Below are positions 1 through 64,000 of a stretch of 64,000 bases of DNA, in pieces. This stretch comes from Phaeacidiphilus oryzae TH49. GTDB taxonomy: Bacteria; Actinomycetota; Actinomycetes; Streptomycetales; Streptomycetaceae. Positions within the stretch are counted from its first letter, which is position 1. Each line of letters opens with the position of its first letter. Made by a program: the position numbers and the translations under genes. Location: positions 6,653,801 to 6,717,800 of the forward strand of contig NZ_JQMQ01000005.1 of NCBI RefSeq assembly GCF_000744815.1. Reading direction: 5' to 3'. The notes beneath the pieces were generated by a model. That model searched no databases and was not told where the DNA came from. It was given only the letters and a program-made list of their open reading frames with translations.

Positions 1-2
1 GG

Positions 3-860
3 CTCAGCCGCGGCCGGTTGCGCCCGCCGGTCGGCTGGGGAGCGGTGACGGCGGGCGGCACCATCGCCGGGATCGGCTTCACCGTCTCCCTCCTCATCGC
101 CACCCTGGCCTTCCACGGCCGGCTGCTGGACGAGGCGAAGATCGGCATCCTGACCGCGGTGCTCTGCTCCTTCCTCCTCACCTGGGCCGTCACCGCCGTC
201 ATCGGCGCCCTGCCGCGCAGGCTGCGCACCCACGCGCTCCTCGGCACCGACGAGGGCGTCACGGACCTCGCGATCGACGTCGACCCGGCGCACGACCACG
301 TCCGCGGCCCGGCCGGCTCGCTGGTCACCCTGGTCGAGTACGGCGACTTCGAGTGCACCTACTGCGGCCAGGCCGAACCGGTGGTCCGCCAGCTCCTGGC
401 CGGCTACGGCGACATCCGCTACGTCTGGCGCCACCTGCCGCTGACCGACGTCCACCCGCACGCCCAGCTCGCCGCGGAGGGCGCCGAGGCCGCGGCCGAC
501 CAGGGCGAGTTCTGGCGGATGCATGACCTCCTCCTCAACCACCAGGGCGCGCTGGGCGGCCGCGACCTGGTCGGCTACGCGGAACGCCTCGGCCTGGACA
601 CCGAGCGCTTCCGGCGGCGGCTGATAGAGCACGCGGACGCCCAGCGGGTCGCCGAGGACGTCGAGTCGGCCGACCTCAGCGGCGTCTCCGGCACCCCCAC
701 CTTCTTCGTCAACGGCCGCCGGCACGAGGGCGCGTACGACATCACCGGCCTCACCGAGGCGATCGCGGCGGCCCGCAGCCGGGCGGCGCTCCGCCGGAAG
801 GCGAACCGCGCGGGCGGCGAGGCCCGGCTTTTCGCCAAGGGGGTCACCCGTCGGAGGTGA
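3..860 (+). CDS. nhaA: Na+/H+ antiporter NhaA fused to a DsbA-like thioredoxin domain (5' end outside window)
   Basis: The reading frame is already open at the window edge, so only the C-terminal part is visible. The first ~70 residues form the last two membrane helices of an NhaA antiporter ([13 protein letters not shown]). After a short linker comes a DsbA/thioredoxin-like domain with a CTYC active site (Cys codons near 354 and 363) and the cis-Pro loop GTPTFF. NhaA exchanges sodium for protons across the membrane. The fused disulfide-oxidoreductase domain is known in actinobacterial NhaA proteins, but its role there is unclear. The topology of the last helices decides whether it faces the cytoplasm or the outside. 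Family assignment is secure; which substrate the thioredoxin domain acts on is unknown. Confidence 0.85.
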
Positions 861-1428
861 ATCCTGAGTCACAGTCGCGTCGAGGCGGCCGGCCGGCCCT
901 TCAGCGAGCACGGCGCGTCCAGCGGCCTGTACCGGTGGGAGGCCCGCTGTCTGGCGGTGGCGGACCGCCGACGGCTCGCGGAGAAGTTCGCCCACCTCGT
1001 CGGCCGGGTGGCCGAGGCGATCCACCGCGAGCCGCCGCTGCCGCCGGAGCCGCTGCCGCCGCTCCCACCGCCGGCACCGTCCGACGACCGGCCGAGAAGC
1101 GGAGGACGCTCGTGGATCCCCGGCTGCGCGCCGCCGCGGCGCTCGGCGCGGTCGGGTCCATCACGATGCATCACGTATCCATCGCCCAGCGCCGGGTGGA
1201 GGAGCTGCTGCTGACGTCCGCCTTCCGGGTGGCCGCGGCCGACCCCGCCGCGCCCGGCGGCGGGCCGCGGGCCACCGGGCCGCCGCCCAGCCGGTGCCGC
1301 CCACCCGTCGGGCGGAGATCCTGGCCGCCGCCGTGCCGCTGTTCGCGCGCGACGGGTTCGCCGAGGTCACCAACGGGCAGATCGCGGAGGCGGTGGGGCT
1401 GACGCCGTCCGCGATCTACCGGCACTAG
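861..1428 (+). pseudogene. Decayed regulator with two TetR domains
   Basis: Three stretches in three reading frames line up as one broken TetR-type protein. The first (about 867-1090) reads as the end of a TetR ligand domain (GLYRWEARCLAV, AEKFAHLVGRVAEAI). The second (about 1085-1260) continues it (AAAALGAVGSITMHH, QRRVEELLLTSA). The third (1300-1428) is a TetR helix-turn-helix (RRAEILAAAVPLFARDGF, IAEAVGLTPSAIYRH) and stops at TAG just where the conserved YRHY.SK would continue. This order, ligand domain then a second HTH, fits actinobacterial regulators with tandem TetR domains. The start HTH and the final ligand domain are missing. It cannot make a working regulator as it stands. Confidence 0.6.
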
Positions 1429-1831
1429 GCCCCGCGGCCTGGGGCACGCAGGGCCGCCGTCCCCCCGAAAGGCGCCCCGCGTCGGTATCCCGACGGCTCG
1501 GGCCAACCGGCTCGGGCGGGGGCTCGGGGTCCAAGGCTCCAGCCGCCCGAGATGGTCACCACCGCGCGGGTCGGCCGGTGCCTCCGGCCCCTGAGGCTGT
1601 AGCCGCGAGGGCCCGGGCCGCAGCAGGCCCGGCCCGCAGCAGGCCCGGCCCGCAGCGCGCCCGCCGGGCACCCGCGCCGGCCCAAGGCCGACGCGAATCG
1701 TGCGGCCCGGTTGCCCCGTAATGCGCTCGCCATACCCGCCCGCCCCCTCCGGCCCGCCTGAGCGGAGTGGATGGCTCGTCCGGACCACCAGCGCATGCGA
1801 GCCCGAGCCGCCGTGTGGTCGCGTGGTGCGC
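1429..1831. other. Gene-free stretch upstream of the gas vesicle operon
   Basis: About 400 bases with no convincing gene. The region holds a short tandem repeat (1618-1665) and the probable leader of the gvp operon. No clear -35/-10 pair was found by eye in this very GC-rich DNA. Confidence 0.5.
1618..1665. repeat. 16-bp tandem repeat, about 3 copies
   Basis: Two identical copies of CCGCAGCAGGCCCGGC are followed by a third diverged copy. It sits about 170 bases upstream of gvpO in non-coding DNA. Function unknown. Confidence 0.6.
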
Positions 1832-2146
1832 ATGGCAGAGCGACGTACCGGGTCGGCTACGAAGAAGTCCTCGTCCTCGCGCAGCGCGTCCGGCTGGGCG
1901 CCCGAGGACGTGGCTCATCGTGCCTGCCGGAGTCTGGAGATACTGCTCACCCACCCCGTCGAGGGCGTTTCGGCCGTGTGCCGGAGCGAGGACGGTTGGC
2001 GGGTCCACGTGGATGTGCTCGAAGTCGCGCGCATCCCGGACACCACCAGCCTCCTCGCCACCTACGAGGTGGACCTCGACGGCAGGGGCGAGCTCCTCCA
2101 GTACCGCAGGATCCGTCGCTACCGACGCGGATCGGCGGACGACTGA
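1832..2146 (+). CDS. gvpO: Gas vesicle protein GvpO
   Basis: 104 residues. The N-terminus is basic and Ser-rich; the rest is the compact GvpO domain (APEDVAHRACRSLEILLTH, CRSEDGWRVHVDVLEVARIP, ATYEVDLDGRGELLQYRRI). GvpO is an accessory or regulatory gas vesicle protein. It opens the operon, as in the Streptomyces order O-A-F-G-Y-Z-J-L-S-K. The ATG at 1832 was chosen because the conserved domain begins soon after; the ribosome site is weak, and an in-frame GTG lies 6 bases upstream. The gap to gvpA is 41 bases. Confidence 0.85.
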   Translation: MAERRTGSATKKSSSSRSASGWAPEDVAHRACRSLEILLTHPVEGVSAVCRSEDGWRVHVDVLEVARIPDTTSLLATYEVDLDGRGELLQYRRIRRYRRGSADD

Positions 2147-2187
2147 CCGCATGCGTCCGCCCGACGCGCTCGAGAGGGCGAGGCCCC

Positions 2188-2739
2188 ATGGGCACCACGA
2201 CCACCTACAACGAAGAGACCGTATGCGTGCCGCGCGCCGGCACGCTCTACGACGTGCTCGAACTCATCCTCGATCGCGGCATGGTGATCGACGTCTTCAT
2301 CCGGGTGTCGCTGGTCGGCATCGAGATCCTCAAGATCGACGCCCGGATCGTGGTGGCGAGCGTCGACACCTATCTCCGCTTCGCCGAGGTCTGCAACCGC
2401 CTCGACCTGGAGGCCAACACCCGCACCACGACCGTGCCGGAGCTGTTCGGCGGTGGCGGCGGGCTGGCGAAGAGCGCCGGCAAGAAGGGCGTGAAGAAGG
2501 CCGTCAGTTCGGTCGGCAGCAAGGTCAAGGAGGCCGTCGGAGCGGGCGACGGGGACGATGACGGCGCCGAGGAGGAAGAGGAGGAGGGCGGCGGCGAGCA
2601 GCGGGGGCCCGCGCCCCGCCGCCGAAGCACCGGTGGCTCCGGCCGATCGAGCAGCTCCGGCAGCGGCTCCCGATCCGGATCCGGCAGCCGGTCCCGTACC
2701 GCGACCCGCCCGGCCCGACGCAGCACCGGGAGGAACTGA
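2188..2739 (+). CDS. gvpA: Gas vesicle structural protein GvpA with long low-complexity tail
   Basis: 183 residues. Residues ~15-75 are the GvpA/J family core (LYDVLELILDRGMVIDVFIR, SLVGIEILKIDARIVVASV, TYLRFAEV), the amphipathic fold that builds the gas vesicle wall. The core is followed by a tail of about 100 residues: Gly/Lys, then acidic (EEEEEEGGGE), then a Ser/Arg-rich end. Classical cyanobacterial GvpA has no such tail; Streptomyces GvpA proteins are known to be extended. The ATG follows a GAGAGGGCGAG ribosome site. The gene ends 3 bases before gvpF. Confidence 0.88.
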   Translation: MGTTTTYNEETVCVPRAGTLYDVLELILDRGMVIDVFIRVSLVGIEILKIDARIVVASVDTYLRFAEVCNRLDLEANTRTTTVPELFGGGGGLAKSAGKKGVKKAVSSVGSKVKEAVGAGDGDDDGAEEEEEEGGGEQRGPAPRRRSTGGSGRSSSSGSGSRSGSGSRSRTATRPARRSTGRN

Positions 2740-2742
2740 CCG

Positions 2743-3519
2743 ATGGCCGCCCACGCCCAAGGCATCTACGTCTACGGCTTCGTCCGCGCCGACCACCGCC
2801 TCCGCTCCGGGCAGCGCGGGGTGGGCGCCCCGCCGACCGCGGTCCGCGCGCTGCGCCACGGCGACCTCGCGGCCGTCGTCGGCGACGCGCCCGCCGATCT
2901 GCGGGCCCGCCGCCGCGACCTCCTCGCCCACCAGGACCTGCTGCTCTCCCTCGCCGAGTACGGGCCGGTGCTCCCCATGCGGTTCGGCATGGTCGCCCCG
3001 GACGAGGAGGTAGTGCTCGCCCAGCTGGACGAGCGCCGGGCCGCATACGCCGAGGCCCTCGAACTCCTCGACGGGCGGGACGAGTTCAACCTCAAGGCGC
3101 TGCCCACCGAGGACGCCGTCCCGGCGCTCCTCGGCCAGGACGGCCGGGTCCGGCGGATGCGCGACGAAGTGCGGCGCAGCCCCGGGTACGAGGCGTCGGT
3201 CCGGCTCGGCGAGGCCGTGGCGGCGGGCCTCGCCCGGTTGGCCGGCGAGGCCGCTGAGCAGGTGGTGCGCGAGCTGGCCCCGTTGGCGGACCGCTGGGTG
3301 CGCGGTCCGGAGGTGGCCGGGTACGCGGCGAATGTGTCGTTCCTGGTCGCCGACGGTGCGCAGGAGGACTTCCGGACGGCCGTCGAACGGTTCGCCGCCG
3401 CCCACCGGGACCGGGTGGAGCTGCGGCTGAGCGGGCCGATCCCCTGCTACAGCTTCACCGCGCCCGCTTCCGCGTCCGCGCCCGCTTCCGCGTCCGCGCG
3501 CCTGTCGGCCAGGGTCTGA
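2743..3519 (+). CDS. gvpF: Gas vesicle protein GvpF (GvpL/GvpF family)
   Basis: 258 residues, the usual length for GvpF. It opens with the family start (GIYVYGFVRADH), has the central LPMRFGMVAPDEEVV segment, and ends with the typical SGPIPCYSFT strand, followed by a short Ala/Ser repeat tail. GvpF is a minor, assembly-associated component that in other organisms binds GvpA at the vesicle surface. It is packed between gvpA and gvpG with 1-3 base gaps, so it is surely co-transcribed. A second, more diverged family member (gvpL) lies at 6332-7240. Confidence 0.88.
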   Translation: MAAHAQGIYVYGFVRADHRLRSGQRGVGAPPTAVRALRHGDLAAVVGDAPADLRARRRDLLAHQDLLLSLAEYGPVLPMRFGMVAPDEEVVLAQLDERRAAYAEALELLDGRDEFNLKALPTEDAVPALLGQDGRVRRMRDEVRRSPGYEASVRLGEAVAAGLARLAGEAAEQVVRELAPLADRWVRGPEVAGYAANVSFLVADGAQEDFRTAVERFAAAHRDRVELRLSGPIPCYSFTAPASASAPASASARLSARV

Positions 3520-3520
3520 G

Positions 3521-3775
3521 ATGGGCCTCCTCAGCGGGGTACTGCTGCTGCCACTGGCGCCCGTGCGCGGGGTGGCCTGGGTCGCGGAGCGACTCGGCGA
3601 CGCCGCCGACCGCGAACTCCGCGACCCGGCCGTCGTACGGGCGCGGTTGCGCGCGCTCAACGACGCGCTCGAGGCGGGGGAGATCGGCACCGAGCGGTTC
3701 GAGCGCGAGGAGGAGCGACTGCTGGACCTCCTCGAAGCCGAACCACACCATCCGGCCGGACCGGTGGATCGCTGA
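3521..3775 (+). CDS. gvpG: Gas vesicle protein GvpG
   Basis: 84 residues, the normal GvpG size. The N-terminal hydrophobic segment (LLSGVLLLPLAPVRGVAWVAE) is followed by a charged helix (ALNDALEAGEIGTERFEREE) that is typical of the family. GvpG is an assembly factor in other gas vesicle systems. The ATG is one base after the gvpF stop, which points to translational coupling. Confidence 0.88.
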   Translation: MGLLSGVLLLPLAPVRGVAWVAERLGDAADRELRDPAVVRARLRALNDALEAGEIGTERFEREEERLLDLLEAEPHHPAGPVDR

Positions 3776-3833
3776 CGGCCGACGGCCGCACAGGGCCGCA
3801 AAGACGAGGACAAAGCGCAAGGGGAAGAGACGG

Positions 3834-4760
3834 ATGGACGACAGCAGCAAGGCCGCACTGGCGGCTGCCGTGGCCGGCGGTTATCTGCTCGGCCGAACGA
3901 AGAAGGCGAGGTTCACGCTGGCGCTGGCCTCAGTGCTGGCGGGGCGGAGGCTCCGGCTCTCGCCGCAGGAACTGCTCGCCGAAGGGGCTCGCAAACTCGT
4001 GGCCTCCCCGCAGTTCGCGCAGCTGGGCGACCAGGTGCGCGCGGAACTGCTGCCGGCCGGCCGCGCCGCGCTGTCCTCGGTGGCCAACGCCCGCCTCGAC
4101 TCCTTCGCCGACGTGCTCCAGGACCGCGCGAGCGCGTTCGGCGCGTCCGCGGAGCCGGAGGAAGAGGAGGGCGACGAGGAGGAGTACGACGAGGACGATC
4201 GCTACGACGACGACGAGGACGACTACGAGGACGAAGACGACTACGACGAGGACGAGGACGAGGGCCCGTCCGACGAGGGCGAGGACGAGGGCGAGTCCGA
4301 CGAGGAGGAGCCGGCGCCCGAGCGCCGCAGGCCCGCCAGGCGTCCCGCCGGCCGGCGCGCGGAGAGCAGGCCGGCCAAGAAGGCGCCGCCCGCGAAGAAG
4401 GCCGCGGCGAAGCGGCCCGCGGCCAGGCGCCCGGCCGAGAAGACGGCTCAGCAGGCCACCAAGCAGTCGCGGTCAGGCAGCCGTCCGCCGGCGAAGAAGG
4501 TCGCCAAAAAGGCAGCGATGAAGTCCGCCGCGCAGCCGTCGCCGAAGCCCGCCGCGAAGAGGACGGCCGCCAAGAAGGCGGCACCCGCGAAGAGCGCCGC
4601 GAAGAAGTCGGCGCCGAGGAAGACCAGCCCCCAGAAGTCCGCCGCCAAGAAGACGCCCGCCAAGAAGTCCACGCCGCGCAAGACGGCCTCCGGACGGTCC
4701 GCCTCCGGGCGATCGGCCTCCGGGCGGTCCGCTGCCGGCCGCAACCGGAGCCGGGGGTAG
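3834..4760 (+). CDS. gvpY: GvpY-like gas vesicle cluster protein with acidic middle and histone-H1-like tail
   Basis: 308 residues in three zones. Residues 1-~100 are a globular part (AAVAGGYLLGRTKKARFTLA, LSPQELLAEGARKLVASPQF). Residues ~105-160 are almost purely Asp/Glu/Tyr. Residues ~165-308 are Lys/Ala/Pro/Arg repeats (PAKKA, AAKKS) resembling histone H1, with four SGRSA-type repeats at the end. It sits at the gvpY position of Streptomyces gas vesicle clusters. Its molecular function is not known; the name rests on position and the N-terminal part. A good ribosome site (AAGGGGAAGAGA) precedes the ATG. The opposite charges of middle and tail suggest self-binding or binding to acidic GvpZ, which is inference. 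Confidence 0.75.
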   Translation: MDDSSKAALAAAVAGGYLLGRTKKARFTLALASVLAGRRLRLSPQELLAEGARKLVASPQFAQLGDQVRAELLPAGRAALSSVANARLDSFADVLQDRASAFGASAEPEEEEGDEEEYDEDDRYDDDEDDYEDEDDYDEDEDEGPSDEGEDEGESDEEEPAPERRRPARRPAGRRAESRPAKKAPPAKKAAAKRPAARRPAEKTAQQATKQSRSGSRPPAKKVAKKAAMKSAAQPSPKPAAKRTAAKKAAPAKSAAKKSAPRKTSPQKSAAKKTPAKKSTPRKTASGRSASGRSASGRSAAGRNRSRG

Positions 4761-4766
4761 ACGACC

Positions 4767-5945
4767 ATGGCCAGCAAGGATCAGCGCGACAACGCGCAGG
4801 ACGGCGGCTCGGCCCTCGACCGCGTGCGCGAAGGAATCGTCAGCTACCTGGGCGCGGGCGCCCAGCATCTGACCGACAAGGCCGGCGACAAGGTCTCTGA
4901 CCTCGCCGACCGGCTCACCGACGCCGCCGACAACGGCGGGGTCCTCGGCGGCGCCGGAGGCCGCATCCTGCGCGGCGACTCGCCGTTGAAGGCGCTCGTC
5001 TCGGAGCAGGCGAAGAGCATCAAGGACCCGATCGTCGAGAAGACCAAGGGGCTCTTCGGCGGAGGCGGCAACGGCGGCGACGGCGGCGGCGGGAACGGAG
5101 GCGGTGGCGGCGGGGGCAAGGGCCAGTCCGGCGACACCAAGGTGACGAACATCGTCGAGACCGTCGACATCGGCCTGCCGGTCCGTACGGTGTACGACCA
5201 CTGGACGCAGTACGAGAAGTTCAGCACCTTCACCAAGGGCGTCCGAAGCGTGTCGCAGAGCGACGAGACCGAGTCGGACTGGAAGGTCAAGGTCGGTCCC
5301 TCCACCCGGGGTTGGAAGGCCACGGTCCAGGAGCAGGTCCCCGACGAGCGGATCGTCTGGACGTCCGAGGGGGCCAAGGGGAGCACGCGCGGATCCATCA
5401 CCTTCCACGAGCTGGCGCCCAATCTGACCCGCATCGTGGTGGTCGTCGAGTACTACCCGGCCGGGTTCTTCGAGAAGACCGGCAACCTCTGGCGCGCGCA
5501 GGGCCGCCGCCTGCGCCTCGACCTCAAGCACTTCGCCCGCTATGTGACCCTCGGCGCCGACGAGGAGGTGGAGGGCTGGCGCGGCGAGATCCGCGACGGT
5601 GAGGTCGTCCGCAGCCACGAGGAGGCCATGGAGGACGAGGAGTCCGAAGCCGAGGAGGACGAGGAGCCCGAAGAGGACGAGGACGAAGAGGACGAGGGCG
5701 AGGAAGACGAGTACGACGACGAGTACGGCGACGAAGAGGACCCGGACGAGTACGACGAGGACGAGTACGACGAGGAGGCCGAGGACGACGACGAGTACGG
5801 CGACGAGTACGGCGACGAAGAGGACCCGGACGACTACGACGAGGACGAGTACGACGAGGAGGCCGAGGACGAGGGCGAGGACGACGAGGAAGACGAGGAA
5901 GACGCGGACGCGGAGGAGTACGACGACGAGGAAGAAGAGGAGTGA
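4767..5945 (+). CDS. gvpZ: GvpZ-like SRPBCC-domain protein with very acidic tail
   Basis: 392 residues. Residues ~1-100 are helical and end in a Gly-rich hinge; ~130-275 form an SRPBCC/polyketide-cyclase-type domain (VETVDIGLPVRTVYDHWTQY, FSTFTKGVRSV, ERIVWTSEGA, ITFHELAPNLTRI). The last ~100 residues are almost all Asp, Glu and Tyr with a repeated block (EYGDEEDPDEYDEDEYDEEA). SRPBCC domains bind hydrophobic ligands; here the partner may be the hydrophobic GvpA, but no ligand is known. The position matches gvpZ of Streptomyces clusters. It starts 6 bases after gvpY. Confidence 0.8.
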   Translation: MASKDQRDNAQDGGSALDRVREGIVSYLGAGAQHLTDKAGDKVSDLADRLTDAADNGGVLGGAGGRILRGDSPLKALVSEQAKSIKDPIVEKTKGLFGGGGNGGDGGGGNGGGGGGGKGQSGDTKVTNIVETVDIGLPVRTVYDHWTQYEKFSTFTKGVRSVSQSDETESDWKVKVGPSTRGWKATVQEQVPDERIVWTSEGAKGSTRGSITFHELAPNLTRIVVVVEYYPAGFFEKTGNLWRAQGRRLRLDLKHFARYVTLGADEEVEGWRGEIRDGEVVRSHEEAMEDEESEAEEDEEPEEDEDEEDEGEEDEYDDEYGDEEDPDEYDEDEYDEEAEDDDEYGDEYGDEEDPDDYDEDEYDEEAEDEGEDDEEDEEDADAEEYDDEEEEE

Positions 5946-5954
5946 GGCGCACCC

Positions 5955-6314
5955 ATGATGGAGCCTGACGCCTTCTCCGCCCCCGGCGCGGCCCCCGCCT
6001 ACGCCTCGGAGCGAAGCTTCGGGCCGACCACCACCAACCTCGCCGACCTTCTCGAACGCGTGCTGGACAAGGGCATCGTCATCGCGGGCGACATCAAGAT
6101 CGACCTGCTGGACATCGAGTTGCTCACCATCCGGCTGCGCCTCTTCGTCGCCTCCGTGGACACCGCGCGCAAGGCGGGCATCGACTGGTGGGAGACGGAC
6201 CCCGCGCTCTCCTCCCGCGCCGCCCGCAACGCCCTGGCTGAGGAGAACGCCCGCCTGCGCGAGGCTCTCGCCGCCCACGAGAACGGCGACTCGGCCTCGG
6301 AACAGCACAGTTGA
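5955..6314 (+). CDS. gvpJ: Gas vesicle protein GvpJ (GvpA-related)
   Basis: 119 residues. After a ~25-residue leader comes a GvpA-like core (NLADLLERVLDKGIVIAGDI, KIDLLDIELLTIRLRLFVAS) and the GvpJ-type WWETDP sequence, then a helical tail. GvpJ is a minor shell homolog of GvpA needed for vesicle nucleation or shape in other hosts. Two in-frame ATGs (5955 and 5958) are possible. Its stop lies 17 bases before the ATG of gvpL. Confidence 0.85.
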   Translation: MMEPDAFSAPGAAPAYASERSFGPTTTNLADLLERVLDKGIVIAGDIKIDLLDIELLTIRLRLFVASVDTARKAGIDWWETDPALSSRAARNALAEENARLREALAAHENGDSASEQHS

Positions 6315-6331
6315 AGGAGCCTGAGCCAACG

Positions 6332-7240
6332 ATGAACGCCAGCACGTCGCCCGCTCCGGAGCCCTCCCCCACCGCGACCGCCGCTGCCACCGCGACCGCG
6401 ACCGCCGCCACCGCAGCCCAGGGGACCGCCACCTACGTCTTCGCGGTGAGCCGGGACTGCGTCCCCGGCATCGCCGCCGGACTCGTCGGCCACGCGACGG
6501 GCGGTGGCGGCCCCGTCCGCCTGCTCGCCGCCGGCTCGCTCCAGGCGATCGTGCAGGACGTCCCGTACGGCGAGTTCTGCGAGGAGGCGCTGCGCGAACG
6601 CCTCGCCGACCCCGAGGAGCTGGAACGCTGCACCCGCGCCCACCACGCCGTGGTCGACGCGGTCAGCCGGCGGGGATGCGCGGTGCCGCTGCCGCTCGCC
6701 ACCCTCTACCTCGGCGACGACCGCGCCCGGGCGGCTCTCGCCGCCCACGAGGAGCGCTTCCATGCCTCGCTGGACCGGGTGGCCGGGCGGTCCGAGTGGG
6801 GGGTCAAGGTCCACGTCCCGACGGCGGACGGCCCCGTCATCACCGCCGAGTCCAGCCCCTCCGCCCACGCCTCCGCCCACGCCGGCTCAGGCCGTGCGTA
6901 CCTGGACCGGATCCGCGGGCGTCAGCAGGCGCGCGACCGGCGCTGGGAGGCGTCCCGCCAGGCGGGGGAGACGGTGGACGAGTGCCTGCGGGAGATCGCG
7001 GTGGCTGCCCGCCGGCTGCGTCCGCACGGCGCCCGGGTCACCGGCGCGGCGCGCCCGCAGGTGCTCAACGGCGCCTATCTGGTGGACCGCGAGCGCGAGG
7101 ACGAGCTGGCGGCGGCGGTGGAACGCCTGCGCCGCGACCCGCGTCTGGCCGGGATCGGGATCGACGTCTCCGGCCCGTGGCCGCCGTACTCCTTCGTCTC
7201 CGCCGACGGGGGAGGAGGCGAGCGCGATGGCCGGGCGTGA
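6332..7240 (+). CDS. gvpL: Gas vesicle protein GvpL (GvpL/GvpF family)
   Basis: 302 residues. After an Ala/Thr-rich leader of ~35 residues the GvpL/F fold begins (TYVFAVSRDCVPGIAAGL), with PLPLATLYLGDDRAR, GVKVHVP, LNGAYLVDRE and a final SGPWPPYSF strand. The ATG at 6332 was preferred over a TTG at 6311 because GGAGCC lies at a fitting distance before it. GvpL is an accessory vesicle protein. The 3' end overlaps the start of gvpS by 14 bases. Confidence 0.85.
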   Translation: MNASTSPAPEPSPTATAAATATATAATAAQGTATYVFAVSRDCVPGIAAGLVGHATGGGGPVRLLAAGSLQAIVQDVPYGEFCEEALRERLADPEELERCTRAHHAVVDAVSRRGCAVPLPLATLYLGDDRARAALAAHEERFHASLDRVAGRSEWGVKVHVPTADGPVITAESSPSAHASAHAGSGRAYLDRIRGRQQARDRRWEASRQAGETVDECLREIAVAARRLRPHGARVTGAARPQVLNGAYLVDREREDELAAAVERLRRDPRLAGIGIDVSGPWPPYSFVSADGGGGERDGRA

Positions 7241-7454
7241 GGTGGTGCCGTGGACGGGCCCCGAGGCGGAGGCGCCGATCGGCGTCCCGCTGGTCGACCT
7301 GCTGGACCGGGTGCTCGCGACCGGCGTGGTGGTCAGCGGCGACCTGGTGATCGCCATCGCCGACGTCCCGCTGATCAGGCTCTCGCTGCACGCCCTGCTG
7401 TCCTCGGTGAGCGAGCGGGTGCCGGCGCCGTGGGCGGACGGGGGGCCGCTGTGA
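7227..7454 (+). CDS. gvpS: Gas vesicle protein GvpS (small GvpA-like)
   Basis: 75 residues, essentially a bare GvpA-type core: PLVDLLDRVLATGVVVSGDL, VIAIADVPLIRLSLHALLSS. In Streptomyces clusters this short GvpA/J-like protein sits between gvpL and gvpK and is called GvpS. The ATG overlaps the end of gvpL and is preceded by GGGGGAGGAGG. Its stop overlaps the GTG of gvpK (GTGA). Confidence 0.82.
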   Translation: MAGREVVPWTGPEAEAPIGVPLVDLLDRVLATGVVVSGDLVIAIADVPLIRLSLHALLSSVSERVPAPWADGGPL

Positions 7455-7729
7455 GCGAGGGGAGGATCGACATCGATCCGGAGAGCGCGGCCCGCGATCT
7501 GGCGGCCCTCGTCCTCACCGTGGTCGAGCTGCTACGGCAACTGATGGAGCGTCAGGCGGTTCGCCGCTTCGACCAGGGCGACCTCACCGACGCCCAGACC
7601 GAGCAGGTGGGCCGCACCCTGATGCTCCTCGACCAGCGGATGGACGAACTCTGCGGCCGGCACGGCCTGAGCCGCGCCGACCTCAACCTCGACCTCGGCC
7701 CGCTGGGCAGCCTCCTGCCGTACGAATGA
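7451..7729 (+). CDS. gvpK: Gas vesicle protein GvpK
   Basis: 92 residues. It has the typical GvpK sequence: IDIDPESAARDLAALVLTVV, ELLRQLMERQAVRRFDQG, TEQVGRTLMLLDQRMDEL, LNLDLGPLG. GvpK is a conserved minor protein of gas vesicle assembly and closes the Streptomyces operon. The GTG start overlaps the gvpS stop (GTGA). A hairpin just downstream is the likely end of the transcript. Confidence 0.88.
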   Translation: MSEGRIDIDPESAARDLAALVLTVVELLRQLMERQAVRRFDQGDLTDAQTEQVGRTLMLLDQRMDELCGRHGLSRADLNLDLGPLGSLLPYE

Positions 7730-7750
7730 CGGGGGCTGTGCCCGGCGTCA
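7727..7750 (+). terminator. Hairpin between gvpK and the convergent PspC gene
   Basis: TGACG pairs with CGTCA, and GGGC pairs with GCCC around a TGT loop. It lies between two convergent genes, so it could serve both. No U-run follows, as is usual in Streptomyces. Confidence 0.5.
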
Positions 7751-7948
7751 GTCGTCGGGGAGGAGCAGCCAGAGCGCCAGATAGACGAGGAACTGCGGGC
7801 CGGGCAGCAGGCAGGAGAGCAGGAACAACCCCCGCACGGTCCACGGTTCGAGGCCGAACCGGCGGGCGATTCCGGCGCAGACCCCGCCGAGGACGCGGCC
7901 GGAACGGGGGCGGGAGAGGGTGCGCGGCGCGGACGAGTAGTTCGACAT
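7748..7948 (-). CDS. Small PspC-domain membrane protein
   Basis: 66 residues. It is a minimal PspC domain (SGRVLGGVCAGIARRFGLEP, WTVRGLFLLSCLLPGPQFLV, YLALWLLLP) with a hydrophobic hairpin. PspC proteins take part in envelope stress responses; stand-alone short forms are common in actinobacteria and mostly uncharacterised. It is a single gene facing the gvp operon. Confidence 0.8.
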   Translation of the reverse strand: MSNYSSAPRTLSRPRSGRVLGGVCAGIARRFGLEPWTVRGLFLLSCLLPGPQFLVYLALWLLLPDD

Positions 7949-8161
7949 GGTGGGCCTCCTGGCGGCGGGTCGAGTGAGCTGGACTGCCGGCGGCGGTGCG
8001 GGAGGTTCTGCCGTCCCCGCGTCCTCACCGTCCGACTCCTCAAGCCTCCCCGCCCGGCGGCCGCACGGCGTCGCGCTGCCTGATGAATCCGCCCCCGCCC
8101 TTCCCCTTCCCGGGGCGGACCGGTTCCTCGGGGTCCTCTCAGGGTCCGACCCTGGTACCGC

Positions 8162-9220
8162 TCATCCGAACCTGCGGACGGCGATGGGCTTTCCCGCGTA
8201 GTACGGGTCCGACAGGTTCGAGACCTTGACCACGTCGCCGGTCTTCGGCGCCTGGACGAACTCCCCCTGGCCGATGTAGATGCCGATGTGGTCGTAGTCG
8301 CCGGGGGAGAGCTGGAAGGCGATCACGTCGCCGACCTGGATCCGGTCCGGTTCCACCGGCCGGCCCAGGGTGGCCTGCTCCTCGCTGGAGTGCGGCAGCA
8401 CGACCCGTCCCGCCGAGGCCTCGTAGACGGCGTACCGCACGAGCCCCGAGCAGTCGAAGCCCATGATCCCGGCGCCCTCGCCGACGCCGTAGGTCGGCCC
8501 GGCGAGGCCGCCCCCGCCCCAGCTGTACGGGGTCCCCCGGTACCGCAGGGCGGCGGCCGCGACGGCGGCCCCGAACGCGCTCCCGCTCTGCCCGCCCCCA
8601 CTCTCGCCGCTCTGCCCGCCCCCGCCCCGCGCGGGCGCGGCGTACGAGGCGGTCTTGGCGAGGATGCCCTCCACGTACTGCTGGGTCTCCTGGTAGGGCG
8701 GAATGCCGCGGTAGGTCTCGACCGCCCCCACCCCGGCGTTGTAGGCGGCGAGGGTGAGTGCCAGCGGGTCGCCGGAGACGCGGCGGCTGTCGACGAGTCG
8801 CCGCACCTCGGCGGCGAGGGCGCAGTCGTACCGGGCCTGGGTCAGGATGGCGTCGGCCGGGTCGAAGGGGTCCGCGGCGGCGTGGTCGAGCGGCTGCGCG
8901 TTCACCTTCCAGGTGGCCCAGGTGCTCGGGAGGAACTGGGCCAGCCCCTCGGCGCCGGCGGCGCTGCGGGCCATCGGGTTCCACGCCGACTCGCTGTCGA
9001 TCTGGGCGGCCAGCACGGGAGCGGTGACGGTGGCACAGGTCCTGGCGGCGGCCTCGATCCAGGGCTGGTATGCGGCCGGTACCCGGTGCGGGGCGAGGCC
9101 GGGCCGGGTCGCCGCGGCGGCCGGCTGGCCGATCCCGCCCGGCGACGCCGCGATCAGCACCAGCGGCCCGGCGACGGCCAGGCCGAGGCCGGCGCAGACG
9201 GCGAGCCCCTTGTTCATCAT
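8162..9220 (-). CDS. Bifunctional cell wall hydrolase: lytic transglycosylase plus NlpC/P60 peptidase
   Basis: 352 residues. A signal anchor (MMNKGLAVCAGLGLAVAGPL) is followed by a lytic transglycosylase domain (~60-185) with the catalytic Glu in QIDSESAWNP and the AEGLAQFLPSTWATW and LAAYNAGVGAV motifs. Then come a Gly/Ser linker and an NlpC/P60 domain (~225-352) with Cys in GFDCSGLVRYAV and His in YDHIGIYIG. Such enzymes open peptidoglycan for T4SS and conjugation machines in Gram-positive bacteria (VirB1/Tcp-like). It is transcribed away from module A, which supports that role. The ATG at 9220 was chosen because a signal peptide starts there; the ribosome site is poor. Confidence 0.87.
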   Translation of the reverse strand: MMNKGLAVCAGLGLAVAGPLVLIAASPGGIGQPAAAATRPGLAPHRVPAAYQPWIEAAARTCATVTAPVLAAQIDSESAWNPMARSAAGAEGLAQFLPSTWATWKVNAQPLDHAAADPFDPADAILTQARYDCALAAEVRRLVDSRRVSGDPLALTLAAYNAGVGAVETYRGIPPYQETQQYVEGILAKTASYAAPARGGGGQSGESGGGQSGSAFGAAVAAAALRYRGTPYSWGGGGLAGPTYGVGEGAGIMGFDCSGLVRYAVYEASAGRVVLPHSSEEQATLGRPVEPDRIQVGDVIAFQLSPGDYDHIGIYIGQGEFVQAPKTGDVVKVSNLSDPYYAGKPIAVRRFG

Positions 9221-9367
9221 CACCACACGACGGCACAACGGACGTCCGCCGCCGGCGGTTCGGCGAGATCCGCCGGCGATCCGGTCGAACTGCGGACCGG
9301 GGTTCATCCGTAGCTGACCAGTAGACGATCGGCCCGCGGGCGGGGGACGTGCGAAAGGCAGGGCGAG

Positions 9368-10336
9368 ATGAGTGAGAGCGGCCTGGAGGAGCGGGCGCTG
9401 ACCGCGGACGCGTTCACGCATGCCGCGGCCTCGCGCGGGAACCTGACCCGGCGGCCGCTTCAGCCGCTTCAGCCGGTTCAGCCGCTTCGACCGGTTCAGT
9501 CGCTCCAACCGGTTCAGCCGCTTCAGCCGCCTTCGGCCCGCCCGCGCGCCGGGGCCCGGGCCGAAGCCCGGGCCGGAGCCGAGCCGACGTCCGCTTCCGG
9601 CCGGGGCCTTCCGCAACCGGCCGCAGCGGCGCCGGTGGCCCGTGACTGGTGGGGCGGGCTGCGCCGGCTGAGCGGGGGCCTGTTCGGTCCGGCCGCCGGC
9701 AAGCAGAAGGCGGCGCACGCGGAGGCGGTGGCCCGCATCCGGGCCGACTTCTCCGGCCCCCGGCTGATCGTGTTCGCCAACCCCGGCCCCGGCGCCGCCA
9801 CCACCACGGCCACCCTGATGGCCGCCCGCACCTTCGGGGCGTACCGCGGTGGGGGAGTGGCCACCTGGGACGCGGCCCAGGCGGCGGCCGGCCTGCGCGG
9901 GCTGCCGGACGACCCGACCGGGGCGCCCGTCCTCGCACTGGTCGACAGCGGGAGCGACGCGCGGGCGGAGGACTGGCGCGCCGCGCTCGCCGCCGCGGAC
10001 CTGGTCGTCGTCACCGCGACCGTCCGGCAGGACTCGGCGGAGTCGGCGCTGTGGATGCTCGACACCCTGGAGCGGCAGCTGTACGGACCGGGCCGCCTGA
10101 AGCCGAAGGCGGTCACCCTCCTCACCCCTCCGGCGCCGGGTTACGACCAGCGGCTGCGGGCGACGATGGAGAGCATCTTCGGCGGCCGGACCCGCGCGGT
10201 GCTGCCGATCCCCTACGACCCGGCGCTGGCCGAGGGCGGCCGGACCGACCGCCGCGGCCTCGCCCTCGACCGCGTCTCCGCCCGCTCCAGAGCCGCCTGG
10301 CTCCAGGCGTGCGCGGCCATGGCCGCGGCGCTGTGA
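9368..10336 (+). CDS. ParA/MinD-like protein with a lysine-free P-loop, T4SS module A
   Basis: 322 residues. The first ~100 residues are low-complexity with a repeated LQPVQP pattern. A ParA/MinD-like fold follows (LIVFANPGPGAATTTATLMA, RTFGAYRGGGVATWD, APVLALVDSGSD, AADLVVVTATVRQDS, AVTLLTPP). Related actinobacterial proteins carry a deviant Walker A close to NPKGGxxKTT. Here the site reads NPGPGAATTT, with both lysines lost, so ATP hydrolysis is unlikely. It is the first gene of module A, 70 bases before the pilin-like gene, and may position the apparatus without being an ATPase. Confidence 0.65.
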   Translation: MSESGLEERALTADAFTHAAASRGNLTRRPLQPLQPVQPLRPVQSLQPVQPLQPPSARPRAGARAEARAGAEPTSASGRGLPQPAAAAPVARDWWGGLRRLSGGLFGPAAGKQKAAHAEAVARIRADFSGPRLIVFANPGPGAATTTATLMAARTFGAYRGGGVATWDAAQAAAGLRGLPDDPTGAPVLALVDSGSDARAEDWRAALAAADLVVVTATVRQDSAESALWMLDTLERQLYGPGRLKPKAVTLLTPPAPGYDQRLRATMESIFGGRTRAVLPIPYDPALAEGGRTDRRGLALDRVSARSRAAWLQACAAMAAAL

Positions 10337-10405
10337 CCCTCATCGGCCGTGCCGACCAGTGCGGCCCTGGAAACCAACGGAACCATCAGCCGGAAAGGGC
10401 CGACG

Positions 10406-10717
10406 GTGCAGCACCTGACCAGCCACGTATTCATCCTCGCCGCGGGGCTCAACCCGTTCGACGGGGTGAGCCCCAGCTTCGGGCCGTTCCAGCCGATCCT
10501 CGGTTCCAGAATCGGCATGTTCCTCGCCCTGGCCTGGGCGCTCTGCTTCGTCTACACCGCATACCAGTTGATGGTCTCCGTAGCGAAGCTGGCGAAGGCC
10601 CGGCGCGGCGGCTACGGCGACGATCTCCACGACGTGCGGACCGATGTCATGAAGGCGGCCGGGGCGACGATCGGGCTGGTGGCACTGCCGGCCGTGTACG
10701 GCGTCCTCGCCTCGTAA
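10406..10717 (+). CDS. Pilin-sized membrane protein (VirB2-like), module A
   Basis: 103 residues with two hydrophobic helices (GMFLALAWALCFVYTAYQLM and AAGATIGLVALPAVYGVLAS) around a short basic loop. Size, topology and position before the VirB8-like gene fit a VirB2/TrbC-type small subunit. The N-terminus lacks a clear signal peptide. GTG at 10406 is used because GGAAAGGG lies 7 bases upstream. Function is inferred from context. Confidence 0.6.
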   Translation: MQHLTSHVFILAAGLNPFDGVSPSFGPFQPILGSRIGMFLALAWALCFVYTAYQLMVSVAKLAKARRGGYGDDLHDVRTDVMKAAGATIGLVALPAVYGVLAS

Positions 10718-10736
10718 CCGCTGGGAGGGGCCCGAA

Positions 10737-11642
10737 GTGGGTGTGGAGATCGACTATCAGCCGTCCGGCGGCCGGCCGCCGCGCAAGCGGAGAGGCAATG
10801 ACCTCCGGCTGCTCGCCGTCCTGGGCGCGGGCGCGGTGGTGGCGCTCGTGGCGGTGGTGACGGTGCACGGCGGCGGCCGGCGCGGGGCGCCGGCCGCCAC
10901 GGCCCCGTCCGCTGGGCCGACCGCGCCGCCCTCCCCGGCGGCGGCCGCCGACTCGCCGCCGGCCGCCCTCCAGGGGGGAGGCGCCGTCCAGGCCGGCGGC
11001 CTGGACGGATCGCGCCGGGTCGCCGGCATCCCGAGGGGCTTCCCGCACACCGAGGGCGGAGCGGTGGAGGCCGCCTCGACCGTAGCCGCCAACGAGTACA
11101 ACGTGCAGCGGATGGCGGAGGCGGACCGGAAGGCGTTCCTGGCCTCGGCGTTCGTCACGGTCCCGGCCGGGGAGGACGCCCAGGCGAAGGCGTTCCAGCG
11201 GGAGTACCACCTCAACGCGCAGGGGCAGCTGACCGATCCGGGCAGCGGCCGGCCGGCCGCCGGCAAACAGTTCACCTCGCTCTGCCACCCGGAGCTCGGG
11301 GCGTACCGCGTCGAGTCGGCCGCCTCCGGCGAGGTCACCGTCGACGTGTGGCAGCCCTGTCTCCAAGGGGTCGTCGACACCGCCCTCTTCCAGCCCTCGG
11401 GCAAGCTCTCCGAGCGCTGGACGGTGAGCCGCTTCACCATGGTGTGGTCGGGTGGCGACTGGCAGGTCGCGCGGACCTCCGCCCCGGGCGGTCTCGGCTC
11501 CGTGCCGGCGCCCTCGCCCGCCGGAACGCTGGTCACCACCTACGCAGAGCGCGCGCGGCTGCTGGCCGGCCATGGATCGGGCTGGAAGCTGTACGCGGAC
11601 GCGACCGAGCAGGCCCCGTCCGAGCTGGGGAGCGCGCTGTGA
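10737..11642 (+). CDS. VirB8/TcpC-like single-span membrane protein, module A
   Basis: 301 residues. One membrane helix (~25-45, LLAVLGAGAVVALVAVVTVH), a Pro/Ala-rich linker, then an extracytoplasmic domain. This domain has a FPHTEGGAVEAASTVAANEY segment and a late VWSGGDWQVARTS strand, both shared in style with the module B counterpart (FAHTPMGAAMAA and LAWSGGDWKLVAG). The pattern fits NTF2-like VirB8/TcpC proteins, which form the periplasmic or wall-side part of T4SS. GTG start after CTGGGAGGGG. Its stop overlaps the next start (GTGA). Confidence 0.62.
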   Translation: MGVEIDYQPSGGRPPRKRRGNDLRLLAVLGAGAVVALVAVVTVHGGGRRGAPAATAPSAGPTAPPSPAAAADSPPAALQGGGAVQAGGLDGSRRVAGIPRGFPHTEGGAVEAASTVAANEYNVQRMAEADRKAFLASAFVTVPAGEDAQAKAFQREYHLNAQGQLTDPGSGRPAAGKQFTSLCHPELGAYRVESAASGEVTVDVWQPCLQGVVDTALFQPSGKLSERWTVSRFTMVWSGGDWQVARTSAPGGLGSVPAPSPAGTLVTTYAERARLLAGHGSGWKLYADATEQAPSELGSAL

Positions 11643-13123
11643 GCGCGGCCCGGCGCGGGTTGCGCGCCGTGCTGCTGACGCTGCCGGCCGCCCTCGTGGT
11701 GCTCGCCCTCATGGTGCTCCTGGCGGCCGCCCCGGCAGCGGCCTCGGCGGGGGGCTGCGACCACGGCCTGGTCGCCTCCCTCTGCCAGGCCCCGCACGCC
11801 GTGGCCGGCACCGCCGGGGGCCAGGCCGGCCCGGGCGGCGCGGGCGGCGGGACCGGAGCCGCCGGGGTGGCCGCCGCCGCCCGGGCCGCGACTCACGCGG
11901 TGGACGGCCTGGACCCGCAGAACTTCCTGGAGTCCTGGGCCCAGGGACTGGCCCACGCGGTCGTCTTCGAACTGTCCTTCATCCAGACGACCGTGGAGAA
12001 GCTGGGCACACCGGCCTTCGACCGGTCGTGGTGGATCGAGCAGTACGCGGTCTCCTTCGGTCTGGCCATGCTCGTGCTGCCGTTCCTGCTGGCCGGCATC
12101 ACGGCCCGGACGGCGGGGCCGGAGGGCGGCGTGACAGGGGTCGCGCTGCTGCGCCGGAGCGGCTGGCGGATGGTGTTCGTGGTGCCGGCCTGCGCGATGG
12201 CGCCGGCCGTGCTGTACAGCGTCACCCAGCTGGCGACCGGACTGGAGCGGACCTTCAGCACACCGGCCGCCGGGCAGGGCGACGGCGCGGTGGGCGGGCT
12301 GCTGCGGATGATCCAGGAGTCCGCGGGCAAGGGCTGGTCGGACATCGGCGGCACGGTGATGGCGATCCTGATGTTCGCGCTGATCCTGGCCCTGGGCACG
12401 GTGCTGGTGGTCGAGGTGTTCGTCGCGGAGTGGGGGGTGCTGCTGATCGGACTGCTGCTGCCGCTCGCCCTGGTGGCCGCGGTCTATCCGCCCTGGGGGC
12501 GGCTGCTGCGGCGGATCTGCGGGCTGCTCGGCTCCCTGCTCTTCCTGCCGGCCGTGATCCTCTTCTTCTTCTGGACGCTCTGGGCCGGGTTCAACGCGAT
12601 GGTGAGCCGGCAGGGCGGGGCGGACGGCTCCTTCACCGAACTCATCTTCCTGCTGGTCGCGCTGCTGGTGGTGGACGTGGTGCCGATCCTGGCGTTCCGG
12701 CTGCTGGGCGCGTCCGGGACGGAGGCGGGGCGGCTGGACGCCCGGGCGCGTACCGCGGCACCGCAGTCCTCGGCCGGCGACGTCCATGAGGCGGCCTTCG
12801 CCAAGCTGGAACCGCGGTGGAGCGGCGGCCCGGAGGGGCACGAGGAGGCCACTGCCACCGCCGGGAGCGGCGAGGACAAGGGCATCGTGCCCTTCGGCGC
12901 CCCGGCCGGCGCTCATGCCCCGACCGGCGCCGGCGCGCCCGCCGCACAGGCGCCCGGCCTGCCTCCGTCCACCCAGGCGCCCGCCCCGCCGCCGTCCTCC
13001 CTGTCTCCGTCCATCCCGCGGCAGCCCGCCCCCCAGCAGCCCGCCCCCCAGCAGTCCACCCGGCACGACCGTCCCGGGAGCGCCGCCGACGAGGCCGCGG
13101 TGCGGCCGGGAGGTGTCCGATGA
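11639..13123 (+). CDS. VirB6/TrbL-like polytopic membrane protein, module A
   Basis: 494 residues. An N-terminal hydrophobic segment with an Ala-rich cleavage-like region (LAAAPAAASAGG) is followed by an exported region, six or more membrane helices (~140-380; e.g. GLAMLVLPFLLAGITA, VMAILMFALILALGTVL, LLIGLLLPLALVAAVY) and a Pro/Ala/Gln-rich cytoplasmic tail (~390-494). This is the layout of VirB6/TrbL channel proteins. Its GTG overlaps the previous stop and its TGA overlaps the next ATG, so the four genes from 10737 to 16067 are tightly coupled. Confidence 0.65.
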   Translation: MSAARRGLRAVLLTLPAALVVLALMVLLAAAPAAASAGGCDHGLVASLCQAPHAVAGTAGGQAGPGGAGGGTGAAGVAAAARAATHAVDGLDPQNFLESWAQGLAHAVVFELSFIQTTVEKLGTPAFDRSWWIEQYAVSFGLAMLVLPFLLAGITARTAGPEGGVTGVALLRRSGWRMVFVVPACAMAPAVLYSVTQLATGLERTFSTPAAGQGDGAVGGLLRMIQESAGKGWSDIGGTVMAILMFALILALGTVLVVEVFVAEWGVLLIGLLLPLALVAAVYPPWGRLLRRICGLLGSLLFLPAVILFFFWTLWAGFNAMVSRQGGADGSFTELIFLLVALLVVDVVPILAFRLLGASGTEAGRLDARARTAAPQSSAGDVHEAAFAKLEPRWSGGPEGHEEATATAGSGEDKGIVPFGAPAGAHAPTGAGAPAAQAPGLPPSTQAPAPPPSSLSPSIPRQPAPQQPAPQQSTRHDRPGSAADEAAVRPGGVR

Positions 13124-14616
13124 AGGCGACCGGAGACGAGCGGACCTACGTCCTCGGCGGTGAGACCAGGGCGCGGCGGCTCTTCGAGGGGGTGTCGCGG
13201 GGGCAACTGCTCGCGCTCGGCCTGTTCGTGGTGGTGTGGCTGCTGGTGCTGCTCGCCACCCACTCGCTGCTGGTGCTGCTGGCCGGCGTGGTCGTCCTGG
13301 CGGGCGCGGCGGCGCTGGCCCGCCGGCGGACGGCGGTGGGGGAGTCCTGGGCCGCCGCGCTGCGGGACCGGCTCACCTTCCGGCTCCGCGGCGGGCGGCG
13401 GCGGGCGCCGGACTTCGTCCCGGGGCGCACCCTGCCCCGCGAGGTGGGCGAGATCCGCGTGCTGGCCTACGCCCCGCCGTCGGCCCCCAGCGCGGCGATG
13501 GCGATCGTCCACCACAAGGACCACCGGCGCGGCAGCTGGAGCAGCGGGCATCTGACGGCCACCTTCGAGATCCAGGGCGCGGGCGACGGCCTGCTGCCGC
13601 CGCGGGCGATCAACACCGCCGGGCTGCTCTTCGAGCGGCTGCTGGGCGGTCTGGCGAGCGCCGACATCCCGGTGGACCAGCTCGACCTCGCGACCAGGGT
13701 GCTGCCGGTGCCTCCGCAGGCCTACCGCGAGGAGATGGACCGGCTCGTGGTCGACCATGTGCCGGAGCGGCTCCGGCGGTCGATGCGCGAGCTGTCCTCC
13801 TTCGCGGCCGGCAACACCGAGGAGTACCGGTCCTTCGCGACGGTGCGGATCCCGCTGGCGCGGCTGGTGGCCGGCTTCGCCGGGCCGCCCGACGTGGAGC
13901 GGGTCTGCCAGGAGACCTTCGAGACGGTCGGCGAGGTGGTCCGCAGGGTCGACGCGGCCGGATACCGGCTGCGGGCGGTTCTGGGGCCGAAGCGGCTGGG
14001 CGCGCTGATCCGGCATCTCCACGATCCGGACATGGACATCGACACCCTGGACGGGATCGACTCGGTGGCCGACGGCTGGGGCCAGGTGCGGCACCGGCAG
14101 CCGCGGTTCGTCCGGGTCGAGGGGGCCGCGCGGGACTGGTACCACGCGGTGGCGCAGGTCCCGCGGGACGCCTGGCCGACCCAGCCGGTCGACGCCCGCT
14201 TCATGGAGCACCTGGTGACGCGGGTCAACCCGGCGACCATCCGCACCGTCCAGTGCCAGTTCAGGCTGGTGCCGAGGACCGCGGCCCGGGACATCGCCCG
14301 GCTGGGGCTGACCTACGACACGGCCCGGCAGATCGGCGCACGGAACAAGGGCCAGGTCAGCACAGGCGAGACCGAGGCGTCGATGAGCGCTTCCCGGCGC
14401 ACCCTGCTGGACCTGCTGCGCCCGGTGGTCGCCGGCACCTATCCGGCGGTGCGGGTGATGGTGTCCGCCCCGGCCGAGGACCTCCTCACCGCGGGGCGCC
14501 GCCGGATCACCTCCGCCGCGGAGGACGGCGGCATCACGCGTCTCGACTGGCAGGACTACAAGCACCACCAGGCACTGATCACGGCATTGCCGATGGCACG
14601 AGGAGTGAGGGCATGA
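13120..14616 (+). CDS. SCO6880-type protein (PrgI/VirB4 N-terminal-like), module A
   Basis: 498 residues. Two membrane helices at the start (~28-65, QLLALGLFVVVWLLVLLA and LLAGVVVLAGAAALA) resemble the PrgI part. The long soluble part resembles the N-terminal domain of VirB4/TraC ATPases without any Walker motif. Length and layout match the module B protein (499 aa), although the sequence has diverged. It precedes a VirB4 ATPase gene with an ATGA overlap, so the pair probably works as one split VirB4. The SCO6880 label is from memory of actinobacterial families. Confidence 0.6.
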   Translation: MKATGDERTYVLGGETRARRLFEGVSRGQLLALGLFVVVWLLVLLATHSLLVLLAGVVVLAGAAALARRRTAVGESWAAALRDRLTFRLRGGRRRAPDFVPGRTLPREVGEIRVLAYAPPSAPSAAMAIVHHKDHRRGSWSSGHLTATFEIQGAGDGLLPPRAINTAGLLFERLLGGLASADIPVDQLDLATRVLPVPPQAYREEMDRLVVDHVPERLRRSMRELSSFAAGNTEEYRSFATVRIPLARLVAGFAGPPDVERVCQETFETVGEVVRRVDAAGYRLRAVLGPKRLGALIRHLHDPDMDIDTLDGIDSVADGWGQVRHRQPRFVRVEGAARDWYHAVAQVPRDAWPTQPVDARFMEHLVTRVNPATIRTVQCQFRLVPRTAARDIARLGLTYDTARQIGARNKGQVSTGETEASMSASRRTLLDLLRPVVAGTYPAVRVMVSAPAEDLLTAGRRRITSAAEDGGITRLDWQDYKHHQALITALPMARGVRA

Positions 14617-16067
14617 GCGGTGCGCCGCGGCCGCCCGTCGAGGAGTGGACCAGATCGGTGGCGGAGGCGCCACCGCCGCCCGCGCTGCGGTGGGAGCCGA
14701 CCGCGCCCCCGTCGCGGCGGCGCCGCCACCGCCTCCCCCGCGGCGCCGAGACGGAGACGATCTTCACCTCCACCCGGCAGGCGGGCGCGCTCAACCCGGC
14801 CATCGTCAGCACCCATCCGCCGCTGGCGGGGCCGATCACCGGCATCGACATGGACACCGGCCAGCCGGTCTCCACCGACCCCCACGAGCTGTACGAGCAG
14901 GGCCGGGTGAGCTCGCCCAACGTGCTGATCATGGGCGACATCTCCTCGGCCAAGTCCTCGCTGGCCAAGACGCAGTACTGCGTACGGCCGGTCGCCCTCG
15001 GCCGCCAGGTGGCCGTCTTCGACCGCAAGGACCAGCAGGGCCGGGGCGAGTACATGCGGGCCGCCGAGACCGTCGGCGTGCCGGTGATCCGGTTCGCCCG
15101 CAGCGGCGGGACCAGCATCAACCTGCTGGACCCGCGGATCTCCGCCACCTCGCTGGACGACGCGGGGGACGAGCGGGTGGGCCAGGACAGGCTGCTGCTG
15201 ATGGTGGCCGAGCACGCCCACGGCCGGCTCTCCGCCACCGAGCACTACGCACTGCGGGCGGCGCACCGGGTCGCCCTGGAGAAGGCCCGCGGCGAGCGGC
15301 GCGCGGCCACCCTCCACGACGTGGTGGACGCCCTCTACGACCCCGGCGAGTCGGCGATCCCCCGCCCCCACCTGGCCCGCCGGGGGATCGTCACGACGGA
15401 GCGGGTCACCGAGTGGGCCCTGGAACTCGCCATGGACCTGGAGCGGTTCATCGACGGCGACCTCTCCGGCCTGATCGACCGCGAGACCAGCGAGGACCTC
15501 GACCTGGCGGCGCCGCTGCTGGTCTTCGACACTTCCGCGCTCCCCGAGGACTCGCCGGCGCTCGCCCTGGTGATGGCGCTGGTCTCGTCGTTCCTGGCGG
15601 CGGTGTGGGCGCAGCGGCCGGGGCGGCGGATCATCATCCTGGAGGAGGGGTACCACACCACCCGGCTGCGGTCCCCGGGCACCACCTCGGTGGCCACCGT
15701 GCTGCGCTCGCTCGCCAAGCGCGGGCGCGGCATCGGGCTGTCCTTCGTCACCGTCATCCACCACATCAGCGACGTCCCGCCGGACTCGGACGCGATGTCG
15801 CTGATCCGCGAGGCCGACATCGTCCACGTCTACCAGCAGTCCCGGGCGGACGACGCGGAGCAGGCCGTCGCCCAGTTCCGGCTGCCGCCCAGCGTCTTCA
15901 CCACGCTGGGGACGCTGGAGAAGGGCTGCCACATCCTCAGGATCGGCCGGGAGGCACCCCGCCGGGTGCGGCACATCCGCACCCGGCTGGAGACCTGGAT
16001 GACCGATACCGACGAGGCCATGACCGGCCGGCGGGTGGCGGCGCCGGAGGACGCCTCCTCCGAATGA
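14613..16067 (+). CDS. VirB4-type ATPase, module A
   Basis: 484 residues. An unusual Walker A, GDISSAKSSLAK (~residue 107), has Ala in place of the usual Gly before the Lys. Walker B is IIILEEGYHT (~339). The segments AVFDRKDQQGRGEY and TSINLLDPRI match the loops after Walker A in VirB4/TraC proteins. VirB4 powers assembly and substrate transport. There is no membrane helix, so it must dock on its partners. It is the last gene of module A; no VirD4 follows here. Confidence 0.7.
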   Translation: MSGAPRPPVEEWTRSVAEAPPPPALRWEPTAPPSRRRRHRLPRGAETETIFTSTRQAGALNPAIVSTHPPLAGPITGIDMDTGQPVSTDPHELYEQGRVSSPNVLIMGDISSAKSSLAKTQYCVRPVALGRQVAVFDRKDQQGRGEYMRAAETVGVPVIRFARSGGTSINLLDPRISATSLDDAGDERVGQDRLLLMVAEHAHGRLSATEHYALRAAHRVALEKARGERRAATLHDVVDALYDPGESAIPRPHLARRGIVTTERVTEWALELAMDLERFIDGDLSGLIDRETSEDLDLAAPLLVFDTSALPEDSPALALVMALVSSFLAAVWAQRPGRRIIILEEGYHTTRLRSPGTTSVATVLRSLAKRGRGIGLSFVTVIHHISDVPPDSDAMSLIREADIVHVYQQSRADDAEQAVAQFRLPPSVFTTLGTLEKGCHILRIGREAPRRVRHIRTRLETWMTDTDEAMTGRRVAAPEDASSE

Positions 16068-16123
16068 ACCCGCCGCCCGCCGGGGCCGTGGTTGCCAGTG
16101 CAGCGAATCGAAAGGCATCGCCC

Positions 16124-17776
16124 ATGACCTTCCTGACCTCCATGAGCAGACGCTCCCTCTACACCCTGGTGGCCTTCTTACTGGCGATCGCCGGTGTCTC
16201 GGCCACCGTCCTCGCCCTCGGGCCGGGGCACGGCGCCGGTACCCGGATCAGCGGCGAGCCGGCCGCCGACGCCGCCGGTGCCGACCACACCGTGACCCTG
16301 CAGAACAACACGAGCAGCCGGATCTGGATCGGCAGTGTGGTGAACGCGGACGGCTCGTCGCAGCTCGGCAATCTGCCGGCGCTGGACCCGGGCCAGTCGG
16401 CGACCCTCACCATCCCCGAGCACGAGGGCGCGGGGCACTGGCGCGGACGGTTCTTCGCCCGTGAGGGCTGCACCGGGCAGAGCGGCAGCACCTTCCACTG
16501 CGCGGTGGGGGACTGCGGGCCCTACGCCGACCACTGCAGCACCGGTGAACAGCCGGACAGTCTGGCCGAGTTCAACTTCGACCCCGGCGACGGCGGGGCG
16601 CCCTGGTACGACGTCAGCTATGTCGACGCCGCCTCGATGCCCGTCACCATCACCCCCGACGACGCGGCACCGCCGCAGAGCGGCCAGTGCGGGGCCGCGG
16701 GCTGTGCCGTGGACCTCCTCTCCTCGTGCCCGGCCCAGAACCTGGTCCGGGACCAGGGCACGGGCCAGCCGCTGGTCTGCGTCAACCCGAACCGGGACGC
16801 GCAGACCGCGTACAGCGACGCGATCACCAAGCAGTGCCCCAAGGCGTACGCCTGGTCCAAGCAGGACGCCGTGCCGGGGAACCAGGTGATGGCGGACTGC
16901 ACCGAGTGCAAGGGCCTGACCGTCTCCTTCGGGACCGGCAGCCCGAGTTCGCCGCAGCCGGCGCCCACCGGCGCCGACTCCCCGTCGCCGTCGCCGACGC
17001 CGAGTCCGGCCGCGCCGCCGTCCCCGAGCTCCAGCCCGGCGGCGTCCGGGTCCTCGCCCCAGCGGGGCGTCGCCCTCAACGACGACCCCAACGCCTCCCA
17101 GGACCTGGCCGACTCCAAGGCCTCCTGGTACTACAACTGGACGTCCTCGGCCGGCTCGGTGGCCACCCCGCCCGGGGTGGACTACGTCCCCATGATCTGG
17201 GGGCCGGGCTCGGTCACCGACGCCGAGTTGGGCGCCGCGGCCAAATCCGGAAAGGAGCTGCTGGGCTTCCAGGAGCCCGATTCGCCGACCCAGGCGAACA
17301 TGACGCCCGAGCAGGCCCTCGACCTGTGGCCCAGGCTGCAGCAGACGGGCCTGCGGCTGGGCGCCCCCGCGGTCGCCTCGGGCGCGGACCAGCCCGGGGG
17401 GTGGCTGGACCGCTTCATGACCGGAGCGGCCCAGCGCGGCCTGCGGGTGGACTTCATCCCGCTGCACTGGTTCGGCGGCGACTTCGGCCCGAACGCCGCC
17501 AACGAGCTGCGCGACTACCTCCAGGCCGTCTACAACCGCTACCACAAGCCGATCTGGCTGACCCAGTACGCCCTCATCGACTACTCCCACGGGACGCCCC
17601 GCTATCCGACCCCGCAGCAGCAGGCGGACTTCATCAAGTCCTCGACGCAGATGCTCGACGGTCTCGGCTTCGTGGAGCGCTATGCGTGGTTCGCGCTGAC
17701 CACGCAGACCAGTCCGACCGGTCTCTACGACGGTACGACCGCGAACTCCAGCGGCCTCGCCTACGACGGTCGCTGA
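16124..17776 (+). CDS. Secreted thaumatin-like plus GH128-like protein with altered catalytic site
   Basis: 550 residues. A signal peptide or anchor (SLYTLVAFLLAIAGVSATVL) is followed by a Cys-rich thaumatin-family domain (~45-260; VTLQNNTSSRIWIGSV, CTGQSGSTFHCAVGDCG) and a Pro/Ser linker. The C-terminal GH128 beta-1,3-glucanase-type domain (~305-550) has WYYNWTS, YVPMIWGP, the acid/base Glu in GFQEPDS (~382) and FIPLHWFGG. The usual nucleophile motif (W.TE.A) reads IWLTQYAL: Gln replaces Glu at ~479. It is probably secreted and may bind rather than cut glucan. It lies just after module A with its own ribosome site. Confidence 0.8.
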   Translation: MTFLTSMSRRSLYTLVAFLLAIAGVSATVLALGPGHGAGTRISGEPAADAAGADHTVTLQNNTSSRIWIGSVVNADGSSQLGNLPALDPGQSATLTIPEHEGAGHWRGRFFAREGCTGQSGSTFHCAVGDCGPYADHCSTGEQPDSLAEFNFDPGDGGAPWYDVSYVDAASMPVTITPDDAAPPQSGQCGAAGCAVDLLSSCPAQNLVRDQGTGQPLVCVNPNRDAQTAYSDAITKQCPKAYAWSKQDAVPGNQVMADCTECKGLTVSFGTGSPSSPQPAPTGADSPSPSPTPSPAAPPSPSSSPAASGSSPQRGVALNDDPNASQDLADSKASWYYNWTSSAGSVATPPGVDYVPMIWGPGSVTDAELGAAAKSGKELLGFQEPDSPTQANMTPEQALDLWPRLQQTGLRLGAPAVASGADQPGGWLDRFMTGAAQRGLRVDFIPLHWFGGDFGPNAANELRDYLQAVYNRYHKPIWLTQYALIDYSHGTPRYPTPQQQADFIKSSTQMLDGLGFVERYAWFALTTQTSPTGLYDGTTANSSGLAYDGR

Positions 17777-17877
17777 CGATCCATTCGCACTCCCGGCTTC
17801 CCCCGCCTCCGCCCGATCCGGGCGCGGGCGGGGGATTCCCGCGTTCCCGGGCCCCCTCCGACCAGGCCGAAAGGCGA

Positions 17878-17916
17878 TGTCACCGTAGCTGTACGGCGTT
17901 GTCACCGGGCTGTCAC
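17878..17916. promoter_or_regulatory. Three TGTCAC direct repeats upstream of the lectin gene
   Basis: TGTCAC occurs at 17878, 17900 and 17911, the first two 22 bases apart, about 110 bases before the lectin gene. This could be a regulator binding array in a region of lower GC. Evidence is only the repeat pattern. Confidence 0.3.
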
Positions 17917-18015
17917 GAAGCTATCGCATTCCGCTGCGGTGCGTGTATCAGTATGTATGACTCTTGATCGTGAGGTGTGGAAGAGCTCGGTGCAGCGCAG
18001 CTGAGGGGATAGGCG

Positions 18016-18780
18016 ATGGATGTACCTCCGCCCGAGCAGGGGCACGGGAGCGGGGAGCAGCCCAAGGCGATGCTCCTGGTGGCCGGCATCGTGGCGGCGT
18101 TCGCGCTGGTGGCGGGTGGCGTCGTGGTGTTCGGGGTGGTGCGTACGCAGTTAGGGCCGGACTCGATCGTGCGGGCCTCCGCCACGTCCACGTCGCCGCC
18201 CTCCGCGTCCTCCTCCGCCTCGCCGTCCGCCTCGGCCCCCGCCTCCACCGCACCGTCCAAGCGCATTGCGCCCCCCTCCGCGACCCCGGGCGCGGTGCAC
18301 TCGGCCACCACCGTCGCCGTCGTACCGTCCTCCGCGGCGGCCACCGCGTCCGCGCGCAGGGGCGGCACGGGCGGATCCGGCGGGAACGTCGGCCAGATCA
18401 CCGGCCCCGGCTTGACCCACCAGTGCCTCGACGTACGGACCAACACCCCGGTCGACGGCAACGCCGTGGAGCTGTGGTCCTGCAACGGGGTGCCCGGGCA
18501 GCGCTGGACCATGAGGGCCGACCACACCATCCGCGCCTTCGGGAAGTGCCTGGACGTGGTCGGCGACGGCACCGTCGACTTCACCGAGGTGCAGCTGTGG
18601 ACCTGTGACGGGGCGCCCGGCGAGCAGTGGGTGTTCGCCACCCACGGCGCTCTGCTCAACCCCCACTCCGGGCGCTGCCTGGACGATCCGATGGGCGACA
18701 CCAGCAACGGAACGCAGTTGCAGATCTATCAGTGCAACCATCTCTCGACCCAGGCGTGGTCCACGCCCGCCCTGCCCTGA
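18016..18780 (+). CDS. Membrane-anchored ricin-B-type lectin
   Basis: 254 residues. One N-terminal helix (AMLLVAGIVAAFALVAGGVV) anchors the protein, and a Ser/Ala/Pro-rich spacer (~55-115) follows. The C-terminal ~125 residues are a ricin B/CBM13 beta-trefoil with the repeated QxW signature (GQRWTM, GEQWVF, TQAWST) and CLDV/CLDD blocks. Such domains bind sugars. The protein is likely displayed outside the membrane. It sits between the two T4SS modules and converges on the TPR-like gene with a 19-base gap. Confidence 0.82.
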   Translation: MDVPPPEQGHGSGEQPKAMLLVAGIVAAFALVAGGVVVFGVVRTQLGPDSIVRASATSTSPPSASSSASPSASAPASTAPSKRIAPPSATPGAVHSATTVAVVPSSAAATASARRGGTGGSGGNVGQITGPGLTHQCLDVRTNTPVDGNAVELWSCNGVPGQRWTMRADHTIRAFGKCLDVVGDGTVDFTEVQLWTCDGAPGEQWVFATHGALLNPHSGRCLDDPMGDTSNGTQLQIYQCNHLSTQAWSTPALP

Positions 18781-18799
18781 ACCAGGACTGCTCCTGCTC

Positions 18800-19696
18800 C
18801 TAGGAGGCGAGGCGCTGCTCGTCCCGGCTCAGCAGGCGGGCCATCCGCTGCTCGATCCGGCGCGGCAGCCGCGCGTCGGCCGCGGCCGGATGCTCCGCCG
18901 CCAGCCGGGACCACAGCTCGGTGAGCTCCCGGCCCAGGGCGATGGCCGTCTCCGGATCGTCGATCGACCGCCAGGCGGCCGTCGCCCGGACGAGCTCCTC
19001 GCCGGCCCGGGGATCGCCCTGCCGCTGCCGCAGCCGGGCCAGCCGCAGGCTGATCCCGACCGACTGCCGGCAGTCGCCGCCCAGATAGGCCAGGTACGCG
19101 ACCAGCGCCTGGAGTTCGAGACTGTAGGGGTGCTCGGCGCCATGGCGCCGCATGGTGGTCCCCTGCGCGCGGCAGGCGAGCGCCATGGCGTACTCCAGCC
19201 TCCCCGCGGCGACCTCCTGGTGGACCCCGGCCGCGAGCCCGGCCAGCTCCTCCGGGACGGTGGGCGCGGTAGGCGCGGTCGGGACCTCGGCCACCGCCGG
19301 CGGCGTCTCTGCGACCTCCGGGCCGTCTTCCGGAATCGGGGCCTGGGGCCGCTGCGGCCGCGGGTCCGGGTGGGGATCAGGCTGGGGGGCCGGCTGGGGG
19401 TCCGGCTGGGGTGGTGCGACCGCCTGGCTTGAGCCGTCCGGGAGGACGCGGAGGTGGACGGTGTACTGCTGGCCCAGGTCGGTCACCGTCGCCTCGACGG
19501 GACCGCCGGCGGCCTGTGCGTGGGCCTGAAGGGCGTTGAGCGCCGCGTCGCGGATCGACTCCCGGTCGGTCCGGGGGATCGGCCGGCCGTCGAGGGCGGC
19601 CGTGCCGTCGGCGGCGATGACCACCTCGTGGCGGGCCCCCGCGCCGGCCGCCACCTCGGGAGCGGGCGCCTGACGTCGGATTCGTCGGGACAGCAT
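18800..19696 (-). CDS. TPR-like protein with an N-terminal domain shared with the 34.9-37.1 kb protein
   Basis: 298 residues. Residues ~20-95 form a small domain (EVVIAADGTAALDGRPIP, LNALQAHAQ, VLPDGSSQAV). The same domain recurs in the membrane protein at 34856-37120 (VIVSGDGTATIDGVPVP, VAPDGSSSLV). After a Pro-rich linker come helical pairs (~160-290; MALACRAQGTTMRRHGAEHP, LQALVAYLAYLGGDCRQS, SLRLARLRQRQGDPRA) that read as tetratricopeptide repeats. No signal peptide or membrane segment. It lies immediately downstream of, and co-directional with, the transglycosylase-like gene at 19721, so they may be one transcript. Function unknown; possibly cytoplasmic scaffold. Confidence 0.6.
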   Translation of the reverse strand: MLSRRIRRQAPAPEVAAGAGARHEVVIAADGTAALDGRPIPRTDRESIRDAALNALQAHAQAAGGPVEATVTDLGQQYTVHLRVLPDGSSQAVAPPQPDPQPAPQPDPHPDPRPQRPQAPIPEDGPEVAETPPAVAEVPTAPTAPTVPEELAGLAAGVHQEVAAGRLEYAMALACRAQGTTMRRHGAEHPYSLELQALVAYLAYLGGDCRQSVGISLRLARLRQRQGDPRAGEELVRATAAWRSIDDPETAIALGRELTELWSRLAAEHPAAADARLPRRIEQRMARLLSRDEQRLAS

Positions 19697-19720
19697 GGGA
19701 TGCTCAGCCTCCGTTCTTCG

Positions 19721-20617
19721 TCATGAGGCGGTCGGGAGCGCGGACACGGACGGCAGGGTGGTGCCGATCCCCTGGCCCTCGAAGAGGGAGAAGTAGACCC
19801 GCACGCCGAGGACGTAGCCCTGACCGTCGTTGGTGTTGGGCACCCCCTTCGCCTGTTTGACCGCGTCCAGCCCCACGCCGTAGGCCGCCAGCGTCATGGA
19901 GAGGACGTCCCCCTGGGCCTGTCCGCTGGACACCAGCTGCTGCACGTCGCCGTAGAGGGAGCAGAGGTAGCGGCCCTGAGCCATGATCGAGTCGGTCGCG
20001 TCCAGCGGCGTCACGTTGTTGTTCTTGTCGTCGTCCTGGCTGAACTGCTTGAACTTGTCCGGGGGGAGCTGGGAGACGCCCTTCTTGCCGTCCGGGCCGT
20101 CCATGGTGGTGTTGAAGCCGGACACGTACTGGATCTGCGCCGCGATGACCACCGGCCCGATGCCGTCGCAGAGCTTGCCGGCCTTCTCGATGGGCGACCG
20201 CAGGTCCGCCGGGACGCTGCCCGGTGCCAGGTCGCCCTTGCCGTCCCCCTGGAGTGCGGTGATCGCATCGCTCGGGTTGGTGTCCACCGCCGTCGGCATG
20301 GCCGTGCCGCCCGCCCCGCCGCAGCCCCCGTGGTGCGGGGTCGGGGCCACCGGCATGACCTGGGCACTGATCACCTCGGACGACGGGCAGCCGTGACTCC
20401 CGCCGCCGCCCCCGCCGTGGAACAGCAGATAGAGGATCACCAGCGGCAGGAGGAGGACCCCGAGCCCGCAGAAGATGATGATCAGGACCGCCCCGCAGCC
20501 GATCTCGAGCGGGAAGGCCAGAGCTCCCAGGCCGGCCGCGGCCAGGGCTGCCTTGATCCCCGCGGAGACGCCTCCCCCGCCGGAGGACCCGGGCCCCGTC
20601 TGCTCCCCCTCGCCCAT
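19721..20617 (-). CDS. Transglycosylase-like membrane protein lacking the catalytic Glu, beside module B
   Basis: 298 residues. A Gly/Ser start, a long hydrophobic span (~35-66; CGAVLIIIFCGLGVLLLPLV), then an exported domain resembling the transglycosylase part of the 8162-9220 gene. PVVIAAQIQYVSGFNT aligns with PVLAAQIDSESAWNP there, and SMTLAAYGVGLDAVKQAKGV with LTLAAYNAGVGAVETYRGI. The catalytic Glu is replaced by Val, so it may only bind glycan. It is divergent from module B, mirroring the other hydrolase beside module A. The ATG at 20617 follows GAGGGGTGGGG; a longer in-frame extension upstream looks non-coding. Confidence 0.65.
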   Translation of the reverse strand: MGEGEQTGPGSSGGGGVSAGIKAALAAAGLGALAFPLEIGCGAVLIIIFCGLGVLLLPLVILYLLFHGGGGGGSHGCPSSEVISAQVMPVAPTPHHGGCGGAGGTAMPTAVDTNPSDAITALQGDGKGDLAPGSVPADLRSPIEKAGKLCDGIGPVVIAAQIQYVSGFNTTMDGPDGKKGVSQLPPDKFKQFSQDDDKNNNVTPLDATDSIMAQGRYLCSLYGDVQQLVSSGQAQGDVLSMTLAAYGVGLDAVKQAKGVPNTNDGQGYVLGVRVYFSLFEGQGIGTTLPSVSALPTAS

Positions 20618-20824
20618 CGAGCACCCCACCCCTCTCGTCCCCGTTTTTTCGCCTCGCGGCGCGATTCGCCGAAAACTCCTTGAACCCGTGACGGCCGGAA
20701 CACCGTTGTGGCTCACTGACGGCCGGCGAACGCGCTCGTAGGTCCAAACGGACCCGCGGGCCATCCGGTTCGACCGGGAGATGTGGATACAGGCGAGTAC
20801 TAGCCAGGGGAAGGGGAGCCGCCG

Positions 20825-21558
20825 ATGCCTGTCGATTCGGGGATTCCCATGGGAGCGCGGGCGTGGGTCCGGGGGCCGAGCGCAGCGGAGCCGGCCGAGC
20901 CGGTCGGCCCGGTCGCCGACCGGATCGCAGCGCCCATCGTGGACGCGCCGCCCGCGCGCCGGCCGGCGCCCGAGGCGCCACCGCCGTCGCCACCGGAACC
21001 GCCATCACCACCCGCATCGGTGACGCCGCCACTGCCGCGACCGGCGCCGGCACCGCAACCGCCACTGCCGCAACCGCCGGCGCCGCAGCCGCCGGCCTCG
21101 TTCGTGGACTACGGCGTCCCCGGCGGTGCCGCGACCGGCTGGGTCGGCGCCCACGGCGGTGCCGGGACCAGCACCCTCGCCGCGGCGGTCGGTGGCATCG
21201 ACCTGGGCTGCGGCTGGCCCGACCCGGCCCAGGGCGCCCCCACCGGATCCTGCTGGTCGCCCGCACCCACGCGGCGGGCCTCGGCGCGGCCTCCCGCAGG
21301 CTCGACGCACTGCGCAAGGGCGAGGCGCCGGCCGGGCTGGAGCTGCTGGCCGTGGTACTCGTCGCCGACGCTCCGGGGCGGCTGCCGCTCAAGCTGGCCC
21401 GGCGCATCCGGGTACTGCGCTCGGCGGTGCGGACGCAGACCTTCCCCTGGGTGCCGTCCTGGCGGCTGGGGGAACAGCCGGCGCGTCCCCCCAGGGAACT
21501 GTCGGTCCTCGCGGACCTGGCCGGACAGCCGCACCGATCCGCGAGGGGAATGCGATGA
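20825..21558 (+). pseudogene. P-loop-like protein at the head of module B, broken by one missing base in a C-run
   Basis: The first part (20825-~21240) has a Pro-rich leader and a P-loop-like start without lysine (GWVGAHGGAGTSTLAA). The sequence then continues sensibly only in another frame (RILLVARTHAAGLGAASRRL, LELLAVVLVADAPGRLPLKL, TFPWVPSWRLGE) to a TGA at 21556-21558. Adding one C to the run at 21237-21241 joins both parts cleanly (...GAPHRILLVART...). It resembles an uncharacterised actinobacterial family (DUF6668 from memory). The end overlaps the next ATG (ATGA), as expected for an intact operon gene. Either a sequencing undercall or a recent frameshift. Confidence 0.65.
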
Positions 21559-21848
21559 ACACCGCGACCGCGCTGGCCCGGACACTGGCCGTGGCCTCCA
21601 CCCCGCCGCCGTACAACCCGGGCGCCGCCGGCGGCGACGAGTTGCTCGGCTACCTCCTCTGGTGCGCCTCGGCGGCGGGGGTGGCCGGGGTCATCGTGGT
21701 GGGCACACTGCTGGCGGTGCAGCTGCACCGGGGCGAACCGGGCGAGGGCGGCGGATATCTGAGGCAGCTCATCATCGTCCTGGGCGCGTGCGTCCTCGCG
21801 GCCTCCGCAGCGCCCATCGTGAACTTCCTGGGCCCACTGACCCTCTGA
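21555..21848 (+). CDS. Pilin-sized membrane protein (VirB2-like), module B, first copy
   Basis: 97 residues with two hydrophobic helices (GVAGVIVVGTLLAVQL and LRQLIIVLGACVLAASAAPI) separated by a short charged loop (HRGEPGEGGGY). The layout matches the next gene (GVAGVLVTGSMMAISF, then GMVLCGCVLVATAGPLI), so the two are tandem paralogs. Probably a VirB2/TrbC-type membrane subunit. ATG overlaps the previous stop. Confidence 0.6.
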   Translation: MNTATALARTLAVASTPPPYNPGAAGGDELLGYLLWCASAAGVAGVIVVGTLLAVQLHRGEPGEGGGYLRQLIIVLGACVLAASAAPIVNFLGPLTL

Positions 21849-21878
21849 CGTCATGACATCACCACAGGAGAAGAAGCC

Positions 21879-22163
21879 ATGAGTATGCGCTCCATCGCCG
21901 TCCGCCTTCTCGCGGACGGAGTGCCCGATCCGCAGATGCACGCGCCCGGCCAGCTCGAGAGCAAGGTGAACGTGGTCCTCGGCATAGCCGCCTGGGCCGG
22001 GACCGCGGCCGGAGTCGCCGGTGTGCTGGTGACCGGTTCGATGATGGCCATCTCGTTCAAGCGGGGTGAGCACTCGGAGCATATGGGCCGCCTCGGCATG
22101 GTGCTGTGCGGGTGCGTCCTGGTGGCCACCGCAGGGCCGCTGATCTCGTTCGTCTTCCAGTAG
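21879..22163 (+). CDS. Pilin-sized membrane protein (VirB2-like), module B, second copy
   Basis: 94 residues, two membrane helices around a basic/acidic loop (FKRGEHSEHM), clearly related to the gene just upstream. The N-terminal ~30 residues (MSMRSIAVRLLADGVPDPQM) are not a typical signal peptide. ACAGGAGAAGAAG provides a good ribosome site. Two tandem copies in module B versus one in module A may mean a two-subunit fibre or ring; this is inference. Confidence 0.6.
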   Translation: MSMRSIAVRLLADGVPDPQMHAPGQLESKVNVVLGIAAWAGTAAGVAGVLVTGSMMAISFKRGEHSEHMGRLGMVLCGCVLVATAGPLISFVFQ

Positions 22164-22189
22164 GCCGGCCCGGGGACAGGAGAACGCCG

Positions 22190-22966
22190 ATGCAGAGCAG
22201 GGAGAGCGGCTATGCCGACGAAACGCCCTTCTACCGGCAGCGCAGTTGGGTGGTCTCGGCCGTGTTCCTCGCCGTCGCCCTCGTCTGCGCCGTGCTGTCC
22301 TACGCCCTGGGCGGCGGAGCCGGCGCCGGGAGCGGGGACCGGAGCGCCGTCCGGGTCGGCGACGCGGGGCCGCTGGCCGCTGCCGCCGACGACAGCGCCG
22401 CCGGCAGCGGCTCCGGCGGCCGGCCGGCCGGCTGCCGCACCGACGACAGCGACCAGTCCCGGCCGGTGACCGCGCCGACGGACGTGACCTGGAAGCGGGT
22501 GGGAAGCGCCAAGGTGCCGGTGTCCCGCTCGGCCGGACCGATGTTCAGCACCGGGGCGGCGTGGTGGTGCTTCGCCCACACCCCGATGGGCGCGGCGATG
22601 GCCGCACAGGTCATCCCCGCACACCTGGGCACCGCCGACTGGCGGACCGTGGCACAGCTGCAGATCCTGCCCGGGCACAACCGGGACGACTACGAGGTGA
22701 TCCGGTCCACGATCCCGCAGTCGGACCTGGACAGCGAGGTCTCCGGCAGCTACCAGGGCTTCGCGCTGGCGTCCTACTCGCCGAAGGCGGCGACCGTCCG
22801 GGTGCTGATCAGGGGCGCGGACGGCACCGACGGCACCGCGTCGGTCTCCCTCGCCTGGAGCGGCGGGGACTGGAAGCTGGTGGCCGGGTCGGACGGCTCG
22901 CTGCACAGCGACCTGACCAGCGTCCTCGGTTCCGGCACCGCCGGCTTCGTCACGTGGGGGGTGTGA
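22190..22966 (+). CDS. VirB8/TcpC-like single-span membrane protein, module B
   Basis: 258 residues. One helix (~21-41; VVSAVFLAVALVCAVLSYAL), a low-complexity linker, and an external domain with WWCFAHTPMGAAMAAQVI and SLAWSGGDWKLVAGSD. Both motifs correspond to those in the module A protein at 10737-11642. VirB8/TcpC proteins connect the inner-membrane complex to the wall-side channel. ATG after GGGGACAGGAGAAC. Three bases separate it from the next gene. Confidence 0.62.
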   Translation: MQSRESGYADETPFYRQRSWVVSAVFLAVALVCAVLSYALGGGAGAGSGDRSAVRVGDAGPLAAAADDSAAGSGSGGRPAGCRTDDSDQSRPVTAPTDVTWKRVGSAKVPVSRSAGPMFSTGAAWWCFAHTPMGAAMAAQVIPAHLGTADWRTVAQLQILPGHNRDDYEVIRSTIPQSDLDSEVSGSYQGFALASYSPKAATVRVLIRGADGTDGTASVSLAWSGGDWKLVAGSDGSLHSDLTSVLGSGTAGFVTWGV

Positions 22967-22969
22967 GCG

Positions 22970-24238
22970 ATGGAGCTGGCCTCCGCCTGCGACTCCGGGG
23001 ACAGTCTGATCAGTGCCCTGGCCGGGTTCTTCCAGTTCCTCGGCGACCCGATCGGCACCATCGTGTCGATGATCGCCAAGGTCGTCCTGGCGGCGGCGAT
23101 GGCCGTCTTCGGCGATCTCGTCACCAGCGTCCCGACCTACGACAAGGACACCGCGCAGGGCGTCAGCGGGCAGACCCAGTGGATCGTGGTCTACCTGGCG
23201 ATCGGCTCCCTGATCTTCGCCGCCATCCGGATGGCGCTGGACCGGCGCGGCGAGGCCGGCCAGGTCGCCCTCAAGGGGCTCATCCGGGTCATCGTGGTCG
23301 CGGGCGCCGCGACCGCGATCGCCGACCCCCTGGCCAGGGTGACCGACCGCTACTCCAGCTACCTCTTCCAGGGGGCGGTGGAGCAGCAGTTGGAGAGCGT
23401 GGGCTGCGGGGACATGAGCGGGGTCGAGTCCTTCCTGATGCTGGTGCTGGCCTTCCTGCTGCTGATCGCCGCCATCATCCAGGTGATCCTGATGTACGTC
23501 CGGCTCGGCGTGGTCACCCTCATGCTGGGCACCCTTCCGCTGGCCGCCACCGCCTCCATGACCAACTGGGGCGGGACCTGGTGGCGCAAGCACATCGGCT
23601 GGCTGATCGCCTGGCTCCTCTACAAACCGGCCGCCGCACTGGTCATGTACGCCGGTGCCAAGATGCTCAACTCCGGTGGTGACGACGTGCAGCAGCACAT
23701 CGCGGCGATCGGCCTGCTGATCCTCTCCTCCCTCGCGCTGCCGGCGCTGCTGAAGCTCATCGTTCCGGCCACTGCCGCGCTCGGCGGCGGCGGATCGCTG
23801 TCCGGCAGCGGTCTGGGCGGCGCGGTCGCCTCCGGGGCGAGGGTGCTCGGCGGCTCGGGCGGCGGGGACTCCGAGAGCGGGGGCGGGGGCGGGGCGAGCG
23901 GCGCCCCCGGTCCACGCGGGGCGTCCGGTGCGAACGGGAGCTCGGCGGGTCAGGAGCCCGCCCGATCGGGCGGTTCCGGAGGCGATTCCGGAAGCTCCGG
24001 GAGCGCCGGCGGTCGCGGGAGCGGCGGCGGCAGCGGCGGGATCGGCAGCGGGATCGGCGGTGGCGGGATCGGTGGTGGCGGGAGCGGCGGCAGGGCCGCG
24101 CCTGGCGGCGGCGGTGCGGCAGCGGCCGGTCCGGCGGCCGCGGGGGCGGCCGCCGAGGCCGTCCACCAGGTCGCCCGGACGGCCGGCCGGATGGTGACCG
24201 GAGCGGTGCAGGGCGCCGGCGAGGAACCCGACCACTGA
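22970..24238 (+). CDS. VirB6/TrbL-like polytopic membrane protein (SCO6881-type), module B
   Basis: 422 residues. About six membrane helices between residues 30 and 270 (VYLAIGSLIFAAIRMAL, VIVVAGAATAIADPLA, FLMLVLAFLLLIAAIIQVIL, IGLLILSSLALPALLKLI). A ~150-residue Gly/Ser/Ala-rich cytoplasmic tail follows. This is the VirB6/TrbL layout, and it resembles the actinobacterial SCO6881 family. It fills the same slot as the module A protein at 11639-13123. Confidence 0.68.
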   Translation: MELASACDSGDSLISALAGFFQFLGDPIGTIVSMIAKVVLAAAMAVFGDLVTSVPTYDKDTAQGVSGQTQWIVVYLAIGSLIFAAIRMALDRRGEAGQVALKGLIRVIVVAGAATAIADPLARVTDRYSSYLFQGAVEQQLESVGCGDMSGVESFLMLVLAFLLLIAAIIQVILMYVRLGVVTLMLGTLPLAATASMTNWGGTWWRKHIGWLIAWLLYKPAAALVMYAGAKMLNSGGDDVQQHIAAIGLLILSSLALPALLKLIVPATAALGGGGSLSGSGLGGAVASGARVLGGSGGGDSESGGGGGASGAPGPRGASGANGSSAGQEPARSGGSGGDSGSSGSAGGRGSGGGSGGIGSGIGGGGIGGGGSGGRAAPGGGGAAAAGPAAAGAAAEAVHQVARTAGRMVTGAVQGAGEEPDH

Positions 24239-24371
24239 CGCCGGCGGCCCGGACGGCCGGGACGGCTCGGACAGCCCGGGCGGTCCTGGCGGCCCGGCCA
24301 GTCCTGGCGGCCCGGGCAGCCCTGCCGGCTCGACAGCTTGCGAAGCACGAGAAAGGGAGAGAGACCCCACC

Positions 24372-25871
24372 ATGTCCACCACTACCGCAGCCGTGACCCA
24401 CCCCACCTACGGCAACTGGCGCCGACCGCGCCGGGCCGGGCTCGGCCGGTTCGGGCTGGTCGGCACCATCGGCGTGTTCGGCGGGCTGGTGCTGACCCTG
24501 CTGGCCTCCCTGATCTCGCTGGTGGCGGCGGCCTTCGTACTGGTCCCGTTCGCGGTGCTGCTGCTGCCGCTGCTGATCAGGACCCAGGACGGGCGCAACC
24601 TCTACCAGTTGGTGATGCTGCGCGTCGGCTGGCTGCGCCGGAAGTCCCGGGGCTCGCTGAGCTATGTGTCCGGCCCGCTCTCCCAGCGCCCCGGCGGGCG
24701 GTTCCGGCCGCCAGGGCTGCTCAGCCGGGTCAGCCTGGCCGAGGGCCGGGACGCCTACGACCGGCCGTTCGGCGTCCTCCACCACCGCGGCCGCAACCTC
24801 TACTCCATCGTTCTGGGGTGCGAGCCGGACGGCGGCTCGCTGGTCGACCCCGACCAGGCGGACGTCTGGGTGGCCTCCTGGGGCGAGTGGCTGGCCCGGC
24901 TCTCCCACGAGCCGGCGCTGCGCGGGGCGAGCGTGGTCGTCGAGACCGCGCCCGATCCCGGCACCCGGCTGGCCAACGAGGTGCTGCCGCGGATCCGCCC
25001 GGACGCCCCGCCGGCCGCCCGCGCGGTGATGGAGGAGGTCGTCGAGCGGTATCCGGACGCCTCCTCCGAGATGCACACCTACATCACCCTCACCTACGGG
25101 CTGCCGCAGGGGCGCAAGCGCGATCTGGAGGAGGTCCTCACCGATCTCGCGATCCGCATCCCCGGACTCCTCAGCGGCCTGGTGGGGGCCGGCGGCGGGT
25201 CGGCCGTCCCGCTCTCCGCGGAGCGGATCGCCGAGGTCGTCCGGGTGGCGTACGACCCGGCCGTCGCGGGTGAGGTGCTCAACGTCCGGGCGCAGTACGG
25301 CTCCAGCGGCCTGGAGTGGGAGGACGCGGGACCCGCCGCCTGCGTCGAGTCGGTCCGCGCGTACCAGCACGACTCCGGGGTCTCCCGGACCTGGCTGCTG
25401 AGCCTGGCCCCGCGCGGAACCGTGCGGTCCAACGTGCTGCGCGGGCTGCTGGAGGCCGCGCCCGGCACCCGCCGCAAGCGGGTCGCCCTCCTCTACCGCC
25501 CGATCGACCCCGCCACCTCGGCCCGGATCGTGGAGTCCGACCGGCGCGCCGCGCAGTTCATGGCCACCTCCGGAAAGGGCATGGTCCAGGCGCGGGCCGC
25601 GTCCGAGACCCGCGCGGCCGAGCAGACCGCGGCGGAGGAGGCGGCGGGCGCAGGCCTGGTGGAGTTCTCGCTGATGGTCACCATGACCGTGGACTCCACC
25701 GAGCAGCTGCCGGACGCCGCCGTGATCATGCGCAACCTCCAGGCGGGGGCCAGGATCTCGATGCGCCCGGCGGACCGGATGCAGGCGGCCGCCTTCGCCT
25801 GCACCCTGCCGGCCGGGATCCTGCCCTGGGAACACGTACTGATCCCGCACGAACTCCAGGAGGCGCTGTGA
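24372..25871 (+). CDS. SCO6880-type protein (PrgI/VirB4 N-terminal-like), module B
   Basis: 499 residues. Opens with PTYGNWRRPRRAGLGRFGLV, then two membrane helices (~35-78, VFGGLVLTLLASLISLVAAA and AFVLVPFAVLLLPLLI), as in PrgI-type partners. The soluble part has the VirB4 N-terminal-like fold (FGVLHHRGRNLYSIVLGCEP, WLARLSHEPALRGASVVVET, FSLMVTMTVDSTEQLPDA) and ends with LPAGILPWEHVLIP. No Walker motif. The stop overlaps the GTG of the ATPase gene, so a split VirB4 is likely. ATG follows AGAAAGGGAGAGA. Confidence 0.7.
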   Translation: MSTTTAAVTHPTYGNWRRPRRAGLGRFGLVGTIGVFGGLVLTLLASLISLVAAAFVLVPFAVLLLPLLIRTQDGRNLYQLVMLRVGWLRRKSRGSLSYVSGPLSQRPGGRFRPPGLLSRVSLAEGRDAYDRPFGVLHHRGRNLYSIVLGCEPDGGSLVDPDQADVWVASWGEWLARLSHEPALRGASVVVETAPDPGTRLANEVLPRIRPDAPPAARAVMEEVVERYPDASSEMHTYITLTYGLPQGRKRDLEEVLTDLAIRIPGLLSGLVGAGGGSAVPLSAERIAEVVRVAYDPAVAGEVLNVRAQYGSSGLEWEDAGPAACVESVRAYQHDSGVSRTWLLSLAPRGTVRSNVLRGLLEAAPGTRRKRVALLYRPIDPATSARIVESDRRAAQFMATSGKGMVQARAASETRAAEQTAAEEAAGAGLVEFSLMVTMTVDSTEQLPDAAVIMRNLQAGARISMRPADRMQAAAFACTLPAGILPWEHVLIPHELQEAL

Positions 25872-27544
25872 GCAGGAGCGCACGGCCGTGGGACGGCCAG
25901 GACGAGGACTACCAGGACAGCTTCGGCCCCCCGAACGGACCGGCCGCCTCGAAGAAGCCGAAGAAGTCGAAGTCGAACTCGAAGAGGCCGAAGAACGGCG
26001 GGAGACCGGGCACGCAGGGCGTGCCGGCGCGGGCCGGCCGCGCTGACGACGCCCCGGGCGGCGGCGCACCCAGCCGGGAGCCGCTGCCGCCCCCGCGCGG
26101 CTGGCCCGGCCCGGCCGGCGGGCAGATCGGCCACCTGGACCCGCCCACGATGTGGCGGGCCACCACCGTGCAGGCCTGCGGCCTCTGGCCGTTCGCCGCC
26201 GGCTCCGGCGCGCCGATGACCGGGGTGCCGCTCGGGCAGCACCTCTACACCGGGGCGACGGTCTGCGGCGACCCGCTCTCCTGGTTCACCCGCGCCCGCT
26301 ACATCTCCAACCCCTCCCTGTTCATGCTCGGGATGCCCGGCCTCGGCAAGTCCACGCTGGTCAACCGGATGCTGATCGGCCTGGCCGCGACCGGGGTGGT
26401 GCCGCTGGTCCTCGGCGACCTCAAGCCCGACTACGCGGACACCGTGCGCGCCCTCGGCGGCCAGGTGATCTCCATCGGGCGCGGGGTCGGCGGCATCAAC
26501 GTCCTCGACCCCGGGGCGATGGCCGAGGCCGCCGCCAAGGTCGGGGGAGACGCGGGCCGGGCACTGGCGGCCGAGGCGCACGGCCGGGTGCTCAACATGG
26601 TCGCGGCACTGGTCAGCGTCGTCCGCGGGCGGCCGATGGACGACCACGAGCAGTCCGTCCTCTCCGCCGCCCTCCACCACCTGCGGGAGCGGACGGCGCC
26701 GGGGCGGGCGCCGATCCTCCCCGACCTGCTGGCGGTGCTCCAGGAGGGCCCCGAGCGGGTCCGCTCGGTGACCCTCGACCGGGGCGAGGACGCCCGCTAC
26801 CGCACGGCGGTCGACCCACTGCACCGCTCACTGCTCGGCATCCTGGACGGACCACTGGGGGGTACCTTCGCCGCGGCGACGTCCACCAGGATCGACGCCG
26901 CCGCCCCGGCGGTGTGCGTGGACATCTCCCGTATCGGGGAGGCGGACACCCAGCTGACGGCGGCGGCGATGCTGGCCGCCTGGTCCGACGGCCTGGGCTC
27001 GGTGGCCGCCGCCCACGCCCTCGCGGACGCCGGGCTCGCGCCCCGGCGCTGGTTCTTCACCGTCCTCGACGAGCTGTGGCGGCCGCTGCGCGCGGCCAGC
27101 GGCATCGTCGACCGGATCGACGCGCTCACCCGGCTCAACCGCACCCTCGGCCTGGGCGACGCCAAGATCACCCACACCCTCAAGGACGCCGAGGCACTGG
27201 GCAGCGAGTCGGACCGGGCCAAGGCCCGCGGTTTCGTCGAACGCGCCGGCATGGTCGCCTGCGCGGGCCTGCCCCGCAACGAGATGGAGGAGCTCGGCCG
27301 GGTGGTGGGCCTGTCCGAACGGGAGATCTCCCTGGTCTCCTCCTGGTCCTCGCCGCCGGGGTGGGGCGCGGGCGGCGGGGAGCACGAGGAGCCGCCGGGG
27401 CGCGGCCGCTTCCTGATCAAGGTCGGCGGCCGCCCCGGAATCCCGATCAAGGTCGCGATCACCGACGCCGAACGCGCCCTCCACGACACCAACCAGCGCT
27501 GGACCCCCAACGCCCAGGTCCCGGCGACGGCGACGGCCGTCTGA
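25868..27544 (+). CDS. VirB4-type ATPase, module B
   Basis: 558 residues. A Lys/Pro-rich N-terminus (KKPKKSKSNSKRPKNGG) is followed by a conserved ATPase: SNPSLFMLGMPGLGKSTLVN Walker A (~154), GDLKPDYADTVRALGGQVIS, GINVLDPG, Walker B FTVLDELWRPLR (~396) and a late GRGRFLIKVGGRPGIPI segment. Unlike the module A enzyme, Walker A is canonical. It powers assembly or transport of the T4SS-like machine. GTG start overlaps the previous stop. Confidence 0.78.
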   Translation: MSRSARPWDGQDEDYQDSFGPPNGPAASKKPKKSKSNSKRPKNGGRPGTQGVPARAGRADDAPGGGAPSREPLPPPRGWPGPAGGQIGHLDPPTMWRATTVQACGLWPFAAGSGAPMTGVPLGQHLYTGATVCGDPLSWFTRARYISNPSLFMLGMPGLGKSTLVNRMLIGLAATGVVPLVLGDLKPDYADTVRALGGQVISIGRGVGGINVLDPGAMAEAAAKVGGDAGRALAAEAHGRVLNMVAALVSVVRGRPMDDHEQSVLSAALHHLRERTAPGRAPILPDLLAVLQEGPERVRSVTLDRGEDARYRTAVDPLHRSLLGILDGPLGGTFAAATSTRIDAAAPAVCVDISRIGEADTQLTAAAMLAAWSDGLGSVAAAHALADAGLAPRRWFFTVLDELWRPLRAASGIVDRIDALTRLNRTLGLGDAKITHTLKDAEALGSESDRAKARGFVERAGMVACAGLPRNEMEELGRVVGLSEREISLVSSWSSPPGWGAGGGEHEEPPGRGRFLIKVGGRPGIPIKVAITDAERALHDTNQRWTPNAQVPATATAV

Positions 27545-27610
27545 ATGCGGTCGTCTGAACCCGGTCGTCTGACGGCGGTCGTCTGAACCGGACGCCGAAC
27601 GGAGGAGAAG

Positions 27611-29461
27611 ATGAGCTCGACCGAGATGCTGCCGTGGGCGATCGTGGTCGTCGCCCTGGTCTGGCTGCTGCTCTTCAGCGGGGTGTGGCTGGGCGGAACG
27701 CTGGGCGCGGGACTGTCCGGAGGGGGCTGGCATCCACCGCCGTTCGCCCTCCACAGCTTCGGGGAACTCCTCGGCCGCGGGCCGTCCGCGCTGTGGCCGG
27801 GGGCCTCGCCGACCGCCGTGATCGCCGGGATCGTGGTGGTGTTCTGCCTCCTCACGCTGGCCGTCGTGGCCGTGGTGCGGGCCGTGCGGCGCCTGGTCGG
27901 CGGCGGGGCGTCCGCCAAGGGGCTCGCCGGGCGCCGCGAGCTGGCCGGACTCTGCCCGCCGGGCATCGCGCGACGGGCCCGCGAACTGCGGCCCTCCCTG
28001 GCGGGGACGGATCCACTGCCCCCCGACGAGACCGGCAACCTCCTCGGCGATCTCGCGCCGCGCGGACCAGAGCTCCGCTCCTCCTTCGAGGACGTGGAGC
28101 TGGATCTGATGGCTCCCCGGGCGGGCAAGTCCACCGGGATCGCCATCCCGCGCGTCCTGCGGGCGCGCGGAGCGGTGCTCCTCACCTCCAACAAGTCCGA
28201 TGTGTACGCCGTCACCCGGGCGGAGCGGGCCCGGGTCGGCAGGGTGTGGACCTTCGATCCGCAGGGCATCGCGCACGCGCCGCGTGAGATGTGCTGGGAC
28301 ATGCTCGCCGAGTGCGTCACCATCGAAGGCGCCCGGCGGCTGGCCGGTCACTTCGTGGCCTCGGTCAACGACGACTCGGCGAAGAAGGACTTCTGGATCT
28401 CCGCCGCGCAGAACACCCTGACCGCCCTCTTCCACGCCGCGGCCAGGGGCGGCGCCTCCGTCCTCGACCTGCTGGCCTGGCTCGCCGATCCCGCCGACCG
28501 CACCCCGGTCGACCTCCTCCACGACGCCGGACTGCCCGCCTTCGCCGAGCAGTTGCGCGGCACCGTGCTGGGCGCGGTCGAGACCCGGGACGGCATCTAC
28601 GAGACCGCCCGGCAGTGCGTGGCCTGCCTGCTGGACCCGGAGGTGGCGGCCTGGGTGATGCCCGATCCGGACCTCCCGGAGTTCGACCCGCACCAGCACG
28701 TCCTCGGCAACGACACCCTGTACCTCCTCTCCAAGGACGGCGGCGGGTCGGCGGCGGGCGTCATCGCCGGCCTGGCCGACGCCACCATGCGGGCCGGGGT
28801 GGTCGCCGCCGAGCGGATGGGCGGCCGGCTCGACCCGCCCATGACGGCAGTGCTCGACGAGGCCGCCAACGTGTGCCGGATCTCCGACCTGCCCGACCTC
28901 TACAGCCATCTCGGCTCGCGCGGCATCAACGTGGTGACCCTGCTGCAGAGCTACCGGCAGGGCAGCCGGGTGTGGGGCGAGGCGGGGATGGACGCGCTGT
29001 GGAGCGCGGCCACCATCAAACTCCTCGGCGCGGGCCTGGACGACGCCGACTTCGTCGACAAGATCTCCAAACTGGTCGGCCAGCGCGAGGTCCGTACGCC
29101 CAGCGTCTCCAAGGGCCGCGAGGGCACCTCCCGCTCCTACTCCTACCGCCTGGACCCGGTCCTCCCGCCGGACCGCATCCGCGCCCTCCCCAAGGGCACC
29201 GCGTTGCTGCTGGCCACCGGCGTCCGCCCGGCCCTCATCCGCCTGCGCCCCTGGTACAAGGAGCCGGGCGCGGACCGCATCTCGGCGGCGGCGAAGGCGG
29301 AGACGGCGGAGATCACCCGCCGGGCGGCGGAACGCTGGCAGGCGGCGGCCGCCCCGGCGGAACTGGCCGCCCTGGAGGGCCCCGAGCCGGAGGACGCCCG
29401 CCCGGTACCGGAGGCGCCGCCGATCGAGGACGCGCGCCCGCCGGGCTACGCCGCCCGTTAG
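27611..29461 (+). CDS. VirD4/TraG-type coupling ATPase, module B
   Basis: 616 residues. Two N-terminal membrane helices (AIVVVALVWLLLFSGVWLGG; VIAGIVVVFCLLTLAVVAVV) precede a TraG/VirD4 domain with Walker A MAPRAGKSTGIAIP (~170), LLTSNKSDVYAVTRAERA, TFDPQGIAH, Walker B AVLDEAANVCRI (~415) and GINVVTLLQSYRQGSRVWGE. Coupling proteins select and feed substrates into a T4SS. Only this one is present for both modules, so it may serve both. Good ribosome site (ACGGAGGAGAAG). Confidence 0.85.
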   Translation: MSSTEMLPWAIVVVALVWLLLFSGVWLGGTLGAGLSGGGWHPPPFALHSFGELLGRGPSALWPGASPTAVIAGIVVVFCLLTLAVVAVVRAVRRLVGGGASAKGLAGRRELAGLCPPGIARRARELRPSLAGTDPLPPDETGNLLGDLAPRGPELRSSFEDVELDLMAPRAGKSTGIAIPRVLRARGAVLLTSNKSDVYAVTRAERARVGRVWTFDPQGIAHAPREMCWDMLAECVTIEGARRLAGHFVASVNDDSAKKDFWISAAQNTLTALFHAAARGGASVLDLLAWLADPADRTPVDLLHDAGLPAFAEQLRGTVLGAVETRDGIYETARQCVACLLDPEVAAWVMPDPDLPEFDPHQHVLGNDTLYLLSKDGGGSAAGVIAGLADATMRAGVVAAERMGGRLDPPMTAVLDEAANVCRISDLPDLYSHLGSRGINVVTLLQSYRQGSRVWGEAGMDALWSAATIKLLGAGLDDADFVDKISKLVGQREVRTPSVSKGREGTSRSYSYRLDPVLPPDRIRALPKGTALLLATGVRPALIRLRPWYKEPGADRISAAAKAETAEITRRAAERWQAAAAPAELAALEGPEPEDARPVPEAPPIEDARPPGYAAR

Positions 29462-29581
29462 GCGGTCGCCCGCGCGCCGAAGAACCCTGGGTGGGCGATG
29501 AACCGGGTGATGCTGAATTCCGTGGTTATGTCATAGAGCATCCCGCTCTGTCGAATACACAGCAGAAGGAATGGGGCCCAC

Positions 29582-29818
29582 ATGCCCGAGTACAACCCGC
29601 CCAGCCACGACTACACGAGCTACAGCCAGCAGACCGGACCCGGCTCCTCGACCACGGCCAGCGCCGCCGGCCAGACCTCCCAGTACGGTTCGGCTCCCAG
29701 CTACCAGGACTCCCGGTACGACCGGCCGGTCACGGAGTACCGGCCCACCTCGAGGCAGTCGGACCCGGGGCAGGCGCCCGCCTACACGAGCTCGACGGCC
29801 CGCTCGCGCTCCAAGTAG
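29582..29818 (+). CDS. Small Ser/Tyr/Pro-rich protein downstream of virD4
   Basis: 78 residues, unstructured in appearance: rich in Ser, Thr, Tyr, Gln and Pro, with repeated SY/SQ pairs and ending TSSTARSRSK. No signal peptide, membrane segment or known domain. It has its own lower-GC upstream region (29505-29575) and AGAAGGAA ribosome site. Could be a structural or secreted protein linked to the T4SS locus, but only position supports that. Confidence 0.5.
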   Translation: MPEYNPPSHDYTSYSQQTGPGSSTTASAAGQTSQYGSAPSYQDSRYDRPVTEYRPTSRQSDPGQAPAYTSSTARSRSK

Positions 29819-29908
29819 GCGGCAAAGGGGGGACTGCCGCCCTCGCCGGTCGCCGGACGTGGGCGGCACTCCCCTCAAGGAGTTCCACGCAGAAGAAGGA
29901 AGGAAGCA

Positions 29909-30753
29909 ATGTCCCGTAGGAGCAGCAGTTCTGGTAGTTCGGGCGGTTCAAGCGGTTCGAGCCGGTACGTGGACACGGTCGAGATCCAGCCGCGTTCGCA
30001 CGGCGGAAGCAGCAGGAGCAGCAGGAGCAGCAGCGGGGACACCCGGCGCGACTCGGGTGAGCGGTCGTACGTCGTGAGGGAGCCCGTCAGGAGCAGGGAG
30101 TACTCCCCGGCGCCCTCGTCCCGCTCGCGGGAGGCGGAGGCCTCCGAGCGGCGTACGCGCTACGCGAACGCGGCGATGACGGCGGCTCCGCTGGCCGGCC
30201 AGGGGGCCGCGATGATCGGTGCGGGTGCCACGGGCAACTCGGACTCCTCCCTCCGCGGCTACGGCGCCTCGGTCGCCGCGACCGGGGTCGTCTCCGGGTA
30301 CGAGGCGGCTCAGCAGGTGCGGTATGCCTACAACGTCCGCCAGAACCCGCAGACGACGCAGCCCGACTTCACCCCCGCCAGGTTCGTGGGTGCCACCGCC
30401 GGAGCCGTCGGGGGCATGGTCTACGGGGCTACGCGGCCACCGGCAACTCGTACGGCCAGGGAGCCGGCGCCTTTGTGCAGGCCGCGGGCGTGGCGCTGAG
30501 CACGGCGACGCCCCAGCGCATGCACTACCCGAGCAGCGGCACCGAGCTGCCCAGGTGGAACCAGGACGTCTCCTCGGCGGCTCGGTCCAGCGGGTCGTAC
30601 TACACGGCGTCGGTCAACCCCGTGCAGAGCCGGCGGGAGTCGACGGCCAGCAGTGGCGTGAGCATCGTCACGCGTGAGCCGCGCAGCCGGGTGAGCGGAA
30701 CCAGCACCAGCACCAGCAGCACCAGCAGCCGCAACACTCGCCGCACCAGGTGA
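29909..30753 (+). pseudogene. Ser-rich protein with Gly/Ala hydrophobic core, broken by one missing base in a G-run
   Basis: Frame one reads 29909 to ~30430: a Ser/Arg-rich start (SRRSSSSGSSGGSSGSSRYV), then a Gly/Ala core (AAPLAGQGAAMIGAGATGNS, AAQQVRYAYNVRQNP, VGATAGAVGGMVYG). The continuation (YAATGNSYGQGAGAFVQAAG, ALSTATPQRMHY, Ser/Thr-rich end) lies in another frame up to 30753. One extra G in the run 30425-30428 restores a single ~281-residue protein (VYGGYAATG). No known domain. It follows a similar Ser-rich gene and the VirD4 gene, and Ser-rich ends bracket the core. Confidence 0.6.
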
Positions 30754-30827
30754 CGCAGGTGGCCGCACGGCGGAGCTCTGCCGCCGTGCGGCCATCCCGG
30801 CCGGCGTCGGGGCGGCCATCCCGCCAC

Positions 30828-31301
30828 TCAGGCGGTGAGGGGTGGCGGCTCCGGTGGCGGGCCGAAGGGGTCGAGGGCCTCGACGGCCGGGGGCCGCTTG
30901 TCGCGGTGGGTGCCGGGCTTGCAGCCGGCGAAGGGACCGGCCGGGTCGCGGAGTGAGCCCATCACCGGACCGAGGTAGTCCCGATGCCAGTTCGCGGGGC
31001 CGAGGGGATCGCTCCCCGCGCCGGTGAGTGCCTGCCACGCCAGCCACAGCGCGTGCAGCTGGGCGACCGCCTCCGGATGCTCCCACCACACCGGGCACCA
31101 GGGGGCGGAGGAGGTGACCTCGCGCCCGTAGATCGGCAGCAGGAGCTGGTGGGTCCACAGCGTCAGGGCCCGCAGCTCGTCGAGGTACTCCGGCCCCTGC
31201 CGGTAGAGGATGAACGGTGGCGGTGGCGGGGGCTCGGCCGCCTCGTAGTCGTCGGGGAGGACCTCGTCGGCCCGCGTCGGGCCCTCCATGCGGTTCTCCA
31301 T
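30828..31301 (-). CDS. DUF4913 family protein
   Basis: 157 residues. The DUF4913 sequence is clear: PFILYRQGPEYLDELRALTL, VTSSAPWCPVWWEHPEAVAQ, LHALWLAWQALTG, WHRDYLGPVMGSLRDPAGPF. The function of this actinobacterial family is unknown; it is often found with plasmid-like, conjugative or T4SS-like genes. The ATG at 31301 was chosen because GGAAGGAG precedes it at good spacing; a second in-frame ATG is 12 bases inside. No membrane segment. Confidence 0.8.
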   Translation of the reverse strand: MENRMEGPTRADEVLPDDYEAAEPPPPPPFILYRQGPEYLDELRALTLWTHQLLLPIYGREVTSSAPWCPVWWEHPEAVAQLHALWLAWQALTGAGSDPLGPANWHRDYLGPVMGSLRDPAGPFAGCKPGTHRDKRPPAVEALDPFGPPPEPPPLTA

Positions 31302-31512
31302 GCGGTTCTCCTTCCACTGCTTCCACTGCGCCCACTGCGTCGCTGAGAGGCAACAACGCAGGCGATGCGGGCGGCGGTTCACGGTCGGTGAACACGGGCG
31401 TTCCCGATCTCCGGCCCGCAGGCTAGAATCGCGAGCCGCCGGTGAAGAGGCCGTCACCGCTCACCCGTGGTCGGCACGCCCGCTTCTCGAATCCGAGGTA
31501 TTCCGACACACC

Positions 31513-32787
31513 GTGACCAGAGCCAGCCCCGCCGCGCGGTCCGCCCCGGCCAAGCCCCCCACCCTGCAGCAGGGCGCTCTGGCCCTGGAGTGCCTGGGCT
31601 TCGCGGGCGCGGTCGCGGCGGACGTCTCCTGGGTGTTCGGCCGGGCGCCGGCGCACGGTCTGCCCGGCCTGCTGGGGACGCTGGAGCTCGCGGTCGGCCC
31701 GGGCGCCGCCTCCGTGGCCATCCTCCGTCGGCTGCTGCCGGACCGGCTGGAGGTGATCGGCTGGCTCACCGTGTTCGTCTCCTTCGCCACCTCCGTGGCG
31801 GCCGCGGCGGTACGCGGCGCGGGCCGGTCCGTCCCGCCCCAGCTGTTCCTCTCCGAACTGCTGGCCCTCGCCGTCCTGATGGGCGCCGCCTGCCGGCGGC
31901 TGGAGCGGTGGCAGGAGGGGATCTTCCCGGTGTGCGGGGGAGTGGCCATGCTGGGCGTGCCGCTGCTCCGCGACGCCGGGTCGGCCTGGGCGCTGCTGGC
32001 GGCGCCGGCCGCCCAGTTGTGGGGGCTGGCGATCGGCGCCGGCCTGCTGCTGCGGGACGTGGACCGCAGGATCGCGGCGCAGCTCGCCGGCGCCCGCGTC
32101 GCGGAGCGGTTCGCCCTCGCCCGGGACCTCCACGACACGGTCATCCACTACGTCACCGGCATCGTGGTGCGGACCCAGGCGGCCCGGGTGGTCGGCTCGA
32201 TGGCCCCGGACGGCATCCCCGAGGACCAGGCCACCTACTACGACGAGATCGAGGAGGCCGGGGCGAACGCGGTGCAGGCGATGCGCCACCTCGTCGGCAT
32301 GCTCCGGGAGGACGCCGCCGACAACCCGGCGAACCTCCGCGAGGCGGTGCTCCTGGCGGTCGGCGACGACGAGCGGGTCCGGCTGCTCCTGCCGCCGGAC
32401 GCGGACCGGCTCGCCCGCTCGCCCGAACTGGCCACCACCGTCCACCGGGTGATCCTGGAGTCGCTGACCAACGCCCGGCGACACGCACCGCAGGCGAGCT
32501 ACGTCGACGTCGCCGTCCGCGTCGAACAGGACGTCGCGGGAAGCGTGTTGCTGCTGGAGATCGTCAACGACGGGGCAGCCGACCTCACCCCCGCCCCCGC
32601 TTCCACCACCGCCACCTCCGGCGGCCGGAACAGGCGGGGTTTCGGACTGCTGGGGATGCGCGAGAGGGTGCGGGCGATGGGCGGTACGATCCGGAGCGGG
32701 CCGGAGCCCGACGGCCGGTGGAGCGTCGTCGCGCGCCTGCCGCTCTCCGCGGCCGGCACGGTGCCGCCGTTTCTCTCGGAGGTGTGA
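31513..32787 (+). CDS. Membrane sensor histidine kinase (HisKA_3/NarL type)
   Basis: 424 residues. Five or six membrane helices fill residues ~20-190 (e.g. LLGTLELAVGPGAASVAILR, LLAAPAAQLWGLAIGAGLLL). The phospho-acceptor box is RDLHDTVIHYVTGIVVR (His ~207). An HATPase domain follows with VILESLTNARRHA (N box) and RRGFGLLGMRERVRAMGG (G box). It autophosphorylates and passes phosphate to the LuxR-type regulator encoded next. The signal is unknown. GTG start at 31513. Confidence 0.87.
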   Translation: MTRASPAARSAPAKPPTLQQGALALECLGFAGAVAADVSWVFGRAPAHGLPGLLGTLELAVGPGAASVAILRRLLPDRLEVIGWLTVFVSFATSVAAAAVRGAGRSVPPQLFLSELLALAVLMGAACRRLERWQEGIFPVCGGVAMLGVPLLRDAGSAWALLAAPAAQLWGLAIGAGLLLRDVDRRIAAQLAGARVAERFALARDLHDTVIHYVTGIVVRTQAARVVGSMAPDGIPEDQATYYDEIEEAGANAVQAMRHLVGMLREDAADNPANLREAVLLAVGDDERVRLLLPPDADRLARSPELATTVHRVILESLTNARRHAPQASYVDVAVRVEQDVAGSVLLLEIVNDGAADLTPAPASTTATSGGRNRRGFGLLGMRERVRAMGGTIRSGPEPDGRWSVVARLPLSAAGTVPPFLSEV

Positions 32788-32789
32788 CC

Positions 32790-33443
32790 GTGGCCGTAAG
32801 GGTCCTGCTCGCCGACGACCAGGCGCTGGTGCGCACCGGTTTCCGGCTGATCCTCCAGGCCCAGCCCGGCATCGACGTGGTCGGCGAGGCGGCGAACGGC
32901 GAGGAGGCGGTCGCGCTGGGCCGCGAACTGCGGCCCGACGTCACGCTGATGGACATCAGCATGCCGGTGCTCGACGGCCTTGAGGCCACCCGCCTGCTGG
33001 CCGGCCCCGGGGTCGCCGACCCGCTGCGGGTGGTCGTGGTCACCACCTACGACCTGGACCAGAACGTGTACGCGGCCCTCCAGGCCGGCGCCTGCGGCTT
33101 CCTCCTCAAGGACTCCGGCCCGCAGCTCCTGATCGAGGCGGTGTCCGCGGCGGCGCAGGGCGACTCACTGCTGTCCCCGTCGGTCACCACCCGCCTGCTG
33201 AAGCACTTCGCCGAGCGCGCCCCGCAGCGTCCCGCCGCCGCCGAGGCGTCGGCCCTCACGGCGCGCGAGCTAGACGTGGTGCGGGAGGTCGCGCGGGGGC
33301 TGACCAACGCCGAGATAGCCGGGCGCCTGGCCATCTCGGCCACCACCGTCAAGGCTCATCTCACCAGCGCCCAGCGGAAGATCGGGCTGCGCAACCGCAC
33401 CGAGGCGGCGGTGTGGGCCTGGGAGTCCCGGATCGTCGGGTGA
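32790..33443 (+). CDS. LuxR/NarL-type response regulator
   Basis: 217 residues. Receiver domain: LLADDQALVRTGFRLIL, phospho-Asp in VTLMDISMPVLDG (~53), VVVVTTYDLDQNVYAALQAG, FLLKDSG. The C-terminal LuxR HTH is LTARELDVVREVARGLTNAE, IAGRLAISATTVKAHL. It pairs with the kinase just upstream. GTG 32790 is preferred because GGAGG lies 7 bases before it; a GTG at 32784 overlapping the kinase stop is also possible. Its 3' end runs through the opposite-strand RDD gene. Confidence 0.87.
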   Translation: MAVRVLLADDQALVRTGFRLILQAQPGIDVVGEAANGEEAVALGRELRPDVTLMDISMPVLDGLEATRLLAGPGVADPLRVVVVTTYDLDQNVYAALQAGACGFLLKDSGPQLLIEAVSAAAQGDSLLSPSVTTRLLKHFAERAPQRPAAAEASALTARELDVVREVARGLTNAEIAGRLAISATTVKAHLTSAQRKIGLRNRTEAAVWAWESRIVG

Positions 33444-33899
33444 GCGCCAGTCCGCCCGCACCACGTAGGTGCCGGCGACGAGGTCGCCGAACCGCTGGTG
33501 GAAGCGGCTGGACAGCATGACCAGCAACCCGACCGCGCCCAGGAACATCGCGTCCACCACCGAGAGGACCCAGCGGATCAGCCAAGCGCCCGGCGGCGGC
33601 CGGTGGCCGGTCCGGGACACCACCCGCAGCCCCAGCAGCCGCATGCCCAGCGTCGCCGCGTCGTTGCGGACCGGCAGCCACACCTCGTTGAGCCAGGAGC
33701 CCAGCACCGCGCACCCGACGAGCCCGCACAGCGGCAGGACCGACCCCAGCGCCGGGAACGGCCGCAGCGCGCCCACCACCTCCGGCGCGCGGGCCGCGGC
33801 GAAGAACAGCAGGGAGAGGGCGAGCACGGAGAGCCGGTCGACGGCGCACTGCACACAGCGGCGGAGGACGACAGCGGTGGGATCCACGCGACTCGGCAC
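33270..33899 (-). CDS. RDD family membrane protein with 3' end antisense to the response regulator
   Basis: 209 residues. RDD domain: an Arg near the start (RCVQCAVDRLSVLALSLLFF), NDAATLGMRLLGLRVVSR, WLIRWVLSVVDAMFLGAVGL, RFGDLVAGTYVVR. Three to four membrane helices; RDD proteins are mostly uncharacterised, some are ion antiporters. The first in-frame stop is at 33270, so the last ~58 residues are coded opposite the HTH part of the response regulator and look like non-functional extension. Overlap is about 174 bases. Confidence 0.75.
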   Translation of the reverse strand: MPSRVDPTAVVLRRCVQCAVDRLSVLALSLLFFAAARAPEVVGALRPFPALGSVLPLCGLVGCAVLGSWLNEVWLPVRNDAATLGMRLLGLRVVSRTGHRPPPGAWLIRWVLSVVDAMFLGAVGLLVMLSSRFHQRFGDLVAGTYVVRADWRSPDDPGLPGPHRRLGAVAQPDLPLGAGEMSLDGGGRDGQAPGYLGVGQPPRDLPHHV

Positions 33900-34155
33900 G
33901 CCGAGATGCTACCGCCGAGCCGGGGCGGAACCGGGCCGACCCGGCCTTTGGGCCGGTTCCGGACCCTGGCCGAAAGGACGGGTTCCGCCCGGCCCCGATC
34001 GTTCTCGGGACCGACGAGGCCGGTGAGCCCCCTGTGGCACCGTCGTTCCCGATCACGACATGCGTGCCCACCGTGCGAATCGGAGTGCGGAAGACACACC
34101 ACAGGGTGGTCCGCTCCCGGGGGAGTGCCGGAGTGCGCGCAGGAAGAGGTACGAC

Positions 34156-34740
34156 GTGAACTGGACCGTACTGGGCTCCGCCGGACCGGGAGACGCCCGC
34201 GAGGGGGCGGTGCGCGCGCTCTACGAGGACCACGGCGGGAGCCTCCACACCTACGTCCAGCGGCTGGTGGGCGGGGACCGATACCGGGCCGAGGACATCG
34301 TGCAGGAGACGCTGCTGCGCTGCTGGCGGAAGCGGGCACTGGACGACGGGTCGTCCGTCCGGCCGTGGGCGTTCCGGGTGGCGCGCAACATCGTCATCGA
34401 CGAGTACCGGCAGCGCCAGGCACGACCGCAGGAGGTCGGCGGCAACGTCTGGCTGGACGAGCGGGCCTCCGAGTTCGACGACATCGAGCAGGCGATCAGC
34501 TCCGTCATGATCGGCGAGGCGCTCAGCCGGCTCAGCGCCACCCATCGGACGGTGCTCTACCAGATGTACTTCGTGGGCCGGACGACCCAGGAGGTGGCCG
34601 AGGAGCTGGGCGTGCCGGTGGGCACCGTCAAGTCCCGACTGCACTACGCCCTCCGGCAGTTGCGGCAGTCGATGCGGGACGCGGAGGGCCTCGCCCCGGC
34701 AGGGGACGCTCGCGGCAAGCCGGTAGGCGCGAGCCGGTAA
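34156..34740 (+). CDS. ECF-type RNA polymerase sigma factor
   Basis: 194 residues. Region 2: LYEDHGGSLHTYVQRLVGGD, RAEDIVQETLLRCWRK, AFRVARNIVIDEYRQR. Region 4: LSATHRTVLYQMYFVGRTTQ, EVAEELGVPVGTVKSRLHYA. It resembles the SigK/SigL-like ECF group of actinobacteria. GTG after AGGAAGAGG. No anti-sigma gene with a clear zinc-finger motif follows; the next gene is the large membrane protein. The 3' end carries a short tandem repeat. Confidence 0.87.
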   Translation: MNWTVLGSAGPGDAREGAVRALYEDHGGSLHTYVQRLVGGDRYRAEDIVQETLLRCWRKRALDDGSSVRPWAFRVARNIVIDEYRQRQARPQEVGGNVWLDERASEFDDIEQAISSVMIGEALSRLSATHRTVLYQMYFVGRTTQEVAEELGVPVGTVKSRLHYALRQLRQSMRDAEGLAPAGDARGKPVGASR

Positions 34741-34790
34741 CGGCAAGCGGGTAGCCGCGAGCCGGTTGCGGCAAGCCGTAGCGGCTGGGC
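34711..34790. repeat. 28-bp imperfect tandem repeat at the end of the ECF sigma gene
   Basis: CGGCAAGCCGGTAGGCGCGA followed by GCCGGTAA repeats as CGGCAAGCGGGTAGCCGCGA plus GCCGGTTG and a shorter third copy. The first copy encodes the sigma factor's last residues and supplies its stop codon. Confidence 0.55.
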
Positions 34791-34855
34791 GGCATCGAAC
34801 CGTTTTCCGCGGGGGGCCGTTGAGGGCAGTGACGGAGGAAGGGACGGGCACGGGC

Positions 34856-37120
34856 ATGGGTCTGAACGCAGCGGCGGACGGGACGGACCGGGAGCGGGCG
34901 CGCCCGGACGACCAGTCCGATCGGCCGGATGGGCCGGACGGGGCGGATCTGTCGGAGCGGTCGGCTGAGCCGGAGCAGTCGGGCGGGTCGGATGAGCTGA
35001 ACCTGTCGGACCTGTCGGACCGGTCGGATCGGTTCGATCGGCTCGACCCACTGGATCGGGGCGGTTTCGCGGACGCGGCGGCGGAGAGCGTTCCCATGCG
35101 GGTGATCGTCTCCGGCGACGGAACGGCGACGATCGACGGCGTGCCGGTCCCGGTGATCGCCGGGGAGACGGTCGAGGAAGCGGTCCTGGACACTCTCCAC
35201 GGATACGCGGTCAGCCGGAACGAGCCGGTCCGCGCGGTGATCTCGGACCCGTCGTCGAGTCACCAGGCAGTCGTCGACGTGGCCCCGGACGGCTCCAGCA
35301 GCCTGGTCGAGCACCAGCCGCAGGACGCCGCCCCCACCGAGCCGATCCCGCCGACGCCGGCCGCGTCCGGGCGTGACGCCGAAGCCGAAGCCGACGCTGC
35401 CACCGCCGCCGTGCCTCTCGCCGATCCCGGCATCGGCACTGGCACTGTCCCGGCACCGGGCCCGACACCCGCGCAGGCGCCGACACCGGAACCGGGGCCG
35501 GGCGCAGGACCGGATCCGGAGCCGGGCTTTGCGCCGGGCGCCGGTCTCGCGTCTGCGCCGGGGCTGGCGTCGGCGTCCGAGCCGGGCTCGGGAACAGGAC
35601 CGGATCCGGAGCCGGGCTTTGCGCCGGGCGCCGGTCTCGCGTCTGCGCCGGGGCTGGCGTCGGCGTCCGAGCCGGGCTCGGGCGCAGGACCGGATCCGGA
35701 GCCGGGCTTCGCGCCGGGCGCCGGTCTCGCGTCTGCGCCGGGGCTGGCGTCGGCATCCGGGCCGGGCTTGGGCGCAGGACCGGATCCGGAGCCGTCCTCG
35801 GCGCCGGGCGCCGGTCTCGCGCTGGGGCTGGCGTCGGCATCCGGGCCGGGCTTGGGCGCAGGACCTGATCCGGAGCTGGGTTCTGTGCCGGTGGCGGGAC
35901 TCGTATCGGCGTCGGGGCCGGGAGCGGGAGCGGGGCCGACACCGGAACCGCAGTCGCCGTCGGCGTCGGGACAGGCGCCGGCAGCAGCACCGGGAGCCGG
36001 ACCGGCGTCAGGTCCGGGCCTGGCGACGGCGCCGGGCGCGGGGCTTCGGCCGGGTCCGGGGCGGGGACCGGGCTCGGGCCCGGCGTCGGCGCCGGGGCCG
36101 GTCTCGGGGCCCGGGGCGGCGTTCGTATCGGCGTCGGCCCTCGGCGCGGGTCGGGCCGGTGGCGGTGCCGCCGCCTTCCACCAGGAGGGCGTCTCGCAAA
36201 CGCGTCAGCGTGGGCGGGGGTCGGACCAGGAGTACGAGCGGCCGGGTCTGCTCCGACGCCTGCCGCTGCCCGGCCTGGTGGGGGTTGGGGTGGCATTCGC
36301 CGTCGTCGTTCCGCTGATGCTGCTCGGCGGCCATCCGGGGCACGGGGGCGACTCCCGGGCCGGCGGCACGGCCGAGACCTCGTCCACGCCGACTGCCGCG
36401 CCCACCACCGAGGAGGCCCTGCCGGCCCTGACCGGCTCCCCCTCCGCCCGTACGACGCCGACCTCGCCCCGCCCCTCGCCCCCGCGTTCCACGGCCACGG
36501 CCAAGGCCAGGGCCACGGCCGACGCGAACACCGCGCCGACGGCCGGTGGAGGGGCCGGGGGCACACTGCTCTACGCCTCCGAGTTCGGGGCGGGCGCCCA
36601 CGGCTGGAAGGACTACGGGGGCCACTGGTCCGTGGCCGGCGGCGCCTACACCGAGTCGATGGCCGGCACCGGCGGCAACAAGGCGGTCATCGGAGACACC
36701 GGCTGGCGCGACTACGTCCTCCAGGGCGACGTGCGCGTCGGGCACTTCAGCCCCAACGGCAACGCGGGCCTCCTGGTGCGCGCCTCCGACCCGGCGACCG
36801 GGACCGACAGCCTCGACGGGTACTACGTGGGCGTCAGCGGTTCCTCCCTGATCATCGGGCGGGAGAAGTACGGCTGGAAGGAGCTGGCCGGCACGGCGAT
36901 CCCCGGCGGCCTGTCCGCCGACACCTGGTACCACCTGACCGTCCGGGTGGTCGGCTGCTCGATAGCCGTCGACGGGACCCCGGCCGCGGACCCCTCCGCT
37001 GCCCCGGTGTCGGCGGCGGTCCAGGACTGCACCTTCCTCCGCGGCGCCATCGGGGTCCGCGACTTCGCCGCCGCGGCCTCCTGGCGGGACCTCACCGTCC
37101 GCACCGCCGACACCGTCTGA
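34856..37120 (+). CDS. Large membrane protein: shared N-terminal domain, Pro/Ala/Gly repeats, LamG-like outer domain
   Basis: 754 residues. An acidic Ser/Asp-rich start is followed at ~80-155 by the small domain also seen in the TPR-like protein at 18800-19696 (VIVSGDGTATIDGVPVPVIA, VAPDGSSSLVEHQP). Residues ~160-440 are Pro/Ala/Gly repeats including a 30-residue tandem unit. One membrane helix (~470-490; VGVGVAFAVVVPLMLLGG) leads to a Ser/Thr/Pro spacer and a C-terminal concanavalin-like (LamG/DUF1080-type) domain (~565-754; SEFGAGAHGWKDYGGHWSV, NGNAGLLVRASDPATG, IIGREKYGWKELAG, TWYHLTVRV). Probably an outer sugar-binding protein. The ATG at 34856 follows GGAGGAAGGGA; GTG 34829 is an alternative. 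Confidence 0.7.
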   Translation: MGLNAAADGTDRERARPDDQSDRPDGPDGADLSERSAEPEQSGGSDELNLSDLSDRSDRFDRLDPLDRGGFADAAAESVPMRVIVSGDGTATIDGVPVPVIAGETVEEAVLDTLHGYAVSRNEPVRAVISDPSSSHQAVVDVAPDGSSSLVEHQPQDAAPTEPIPPTPAASGRDAEAEADAATAAVPLADPGIGTGTVPAPGPTPAQAPTPEPGPGAGPDPEPGFAPGAGLASAPGLASASEPGSGTGPDPEPGFAPGAGLASAPGLASASEPGSGAGPDPEPGFAPGAGLASAPGLASASGPGLGAGPDPEPSSAPGAGLALGLASASGPGLGAGPDPELGSVPVAGLVSASGPGAGAGPTPEPQSPSASGQAPAAAPGAGPASGPGLATAPGAGLRPGPGRGPGSGPASAPGPVSGPGAAFVSASALGAGRAGGGAAAFHQEGVSQTRQRGRGSDQEYERPGLLRRLPLPGLVGVGVAFAVVVPLMLLGGHPGHGGDSRAGGTAETSSTPTAAPTTEEALPALTGSPSARTTPTSPRPSPPRSTATAKARATADANTAPTAGGGAGGTLLYASEFGAGAHGWKDYGGHWSVAGGAYTESMAGTGGNKAVIGDTGWRDYVLQGDVRVGHFSPNGNAGLLVRASDPATGTDSLDGYYVGVSGSSLIIGREKYGWKELAGTAIPGGLSADTWYHLTVRVVGCSIAVDGTPAADPSAAPVSAAVQDCTFLRGAIGVRDFAAAASWRDLTVRTADTV
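35503..35925 (+). repeat. Coding 90-bp tandem repeat, about 4.5 units
   Basis: Each unit encodes ~30 residues of the type GAGPDPEPGFAPGAGLASAP plus GLASASEPGS. Units 1-3 are nearly identical; unit 4 is 6 bases shorter and the last is diverged. The near identity at the DNA level points to recent expansion or conversion. It encodes a flexible stalk. Confidence 0.8.
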
Positions 37121-37137
37121 CGCCGTTCGGTAGGCCG

Positions 37138-37245
37138 TTCGGATCACGCTCGGACGCCGTTCGGGCCAGATTCGGATCACGCTCGGACGCCGCTCCGACC
37201 ACGTTCGGACGAAGTCCGACGCCGATCGGACGCCGTCCGAGCAAG
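37138..37245. repeat. Direct repeats of TTCGGATCACGCTCGGACG in the gap before pntA
   Basis: The 22-base sequence beginning TTCGGATCACGCTCGGACG and ending CCG occurs at 37138 and 37171, 33 bases apart. Several related TCGGACGCCG blocks follow. It lies in non-coding DNA between the LamG-like gene and pntA. Could be a binding array, a mixed hairpin terminator, or just repeat slippage. Confidence 0.55.
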
Positions 37246-37436
37246 CGGGGAATCGGCCTCGCCGTGGATCGATGTGCCCGGCCTGCCCGCCCGCCGGGGC
37301 CGCCGTGTGGTGACCCATGTCACTTCTGCCCTCGCTGGGCGAGCCGGTAGGTTCATGCGTTCAAAGGGGAGAAGGACTGTACAAACCCCCCGCGCACAGA
37401 TCCCCCGTCAACCCCGTCTGGCGAGAGATACAGGAA

Positions 37437-39002
37437 ATGTCTGCTCAAGATCCCGCGCACCACCCTCCGCAGCGCGTAGGCGTGGTCGCCGAGTCCGTTT
37501 CCGGGGAGACACGCGTCGCCGCGACCCCCGCAACGGTGCGTCAACTGCTCAAGCTCGGTTACGAGGTGGTGGTCGAGCCCGAGGCCGGGGCGGCGTCCGG
37601 CTTCGCCGACGACGCGTACCTCGACGCCGGCGCCGAGATCGGCGACGCCTGGGCGACGGACGTCGTCCTGAAGGTGAACGCCCCCTCCGATGCGGAGATC
37701 GGCCGACTGCGAACGGGAGCCACGGTGGCGGGTCTGCTCGCCCCGGCACAGCACCCCGAGCTGCTGGAGGCGCTGGCCGCTGCGGGGGTGACCGCGCTCG
37801 CACTGGACGCGGTGCCGCGCATCTCGCGGGCGCAGTCGATGGACGTGCTGTCCTCGATGGCGAACATCGCCGGGTACCGGGCGGTGATCGAGGCCGCCCA
37901 TGTCTTCGGACGGTTCTTCACCGGTCAGGTGACCGCCGCCGGCAAGGTGCCGCCGGCGAAGGTGCTGGTGGCCGGGGCCGGCGTGGCCGGGCTCGCCGCC
38001 ATCGGCGCCGCGTCCAGCCTGGGCGCGATCGTCCGGGCGACCGACCCGCGGCCGGAGGTCGCGGACCAGGTGAAGTCGCTGGGCGGGGAGTACCTGCCGG
38101 TCGACGTCGCCCAGGAGGCCGGCACCGACGGCTACGCCAAGGCCACCTCGGAGGACTACGACCGGGCCGCCGCCGAGCTGTACCACGCGCAGGCCCAGGA
38201 CGTGGACATCGTCATCACCACCGCGCTGATCCCCGGGCGCCCGGCGCCGCGGCTGCTGACCGCGGCGGACGTGGCGGCGATGAAGCCGGGGAGCGTCGTC
38301 GTCGACATGGCCGCGGCGATGGGCGGCAACGTCGAGGGGACGGTCGCGGGCCGGTCGGTGGTCACCGACAACAACGTGACCATCATCGGCTACACCGACC
38401 TCGCGTCCAGGCTGCCCGCCCAGGCCTCCCAGCTGTTCGGCACCAACCTGCTGAACCTCCTCAAGCTGCTGACGCCGGAGAAGGACGGGCGGCTGGCGCT
38501 CGACTTCGACGACGTCGTGCAGCGGGCCGTGACCGTGGTCCGGGCCGGCGACGTCACCTGGCCGCCGCCGCCCGTCGCGGTCTCGGCGGCGCCCGCGGCC
38601 GCGGCCAAGCCGGCGGCCGCGACCGCCGAGCCCGCCGAGCCGGCGAAGCCGAAGCTCACCCCGGCCCGCCGCTTCGGCCTGATCGGCCTCGGCATGCTGG
38701 CCATGTTCCTGATCGTGGCCTTCGCCCCGGCCCAACTCGCCGAGAACTTCACGGTGTTCGCGCTGGCCGTGGTGATCGGTTACTACGTCATCGGCAAGGT
38801 GCACCACGCCCTCCACACGCCGCTGATGTCGGTGACCAACGCGATCTCAGGGATCGTCGTGACCGGCGCCCTGCTGCAGATCGGTCACGAGAGCTGGGTC
38901 GTCACCACGCTGTCCGCGGTGGCGATCCTGCTGACGAGCGTCAACGTCTTCGGAGGTTTCGCCGTCACCCGCCGCATGCTGTCGATGTTCTCGAAGGGCT
39001 GA
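37437..39002 (+). CDS. pntA: NAD(P) transhydrogenase subunit alpha
   Basis: 521 residues, full-length alpha subunit. The NAD-binding domain I (~1-380) has RVAATPATVRQLLKLGYEVV, SRAQSMDVLSSMANIAGYRA, KVLVAGAGVAGLAAIGAASS, VVDMAAAMGGNVEGT. An Ala/Pro linker leads to four membrane helices (~410-521; e.g. TVFALAVVIGYYVIGKV). With PntB it uses the proton gradient to make NADPH from NADH. The ATG at 37437 is supported by the start of the conserved fold; its ribosome site (AGGAA) is close and weak. pntB follows after 6 bases. Confidence 0.92.
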   Translation: MSAQDPAHHPPQRVGVVAESVSGETRVAATPATVRQLLKLGYEVVVEPEAGAASGFADDAYLDAGAEIGDAWATDVVLKVNAPSDAEIGRLRTGATVAGLLAPAQHPELLEALAAAGVTALALDAVPRISRAQSMDVLSSMANIAGYRAVIEAAHVFGRFFTGQVTAAGKVPPAKVLVAGAGVAGLAAIGAASSLGAIVRATDPRPEVADQVKSLGGEYLPVDVAQEAGTDGYAKATSEDYDRAAAELYHAQAQDVDIVITTALIPGRPAPRLLTAADVAAMKPGSVVVDMAAAMGGNVEGTVAGRSVVTDNNVTIIGYTDLASRLPAQASQLFGTNLLNLLKLLTPEKDGRLALDFDDVVQRAVTVVRAGDVTWPPPPVAVSAAPAAAAKPAAATAEPAEPAKPKLTPARRFGLIGLGMLAMFLIVAFAPAQLAENFTVFALAVVIGYYVIGKVHHALHTPLMSVTNAISGIVVTGALLQIGHESWVVTTLSAVAILLTSVNVFGGFAVTRRMLSMFSKG

Positions 39003-39008
39003 GCCGAG

Positions 39009-40475
39009 ATGACTTCCCTGACGGCCTCTCACGCGGCCTACCTGGTCGCCGCCCTGCTGTTCATCCTCAGCCTGGCCGGACTGTCCCAGCACCGCACCTC
39101 CCGCGCCGGCGTGGCCTACGGCATCGCCGGCATGGCCCTCGCGCTGATCGCCACGATCGTGGTGGCGGCGCAGAGCATCAACGCGGGGGCGGTCGCGCTG
39201 ATCCTGGTCGCCATGGCGGTGGGCGCGGCGGCCGGCCTGTGGCGGGCCCGGCGGGTCGAGATGACCCAGATGCCGGAACTCATCGCCGTACTGCACAGCT
39301 TCGTCGGCCTGGCCGCCGTGCTGGTCGGCTGGAACAGCTACCTGGAGGTGGAGTCGCACGGCACGGCGCAGACCGAGATCGCCGGCGACCTGCTGGGCAT
39401 CCACCACGCCGAGGTGTTCATCGGCATCTTCATCGGCGCGGTCACCTTCACCGGCTCGATCGTCGCCTTCCTGAAGCTGTCGGCGCGGATCAAGTCCCGC
39501 CCGCTGACGCTGCCCGGCAAGAACGCGCTGAACCTGGGCGCGCTCGCCGCCTTCGTGGTGCTGACCATCTGCTTCGTGATCAGTCCCGACCTGCCGCTGA
39601 TGATCGTGGTGACGGTGCTGGCGCTGGCGCTCGGCTGGCACCTGGTGGCCTCGATCGGCGGCGGTGACATGCCGGTCGTGGTGTCCATGCTGAACAGCTA
39701 CTCGGGGTGGGCGGCGGCCGCGGCCGGCTTCCTCCTCGACAACAACCTGCTGATCGTCACGGGTGCGCTGGTCGGCTCCTCGGGTGCCTACCTCTCCTAC
39801 ATCATGTGCAAGGCGATGAACCGGTCCTTCATCTCGGTCATCGCGGGCGGCTTCGGCATCGAGGCGCCGTCCGGCGGCGACGAGGAGCAGGGCGAGCACC
39901 GCGAGCTGCGGGCGGCCGAGGTGGCCGAGCTGCTCGCCCAGGCCGGCTCGGTGATCATCACCCCCGGCTACGGGATGGCCGTGGCCCAGGCGCAGCACCC
40001 GGTCGCGGAGCTGACCCGGCAGCTGCGGGAGCGCGGCGTCGAGGTCCGCTTCGGCGTCCACCCGGTCGCCGGGCGGCTGCCGGGACACATGAACGTGCTG
40101 CTGGCCGAGGCGAAGGTGCCGTACGACATCGTCCTGGAGATGGACGAGATCAACGACGACTTCGCGCGGACCTCGGTGGTCCTGGTGATCGGCGCAAACG
40201 ACACGGTCAACCCGGCCGCGGCCGAGGACCCGAGCAGCCCGATCGCCGGCATGCCGGTGCTGCGGGTCTGGGAGGCGGAGCAGGTCGTCGTCTTCAAGCG
40301 GTCCATGGCCTCCGGCTACGCGGGCGTGCAGAACCCGCTGTTCTTCCGCGAGAACACCGGCATGCTCTTCGGCGACGCCAAGCAGAGCGTGGAGGAGATC
40401 CTCCGCGAACTCCCCGCCGCGGGAGACGGCGACAGCCGTCCCCCGACCACCCACCGCGAGACGGCGACGAGGTAG
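39009..40475 (+). CDS. pntB: NAD(P) transhydrogenase subunit beta
   Basis: 488 residues. About nine membrane helices (residues ~8-265; [36 protein letters not shown]) and the NADP-binding domain III (~300-475) with [63 protein letters not shown]. It completes the proton-pumping transhydrogenase with PntA. A strong hairpin follows the gene. Confidence 0.93.
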
Positions 40476-40506
40476 CCGGCGGTCGGTAGCCCATAGCGGC
40501 GCGCTG

Positions 40507-40569
40507 GAGCAGGGCGGGCGGTCTGGCGCCCCGGTCGCAACGAACCGGGGCCCGGGCCGCCCGCTGCTC
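40507..40569 (+). terminator. Strong hairpin after pntB
   Basis: GAGCAGGGCGGGCGG and later CCGGT pair with ACCGG and CCGCCCGCTGCTC around a CGCAACGA loop. Position 30 bases after the pntB stop suits a transcript end. The remaining bases to 40789 hold no gene I recognise. Confidence 0.6.
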
Positions 40570-40789
40570 GGGAGCGCGGTCCCACCATGGCCCGAGAATG
40601 CCGCAAGGCCTGGGGGCGGGGCCTGCGCGGTTCTTCCACCCGTGGACGGCCGCGTTTGGCGGGCTCATCAGCGCGGCCGACGACGACCTGCCGGCCGGCG
40701 GGCACGGAGTCGTCTGGCACCGCAGAGCCCTGCGTAGCCCTCACCGGCAAGCCGTGCAGGAGGACCACCAGTTGCGCCATGGGGATCGC

Positions 40790-41506
40790 CTACTGGAATG
40801 CGCCTGATGGCGCTTCCGGCGACCACCCGCCCCCGAGGGCCTGTCGGCACAGGTGGTCGGCGGCCCGGGTGGTCTCGGGCAGGCGATAGCGGGGGGTGAG
40901 GCGGAGGGTGTGGGCGCAGGCGTGGTCGAGGTCGATGAGGTGTCCTGCGGAGACGAAGACGGGCTTGACGCCGGGGCGGGTCCGCAGCGCTCGGCCGACC
41001 ACCTCGGCGCCGTCCAGCAGCGGACTCGAGTCCCCGCGCTCGGGTCCCGGCGACTGAAAGCCGTACAGGAACGGGGTCTTGGCCACCCCGAAGGTCGGGA
41101 TCCCGGTGAGTACCCCGAGGTGGCCGGCCAGTCCGAGGCGGCGGGGGTGGGCAAGGCCGTAGCCGTCGCAGACGATCAGGTCGGGGCTGCGCCTGAGCGC
41201 GCCCAACGCGTCCAGCACGGCGGGGAGCTCGCGGAAGGCGAGCAGGCCGGGGACGTACGGGAAGGAGACCCTTCCGGCGGCGGTCGCCTCCTCCACCACG
41301 CTGAGATCTGTGCTGTCCAGCGTGACGGCGGCCGCCACCACCCGGTCCCGCGCGTCGTCGTAGGCGACGTCCACTCCGGTGATGAGCCCGCCGGAGGAGA
41401 GGTCGGGACCGGGAACCGAGACATCGACGAGCGGGCGCAACCTCTCCTGCTCGTTGATCGCCTCGGCTTCCCCACGGGGTGGAGTGAAGGGTGGGTGATT
41501 GGTCAC
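40790..41506 (-). CDS. nfi: Endonuclease V (deoxyinosine 3' endonuclease)
   Basis: 238 residues, the usual size. Catalytic and binding motifs are present: ITGVDVAYDD, SFPYVPGLLAFRELP, CDGYGLAHPRRLGLAGHLGV, FGVAKTPF, VSAGHLIDLDHAC. Endonuclease V cuts DNA or RNA near deaminated adenine (inosine). The GTG at 41506 gives the normal N-terminus (INEQERLRPLVD follows); the longer frame to 41584 looks non-coding. Faces the pntAB operon. Confidence 0.9.
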   Translation of the reverse strand: MTNHPPFTPPRGEAEAINEQERLRPLVDVSVPGPDLSSGGLITGVDVAYDDARDRVVAAAVTLDSTDLSVVEEATAAGRVSFPYVPGLLAFRELPAVLDALGALRRSPDLIVCDGYGLAHPRRLGLAGHLGVLTGIPTFGVAKTPFLYGFQSPGPERGDSSPLLDGAEVVGRALRTRPGVKPVFVSAGHLIDLDHACAHTLRLTPRYRLPETTRAADHLCRQALGGGWSPEAPSGAFQ

Positions 41507-41852
41507 CAGGAGGCCTCGAAGGTTTCGTCGGTCAGTGGGGTGCCGCTCTCGGCGACGAGGAGATCCCCGCCCGTGCACGCCCATGATCGCAGCCCTGCCG
41601 TTCCCGCGAGTCCCGCGAGTCCCGCGAGTCCTGTGCGCTAGTGGCGGTCCATCGGCTCTTGGGGGCGGGTCACCGCCGGTCCAGAAGCGTCGAGCGCGAA
41701 GCGGTTCTTCGTCTGGGCGTCGTCAAGGTTCTTGTCTCGGTGGCGATCCATGCAGCACCGTGGCGGCACTCGATCAGGCACCATGCCAGGTGTGTCAGCA
41801 GGGGAGCCGCCGGCGGAGCGGTCGTCACGGACACGGATGTCCCGGCGGGGGT
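41507..41852. other. Gap without a recognisable gene
   Basis: About 350 bases between endonuclease V and the HATPase remnant. Short frames exist on both strands but none shows a known domain or convincing ribosome site. Confidence 0.4.
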
Positions 41853-42150
41853 TCATCGCCGCCGCCGCGGTGTGCTCACCAACCCGACCGGGGTACTCGA
41901 CGACCTCACCCACTCCGGCGTGCGCGGGGTAGGCCGTCGCACCGGGGCATCGGCGATCTCGATCCGCAGGTGGGGGTCCGCAAGCAGCAGAACCCGCTGC
42001 CCGAAGCCGCGGCCGGGGACCCGGCCGCGCAGAACGGCATTGGTGGATGGCTCCGAGGTGAGCAACTCTGCCGTCCGGTACAGGTCATGGTCGGCGGGAT
42101 GCAGACCCTGGACGACGGCGAACTCGCCCCGGTTGCACGTACCTGCGCCT
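41853..42150 (-). pseudogene. Remnant of an HATPase-type (anti-sigma-like) ATP-binding protein
   Basis: The reading on this strand gives DLYRTAELLTSEPSTNAVLR, GRVPGRGFGQRVLLLADPHL, RIEIADAPVRRPTPR. This closely resembles the N-box region of the many Streptomyces single-domain ATP-binding proteins (ELLTSELVTNAVLHG, then a RxPGRxF loop, then LRIEVSD). The end is replaced by an Arg-rich unrelated tail, and the usual G-box and N-terminal third are not found. Substitutions such as SEP for SEL also suggest decay. Such proteins are often paired with DUF397 or XRE regulators. Confidence 0.45.
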
Positions 42151-42370
42151 CTGGGCGACGGAAGCCGGTCGAGCGGTGGCTCGTCTCACCCCACCCGGCT
42201 TCGCGGCCGCGACCCTGCTGGGAGCAGTCCGTGCTGAGCGATACGCGTCCTGGGCCGCCGCTGTGCCGGCCGCGCGCTGCGCATTCGCCCCCCGGGCCGC
42301 CCCGCCGCCCTGGCCGTCCTCCGCCTCCTCGCCGAATGCCCCTGCGACCTCCTGTGAGCCACACCGTGCC
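42151..42370. other. Gap without a recognisable gene
   Basis: This stretch probably holds eroded 5' sequence of the HATPase remnant; nothing further could be identified. Confidence 0.35.
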
Positions 42371-43834
42371 TCACTCGCCGACGTAGAGGCGTTCGAGGTC
42401 GATGAGTTGGATGGTCTCGTCCTGATCTGCTTGGCGTCGCAGGTCGTCGGTGAAGCCGGCGCCGCTGAAGCAGAGCAGGCGGGTGTGCTGGGCGTGTACG
42501 TCGCCGCGGGCGCGGAGGAGTTCGCGGATGTGCTGGAGGCGGTGCAGGTGGCCCGGGCCCATGGTGTCGTTCCATTTGGCCTCGCCGATGGCGAGGAGTT
42601 GTTCGCGGTCGTCGCGGCCGTGGACGGCGACGTCGACCTCGTGGCCGGTGCGGGCGGCGGGGTCGTTGACCGTGCCGGCGGTGACGCGGCTGGGGTGGCC
42701 GCCGAAGGTGTCGGGCGCGGCGTGCCAGCGGGCCCACTGCCGGCACATGGCTTCGAAGTGCGGCCCCAGCACCTTGCTGCGGAAGGCGGGCTGGGAGCGT
42801 TGCCAGACCGGTGCGGCGCGTCCGGGGCGTTCCAGGTCGCCCCAGGCCGGGCGCATGACGGCGTGGTAGAAGGTGATCAGGGGTTCGGTGATGCGGTAGG
42901 CGGAGCGGTTGCGCCGGAAGGCGTCCTCTTCGTGGCTGATCATGCCGACGTCCTCGAGGACGCCCAGGGGGTGGGCGAGGTCGGTGGATTTGCGGCCGAG
43001 GTAGTCGGCGATGCCGCCGCGCCGGGAGTTGCCGTTGGCGATCGCGGCGAGGACGGAGTGGTAGAGGGCGGTGTCGTGCAGTTCGGGTTCCTCGGCCAGC
43101 AGGTAGCGGGCCTCGCGGAAGAGCGGGCGTCCGGGGTTGAGGACGGAGCGGGTCACCCAGGGGTCGAAGTCCTCGGGGCCGGTGGGGGCGTCGCCCTGGG
43201 CGAACTCGCGGCGGTAGGCGGGGGTGCCGCCGACGATGGCGTTGGTGAGGGCTGCGGTGCGGTGGTCGGGGCTGTCCCAGAACTGGGCGGCGAGGCGGTA
43301 GTCCAGGGTGGGCACGATCAGGTCCAGACCGGCGCGGCCGCGCAACGGCGCGTTGCCGGCCAGCAGACGTCCCATGAAGGAGAGTGCGGAGCCGCACAGC
43401 AGGAGGCGCACGGGGGTGTTGGTGCGCTGGGCGGTGGGGTCCAGGGCGCGCTGGATGATGGACGGGAGGGACGGGGAGGCCTTGGCCAGGAAGGGGAACT
43501 CGTCGATGACGGCGACGGTGGGCCCGGCGGTGGCGATGCGCATCAGGCGGGCGATGGCCTCGTCCCAGTTGGCGAACCGGAAGGGGGCGGGTTCGTCCAG
43601 GTGGGCCGCGAGGGCCTCGCCGAACTGGCGCAGGGCGTCGGTCTCGGTGGTCTCGGTGGCGGTGAACATGAACCCGCCGGTGGCCTGGACGATCGCGTCC
43701 AGCAGGTAGGTCTTGCCCTGCCGGCGCCGCCCGGAGACCACGCCCAGGGTCGCGGCCGGCCCCTGGTAGCCGGCGTAGCGGACGAGCTCGGCCCACTCGA
43801 AGTCGCGATCGAACATCTCGGCAGGCTTGTCCAC
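42371..43834 (-). CDS. AAA ATPase with C-terminal nuclease-like (DUF234-type) domain
   Basis: 487 residues. N-terminal ATPase of the archaeal ATPase/ATPase_2 type: Walker A VVSGRRRQGKTYLLDAI, Walker B TVAVIDEFPFLAKA, sensor LLCGSALSFMGRLLAG. A winged-helix part follows (SRRGGIADYLGRKSTDLAHP, LGVLEDVGMISHEED). The C-terminus (~370-487) has EVDVAVHG followed by LLAIGEAKW, the D...ExK spacing of PD-(D/E)XK nucleases found in DUF234. Such genes are common in archaea and in bacterial islands; their job is unknown, with defence or selfish-element roles proposed. GTG at 43834 follows CGGAGG; a palindromic promoter lies just upstream. Confidence 0.78.
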   Translation of the reverse strand: MDKPAEMFDRDFEWAELVRYAGYQGPAATLGVVSGRRRQGKTYLLDAIVQATGGFMFTATETTETDALRQFGEALAAHLDEPAPFRFANWDEAIARLMRIATAGPTVAVIDEFPFLAKASPSLPSIIQRALDPTAQRTNTPVRLLLCGSALSFMGRLLAGNAPLRGRAGLDLIVPTLDYRLAAQFWDSPDHRTAALTNAIVGGTPAYRREFAQGDAPTGPEDFDPWVTRSVLNPGRPLFREARYLLAEEPELHDTALYHSVLAAIANGNSRRGGIADYLGRKSTDLAHPLGVLEDVGMISHEEDAFRRNRSAYRITEPLITFYHAVMRPAWGDLERPGRAAPVWQRSQPAFRSKVLGPHFEAMCRQWARWHAAPDTFGGHPSRVTAGTVNDPAARTGHEVDVAVHGRDDREQLLAIGEAKWNDTMGPGHLHRLQHIRELLRARGDVHAQHTRLLCFSGAGFTDDLRRQADQDETIQLIDLERLYVGE

Positions 43835-43849
43835 GACACCTCCGTTTCT

Positions 43850-43878
43850 ATAGGTCCATCTATTATAGGCAGACCTAT
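43850..43878 (-). promoter_or_regulatory. TATAAT -10 box inside an inverted repeat upstream of the AAA ATPase
   Basis: On the minus strand a perfect TATAAT (43862-43867) is flanked by ATAGGTC (43872-43878) and GACCTAT (43850-43856), an exact 7-bp inverted repeat. The AT-rich patch stands out from the GC-rich surroundings. A repressor dimer on the repeat would block the promoter; the ATPase itself could be the repressor (inference). Confidence 0.6.
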
Positions 43879-44009
43879 TCATGCATCGGAGCGCGCCGCA
43901 CGGCGTGGTCCTGGAAAGCGCACGGCGCCCCCGGGCTCGCTGCCGCCCATCGCCGCCTCGCGCGCCGGCGACCGGTCGGGCCGGCATCGACGTGTGGTGC
44001 CGCCCAGCG

Positions 44010-44242
44010 CGTCGACGGCCGCCTTGTGCGGGCGGAAGATCACCGGCGAGTGGATTCGTCAGGAGGCGTACTCCCGCTGCCGGTGCGGCATGGAGTAGGC
44101 GCAACTCACCGCGGGCGCGCACGGCAGGAACATCGGGTGCGCGAATCCAGCGTGATCAGCCCGATGGAGCAGTGGCTGGCTCTGTCCTTCGCACCCGGTC
44201 GGCGGGCGTCGACCATCGAGCGGCTCTCCGCCCAGCAAGGCG
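44010..44242 (+). pseudogene. Fragment of a large serine recombinase (zinc ribbon region)
   Basis: Frame one (to the TAG at 44096) reads LCGRKITGEWIRQEAYSRCR, like the recombinase zinc beta-ribbon (CGRxMxGxW....YRCR). Frame two then reads HRVRESSVISPMEQWLALSF followed by APGRRASTIERLSAQQ, like the next segment of large serine integrases (vREd.ilp.ldeWLa.lFaP). One frame change separates them. The catalytic N-terminal domain is absent. Another piece of the same kind of protein, the C-terminal end, lies at 46511-46779 in the same orientation. Confidence 0.5.
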
Positions 44243-44379
44243 CCGCCGCCGTGGACACGACAACCACCGAGGCGGCTGCCGCCCCCGCCGCGCTCGCAGC
44301 TGCGGCCAGGCCGGCCGCAGCAGTAGCACCCCAGTCCCGCCTCTCGGCGGCGTATGAGGGCAACTTGTCCGCGGTGCCC

Positions 44380-45372
44380 TCAGGTGTCGAGCAGTGCGGG
44401 AGCGATGATGTCCTCGCTGGTCAGGAGCCGCTTCGAGAGGCCCTGCTCGTGGTGGTAGCGCAGGAACGTGTCGAGGACCCTGCGGTTCGCGCCGAGACCG
44501 TAGGGCCACCAGTCCTCACCCAACAGCGCCCGGTTCTCCTCGAAGAGCTTGCTGAACCAGGGAGTGACCGCTCCCATGTGCTGCTTCAGCGCGCCGTCGC
44601 GGTACTTCTGCTGGGCGATCTCCTTGGCCTCGCAGAAGGCGCGGTAGACGGACGTCATGAGGTCGGCCTTTGCGGCCAGTTCCCGGGGCACGGCGACGAT
44701 GTGCATGGCGGGGAAGATCCCGGTGCGCCGGTAGTAGTCGCGCTCAACGGTCTCGTAGTCGGGGAAGAGCCGGGCGATCTTCTTCGAGCCGTTGAGCAGG
44801 GCCTGGGGGACATCGACCGAGATGAGTGCGTCGATCTCGCCGGACTCGAGCATCGCGCCCAAGGTCTCGCCCTCGGCCGCGTGCCGCACGTCCACCCCGT
44901 CCGGAATCGGCTGCGGGACCCAGTCGAAGGCGGGGATGGGATGGTCGGTGCCCCCGATGACCCATCGGGACTGATCAGGCGTCAGGCCGTACTCGTCGTG
45001 GAAGACGCCCTTCATCCACACGCCGGGGTCGTGCCCGAACAACGCGAACTCGCCAATGGTCTTGCCCGCGAGGTCCTGCGGCTTCTTGATGCCCGCCGCG
45101 GTGTTCACAAAGACGGCCGAGTGCCGGAAGTTGCGGTTCGGGAAGATCGGCAACGCCAGGAACGGCGAATCCTCAAGGTCGAACGTGCGCAGGAAGTAGG
45201 TCAGACCGTACTCGGCGACGTCGTAGTGGCCTTCGACGGTGCGCCGGAAGATGTCCGACACCAGCGGGGCCGTCTCGAATGTGGCGTCCACGCCGGCAAT
45301 CGGGACGCGGCCGTCCAGAAGCGCCTCGGTGTGCTCGTAGGCGTAGGCGCCGACACACAGCGGTGTGCTCAT
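44380..45372 (-). CDS. 4,5-dihydroxyphthalate decarboxylase-like / substrate-binding fold protein
   Basis: 330 residues. It resembles the Pht5 group (4,5-dihydroxyphthalate decarboxylase) and the related NMT1-type periplasmic-binding fold: CVGAYAYEHTEALLDGRVPI, YDVAEYGLTYFLRTF, ALPIFPNRNFRHSAVFVNTA, DLAGKTIGEFALFGHDPGVW, IPDGVDVRHAAEGETLGAML. No signal peptide, so a cytoplasmic enzyme of aromatic breakdown is more likely than a transport protein. The substrate is not known. Divergent from a TetR gene, which probably controls it. Confidence 0.75.
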   Translation of the reverse strand: MSTPLCVGAYAYEHTEALLDGRVPIAGVDATFETAPLVSDIFRRTVEGHYDVAEYGLTYFLRTFDLEDSPFLALPIFPNRNFRHSAVFVNTAAGIKKPQDLAGKTIGEFALFGHDPGVWMKGVFHDEYGLTPDQSRWVIGGTDHPIPAFDWVPQPIPDGVDVRHAAEGETLGAMLESGEIDALISVDVPQALLNGSKKIARLFPDYETVERDYYRRTGIFPAMHIVAVPRELAAKADLMTSVYRAFCEAKEIAQQKYRDGALKQHMGAVTPWFSKLFEENRALLGEDWWPYGLGANRRVLDTFLRYHHEQGLSKRLLTSEDIIAPALLDT

Positions 45373-45392
45373 GAGAAGGATCCTCGCTTCCG

Positions 45393-45455
45393 TGAATGAT
45401 CTTTCATCTATAGGGTGGGACCGGGCAGGGCCCGAGTGTCAAGATGAATGTTCAT
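45393..45455. promoter_or_regulatory. Two palindromic sites between the decarboxylase-like gene and its TetR
   Basis: TGAATGATCTTTCA (45393-45406) and ATGAATGTTCAT (45444-45455) are similar near-palindromes with TGAA/TTCA arms, one near each divergent start. They are likely operators of the TetR regulator. Confidence 0.5.
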
Positions 45456-45473
45456 TTACGTTGGAGGTATCGC

Positions 45474-46142
45474 ATGCCACGCATCACTCCGGAGCGCCGC
45501 GAGGCCAGGCGTGCACAGATCGTGGGGGCAGCGCGTCGGTGCTTCTCGCGGGACGGCTTCCATCAGACCTCCATGCCCGACATCGCGGCGGAGGCCGATG
45601 TCTCGGCCGGGGCGGCCTACCGGTACTTCGCAAGCAAGGACGAGATCATCCTCGCCATCGCGGAAGACGCCTTCCGGCTCGTCTTCGCTCCCATCCAGCA
45701 ACTCGCGGCGACAACCGACCACGCATCTCCCGCCGACCTGGTGGCCGCCTCCCTCAAGGCACTGAACGCCGACGACATCGTCGATGCCGCCGGAGGCCGG
45801 GTACCGGTCGAGGAGCTGTTGCGCTGCGGAGTGCAGAGCTGGTCAGAGCTACTCCGCAGTGAAACGGTGCACGCCCGCGCCCTCGAGGGCTTCCAGGGAA
45901 TGCTGCGCAGCATCGCCGACGCCCTTCGCCGCGGCCAGGCCGCCGGAGCCGTGCCCCCCGAGGTGGAGCCCGAGCGCGGTGCGCGGGCAGTGATGGCCCT
46001 GCTGCACGGATGCATCCTCCAACGCGTGGGATTCGGCCTGACCGATACGACGGGCGTCGCCGACGATATCCAGATGCTCCTTGGCCGCACCCAGGCACGG
46101 CCGCGAGAGGAAGAGCCCGAAGCGGGACACGTAGAGTCCTGA
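45474..46142 (+). CDS. TetR/AcrR family regulator
   Basis: 222 residues. N-terminal HTH: RRAQIVGAARRCFSRDGFHQ, TSMPDIAAEADVSAGAAYRY, FASKDEIILAIAED. The C-terminal ligand domain is helical (LRCGVQSWSELLRSETVHAR; VMALLHGCILQRVGFG). It lies divergent to the decarboxylase-like gene and probably represses it until an aromatic ligand binds. The ATG at 45474 has a strong TTGGAGGTAT ribosome site; an in-frame ATG 30 bases upstream lacks one. Confidence 0.85.
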   Translation: MPRITPERREARRAQIVGAARRCFSRDGFHQTSMPDIAAEADVSAGAAYRYFASKDEIILAIAEDAFRLVFAPIQQLAATTDHASPADLVAASLKALNADDIVDAAGGRVPVEELLRCGVQSWSELLRSETVHARALEGFQGMLRSIADALRRGQAAGAVPPEVEPERGARAVMALLHGCILQRVGFGLTDTTGVADDIQMLLGRTQARPREEEPEAGHVES

Positions 46143-46510
46143 GCTCGTGCATCGCTCGCGAGTAGCAGGGGTCGACGTCCTCGGTCCCTCGGGGCGGCAA
46201 CCGCACCCGGCCGGTTGCACGAGCCGAGAGTGGCAGTAGGCCCGATGAGGGATCAGAAGGGCAGCCGCTGGGCGCGTGGCAAACCAGGCCGGGACGGCGG
46301 ACTTTCTGCAGTGGTCGGCCCCTGAGCGACTGAACTCGTCCTGGCCGCATCGCAGTCCGGGCGGACCGTCCAAGTCCGTCGCACCGATCCGCGGATGGTC
46401 GCTGCTTACTGACGTCCGCCTCGACCGAGTCGGTCCGGTCGGCGACTGCCGAGAAGGGTCTGACCCTCCATGAGGGATGCCGGCGCGTCATGCAGGGGAC
46501 CTGGAACCAT
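46143..46510. other. Gap without a recognisable gene
   Basis: About 370 bases with no gene that I can support. It lies directly before the recombinase tail and may be eroded island DNA. Confidence 0.4.
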
Positions 46511-46779
46511 GACCGGGCCAGCCCAGGCTGAGTCTCAGCGGGACGGAGATCCACGATCCCGTCGACGCCCTGGGTGACCTCTCGACTGCGATCCAACACG
46601 CCGATGCGGAACGGAAGGCCGAGGTCTATCGACATCTCGGACTCAGGCTCACCTTTGACGACGCAAAACGGACGGTCGCGGCTGTCATTCAGCCGAGACC
46701 GCCCGTGGGCGTACTGGTGGTGTCCGAGGGGGGACTTGAACCCCCACGCCCGATAAAGGGCACTAGCACCTCAAGCTAG
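46511..46779 (+). pseudogene. C-terminal tail of a serine recombinase running into tRNA-Leu
   Basis: After a TGA at 46510 the frame reads LSLSGTEIHDPVDALGDLST, AIQHADAERKAEVYRHLGLR, LTFDDAKRTVAAVIQ. This matches the end of large serine recombinases (LGDL...L.dAdp.dKaevYrqLGLrLTy). The frame then enters the antisense of tRNA-Leu (VVSEGGLEPPRP) and stops at 46777. An integrase ending exactly at a tRNA 3' end is typical of an integrated element. The rest of the gene is missing here; a second fragment is at 44010-44242. Confidence 0.6.
46718..46760. other. Candidate attachment site (3' half of tRNA-Leu)
   Basis: The 3' end of a tRNA gene touches a recombinase remnant, the usual geometry of an integrated element. 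No second copy of this sequence was noticed in the window, so the other att site is outside or lost. Confidence 0.4.
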
Positions 46780-46805
46780 CGCGTCTGCCATTCCGCCACC
46801 CGGAC
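46718..46805 (-). tRNA. tRNA-Leu (anticodon GAG)
   Basis: Reads 5' GTCCGGG...CTCGGAC-A-CCA on the minus strand. The anticodon arm is CTAGC-TTGAGGT-GCTAG with anticodon GAG. A long variable arm (GCCC TTTATC GGGC) and a T arm (GGGGGTTCAAGTCCCCC) are present, so a class II leucine tRNA. CCA is encoded. It decodes CUC/CUU. Confidence 0.93.
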
Positions 46806-47020
46806 AAGGCGTCGTTCGCGCCGCCGGGGCGGGCTGTCGCCCATGTCGGCCGCGCTGACGGGGATAAACATAGCAGAGGACCGCGGAAGATCGAAAACCG
46901 CTTCGGGACCCCCTCGGAGCTGCGGTGATGGCGGGGCGCTGTTGGGTACCGGGGTGGGGAGGGGGGAGGATGGCGGAGCCGCGCCCGTACGGGCGATGAG
47001 GGGCGATGAGGAGGGAACGC

Positions 47021-48349
47021 GTGAGCGAGTCGACGCAGTCGACGACGGCGGTGACCGGCGAGAGCGAGGTCGCCGATCTCTGCCGGGACCTGATCCGGAT
47101 CGACACCAGCAACTACGGCAACAACGAGGGCCCCGGGGAGAGGGCGGCGGCGGAGTACGTGGCCGAGAAGCTCGCCGAGGTCGGCGTCGAGGCCAAGATC
47201 ATCGAGTCGGCCAAGGGCCGGGCCAGCGCGGTCGCCCGGATCGAGGGCGAGGACCGCTCGCGTCCCGGGCTGCTGATCCACGGGCACACGGACGTGGTCC
47301 CGGCCAACGCCGAGGACTGGACCCACCACCCCTTCTCGGGCGAGGTCGCGGACGGCTGCGTCTGGGGTCGCGGGGCCGTCGACATGAAGGACATGGACGC
47401 GATGACGCTCGCCGTCATCCGCGAGCGGCTGCGCACCGGGCGCAAGCCCCCGCGCGACATCGTCCTGGCCTTCCTCGCCGACGAGGAGGCCGGCGGGACC
47501 TACGGGGCCCGGTACCTGGTGGACCGCCACCCCGATCTCTTCGAGGGCGTCACCGAGGCGATCGGCGAGGTCGGCGGCTTCTCCTTCACCGTCAACGACG
47601 ACCTGCGGCTCTACCTCATCGAGACCGCCGAGAAGGGGATGCACTGGATGCGGCTGACCGTCGAGGGGACGGCCGGCCACGGATCCATGACCAACGACGA
47701 CAACGCGATCACCGAGCTGTGCGAGGCGGTCGCCCGGCTCGGCCGGCACAAGTTCCCGGTGCGGGTGACCAAGACCGTCCGCGCCTTCCTGGACGAGCTG
47801 TCGGACGCCCTCGGCGTCGAGCTGGACCCGGAGGACATGGACGCCACCCTGGCCAAGCTCGGCGGAATCGCCAAGCTGATCGGGGCCACCCTGCGGAACA
47901 CCGCGCAGCCCACCATGCTCGGCTCCGGCTACAAGGTGAACGTCATCCCCGGCGAGGCCACCGCGCATGTGGACGGGCGCTTCCTGCCCGGCCTTGAGGA
48001 CGAGTTCCTGGCCGAGCTGGACTCGGTGCTCGGCCCCCGCGTCCGCCGCGAGGACGTCCACGCCGACAAGGCGTACGAGACCTCCTTCGACGGGGCGCTG
48101 GTGGACGCCATGCAGTCCGCGCTGCGCGCCGAGGACCCGATCGCCCGGGCGGTGCCCTACTGCCTCTCCGGCGGGACGGACGCGAAGTCCTTCTCCGATC
48201 TGGGCATCCGCTGCTTCGGCTTCGCCCCGCTGCGGCTGCCGCCTGAGCTGGACTTCGCAGGGATGTTCCACGGCGTGGACGAGCGCGTCCCGGTGGACGG
48301 ACTTCAGTTCGGCGTGCGGGTGCTGGATCGTTTCCTCGATGGGTGCTGA
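47021..48349 (+). CDS. M20 family metallopeptidase (ArgE/DapE/dipeptidase group)
   Basis: 442 residues. Metal-binding motifs: LIHGHTDVVPAN, GRGAVDMKDMDA, LADEEAGGTYGARYLV; dimerisation domain with TAGHGSMTNDDNAI; late SGGTDAKSFSDLGIRCFGF and GVDERVPVDGL. It hydrolyses small peptides or N-acyl amino acids in the cytoplasm; the exact substrate cannot be read. GTG 47021 follows GGAGGG at good spacing. A long hairpin terminator follows. Confidence 0.88.
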   Translation: MSESTQSTTAVTGESEVADLCRDLIRIDTSNYGNNEGPGERAAAEYVAEKLAEVGVEAKIIESAKGRASAVARIEGEDRSRPGLLIHGHTDVVPANAEDWTHHPFSGEVADGCVWGRGAVDMKDMDAMTLAVIRERLRTGRKPPRDIVLAFLADEEAGGTYGARYLVDRHPDLFEGVTEAIGEVGGFSFTVNDDLRLYLIETAEKGMHWMRLTVEGTAGHGSMTNDDNAITELCEAVARLGRHKFPVRVTKTVRAFLDELSDALGVELDPEDMDATLAKLGGIAKLIGATLRNTAQPTMLGSGYKVNVIPGEATAHVDGRFLPGLEDEFLAELDSVLGPRVRREDVHADKAYETSFDGALVDAMQSALRAEDPIARAVPYCLSGGTDAKSFSDLGIRCFGFAPLRLPPELDFAGMFHGVDERVPVDGLQFGVRVLDRFLDGC

Positions 48350-48403
48350 GCGGCCGGAGGGGCTGCTGCGGCCGGGCTGAGCCGCGCTGAGCTCCGGTTT
48401 CGT

Positions 48404-48447
48404 CGACAGGTCGTCAATTCATATGAATTGGCGGCCTGTTGTCGTTT
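48404..48447 (+). terminator. Long hairpin with U-run after the M20 peptidase gene
   Basis: CGACAGGTCGTCAATTCAT pairs with ATGAATTGGCGGCCTG and TTGTCG, allowing G-U pairs in RNA, and is followed by TTT. It is AT-rich in the stem tip, unlike its surroundings. It separates the peptidase gene from the chaplin gene. Confidence 0.65.
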
Positions 48448-48599
48448 CGGGCCGGAAAATCGGTTGAATGTATTTTCGGTCCGTCACTGGACCGGGTGAT
48501 TGCCCGATCGAGGGCCGTACCCCATTTGCCACAGCTTCGTTCACCCCGATGCGGCCCCCGGCGAACGCGGGGCCGCAGTGTCTAGAGGGAGGAACTGAG

Positions 48600-48839
48600 A
48601 TGAAGGTCAAGAAGATCGCCGCTGTCACCGTGGTCACCGGTGGTCTCATGCTCGGCGGGGCGGGTGCGGCCTTCGCCAACGGCGCCGCTGCCCAGGGTGC
48701 GGCCGTCGGTTCCCCGGGGGTGCTCTCCGGCAATCTGATCCAGGTCCCGGTGCACGTTCCGGTCAACGTCTGCGGCAACACCGTCAGCGTGATCGGGCTG
48801 CTCAACCCGGCCTTCGGCAACGCCTGCGTGAACAAGTGA
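48600..48839 (+). CDS. Short chaplin (hydrophobic aerial-hypha coat protein)
   Basis: 79 residues. Signal peptide (KKIAAVTVVTGGLMLGGAGA, AFA cleavage) and one chaplin domain: GSPGVLSGNLIQVPVHVPVN, VCGNTVSVIGLLNPAFGNAC. The two Cys are those that form the chaplin disulfide. Short chaplins self-assemble into amyloid-like fibrils at the surface of aerial hyphae. Good ribosome site (GAGGGAGGAAC). The stop is followed by a perfect hairpin. Confidence 0.92.
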   Translation: MKVKKIAAVTVVTGGLMLGGAGAAFANGAAAQGAAVGSPGVLSGNLIQVPVHVPVNVCGNTVSVIGLLNPAFGNACVNK

Positions 48840-48876
48840 CCCACGCGTGAGCCGGCTTTGACCACGCGCTAGCGAC

Positions 48877-48913
48877 GCCGTCCCGACGGGCCCGCCAGGC
48901 CCGTCGGGACGGC
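48877..48913 (+). terminator. Perfect 16-bp hairpin after the short chaplin gene
   Basis: GCCGTCCCGACGGGCC, loop CGCCA, then the exact reverse complement. Located 38 bases after the chaplin stop. Confidence 0.75.
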
Positions 48914-49058
48914 GGTATTCCCATTCCCGGTACGGAAGTTCGCCCCCGGAATGGAGTGCGGGAGCGCCGCTCGACCGGCTTCATCGCCGGTCTGATTTTC
49001 GGATGGCCAGTCAGTGGGACTGGTCCTATGGGTAGTTGAGCAGAGGCAGGGTAAAACC

Positions 49059-49925
49059 ATGCGACAAGCTGCCAAGCGAGGAATCCTCACCGTGATGGCC
49101 ACGGGGACGGTCCTCGCCTCGACCGCGGGGTACGCCGCCGCGGCGTCGAGCGCACAGGGCGGGACCGCCGGGTCCCCCGGAGTGGGCTCGGGGAACACCA
49201 TTCAGGCGCCGGTGCACGTACCGGTCAACGTATGCGGCAACACCGTCAACGTGGTCGGGCTTCTCAATCCGGCCTTCGGGAACCGCTGCGCCAACGAGTC
49301 CGGCGCCGCCGGCGGCTCGTCCGGCAAGGGCTCGGGGTCCGGTTCCGGTTCCGGCTCGAGCTCCGGCTCCGGCAAGGGGACGGGCTCGGGCCGGGGGACC
49401 GGTGGCTCGGGCGCCTCGGCCAAGGGCGGCTCGACCGGCTCGCCCGGCGTGCTGTCCGGCAACACGGTGCAGGCGCCGGTGGACGTCCCGGTCAACGCCT
49501 GCGGCAACTCGGTGACCGTGATCGGCGGGCTCAACCCGGCGATGGGCGAGCGCTGTGCCAACGGCGGTTCGGGCAGCGGAGCGACCGGCTCCGGCGGCTC
49601 GGGCGGTCCCGGCGGCGGAGGATCGACCCCGGTCGGGTCGAAGCCGACGCCCCCTCCGGGCGGCCACGGCGGCGGAAGCCCGCTGCCGCCGCCCTCGCGG
49701 GCCCACCACAACCCGCCGCCGTCGAGCACCGGCGGGTCGGGCCGGACGCGGACCCTGGGGAATGCCAGGACGGTCGCGGACAGCGGAAGGACGGCCGGCG
49801 CCACGCTGGCCACCACCGGTGGCGGCGAGGCCGCCGAGGTGCTGGTCCCGGCGGGAGCCGCGCTGCTGCTGGGCGGCACGCTGCTGTACCGCAGGGGCAG
49901 GGCCCGCAGCCGGGCGCGGGCCTGA
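49059..49925 (+). CDS. Long chaplin with two chaplin domains and a sortase signal
   Basis: 288 residues. Signal peptide (RGILTVMATGTVLASTAGYA), chaplin domain 1 (~30-75; GSGNTIQAPVHVPVNVCGN, VVGLLNPAFGNRC), Gly/Ser linker, chaplin domain 2 (~130-180; VPVNACGNSVTVIGG, LNPAMGERC). A Pro/Gly stalk leads to LATTG followed by a hydrophobic helix and RRGRARSRARA, which is an LAxTG signal for class E sortase. Long chaplins (ChpA-C type) are tied to the wall and anchor the short chaplins. Paired here with a short chaplin. Confidence 0.92.
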   Translation: MRQAAKRGILTVMATGTVLASTAGYAAAASSAQGGTAGSPGVGSGNTIQAPVHVPVNVCGNTVNVVGLLNPAFGNRCANESGAAGGSSGKGSGSGSGSGSSSGSGKGTGSGRGTGGSGASAKGGSTGSPGVLSGNTVQAPVDVPVNACGNSVTVIGGLNPAMGERCANGGSGSGATGSGGSGGPGGGGSTPVGSKPTPPPGGHGGGSPLPPPSRAHHNPPPSSTGGSGRTRTLGNARTVADSGRTAGATLATTGGGEAAEVLVPAGAALLLGGTLLYRRGRARSRARA

Positions 49926-50101
49926 GCGGCCCGAAGCGCGTGATCTGACGCGCGCGGGAGGCAGAGCGAGGGGCGCGAATCGCGAGAGACGCGCGGGGGC
50001 GCGGGAGACGCCCGGGGCGCGAAAGACGCCCCGGCACGCGCGGGGCGGGCGATGGGCCCGCCCCGCGCTGCCTGTCCGGGGACAGGCGCCCTACGGCAGG
50101 G

Positions 50102-50311
50102 TCACCAGGTACGCACCTGGCGGATGATCTTTCGGCGGAGGGTCACCCGGCGGGTGCCGTCCGGAAAGAGCCGCAGCCGGTCGAGTTCCCAGTGGCCGTA
50201 CTCGGCGTGGTCGGTGAGCAGGCGCGTCGCGGCCTTGCGGGACACGCTGCGGGGCAGCACGACGGACCGGAACTCGTACTCCGGCTGACGGACGGTGGTG
50301 GGTGGGGGCAA
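50102..50311 (-). CDS. DUF5703 family small protein
   Basis: 69 residues: YEFRSVVLPRSVSRKAATRL, LTDHAEYGHWELDRLRLFPD, GTRRVTLRRKIIRQ. It matches the small DUF5703 family of Streptomyces, of unknown function. No membrane segment. It is a single gene. Confidence 0.75.
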   Translation of the reverse strand: MPPPTTVRQPEYEFRSVVLPRSVSRKAATRLLTDHAEYGHWELDRLRLFPDGTRRVTLRRKIIRQVRTW

Positions 50312-50744
50312 GGCTTCTCCTCCCGCGGACGGAACGGTCCCAGCCTACGGCGGTTCCCGGCCGCACCCGCGGATGACGCTGCTCACACCCCGAGGCGCAC
50401 CTCGAGCGACGAGCAGCGCATCGGCGACCGGGGACCGGCGACCGCGGACGCGGCCCTGACGAACACTCAGCTCGGTGGTGGCTCAGTGGGTCGGCCGGCT
50501 GCCGAACCGCTTCGCGCCAGGATGGCACGAACCGGAGGCCGCGCACAGGGGTCCGGAGGATGAAGCTCCAGCCAGCGGCGGGTGGCCGAACGGCCGGCCG
50601 CTCGGCCCTGGCCGGGTCGAAAGGGGGCTCGAATCGGCCGCAGAGGTGCCGAAAGGGGCGCCCGTGCGCCGTTTTCCTGGCCCGCCCGGCCTCCCTGCGC
50701 AACAGCCCTGCACAGCGGGGCCCGCGCCGGATAGCGTCTGAGCC
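50312..50744. other. Gap without a recognisable gene
   Basis: About 430 bases between a divergent pair. It must hold promoters for both sides, but no clear boxes were seen. Confidence 0.4.
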
Positions 50745-51512
50745 ATGTCTGATGTCGAGCAGCCCCGTCCCGACGAGATGAGCAGCCGGGTCCGCGCCGC
50801 CGCGGAGGCGCTGAAGCGGGCGATCGACGCCCATCTGCAGGTGGTCGAGACCCGCACGGGCCCCGCCGACGAGCGGGTGGCCGACGCCTACGAGGCGCTG
50901 GCCGCCGCGGCGGACGCCTACGACGAGGTCCTCTACGAGGCCTACGACGAGGTGACCCCGTTCGAACTCCCGACCGTGGACGAGGAGGGGAGCGGCTACC
51001 CGGACACCGAGGATCCGGAGGCGGTGAGCGTCCTCATCCGCCGCGACTACCTGGTGGTGGACCCGGCGCGGCTGCGCCGGCAGGCCGCGCGGGTGGAGTC
51101 CGGGGTCGGGCCGGCGCCGGAGCCCGCGACGGGGGCGGCGGGGGCGCTGGCCGTTACGGACACCGGCGCGGACGCGGAGGCCGATGCCGATGCCGACGCC
51201 GCCGATACGGTCACCCCGATCCTGGCCCGGCCCCGCTCCGGGCCCCGCACCGGCATCGAGCTGCCCGGCACCAACAGCGCCCTCGGCCTCCTCTTCGGCG
51301 AGTACGAGCCGGACGAGATCGCCTCCCGCTGCGAGGAGTTCGGCCTGGAGGAGGGCGACTCCACGCTCTGGGTCTGCGCCACCGAGCCCGCCGAGCCCGG
51401 CGAGTGGCTGGCCGAGCCGTTCGAGGACGTCGACGCGCAGACGATGATCTGCCGCTTCGACGTCTCCGAGATCTACGGCGACGAGCTGGAGGCGCTCGAC
51501 CCGGATCGCTGA
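50745..51512 (+). CDS. Conserved actinobacterial protein of unknown function
   Basis: 255 residues, cytoplasmic. N-terminal helical half (SSRVRAAAEALKRAIDAHLQ, AYEALAAAADAYDEVLYEAY), an Ala/Asp-rich linker (~125-150), then a C-terminal half (SALGLLFGEYEPDEIASRCE, STLWVCATEPAEPGEWLAEP, MICRFDVSEIYGDELEAL). Very acidic. I do not recognise a characterised domain. It converges with the RecD-like gene. Confidence 0.7.
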   Translation: MSDVEQPRPDEMSSRVRAAAEALKRAIDAHLQVVETRTGPADERVADAYEALAAAADAYDEVLYEAYDEVTPFELPTVDEEGSGYPDTEDPEAVSVLIRRDYLVVDPARLRRQAARVESGVGPAPEPATGAAGALAVTDTGADAEADADADAADTVTPILARPRSGPRTGIELPGTNSALGLLFGEYEPDEIASRCEEFGLEEGDSTLWVCATEPAEPGEWLAEPFEDVDAQTMICRFDVSEIYGDELEALDPDR

Positions 51513-51580
51513 CGCCGACTGGCCCGGCGCCCGGCGGATCCGGGCACGGCCCCGGGCGACCCCGGCGCCCCTGGGCATCC

Positions 51581-53868
51581 CTAGGCCTCCCCGGGCTCCT
51601 CCGTGAGCTGGGCCAGCAGGCCGGTCAGCAGGGTGTCCAGCCTGGTGGTCCGGGGCGCGGCCGGGCGGTTGGCCACCGCCTCGGCGAGTACCGGGCCGGC
51701 CCCCTGCACCACGGAGAGATGGCGCTCGGCGCGGCCGAAGGCGGTGTACACCAGCTGCCGGGTGAGGGTGCTCCCGGCGTCCCCGGGCAGCACCGCCACC
51801 ACCCCCGGCCAGCGCCGGGCGGCCGCCTGATGGACCGTCAGCGCCCAGCCGTGGCGCACCTTTCCGGCCTCTACCTGCTCGCGCGGGACGGTGTACTCCG
51901 TCCCGTCCGCCCCCGCCACGAGCAGCCCCTCCGGGGTCGCCGTGCGGACCAGGGCGGGGCGGGCGTCGCCGGGGACGGGGGAGTGGACCACGGCGTCGCC
52001 CGGGTCGAAACCGCCGAAGCGGCCAGGGCCCGGGTTCAGCCGCTCCTTGAGGGCGGCGTTGAGCGCGCGGGTGCCGACCGGGCCGCCGTGGCCCAGGGTG
52101 AGCACCCGGACCTGCCCGGCGGGGATGCCCAGGGCCCGCGGGATCGAGTCCTGGACCAGCTGCACGGTGCGGTGGACCGCCTCGCCGGGGTCGCCGACGG
52201 AGACGATCACCACCTCCTTCCCCGGTGCCTCCACGGGGAGGAGCTCGCCGACGCCGATCCCGGAGACCAACTCGCCGATCGGCCCGAAGTCAGGCGTGCG
52301 GGACGCCACCACCGGGCAGGGGCGGGCGGCCAGCAGGTCGGCGAAGACCCGGCCGGGACCCGCCGACCACAGCTCGCCCGGGTCCCCGCTGAGGACCAGC
52401 CGGGCGCCGTCCGGGACGGCCTCGACGAGGGTGGCGGCGGACTCCACGTCCAGCGTGGGGGCGTCGCAGACGGCCAGCAGGTCGAGGTCGAGCGAGCCGT
52501 CCTCGGCCCGGCCGGGACCGGCCGAGCCGTCCATCAGGGCGCGGACGGTGACCGCCACGGCACCGGCGCCCGCCTCGGCCGAGGCCCCGTCCGAAGCCTC
52601 GGCCCCGGCGGCCGGATCCACCCGGCGGAGTCCGTCCTCGTTGGCGACCGCGAGCCAGGCGCGCAGGCCGAGCGCGCGAGCCGCGCGGACCAGCGCGAGC
52701 GGCTCGGCCCGCGCGGCCTCGCCGCCGGTGTGGAGCACCAGGCCGTTCCCCGCCGCCGCCCGGATCAGGTCGCCGGCGGACGGCGACGGCGCCTCCCCGG
52801 CGGCCTTCGCCCAGCTCTCGGCCTCCTCGGCGGCGGGCGGCTCGAAGGTGGAGCGGAGCCGGATCAGCCCGTCCGCGAGGCTCTCCTCGGCGAGGGCGTA
52901 GCGGTCCAGGGCGATGTAGACCGGGGCGTCCGATCCGCCTCCGCTGCCGCCGGGAGCGGCCGCGCCGGGCTCAGGACCCCGCTCGGCGCCCTCCTCCTCG
53001 AAGTCCTCCTCGTCCTCCTCCTCGCGGAAGGCCATCACCCGGCCGTCCGCGAGCACCTCGGCCAGCGCCTCCTCCGGGGAGGGGACGCCGAGTTTCGCCA
53101 ACCCGGCGCGCAGCTCGGTCAGTTCGGCCGCGGTGTGGCCGAAGAGCGCGGCCCGTTCGAGGAGATGGACGGTCAGGGCCTGGGCCCGGCGCGGGTCGCC
53201 GGGGGAGGTCTCCTCGCCGGCGGCGGAGAGCAGCCCGCGGGCGAAGCCGTCCGCCTGGTCCGGGCGGACGCCGGGGAGGGCCAGCACGGCCCACGGGTCC
53301 TCGCGCAGGACCGCCGCGGCCCGCTCGCCGAGGGCGGCCACCGCGGGCGCGGCCAGCTCGGCGGGGCGCCGCCGCGCTGGAGGACCTCGCTCGCGGCCCG
53401 CTCGGCCTCCTCCCGCACGGAGTCCGGCAGGGCAGGGGCGGCGGCGGACGCGGGGGCCCTGCGCGGGGAGTCGTTCGCCGGGGCGTCGACGGGCGTCGCC
53501 CCGGCCGGCCCCGCCTCGGCGGTGGGCCCCGCGGACTCCGGGATCTCCGCGGTCTCCGCCGTTCCTGCGCTCGCCGCCGCCTCCGCCCTCTCCGGCGTCT
53601 CCGCGGCCTCGGACTCCCCGGCCGCTTCCGCCCCCGCCTCGCCGGCCGCACCGCCGTCCGCCGCCTCCGCCTCGCCCTCTGCGTTCGCGGCACCCTCGGC
53701 GTCGGCCTCGCCCTCTGCGTCCCGCTCTCCGTCCCCCTCGTCCGTCGCCCGGGGCTTCGGCGGCGGGGTCGGAAGGTGGCCGGTGCCGAGGGCGATGTTG
53801 CCTCCGAGGGCGCGGATCGCGGCGGCGATGTCCTTCGGGTCGCCGCCCGCGGCGTCGAGGTCGGTCAC
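51581..53868 (-). pseudogene. RecD-like protein with degenerate ATPase motifs, frame broken by one missing base
   Basis: Begins MTDLDAAGGDPKDIAAAIRA with an Ala/Glu-rich leader, then shifts frame at the run 53363-53366 (GGGG, i.e. CCCC in the gene). One extra base joins SEVLQRG to PAELAAPAVAALGERAAAVL. Next come a helix-hairpin-helix part (DPWAVLALPGVRPDQADGFA), a RecD/UvrD-like core (VRTLTLGHGG region, LVLSGDPGELWSAGPGRVFA) and a UvrD_C_2-like end (GWALTVHQAAARRWPGVVAV, LTRQLVYTAFGRAERHLSVV). Walker A reads VLHTGGEAARAEP with no lysine, and Walker B reads LLAVCDAPTLD. About 760 residues if repaired. Probably a non-catalytic helicase relative. Confidence 0.65.
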
Positions 53869-53972
53869 TTCCGGCTCCAGTCCTGTGGTCGTGCGTGTCG
53901 AGCATCCCGAGGCTATCCGGAGCCACTGACAACGCCCGCGAGGCCCGCCCCACCCGGTCCGCGACTCCCGCG

Positions 53973-54953
53973 CTACAGCTGCTGCCAGTCCTGGTCCGGG
54001 TAGTAGTGGACGGGCGCCGACACGTCGTCCAGCGCCTCGCCGATCTCCTCCGGCAGGTTCAGCGACTCCGCGCTCAACGCGGCCCGCAGCTGCTCGGCGG
54101 TCCGGGCGCCGAGGATCGGCGCGGACACTCCCGGCTGGTCCCGCACCCAGGCCAGCGCGACCTGGAGCGGGGTGCAGCCCAGGCCGTCCGCCGCGGTGGC
54201 CACCGCGTCCACGATCGCCCGCCCCCGCTCGTCCAGGTACGGCTGGACGAAGCCGGAGAGGTACGGCGAGGCCCCGCGCGAGTCCTGCGGGGTGCCGTGC
54301 CGGTACTTGCCGGTGAGCACCCCGCGGCCGAGCGGCGAGGAGGCCAGCAGTCCGACGCCGCTGTCCATCGCCGCGGGCAGCACCTCGCGCTCTATACCTC
54401 GCTGCAGCAGGGAGTACTCCATCTGCGTGGAGGCCAGCGGGGTGCGGCCGGGGACCGCGCGCTGCCAGGTGGCGGCCTTGGTGAGCTGCCAGCCGCAGTA
54501 GTTGGAGACCCCGACGTAGCGGGCCCGGCCGGAGGACACCGCCAGGTCGAGGGTGGCCAGGGTTTCCTCGGTCGGCGTCGCCGGGTCGTACGCGTGCACC
54601 TGCCAGAGGTCGACGTAGTCCGTCCCGAGCCGCTCAAGTGAGGAGTCCAGCGCGCCGAGGAGGTGTCCGCGGGAGGTGTCGAAGCGGCGGTCGGGGTCGG
54701 GGACGCTGCCCGCCTTGGTGGCGATCACCAGCTCGTCGCGCGGCACCAGATCGCCGACGAACTGCGACAGGATGTACTCGGCGCCCCCGTCCGCGTAGAC
54801 GTCCGCGGTGTCCACCAGGGTGCCGCCGGCCTCCACGAAGGCCTTCAACTGGTCCGCCGCGTCCTGCTCGTCGGTGTCCCGGCCCCAGGTCATCGTGCCG
54901 AGTCCGAGGCGGGACACCCGCAGTCCGGTACGGCCGAGGTGTCGCTGTTCCAC
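53973..54953 (-). CDS. Aldo/keto reductase
   Basis: 326 residues. Typical AKR sequence: LGRTGLRVSRLGLGTMTWGR, active-site Tyr in VDTADVYADGGAE, Lys in LVIATKAGS, His in DLWQVHAYDPATP, then VGVSNYCGWQL and PILGARTAEQL for NADPH. It reduces an unknown carbonyl compound. GTG 54953 is chosen because AGGGAGA precedes it and the conserved fold begins at once; an ATG at 54971 has no spaced ribosome site. Confidence 0.88.
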   Translation of the reverse strand: MEQRHLGRTGLRVSRLGLGTMTWGRDTDEQDAADQLKAFVEAGGTLVDTADVYADGGAEYILSQFVGDLVPRDELVIATKAGSVPDPDRRFDTSRGHLLGALDSSLERLGTDYVDLWQVHAYDPATPTEETLATLDLAVSSGRARYVGVSNYCGWQLTKAATWQRAVPGRTPLASTQMEYSLLQRGIEREVLPAAMDSGVGLLASSPLGRGVLTGKYRHGTPQDSRGASPYLSGFVQPYLDERGRAIVDAVATAADGLGCTPLQVALAWVRDQPGVSAPILGARTAEQLRAALSAESLNLPEEIGEALDDVSAPVHYYPDQDWQQL

Positions 54954-55240
54954 CCTTGCGTTCTCCCTCATCTCCCGTGCGCCGCACGGGCGCCGGGGCG
55001 AGCCTACGCGGATCGCGCCGTCCGGGCTGCCCTGCGGGCGCGGCGGTCTCGGCGTGTCGTGCCCCGCCGGGGCGGCCACGGAACTCTCCCCTCCGCGGGA
55101 ACAAGGTGGCGAAGATCTCTACTGGCGGGTAGCCCCGTCCTGCCGGGCCCGGATAGGGTCGCCGCGAAGGGCCGTCCGCGCGGGACGGGGGCCCGGGCAG
55201 CCGCGCGAGAGCGCATCAGGCGGGAGAGGCGGGAACCGAA

Positions 55241-56308
55241 GTGAGCTTGCGTCTGGGAATCAACCTCGGCTACTGGGGTGCCGGAAACGACGCGGACAAT
55301 CTGGCCGTGGCCCAGGAGGCGGACCGGCTGGGCTACTCGGTCTGCTGGGCCGCCGAGGCCTACGGTTCGGACGCGGCCACCGTGCTGGCCTACGTCGCCG
55401 CCAAGACCGAGCGGATCGACGTCGGTTCGGCGATCTTCCAGATCCCGGCCCGCACCCCGACCATGACCGCGATGACCGCGGCCACTCTGGACACCCTCTC
55501 CGGCGGCCGCTTCCGGCTCGGCCTGGGCGTCTCCGGCCCCCAGGTCTCGGAGGGCTGGTACGGGGTCAAGTTCGACAAGCCGCTGGCCAGGACCCGCGAG
55601 TACGTGGAGATCATCCGCAAGGCGCTGTCCCGGGAGCGGGTCGTCCACGAGGGCGCCAACTGGACGCTGCCGCTGCCGGACGGGCCCGGCAAGCCGCTGA
55701 AGCTGATCGTCCACCCGGTGCGGGAGGAGATCCCCACCTACATCGCCGCCATCGGCCCCAAGAACCTTGAGCTGACCGGCGAGATCGCGGACGGCTGGCT
55801 GGGCATCTTCTTCGCCCCCGAGCAGTCCGCCATCTCCGTGGACCCGCTGCGGGCCGGCCGCGAGAAGGCCGGCAAGACGCTGGACGGCTTCGACCTGGCG
55901 CCGAACGTCCCGATCGCGGTCACCGCCACGGACGAGGCCGCGGACATCGAGGCCGCGGCCAACTTCTTCCGTCCCTACACCGCCCTCTACGTCGGCGGGA
56001 TGGGCAGCCGCAAGCAGAACTTCTACAACCGCATCGCCCAGCGGCTCGGGTACGAGAAGGAGGCGGCGGAGATCCAGGACAAGTACCTGGCCAAGGAGTA
56101 CGACGACGCCGCCGCGGCCGTCCCGCAGGAGATGATCGACCGGACCACGCTGATCGGCACCAGGGACCGGATCGCCGAGCGGCTTCAGGCCTACGCGGCC
56201 GTCGGCGTCACCACCGTCAACCTGACCCCGGCCGGGTTCACCCTGGACGAGCGGATCGAGGCGCTCCGCACCGCCGCAGAGGCCGTGGAGCAGGCCGGAC
56301 TGGCGTAG
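55241..56308 (+). CDS. LLM class F420-dependent oxidoreductase
   Basis: 355 residues. Luciferase-like TIM barrel: LGINLGYWGAGNDADNLAVA, QEADRLGYSVCWAAEAYGSD, IDVGSAIFQIPARTPTMTAM, LDTLSGGRFRLGLGVSGPQV, IYIAAIGPKN-type strand, DRIAERLQAYAAVGVTTVNL. These enzymes transfer hydride from reduced F420 to many substrates. Substrate unknown. GTG start after CAGGCGGGAGAGGCGGG. Divergent from the aldo/keto reductase gene. Confidence 0.88.
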   Translation: MSLRLGINLGYWGAGNDADNLAVAQEADRLGYSVCWAAEAYGSDAATVLAYVAAKTERIDVGSAIFQIPARTPTMTAMTAATLDTLSGGRFRLGLGVSGPQVSEGWYGVKFDKPLARTREYVEIIRKALSRERVVHEGANWTLPLPDGPGKPLKLIVHPVREEIPTYIAAIGPKNLELTGEIADGWLGIFFAPEQSAISVDPLRAGREKAGKTLDGFDLAPNVPIAVTATDEAADIEAAANFFRPYTALYVGGMGSRKQNFYNRIAQRLGYEKEAAEIQDKYLAKEYDDAAAAVPQEMIDRTTLIGTRDRIAERLQAYAAVGVTTVNLTPAGFTLDERIEALRTAAEAVEQAGLA

Positions 56309-56446
56309 CCGGAAGACCACGGCAGCCGCGGCGGGAGCTCGGGGGTTTGTCCCCGCCGCGGCCGACGGGTACCCGGTAGAACGAGCGGAGCGCACGGGGG
56401 TTACGGCTCCGCACCGGGAAATGCCGAGAATTTCTCCGCAGGGACC

Positions 56447-57604
56447 TCAGAGCCAGCCGCTGCGCTTGAACACCCGGTACAGCACCCAGCAGACCACCAC
56501 CATCAGCCCGATCGCCGCCGGGTATCCCCAGGGCAGGTCGAGCTCGGGCATCCAGCGGAAGTTCATCCCGTAGACCCCGGCGATCAGGGTGGGCACGGCG
56601 ACCAGCGCGGCCCAGGCGGAGATCTTCCGCATGTCGTCGTTCTGCCGCAGGCCGATCTGCGCCAGGTCGGCGTCCAGCACGTCCGCGAGCTGGCGTTCCA
56701 TCGCCTCCACCCGCTCGGTCACCTCGGTGAGGTGGTCCGCCACGTCCCGGAAGAACGGCCTGGCCTCGTCCGGGAGGTGCGGCACGCCGCCGCCGGCCAG
56801 CCGAACCACGGCCGGCAGCAGCGGGGCGGTGGCCCGGCGGAAGGCGACCAGCCGGCGCTTGCCCCCGTAGATCCGCTCGGCCAGCCGGGGCGGGCGCGGC
56901 TCGGCGAACACATCCGCGTCCAACTCGCCCGTCTCGTCGTCGAGTTCGACCTCGACGGCGAGGTAGTCGTCGACCACCGCGTCGCAGGCGGCATGCAGCA
57001 GGGCGGCGGGGCCGCCGGTGAGCGCCGGGGGCGCGTCGGCCAGCCGCTGCCGGAGCTCGGGCAGCGGATCGGGTGCGCCACCGTCTTCGTCGTGCCGGAC
57101 CGTGACCACGAAGTCGGCGCCCACGAAGAGCATCAGCTCGCCGACGGCCAGGCCGTCGTCGGCCCGCTCGTCCAGGCGGACCCTCTTGAGGACGGTGAAG
57201 AGGACGTCCCCGTAGAGCTCGATCTTGGGCCGCTGGTGGGCCTTGACGGCGTCCTCGACGGCCAGCGGGTGCAGTCCCAGCTCGTGCTGGAGCGTCTCGA
57301 AGGCCTCCGGGCCGGGGCGGTGGAGGTCGACCCAGAGGAAGAGCTCGCCGCCCGGCCCCGCGCCGCGGACCCGGTCCAGGCCCTCGTGGAGGCCGACCCG
57401 CTCCGGCAGCAGCCGGCGGCCCTCGACGAACCGGCAGCGCGGTGCCCCCGGCCCGGCGCCGACCGGGCCCGGCCGCCGCACCCGCGAGGACGAGGACAGG
57501 GCGGGGTCGTCCGCTCCCCCGTCGGGACCGGCGGCATCCGCGCGGGCGGCATCGGGGCGGGGGCGGCGGCCGGCAGGGTCCTGGCGCGGTACGGGAGGCG
57601 TCAC
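56447..57604 (-). CDS. corA: CorA-type magnesium/cobalt channel
   Basis: 385 residues. N-terminal cytoplasmic domain (LFLWVDLHRPGPEAFETLQH, LGLHPLAVEDAVKAHQRPKI, ELYGDVLFTVLKRV) and a long stalk helix (VTERVEAMERQLADVLDADL). Two C-terminal membrane helices follow, with the signature YGMNFRWMPEL between them. It forms a pentameric Mg2+/Co2+ channel. GTG 57604 is used; another GTG at 57640 is possible. The first ~50 residues are Pro/Arg-rich and not conserved. Confidence 0.9.
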   Translation of the reverse strand: MTPPVPRQDPAGRRPRPDAARADAAGPDGGADDPALSSSSRVRRPGPVGAGPGAPRCRFVEGRRLLPERVGLHEGLDRVRGAGPGGELFLWVDLHRPGPEAFETLQHELGLHPLAVEDAVKAHQRPKIELYGDVLFTVLKRVRLDERADDGLAVGELMLFVGADFVVTVRHDEDGGAPDPLPELRQRLADAPPALTGGPAALLHAACDAVVDDYLAVEVELDDETGELDADVFAEPRPPRLAERIYGGKRRLVAFRRATAPLLPAVVRLAGGGVPHLPDEARPFFRDVADHLTEVTERVEAMERQLADVLDADLAQIGLRQNDDMRKISAWAALVAVPTLIAGVYGMNFRWMPELDLPWGYPAAIGLMVVVCWVLYRVFKRSGWL

Positions 57605-57747
57605 AGGGCCATTGTGGCGACCGCCGGCCCGTGACGGCACCGCCCGGGCGCGGCGCGCCAGTGTGGCGCGAGGCCGGCCCGGGGTCGCCCCGGGCCGCGC
57701 CGGGGGCGGGGGATCGTTTCGCGCCCCGACGACCTACGCTGGGGCGC

Positions 57748-58506
57748 ATGCCCACGCTGCTGCTCGTACGCCACGGACGCTCCACCGCCAACACCTCGGG
57801 TGTGCTCGCCGGCTGGAGCCCCGGGGTCGACCTGGACGAGAGCGGGCGCCGGCAGGCCGACGGCCTGGTCGACCGCCTCGCCGAGCTGCCGATCTCACTG
57901 GTCGTCAGCAGTCCGCTGGACCGCTGCCGGCAGACCGTCGCCCCGCTGCTCTCCGCCCGCGCCGCGGCCGGCACCCCCGTGCCGGACCACCGGGACGAGC
58001 GGATCGGCGAGTGCCGCTACGGCGACTGGACCGGTCGGAAGCTGGCCGAGCTGGCCGACGAGCCGCTCTGGCGCACGGTCCAGGCGCATCCCTCGGCGGC
58101 CGTCTTCCCCGGTCCCGAGGGCGAGTCGCTGCGGGAGATGAGCCACCGCGCGGTGGAGGCGGTCCGCGAGTGGGACGCCAGGGTCGCCGAGGAGCACGGC
58201 CCGGACGCGGTCTGGCTGGCCTGCTCCCACGGCGACGTGATCAAGGCGGTGGCGGCCGACGCCCTCGGCATGCACCTGGACGACTTCCAGCGGATCTCCG
58301 TGGAGCCCTGCTCGGTGACCGCCATCCGCTACACCCCGATGCGCCCCTTCCTGCTCCGGCTCGGCGACACCGGCGGGCTGGCCTCGCTCGCCCCCAGGCC
58401 CTCCGACCAGGGGTCCAAGGACGCGGCGGGAGCGGGCAGTTCGTCGGGCCGCGAGGAGGGTCCCTCCTCGGACGCGGTGATCGGCGGTGACCCCGGCGTG
58501 CGATGA
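57748..58506 (+). CDS. Histidine phosphatase family protein
   Basis: 252 residues. RHG motif in LLLVRHGRSTANTSGVLAGW, then VVSSPLDRCRQTVAPL, RIGECRYGDWTGRKLAELAD, WLACSHGDVIKAVAADALGM. This is the phosphoglycerate-mutase-like phosphatase group that lies before DUF3090 in actinobacteria; the substrate is unknown. Ser/Gly-rich tail of ~35 residues. 66 bases separate it from the DUF3090 gene. Confidence 0.88.
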   Translation: MPTLLLVRHGRSTANTSGVLAGWSPGVDLDESGRRQADGLVDRLAELPISLVVSSPLDRCRQTVAPLLSARAAAGTPVPDHRDERIGECRYGDWTGRKLAELADEPLWRTVQAHPSAAVFPGPEGESLREMSHRAVEAVREWDARVAEEHGPDAVWLACSHGDVIKAVAADALGMHLDDFQRISVEPCSVTAIRYTPMRPFLLRLGDTGGLASLAPRPSDQGSKDAAGAGSSSGREEGPSSDAVIGGDPGVR

Positions 58507-58572
58507 TCCACCGTGTCTCAGGGATAGGGTGAAGTCGTCCGAACTGTCGACCCGAGCATCGGAGCAGGAGCT

Positions 58573-59151
58573 GTGCCCCGTCAGGTGTTCCTCTACGATC
58601 CGCCCGAGCGCTTCGTCGCCGGAACGGTGGGTGAGCCAGGCCACCGCGCCTTCTATCTCCAGGCGAGCGGTGAGGGGCGCACCACCAGTGTTCTGCTGGA
58701 GAAGGCGCAGGTGGAGGCGCTGGCCGAGCGCGTCGACGAGCTGCTCGACGAGGTGCTGCGGCGCACCGGCGGCAGCGCTCCGGTCCCGGCGGTCGCCCCG
58801 ACCGACATGGTCGACACGGCCCCGCTCGACGTGCCGCTGGACGAGGAGTTCCGGGTCGGCACCATGGCGCTGGCCTGGGACGGCAACCAGGAGCGGGTGA
58901 TCGTCGAGGCGCAGGCCATGGTCGAGTCCGATCCGGACGACCCGGAGTCGGCCGACGAGGAGGAGCTCTTCGAGGACGACGAGAACGGCCCGCCGCTGCT
59001 CCGGGTGACGATGTCCGGCGCGATGGCGCGGTCCTTCGCCAAGCGGGCGCTGGAGCTGGTCGCCGCCGGGCGGCCGTCCTGCCCGTTCTGCAGCCTCCCG
59101 CTGGACCCGGAGGGGCACGTCTGCCCCCGTCAGAACGGGTACCGGCGCTGA
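58573..59151 (+). CDS. DUF3090 family protein
   Basis: 192 residues: RQVFLYDPPERFVAGTVGEP, RAFYLQASGEGRTTSVLLEK, FRVGTMALAWDGNQERVIVE, LRVTMSGAMARSFAKRALEL. A zinc-ribbon-like end CPFCSLPLDPEGHVC closes the protein. Function unknown; the gene order phosphatase-DUF3090-SCO1664-mshC is conserved in actinobacteria. GTG after GGAGCAGGAG. Its stop overlaps or abuts the next gene. Confidence 0.9.
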   Translation: MPRQVFLYDPPERFVAGTVGEPGHRAFYLQASGEGRTTSVLLEKAQVEALAERVDELLDEVLRRTGGSAPVPAVAPTDMVDTAPLDVPLDEEFRVGTMALAWDGNQERVIVEAQAMVESDPDDPESADEEELFEDDENGPPLLRVTMSGAMARSFAKRALELVAAGRPSCPFCSLPLDPEGHVCPRQNGYRR

Positions 59152-59183
59152 GCGCCGAGGCCGCGATCCCGGTCGCGGACCCG

Positions 59184-60119
59184 GTGGCCTGCGCCGAGCT
59201 CGCCGCGGACCCGATACGCGCCCTGGAGCTGCTGCGCGAGGGCGGGTTGACCGTCCACGGCCGCCTCACCACGGCCTCCAACGCGGCCTTCTACTGCTCG
59301 GTGGACGCCGATGGGGTGGAGGCCTTCTGCGTCTACAAGCCGGTGGCCGGTGAGCGCCCGCTGTGGGACTTCCCGGACGGCACCCTGGCGGCCCGGGAGA
59401 CGGCCGCCTACGAGGTGGCCGCCGCCGCCGGCTGGCCGCTGATCCCGCCGACGGTGCTCCGCGAGGGACCGTTCGGTGAGGGGATGGTGCAGCTCTGGAT
59501 CGAGCCGGTGGAGACGCCCGAGCTGGACACGCCCGATCCCGGTGCGGCGGACGCGGCGGACGCGGAGGGAGCGCCGGGCGCCGAGGCCGCGGACGGCGCG
59601 GGCACCGGCCGGGCGGACGAGGAGGACGGCGGGCCGCACGCGCTGCTGGCGCTGCAGGACGCCCAGGAGCCGGAGCCCGGCTGGCGGGCGATCGGCCGCG
59701 CCGAGGTCGGCGGCGGCCGGACGGCCCTGCTGGTGCACGCCGACGACCAGCGGCTCCGCAGGCTCTCCGTGCTCGACGCGGTGATAAACAACGGCGACCG
59801 CAAGGGCGGCCATCTCCTCACGGCGGCCGACGGCCGGCTGTACGGGATCGACCACGGGGTGACCTTCGCCGTCCCGCCCAAGCTCCGCACCCTGCTGTGG
59901 GGCTGGGCGGGGGAGCCGCTGACCGGGGAGGCGGTCGAGGTACTCGGCCGACTGGACGGCGAGCTGGCGGAGGGCGCCGCGCTGGACCGGCGGCTGGCCG
60001 CGCTGCTCACCGCCGAGGAGCTGACCGCGCTGCGCGGCCGGGTCACCGGTCTCCTCGAATCCGGCGTCCACCCGCTCCCCTCCGGGGACTGGCCCGCCGT
60101 GCCCTGGCCGCCGATCTGA
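59184..60119 (+). CDS. SCO1664-type protein (PI3/4-kinase-like fold)
   Basis: 311 residues. Kinase-like segments: GRLTTASNAAFYCSVDADGV, CVYKPVAGERPLWDFPDGTL, ETAAYEVAAAAGWPLIPPTV, SVLDAVINNGDRKGGHLLTA, LYGIDHGVTFAVPPKLRTLL. The NNxDRKxxH and IDHG motifs resemble the catalytic and metal loops of the PI3K/PI4K-like group. Phosphotransfer substrate unknown. The frame is open back to 59148, so the true start may overlap the DUF3090 stop; GTG 59184 is the first standard start. Next gene is mshC. Confidence 0.82.
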   Translation: MACAELAADPIRALELLREGGLTVHGRLTTASNAAFYCSVDADGVEAFCVYKPVAGERPLWDFPDGTLAARETAAYEVAAAAGWPLIPPTVLREGPFGEGMVQLWIEPVETPELDTPDPGAADAADAEGAPGAEAADGAGTGRADEEDGGPHALLALQDAQEPEPGWRAIGRAEVGGGRTALLVHADDQRLRRLSVLDAVINNGDRKGGHLLTAADGRLYGIDHGVTFAVPPKLRTLLWGWAGEPLTGEAVEVLGRLDGELAEGAALDRRLAALLTAEELTALRGRVTGLLESGVHPLPSGDWPAVPWPPI

Positions 60120-60228
60120 GCCGGGCGGGGGCGACGGGGCGGGGCGGCAGATACTTGTACGCGTCGATTATCGGCTGAGGACAGGGCCCAATAGCGGATG
60201 ATCGGACCGCGCGGTTAGAGTCGTGCGT

Positions 60229-61455
60229 ATGCATGCCTGGCCTGCCTCCGAGGTACCCGCACTCCCCGGTAAGGGGCTCCCGCTGCGTGTCTACGACACG
60301 TCCTCCGGAGCCCCGCGGACCGTCGAACCCGGTCCTACCGCCCGCCTCTACGTCTGCGGGATCACCCCATACGACGCGACCCACATGGGGCACGCGGCCA
60401 CCTACAACGCCTTCGACCTGATCCAGCGGGTGTGGCGGGACGCCGGCCACGACGTCGTCTACGTCCAGAACGTCACCGACGTGGACGATCCGCTGCTGGA
60501 GCGGGCCGTCGACACCGGGCAGGACTGGACCGAGCTGGCCGAGCGGGAGACCGCGCTCTTCCGCGAGGACATGACGGCCCTGCGGATGCTGCCGCCCGCG
60601 CACTACATCGGCGCGGTCGAGGCCATCCCGACCATCGTCCCGCTGGTCCAGCGGCTGCTGGAGGCCGGCGCGGCCTACGAGGTCGACGGCGACATCTACT
60701 TCTCCGTGGAGTCCGACCCGCACTTCGGCCAGGTGTCCCGGCTCAGCGAGGAGGAGATGCTGCCGCTCTTCGCCGAGCGCGGCGGGGACCCCGACCGCCC
60801 GGGCAAGAAGCACCGCCTCGACCCGCTGCTCTGGATGGCCGCGCGGCCCGGCGAGCCCGCCTGGGAGACCGAGCTGGGACGCGGGCGCCCGGGCTGGCAC
60901 ATCGAGTGCGTGGCGATCGCCCTCGAACACCTGGGCATGGACTTCGACATCCAGGGCGGAGGCTCCGACCTCTCCTTCCCCCACCACGAGATGGGCGCCT
61001 CGCACGGTCAGATGGCGACCGGGGAGTACCCCTTCGCCAAGGCGTACGTCCACGCCGGGATGGTCGCGCTGGACGGCGAGAAGATGTCCAAGTCGCGGGG
61101 CAACCTGGTGTTCGTGTCGCGGCTGCGGCGGGACGGAGTCGACCCGGGCGCCATTCGGCTGGCGCTGCTGGCGCACCACTACCGGTCGGACTGGGAGTGG
61201 ACGGACGCGGGGCTGGCCGAGGCGGAGGCGCGGCTGGCGTCCTGGCGGGCCGCGGTGTCGCGGCCGGACGGGCCGTCGGCGGAGTCGCTGCTGCGGGAGA
61301 TCCGCGAGGCGCTGGCGAACGACCTCGACGCGCCGGCGGCGCTGGCGGCGGTCGACCGCTGGGTCGCGCGGCAGTCCGCGGAGGGCGGCGCGGACCCGTC
61401 CGCTCCCGGCCTGGTCTCCCGGGCGGTGGACGCGCTGCTGGGCGTCGCGCTGTAG
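60229..61455 (+). CDS. mshC: Cysteine:GlcN-Ins ligase of mycothiol synthesis
   Basis: 408 residues, a cysteinyl-tRNA synthetase relative. Starts with the mycothiol-ligase N-terminus [20 protein letters not shown], then [20 protein letters not shown] (HIGH-type motif), [45 protein letters not shown] and KMSKS in [11 protein letters not shown]. It joins Cys to GlcN-inositol with ATP. ATG 60229 gives the normal N-terminus. A large inverted repeat follows. Confidence 0.93.
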
Positions 61456-61471
61456 CTTTTTCGCCCCCGGG

Positions 61472-61639
61472 CGAGTCGCGGAGCGACCGAAGGGGCGCGG
61501 GGAACTGCGCGGCCGGCGCCGCACCCTGCCGCACTCGGCAACGGCCCCCGGGTTGCAACTCGGACTCCGCAGCCGACTGCGGGCGGTTCGATGGTCGGCC
61601 GCGCAGTTCCCCGCGCCCCTTCGGTCGCTCCGCGACTCG
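61472..61639. repeat. Perfect 43-bp inverted repeat between mshC and the glycosyltransferase
   Basis: Arms at 61472-61514 and 61597-61639 are exact reverse complements (CGAGTCGCGGAGCGACCGAA...GGGGAACTGCGCGGCC), with an 82-base spacer. This belongs to a repeat type common between Streptomyces genes (GGGGCGCGGGGAACTGCGC). It probably acts as a two-way terminator for the convergent genes. Confidence 0.85.
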
Positions 61640-61651
61640 GGGCGGCGGCGC

Positions 61652-62803
61652 TCAGCCGTAGGTGCGGCCCTTCCACGCGGCGCCGCGGCCGCGCCAGTGC
61701 TGGACGGCCGAGTCGACCGTCATCAGCAGATAGAGCGACGCGGTGAACGGCAGCAGAAGCGCGCCCGCCGGCGTCAGCCGGTAGTAGCGCAGCATCGGGA
61801 CGAAGGTCGCGGTCATCAGCAGCCAGGCCGCCCCGCCCAGCGCCAGCGCCGGCCAGTCCGCGGTGGCCGCCCCGATGACGGTCGCCACCGGCGGGACCAG
61901 ATACACGAGCGCCAGCCCCAGCACCGTCCCGGCCAGCAGCAGCACGGAGTGCTGGAGCTGGGCGTACGCGCTGCGCGAGACCATCCGCCAGAGCTGGCCC
62001 AGCTCCGGATACGGCCGGATCGAGTCGACGGCCTCGGCGAGGCCCAGCCAGGTCCGCCCGCCGTCGCGCTTGATCAGCCTCGCCAGCGAGACGTCGTCGA
62101 TGACCGCGCCCCGGATCGCCGCCACGCCCCCCGCGCGCTCCAGCGCGTCCGCGCGGACCAGCGAGCAGCCGCCCGCCGCGGCGGCCGTCCGCGTCCCCGG
62201 CCGGTTGCTCCAGCGGAAGGGGTATAGCTGGGCGAAGAAGTAGACGAAGGCCGGGACGATGAGCTTCTCCCAGCGGGTGCTGGTCCGCAGCCGGGCCATC
62301 TGGGAGACCATGGCCAGGCCGCTGGTCTCGGCCGCGGAGACCAGGTCGGCGAGGGAGTCCGGGCCGTGGGCGATGTCCGCGTCGGTGAGCAGCAGGTAGA
62401 CCGGGGTGCCCTGGCGCTCCGCCAGTTCGACGCCGTGCCGCAGCGCCCAGAGCTTCCCGGTCCAGCCGGCCGGCGGCTCACCTGGGGTGGTGACGGTGAG
62501 CGGCAGGGAGCCCTCGGCCTCGGCGAGGCGGCGGGCGATGTCGCCGGTGCCGTCGGTGGAGTTGTCGTCGACCAGCACCACCCGCGCCCGCCCCGGGTAC
62601 TTCTGCGCCAGCAGCGAGCCCAGCGAGGACTCCAGGACCTCGGCCTCGTCCCTGGCCGGGACCACCACCGCCACCTCGGGCCAGCTGCGCGGCGGCCGCC
62701 GTTCCGGTAGCCGCTGGTCGGTCCGCCAGAAGAAGCCCTGGCCGAGCAGCAGCCAGAGCCAGGCGAGCAGCGAGACGAGTGAGATCCAGGTCAGTGCGGT
62801 CAC
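61652..62803 (-). CDS. Membrane glycosyltransferase family 2, HpnB-like
   Basis: 383 residues. An N-terminal helix (TWISLVSLLAWLWLLLGQGF) is followed by a GT2 domain (VAVVVPARDEAEVLESSLGS, VVLVDDNSTDGTGDIARRLA, LLTDADIAHGPDSLADLV) and three to four C-terminal helices (LLLAGTVLGLALVYLVPPVA). It resembles the hopene-associated HpnB glycosyltransferases. No hopanoid genes are seen nearby, so the acceptor is open. GTG 62803 is the best start; divergent from the racemase gene. Confidence 0.85.
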   Translation of the reverse strand: MTALTWISLVSLLAWLWLLLGQGFFWRTDQRLPERRPPRSWPEVAVVVPARDEAEVLESSLGSLLAQKYPGRARVVLVDDNSTDGTGDIARRLAEAEGSLPLTVTTPGEPPAGWTGKLWALRHGVELAERQGTPVYLLLTDADIAHGPDSLADLVSAAETSGLAMVSQMARLRTSTRWEKLIVPAFVYFFAQLYPFRWSNRPGTRTAAAAGGCSLVRADALERAGGVAAIRGAVIDDVSLARLIKRDGGRTWLGLAEAVDSIRPYPELGQLWRMVSRSAYAQLQHSVLLLAGTVLGLALVYLVPPVATVIGAATADWPALALGGAAWLLMTATFVPMLRYYRLTPAGALLLPFTASLYLLMTVDSAVQHWRGRGAAWKGRTYG

Positions 62804-62856
62804 GGCACAAGAGTCTGACGCATCGTCGGCGGACCGATCGGTTAGGGTCTGGCGTT

Positions 62857-63645
62857 GTGAAGATCGCACTCATGGACTCGGGCATCGGGCTGCTCGCCGC
62901 CGCGGCGGCGCTGCGTGAGCTGCGGCCGGACGCCGACCTGGTGCTGTCCAGCGACCCGGACGGCATGCCCTGGGGGCCGCGTACCCCGGAGGACGTCACG
63001 GCCCACGCGCTGGCCGTGGCCCGCGCCGCGGCGGCCGAGGGGCCGGACGCGCTGATCGTCGCCTGCAACACGGCCTCGGTGCACGCGCTGGAGGCGATTC
63101 GGGCGGAGCTGGAGCCGGAGATCCCGGTGGTCGGCACGGTGCCGGCGATCAAGCCGGCGGCGGCGGGCGGCGGCTCGGTGGCCATCTGGGCCACCCCGGC
63201 GACCACCGGAAGCCCCTACCAGAGCGGTCTGATCGACGAGTTCGGCGGTGCCGCCGAGATCGTCGAGGTGGCCTGCCCGGGGCTGGCCGACGCGGTGGAC
63301 CGGGCGGACCAGCCGGCCGTCTCCCGGGCAGTGGCCGACGCGGCCTCGCGCACCCCGGAGCGGGTGCGGGCGCTGGTGCTGGGCTGCACCCACTACGAGT
63401 TGGTGGCGGACCAGATCCGGGCGGCGGTCGGCGCCGGGCCGGTGTTCTTCGGCTCGGCCGGCGCGGTGGCCGCGCAGGCGGTGCGCCGGGTGGCGGCCGG
63501 GGCACGGGAGCGGCAGGGCGGCGGGCGACTGCTGGTGCTGCGCAGCGGGCGGGTGGAGCCGCTGCCGCCCGAGGCCCTCAGGTACCCCGCCGGGCGGGCG
63601 ATCGCGGCCGAGGACTCGGTGGTGGCCGCCCGGGTCCGGCACTGA
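62857..63645 (+). CDS. Glutamate/aspartate racemase family protein
   Basis: 262 residues. Both catalytic Cys motifs are present: IVACNTASVHALEAIRAELE and LVLGCTHYELVADQIRAAVG. It starts MKIALMDSGIGLLAAAAALR, like MurI. Glutamate racemase makes D-Glu for peptidoglycan. The MurI GFDSGVGG start is altered here and the genome may have another murI, so it could be a related racemase. A hairpin follows. Confidence 0.82.
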   Translation: MKIALMDSGIGLLAAAAALRELRPDADLVLSSDPDGMPWGPRTPEDVTAHALAVARAAAAEGPDALIVACNTASVHALEAIRAELEPEIPVVGTVPAIKPAAAGGGSVAIWATPATTGSPYQSGLIDEFGGAAEIVEVACPGLADAVDRADQPAVSRAVADAASRTPERVRALVLGCTHYELVADQIRAAVGAGPVFFGSAGAVAAQAVRRVAAGARERQGGGRLLVLRSGRVEPLPPEALRYPAGRAIAAEDSVVAARVRH

Positions 63646-63667
63646 CCCGGCGGCTCCGGCTGACAGG

Positions 63668-63688
63668 GCCGGCCGGCAGGCCGGCCGG
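63668..63688. terminator. Hairpin between the racemase and the LysR gene
   Basis: GGCCGGCC pairs with GGCCGGCC around a short loop, between two convergent genes. Confidence 0.5.
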
Positions 63689-63690
63689 GG

Positions 63691-64000
63691 TCACCGCCGC
63701 TTGCCGGTGATCGCGGCCAGGAGTTCGGCCGGGGGGCCGACCAGGCGGCGGCCGCCGGGCCAGACCGCGCGCAGCGAGCGGGAGAGGTCGAGCCCCTCCA
63801 CCTGCACGGTGGTCAGCCGGCCGTCCGCGACGTCGGAGATCACCGCGAGCTCGCTCATCACGGCGGGCCCGGTGCCGTCCGCCACGGCGCTGCGGATCGC
63901 CGCCGAGGAGCCCACCTCGAGCAGCGGCGGGGCCATCGCCGCGCCGGCCCGGCTCAGGGCGAGCTCCAGGGTGTCCCGGGTGCCCGAGCCGGGTTCCCTG
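63691..64000 (-). CDS. LysR-type regulator, C-terminal part (5' end outside window)
   Basis: The frame is open to the window edge. Visible part: REPGSGTRDTLELALSRAG, EVGSSAAIRSAVADGTGPAV, MSELAVISDVADGRLTTVQV, LRAVWPGGRRLVGPPAELLA. This is the end of a LysR ligand-binding domain, with the typical REpGSGTR strand and SELAV loop. The DNA-binding HTH lies beyond the window. Effector and target unknown. Confidence 0.85.
   Translation of the reverse strand, partial: REPGSGTRDTLELALSRAGAAMAPPLLEVGSSAAIRSAVADGTGPAVMSELAVISDVADGRLTTVQVEGLDLSRSLRAVWPGGRRLVGPPAELLAAITGKRR

Follow-up and report, generated by a model that had tools for sequence, protein, structure and literature searches.

Two pieces of serine integrase flank a gene pair at this locus, and the second piece ends within a tRNA-Leu(GAG) gene. 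Do they represent one integrase gene that was interrupted by an insertion, or the remains of two integrases? The window (the whole stretch of DNA analysed, 64,000 nucleotides, G000:C5:6653801-6717800) lies within a 7.8 Mb genome and has a G+C content of 73.6%. Its relevant features are the following.

44015-44283 (perhaps to about 44370), + strand: integrase remnant A (matches of 13.0 and 17.9 bits with a 27-member profile)
44015-44134, + strand: zinc ribbon of remnant A (profile positions 353-392)
44131-44283, + strand: start of the coiled-coil region of remnant A, after a frameshift (profile positions 392-442)
44380-45372, - strand: open gene for a 330-aa protein like 4,5-dihydroxyphthalate decarboxylase (PDB 9jp7, E 9.4e-60)
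45444-46142, + strand: open gene for a TetR-family regulator, divergent from the decarboxylase-like gene (Pfam TetR_N, E 3.3e-17)
46436-46519, + strand: first piece of remnant B, the initial half of a zinc ribbon that belongs to B itself (profile match; weak similarity from 46340)
46519-46779, + strand: remnant B, piece 2, C-terminal tail (85 bits, E 1e-27; profile positions 491-569)
46718-46805, - strand: tRNA-Leu(GAG), the target gene (ARAGORN; Rfam RF00005, 51.9 bits at 46721-46805)
46720-46742: presumed att core of 23 bp at the tRNA 3' end, by comparison with the element ends of genomes G248 and G017
47006-48349, + strand: conserved M20 peptidase gene on the 5' side of the tRNA (also adjoining in 13 relatives, 10 + 3 more)

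The integrase pieces were located with two profiles, one built from five Nocardia and Parafrankia proteins and the other from 27 members (22 of over 500 aa, plus those five), each run across the 64 kb in all six frames. Either profile gives just four matches with a positive score, all on the + strand (44015-44134, 44131-44283, 46436-46519, and 46519/46528-46776), and A lies to the left of B. Thus, the fragments have the common strand and the expected order that a sequence-only reading had ascribed to them. The N-terminal, resolvase-type catalytic domain has no positive match in any of the six frames across the whole window. Since the pieces are remnants, this absence indicates that the integrases are dead, not that they are unrelated to large serine integrases. 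What is left corresponds to the predicted zinc ribbon and C-terminal region of such an enzyme, that is, the ribbon and the start of the coiled coil in A, and half a ribbon and the tail in B (zinc ribbon, coiled coil, and the like being the names that we presume to apply to these parts). Pfam has no match for the zinc-ribbon piece of A or for the tail of B. Judged by their sequence, A and B are genuine, decayed remnants of large serine integrases.

The zinc-ribbon piece CGRKITGEWIRQEAYSRCRC of remnant A is present on the + strand at 44.0 kb, where it had been noticed before. In 500 dinucleotide shuffles of 43838-44379, the real score is never reached with either profile (0/500). The N-terminal and C-terminal parts of this integrase were not found by the two profiles in the six frames of the 64 kb. 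For both parts of remnant A the nearest relative is the integrase of genome G210 (locus L169), and for the latter part the second nearest is that of G042 (L159); these two integrases likewise read into tRNA-Leu(GAG). Remnant A is short and its score is modest, which counts against the reading as a stack of elements that is set out below.

Remnant B consists of two pieces. The first is found at 46445-46519 (profile positions 346-370) with the 27-member profile and begins at 46436 with the five-member profile; in a segment scan it scores 17.9 bits, against a maximum of 4.2 in dinucleotide shuffles of 46143-46521 (0/500). The second, the C-terminal tail already recognized at 46.5 kb, is matched at 46519-46752 by the 27-member profile and as far as 46776 by the five-member profile. 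Its stop codon, a TAG at 46777-46779, falls inside the tRNA-Leu(GAG) gene, antisense to it, so the earlier statement that the tail runs into this tRNA is correct. Between the two pieces about 120 residues (371-490) are gone and the frame changes, with no inserted DNA. The tail is at most 58% identical to its relatives when the tRNA-coded end is included and at most 48% without it; identity is 44% to the G017 tail (without that end) and 51% to the G248 tail (with it). The nearest relatives of remnant B are integrases of Nocardia and Parafrankia with the same run into the tRNA. The tail is unmatched in phage records, and in plasmid records it has one partial match, in Mycolicibacterium aubagnense.

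Placed on the common profile, remnant A spans positions 353-442 and remnant B spans 346-370 plus 491-569, with zinc ribbon in both; A carries the shared part of the ribbon and some of the region that is missing from B. The sequence-only reading had treated the fragments as the two halves of one integrase and had missed the second zinc-ribbon piece at 46436-46519. Because this ribbon stands directly before the tail, A and B overlap in integrase coordinates. After a simple insertion every part of the protein should still occur just once, save for a short identical target repeat, and the overlap thus contradicts a split gene. The shared ribbon also differs in sequence (CGRKITGEWIRQEA in A versus CRRVMQGTWNHDRA in B, 5/14 residues identical), and the fragments resemble different integrases at the level of subfamily, A that of G210 and B those of Nocardia and Parafrankia. 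A match of the two fragments to different integrases is what the sequence-only reading itself had named as refuting it, and at this level it is what is observed. A zinc ribbon that is doubled with different sequence, together with different nearest relatives, argues for two integrase remnants.

Relatives of these integrases use the same tRNA. A scan with the tail recovered one Parafrankia and four Nocardia loci, in which stop-to-stop open reading frames (ORFs) of 597-631 aa have their last codons and stop in tRNA-Leu(GAG). The N-terminus of these five proteins resembles that of serine recombinases and has an invariant S11, which we take to be the catalytic serine. Among 297 genomes, a draw from the larger family, 29 have an integrase match at E <= 1e-60 (at most four candidates scored per genome). 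The best match of each of these 29 genomes and the second match of G017, 30 loci from the 47 matches listed, were read for the tRNA. The integrase ORF ends inside tRNA-Leu(GAG) at 20 of the 30 loci and all three frames are used, seven giving GLEPP(R/C)P, seven GDLNPHA, and six GGT or GRGT before the stop. At eight further loci, in some of which the ORF is broken, tRNA-Leu(GAG) lies 123-821 bp past the end of the ORF; at two it was not found in the locus. In 27/297 family genomes the integrase with the best match, whether intact or partial, is on or near tRNA-Leu(GAG), and many of the relatives at this tRNA are intact.

The ends of such elements were sought in four regions of relatives: one in G248, two loci in G017, and one in G016. 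The G248 element is 43.6 kb long and has the 23-bp repeat GTGTCCGAGGGGGGACTTGAACC at both ends; its left core copy lies directly behind an older integrase tail that is 81% identical to the tail of the inner integrase. The G017 element, of 94.9 kb, is bounded by 22 bp of the tRNA end with one mismatch. In the other two regions, 100 kb of G016 and 120 kb at the second G017 locus, only the tRNA itself matched, which counts against the model. G248 and G017 have similar DNA outward of the left core (TAC, then G or A, then CACATGCC). The motif of core plus arm occurs at nine places in 6/297 genomes, and a reversed-pattern control gave 0 matches. Five of the six genomes have a strong integrase match, or three of four without the two genomes from which the motif was taken; the exception, G232, has the motif and no strong integrase match, which again counts against the model. 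In G248 the left-end motif recurs about 40 kb further out, with two mismatches, which is consistent with stacking of elements. The G017 element encodes Replic_Relax, TrwB-like, TraG P-loop (VirB4-like), PrgI, and NlpC/P60 proteins, and that of G248 encodes Cas3, Cse1, Cas1, helicase, and RHS proteins, with a NACHT match just under the cut-off. From these contents it follows that both conjugative and defence-bearing elements use the tRNA-Leu(GAG) site, with an apparent stack of them in G248.

A corresponding left end was not found in the window. The second att copy proposed earlier is absent from it at up to three mismatches to a 25-mer of the tRNA end; a 22-mer at up to two mismatches matches only the two tRNAs in 103.8 kb of this genome; and the G017/G248 motif, at up to two mismatches, has no match genome-wide. 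There is no repeat of the tRNA end between 30 and 48.4 kb among the 20 of 29 direct-repeat families listed, and the best candidate for a decayed core between 41585 and 46717 has 14/23 matching positions, against a mean of 14.8 in 100 shuffles. Because there is no left att copy here, the boundary of an element cannot be drawn, and the argument for stacking at this locus comes solely from the two integrases. Outside the window, a candidate decayed att at C5:6639400 agrees with the attP model at 25/36 positions, the next non-tRNA places having at most 23.

The tRNA was compared with that in 24 further genomes of the family, all from other genera. Because the M20 neighbourhood is common to 13 relatives, the right of tRNA-Leu(GAG) is the conserved side. 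A chaplin domain is encoded further on, at 48.5 kb of the window, and together with the named loci of relatives it points to Streptomycetaceae as the family. The left is the variable side, since a blastn comparison with the 18 kb left of the tRNA in eight relatives (alignments of at least 70 bp) found only the tRNA in common, the window's left DNA being otherwise unmatched. Ten of these M20-type loci lack the integrase tail at E <= 1e-4 (the left flanks of two, L099 and L103, are short). Synteny in six relatives, for window positions 25000-44400 and region L086, yielded scattered gene-level matches, with no common block evident among the matches listed. A tRNA-Arg call at 38601-38688 was dropped, as it lies inside pntA and is unlisted by Rfam.

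We favour, with a probability of about 0.72, the reading that the locus is a decayed stack at tRNA-Leu(GAG), where at least two serine integrases of different subfamilies, but of the same tRNA-targeting family, were once active. At this one tRNA gene, A and B face the same way and have a like target, which is a sign of accretion. Remnant B would be the inner integrase, which still abuts the tRNA, and remnant A would be that of an element lying outward of it. The circular form of each element would carry attP at the 3' end of its integrase gene, as is read from the relatives, and the integrase would recombine attP with the 3' end of the tRNA gene, which would stay whole. Upon integration the integrase gene would run antisense into the tRNA, obtaining its last codons and stop from it. 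Insertion of a further element of like specificity next to the tRNA would then push the older element, with its integrase, outward. Both integrases would later have suffered deletions and frameshifts, and the decarboxylase-like/TetR pair would remain between them. The earlier description of an old integrated element at this tRNA is borne out in that the DNA is that of an old, decayed mobile element, relatives of the integrase occupy the same site, and two of the four regions examined in relatives are bounded by the tRNA end.

The gene pair may be cargo that has survived from the inner element. Both genes are open, as had been claimed, and since a 4,5-dihydroxyphthalate decarboxylase of solved structure is a match for the 330-aa protein, the label "decarboxylase-like" holds at the level of sequence; NCBIfam has no name for the protein. 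Relatives of the decarboxylase-like gene at E <= 1e-50 occur in 23/296 other family genomes (24/297 with this one). Eleven loci, the window's own apart, were examined from the 26 other matches listed. A TetR-like match stands beside the decarboxylase-like gene in nine of the eleven, one of them weak (37%, L211), and in six of the eleven an unbroken alignment covers both genes and the spacer, starting at 44371-44384 and ending at 46065-46081. The unbroken alignments and the TetR neighbour in other genera indicate that the two divergent genes form a unit that has a history of its own. An element that carries the pair at this tRNA was not encountered, which counts against the stack model. It is quite conceivable, even if we would not put it at even odds, that there are indeed two remnants and that the pair is not cargo but arrived later, by recombination into the DNA of a dead element. 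The open state of the pair between two dead integrases would agree with such an arrival, as would its occurrence as a unit in other genera. However, the searches made, which were of a general kind rather than aimed at repeats or transposases right at its edges, gave no positive indication that the pair had been inserted separately.

A rather unlikely alternative concerns a larger stretch. This genome has three tRNA-Leu(GAG) genes with 98-100% identity, whereas among the 24 other family genomes, at an identity of at least 92%, 23 have two and one has one. For the copy at C5:256424, the second locus in both G013 and G024 gives a match (among matches over 150 bp). The extra copy, at C5:6652172, lies 48.3 kb leftward of the one in the window, next to a gene for a Na+/H+ antiporter (PF06965). 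This antiporter gene adjoins the tRNA in 0/80 loci and is also absent from regions L117-L136 (20 regions, 19 from relatives and one from this genome); DNA similar to it occurs elsewhere in relatives. This extra tRNA has an integrase tail of its own, which brings the integrase remnants to three in all. Genes of conjugation type lie in the stretch:

25316-27544, + strand: weakly VirB4-like ATPase (NCBIfam matches far under the cut-offs; no Pfam match)
27611-29461, + strand: TraG/TraD-type coupling protein (PF12696, 107 bits)

A weak TrbL match also falls within the 48.3 kb, and no relaxase was matched among the ORFs scanned, which were a part of the set. The stretch may be a dead conjugative element, and it could in principle be a single one, spanning from C5:6652172 to the window tRNA, with integrase B and a full tRNA-Leu gene of its own. 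The third tRNA copy specific to this genome, the identity of the extra and window copies at 86/86 bases, the T4SS-type genes at 8-30 kb, and the presence of the related G017 integrase on a conjugative element would all fit. Against it, the left tRNA, with its own tail and no attP-type flank, resembles another element's right end, and a left att was not found. In addition, the two known element ends leave just the tRNA 3' end on the far side and no whole tRNA, and in a comparison of the window genes with the G017, G016, and G248 regions only an NlpC/P60 protein has matches, in G017 and G016.

It is also improbable that A and B are diverged tandem duplicates of one integrase that later underwent deletions. 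They do lie on one strand, 2.4 kb apart, but their low identity over the shared residues and their different nearest relatives speak against it, as does a best local match between the A and B DNA segments of 18 bp, out of register and without a background control. The least credible account is that of the sequence-only reading, in which insertion of the gene pair split one integrase gene: the right order on one strand and the closeness of remnant A to the pair (match end 44283-44370, gene stop 44380) would suit it, but profile positions 353-370 occur in both pieces, the tail is directly preceded by a ribbon of its own, and positions 371-490 are missing from B, whose junction contains no inserted DNA.

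A plausible split-gene reading is thus replaced by one of two overlapping integrase remnants. As a conserved tRNA, tRNA-Leu(GAG) would serve integration tools as a landing point and would guide searches for islands with conjugation or defence genes, and the interest of the integrase family lies in its use of one tRNA end, in three reading frames, by several types of element. As a long shot, there might be an actinobacterial family dedicated to tRNA-Leu(GAG) in which the last residues and stop would come, in any of the three frames, from the antisense of the tRNA in the integrated state or from the outer arm of attP in the circle; the two protein ends could then signal the state of the element and bias integration versus excision.

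Serine integrases at tRNA-Leu are an already published kind. Ghinet et al. (2011, PMC3218068) list eight mycobacterial serine recombinases that integrate in one tRNA-Leu gene, and that survey calls integration of serine recombinases in tRNA genes rare; at tRNA-Leu(GAG), in the genomes analysed here, it is not rare. The open-access literature on tRNA-Leu and serine integrases or recombinases yielded nothing beyond this survey, and a description elsewhere is possible. The Mycobacterium AICEs with serine recombinases, as the survey presents them, share with the present case the tRNA-Leu target and the nature of actinobacterial integrated conjugative elements; here, in contrast, the relatives are from Streptomycetaceae, Nocardia, and Frankia, and the window holds dead remnants. 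The G017 and G248 elements are alike in that their integrase reads into tRNA-Leu(GAG), but their integrase is open and they have, on the left, an att copy whose outer arm is common to both; neither feature was found here. In Streptomyces, AICEs have been described as accreting at a tRNA-Arg gene (PMC9513070). That case, in the account given there, differs in having surviving repeats, whereas the present locus involves another tRNA, serine integrases, and no detected repeat; it is similar in that several elements and a remnant, with different integrases, are stacked at one tRNA gene.

Serine integrase ORFs that end at tRNA-Leu(GAG) make use of all three reading frames of the 3' end of the tRNA gene among the 30 relative integrase loci (the best match of each of 29 genomes and a second from G017). 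The 20 integrase ORFs that overlap the tRNA gene are split 7, 7, and 6 among these frames. At tRNA-Leu in another relative (G248:C1:7406470-7450093), the serine-integrase island, 43.6 kb long and bounded at both ends by a 23-bp repeat, contains the CRISPR-Cas genes Cas3, Cse1, and Cas1.

The window's own genome carries an extra, third tRNA-Leu(GAG) 1.5 kb to the left of the window (G000:C5:6652172-6652257; positions 18173-18258 of L086, the region holding this copy), which is identical to the window copy (46718-46805, - strand) at 86 of 86 bases. This extra copy lies between an integrase tail of its own and a Na+/H+ antiporter gene. The antiporter gene, which starts left of the window, has a C-terminal DsbA/thioredoxin-like domain (window 24-857, + strand).

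The window also contains conjugation-type genes and several other features:

2743-7240, a polyketide-cyclase-domain gene flanked on both sides by GvpL/GvpF gas-vesicle genes (two)
8162-29461, conjugation-type genes: NlpC/P60 and SLT, TrbL (weak), VirB4-like (weak), and a TraG/TraD coupling protein (clear)
14645-17776 (+), a 1043-aa ORF joining a thaumatin domain to a glycosyl-hydrolase catalytic core
35378-36001, a tandem repeat array with a unit spacing of 84-90 bp
43850-43878, an inverted repeat, ATAGGTC ... GACCTAT, found by eye directly upstream of an AAA-type ATPase gene (42371-43837, - strand)

The inverted repeat is possibly an operator.

In Streptomyces albidus, pntAB is close to tRNA-Leu(GAG) (L082, the locus from this relative, 109-3132); the window pntAB (37317-40475) also lies less than 10 kb from tRNA-Leu(GAG), although in the opposite orientation.
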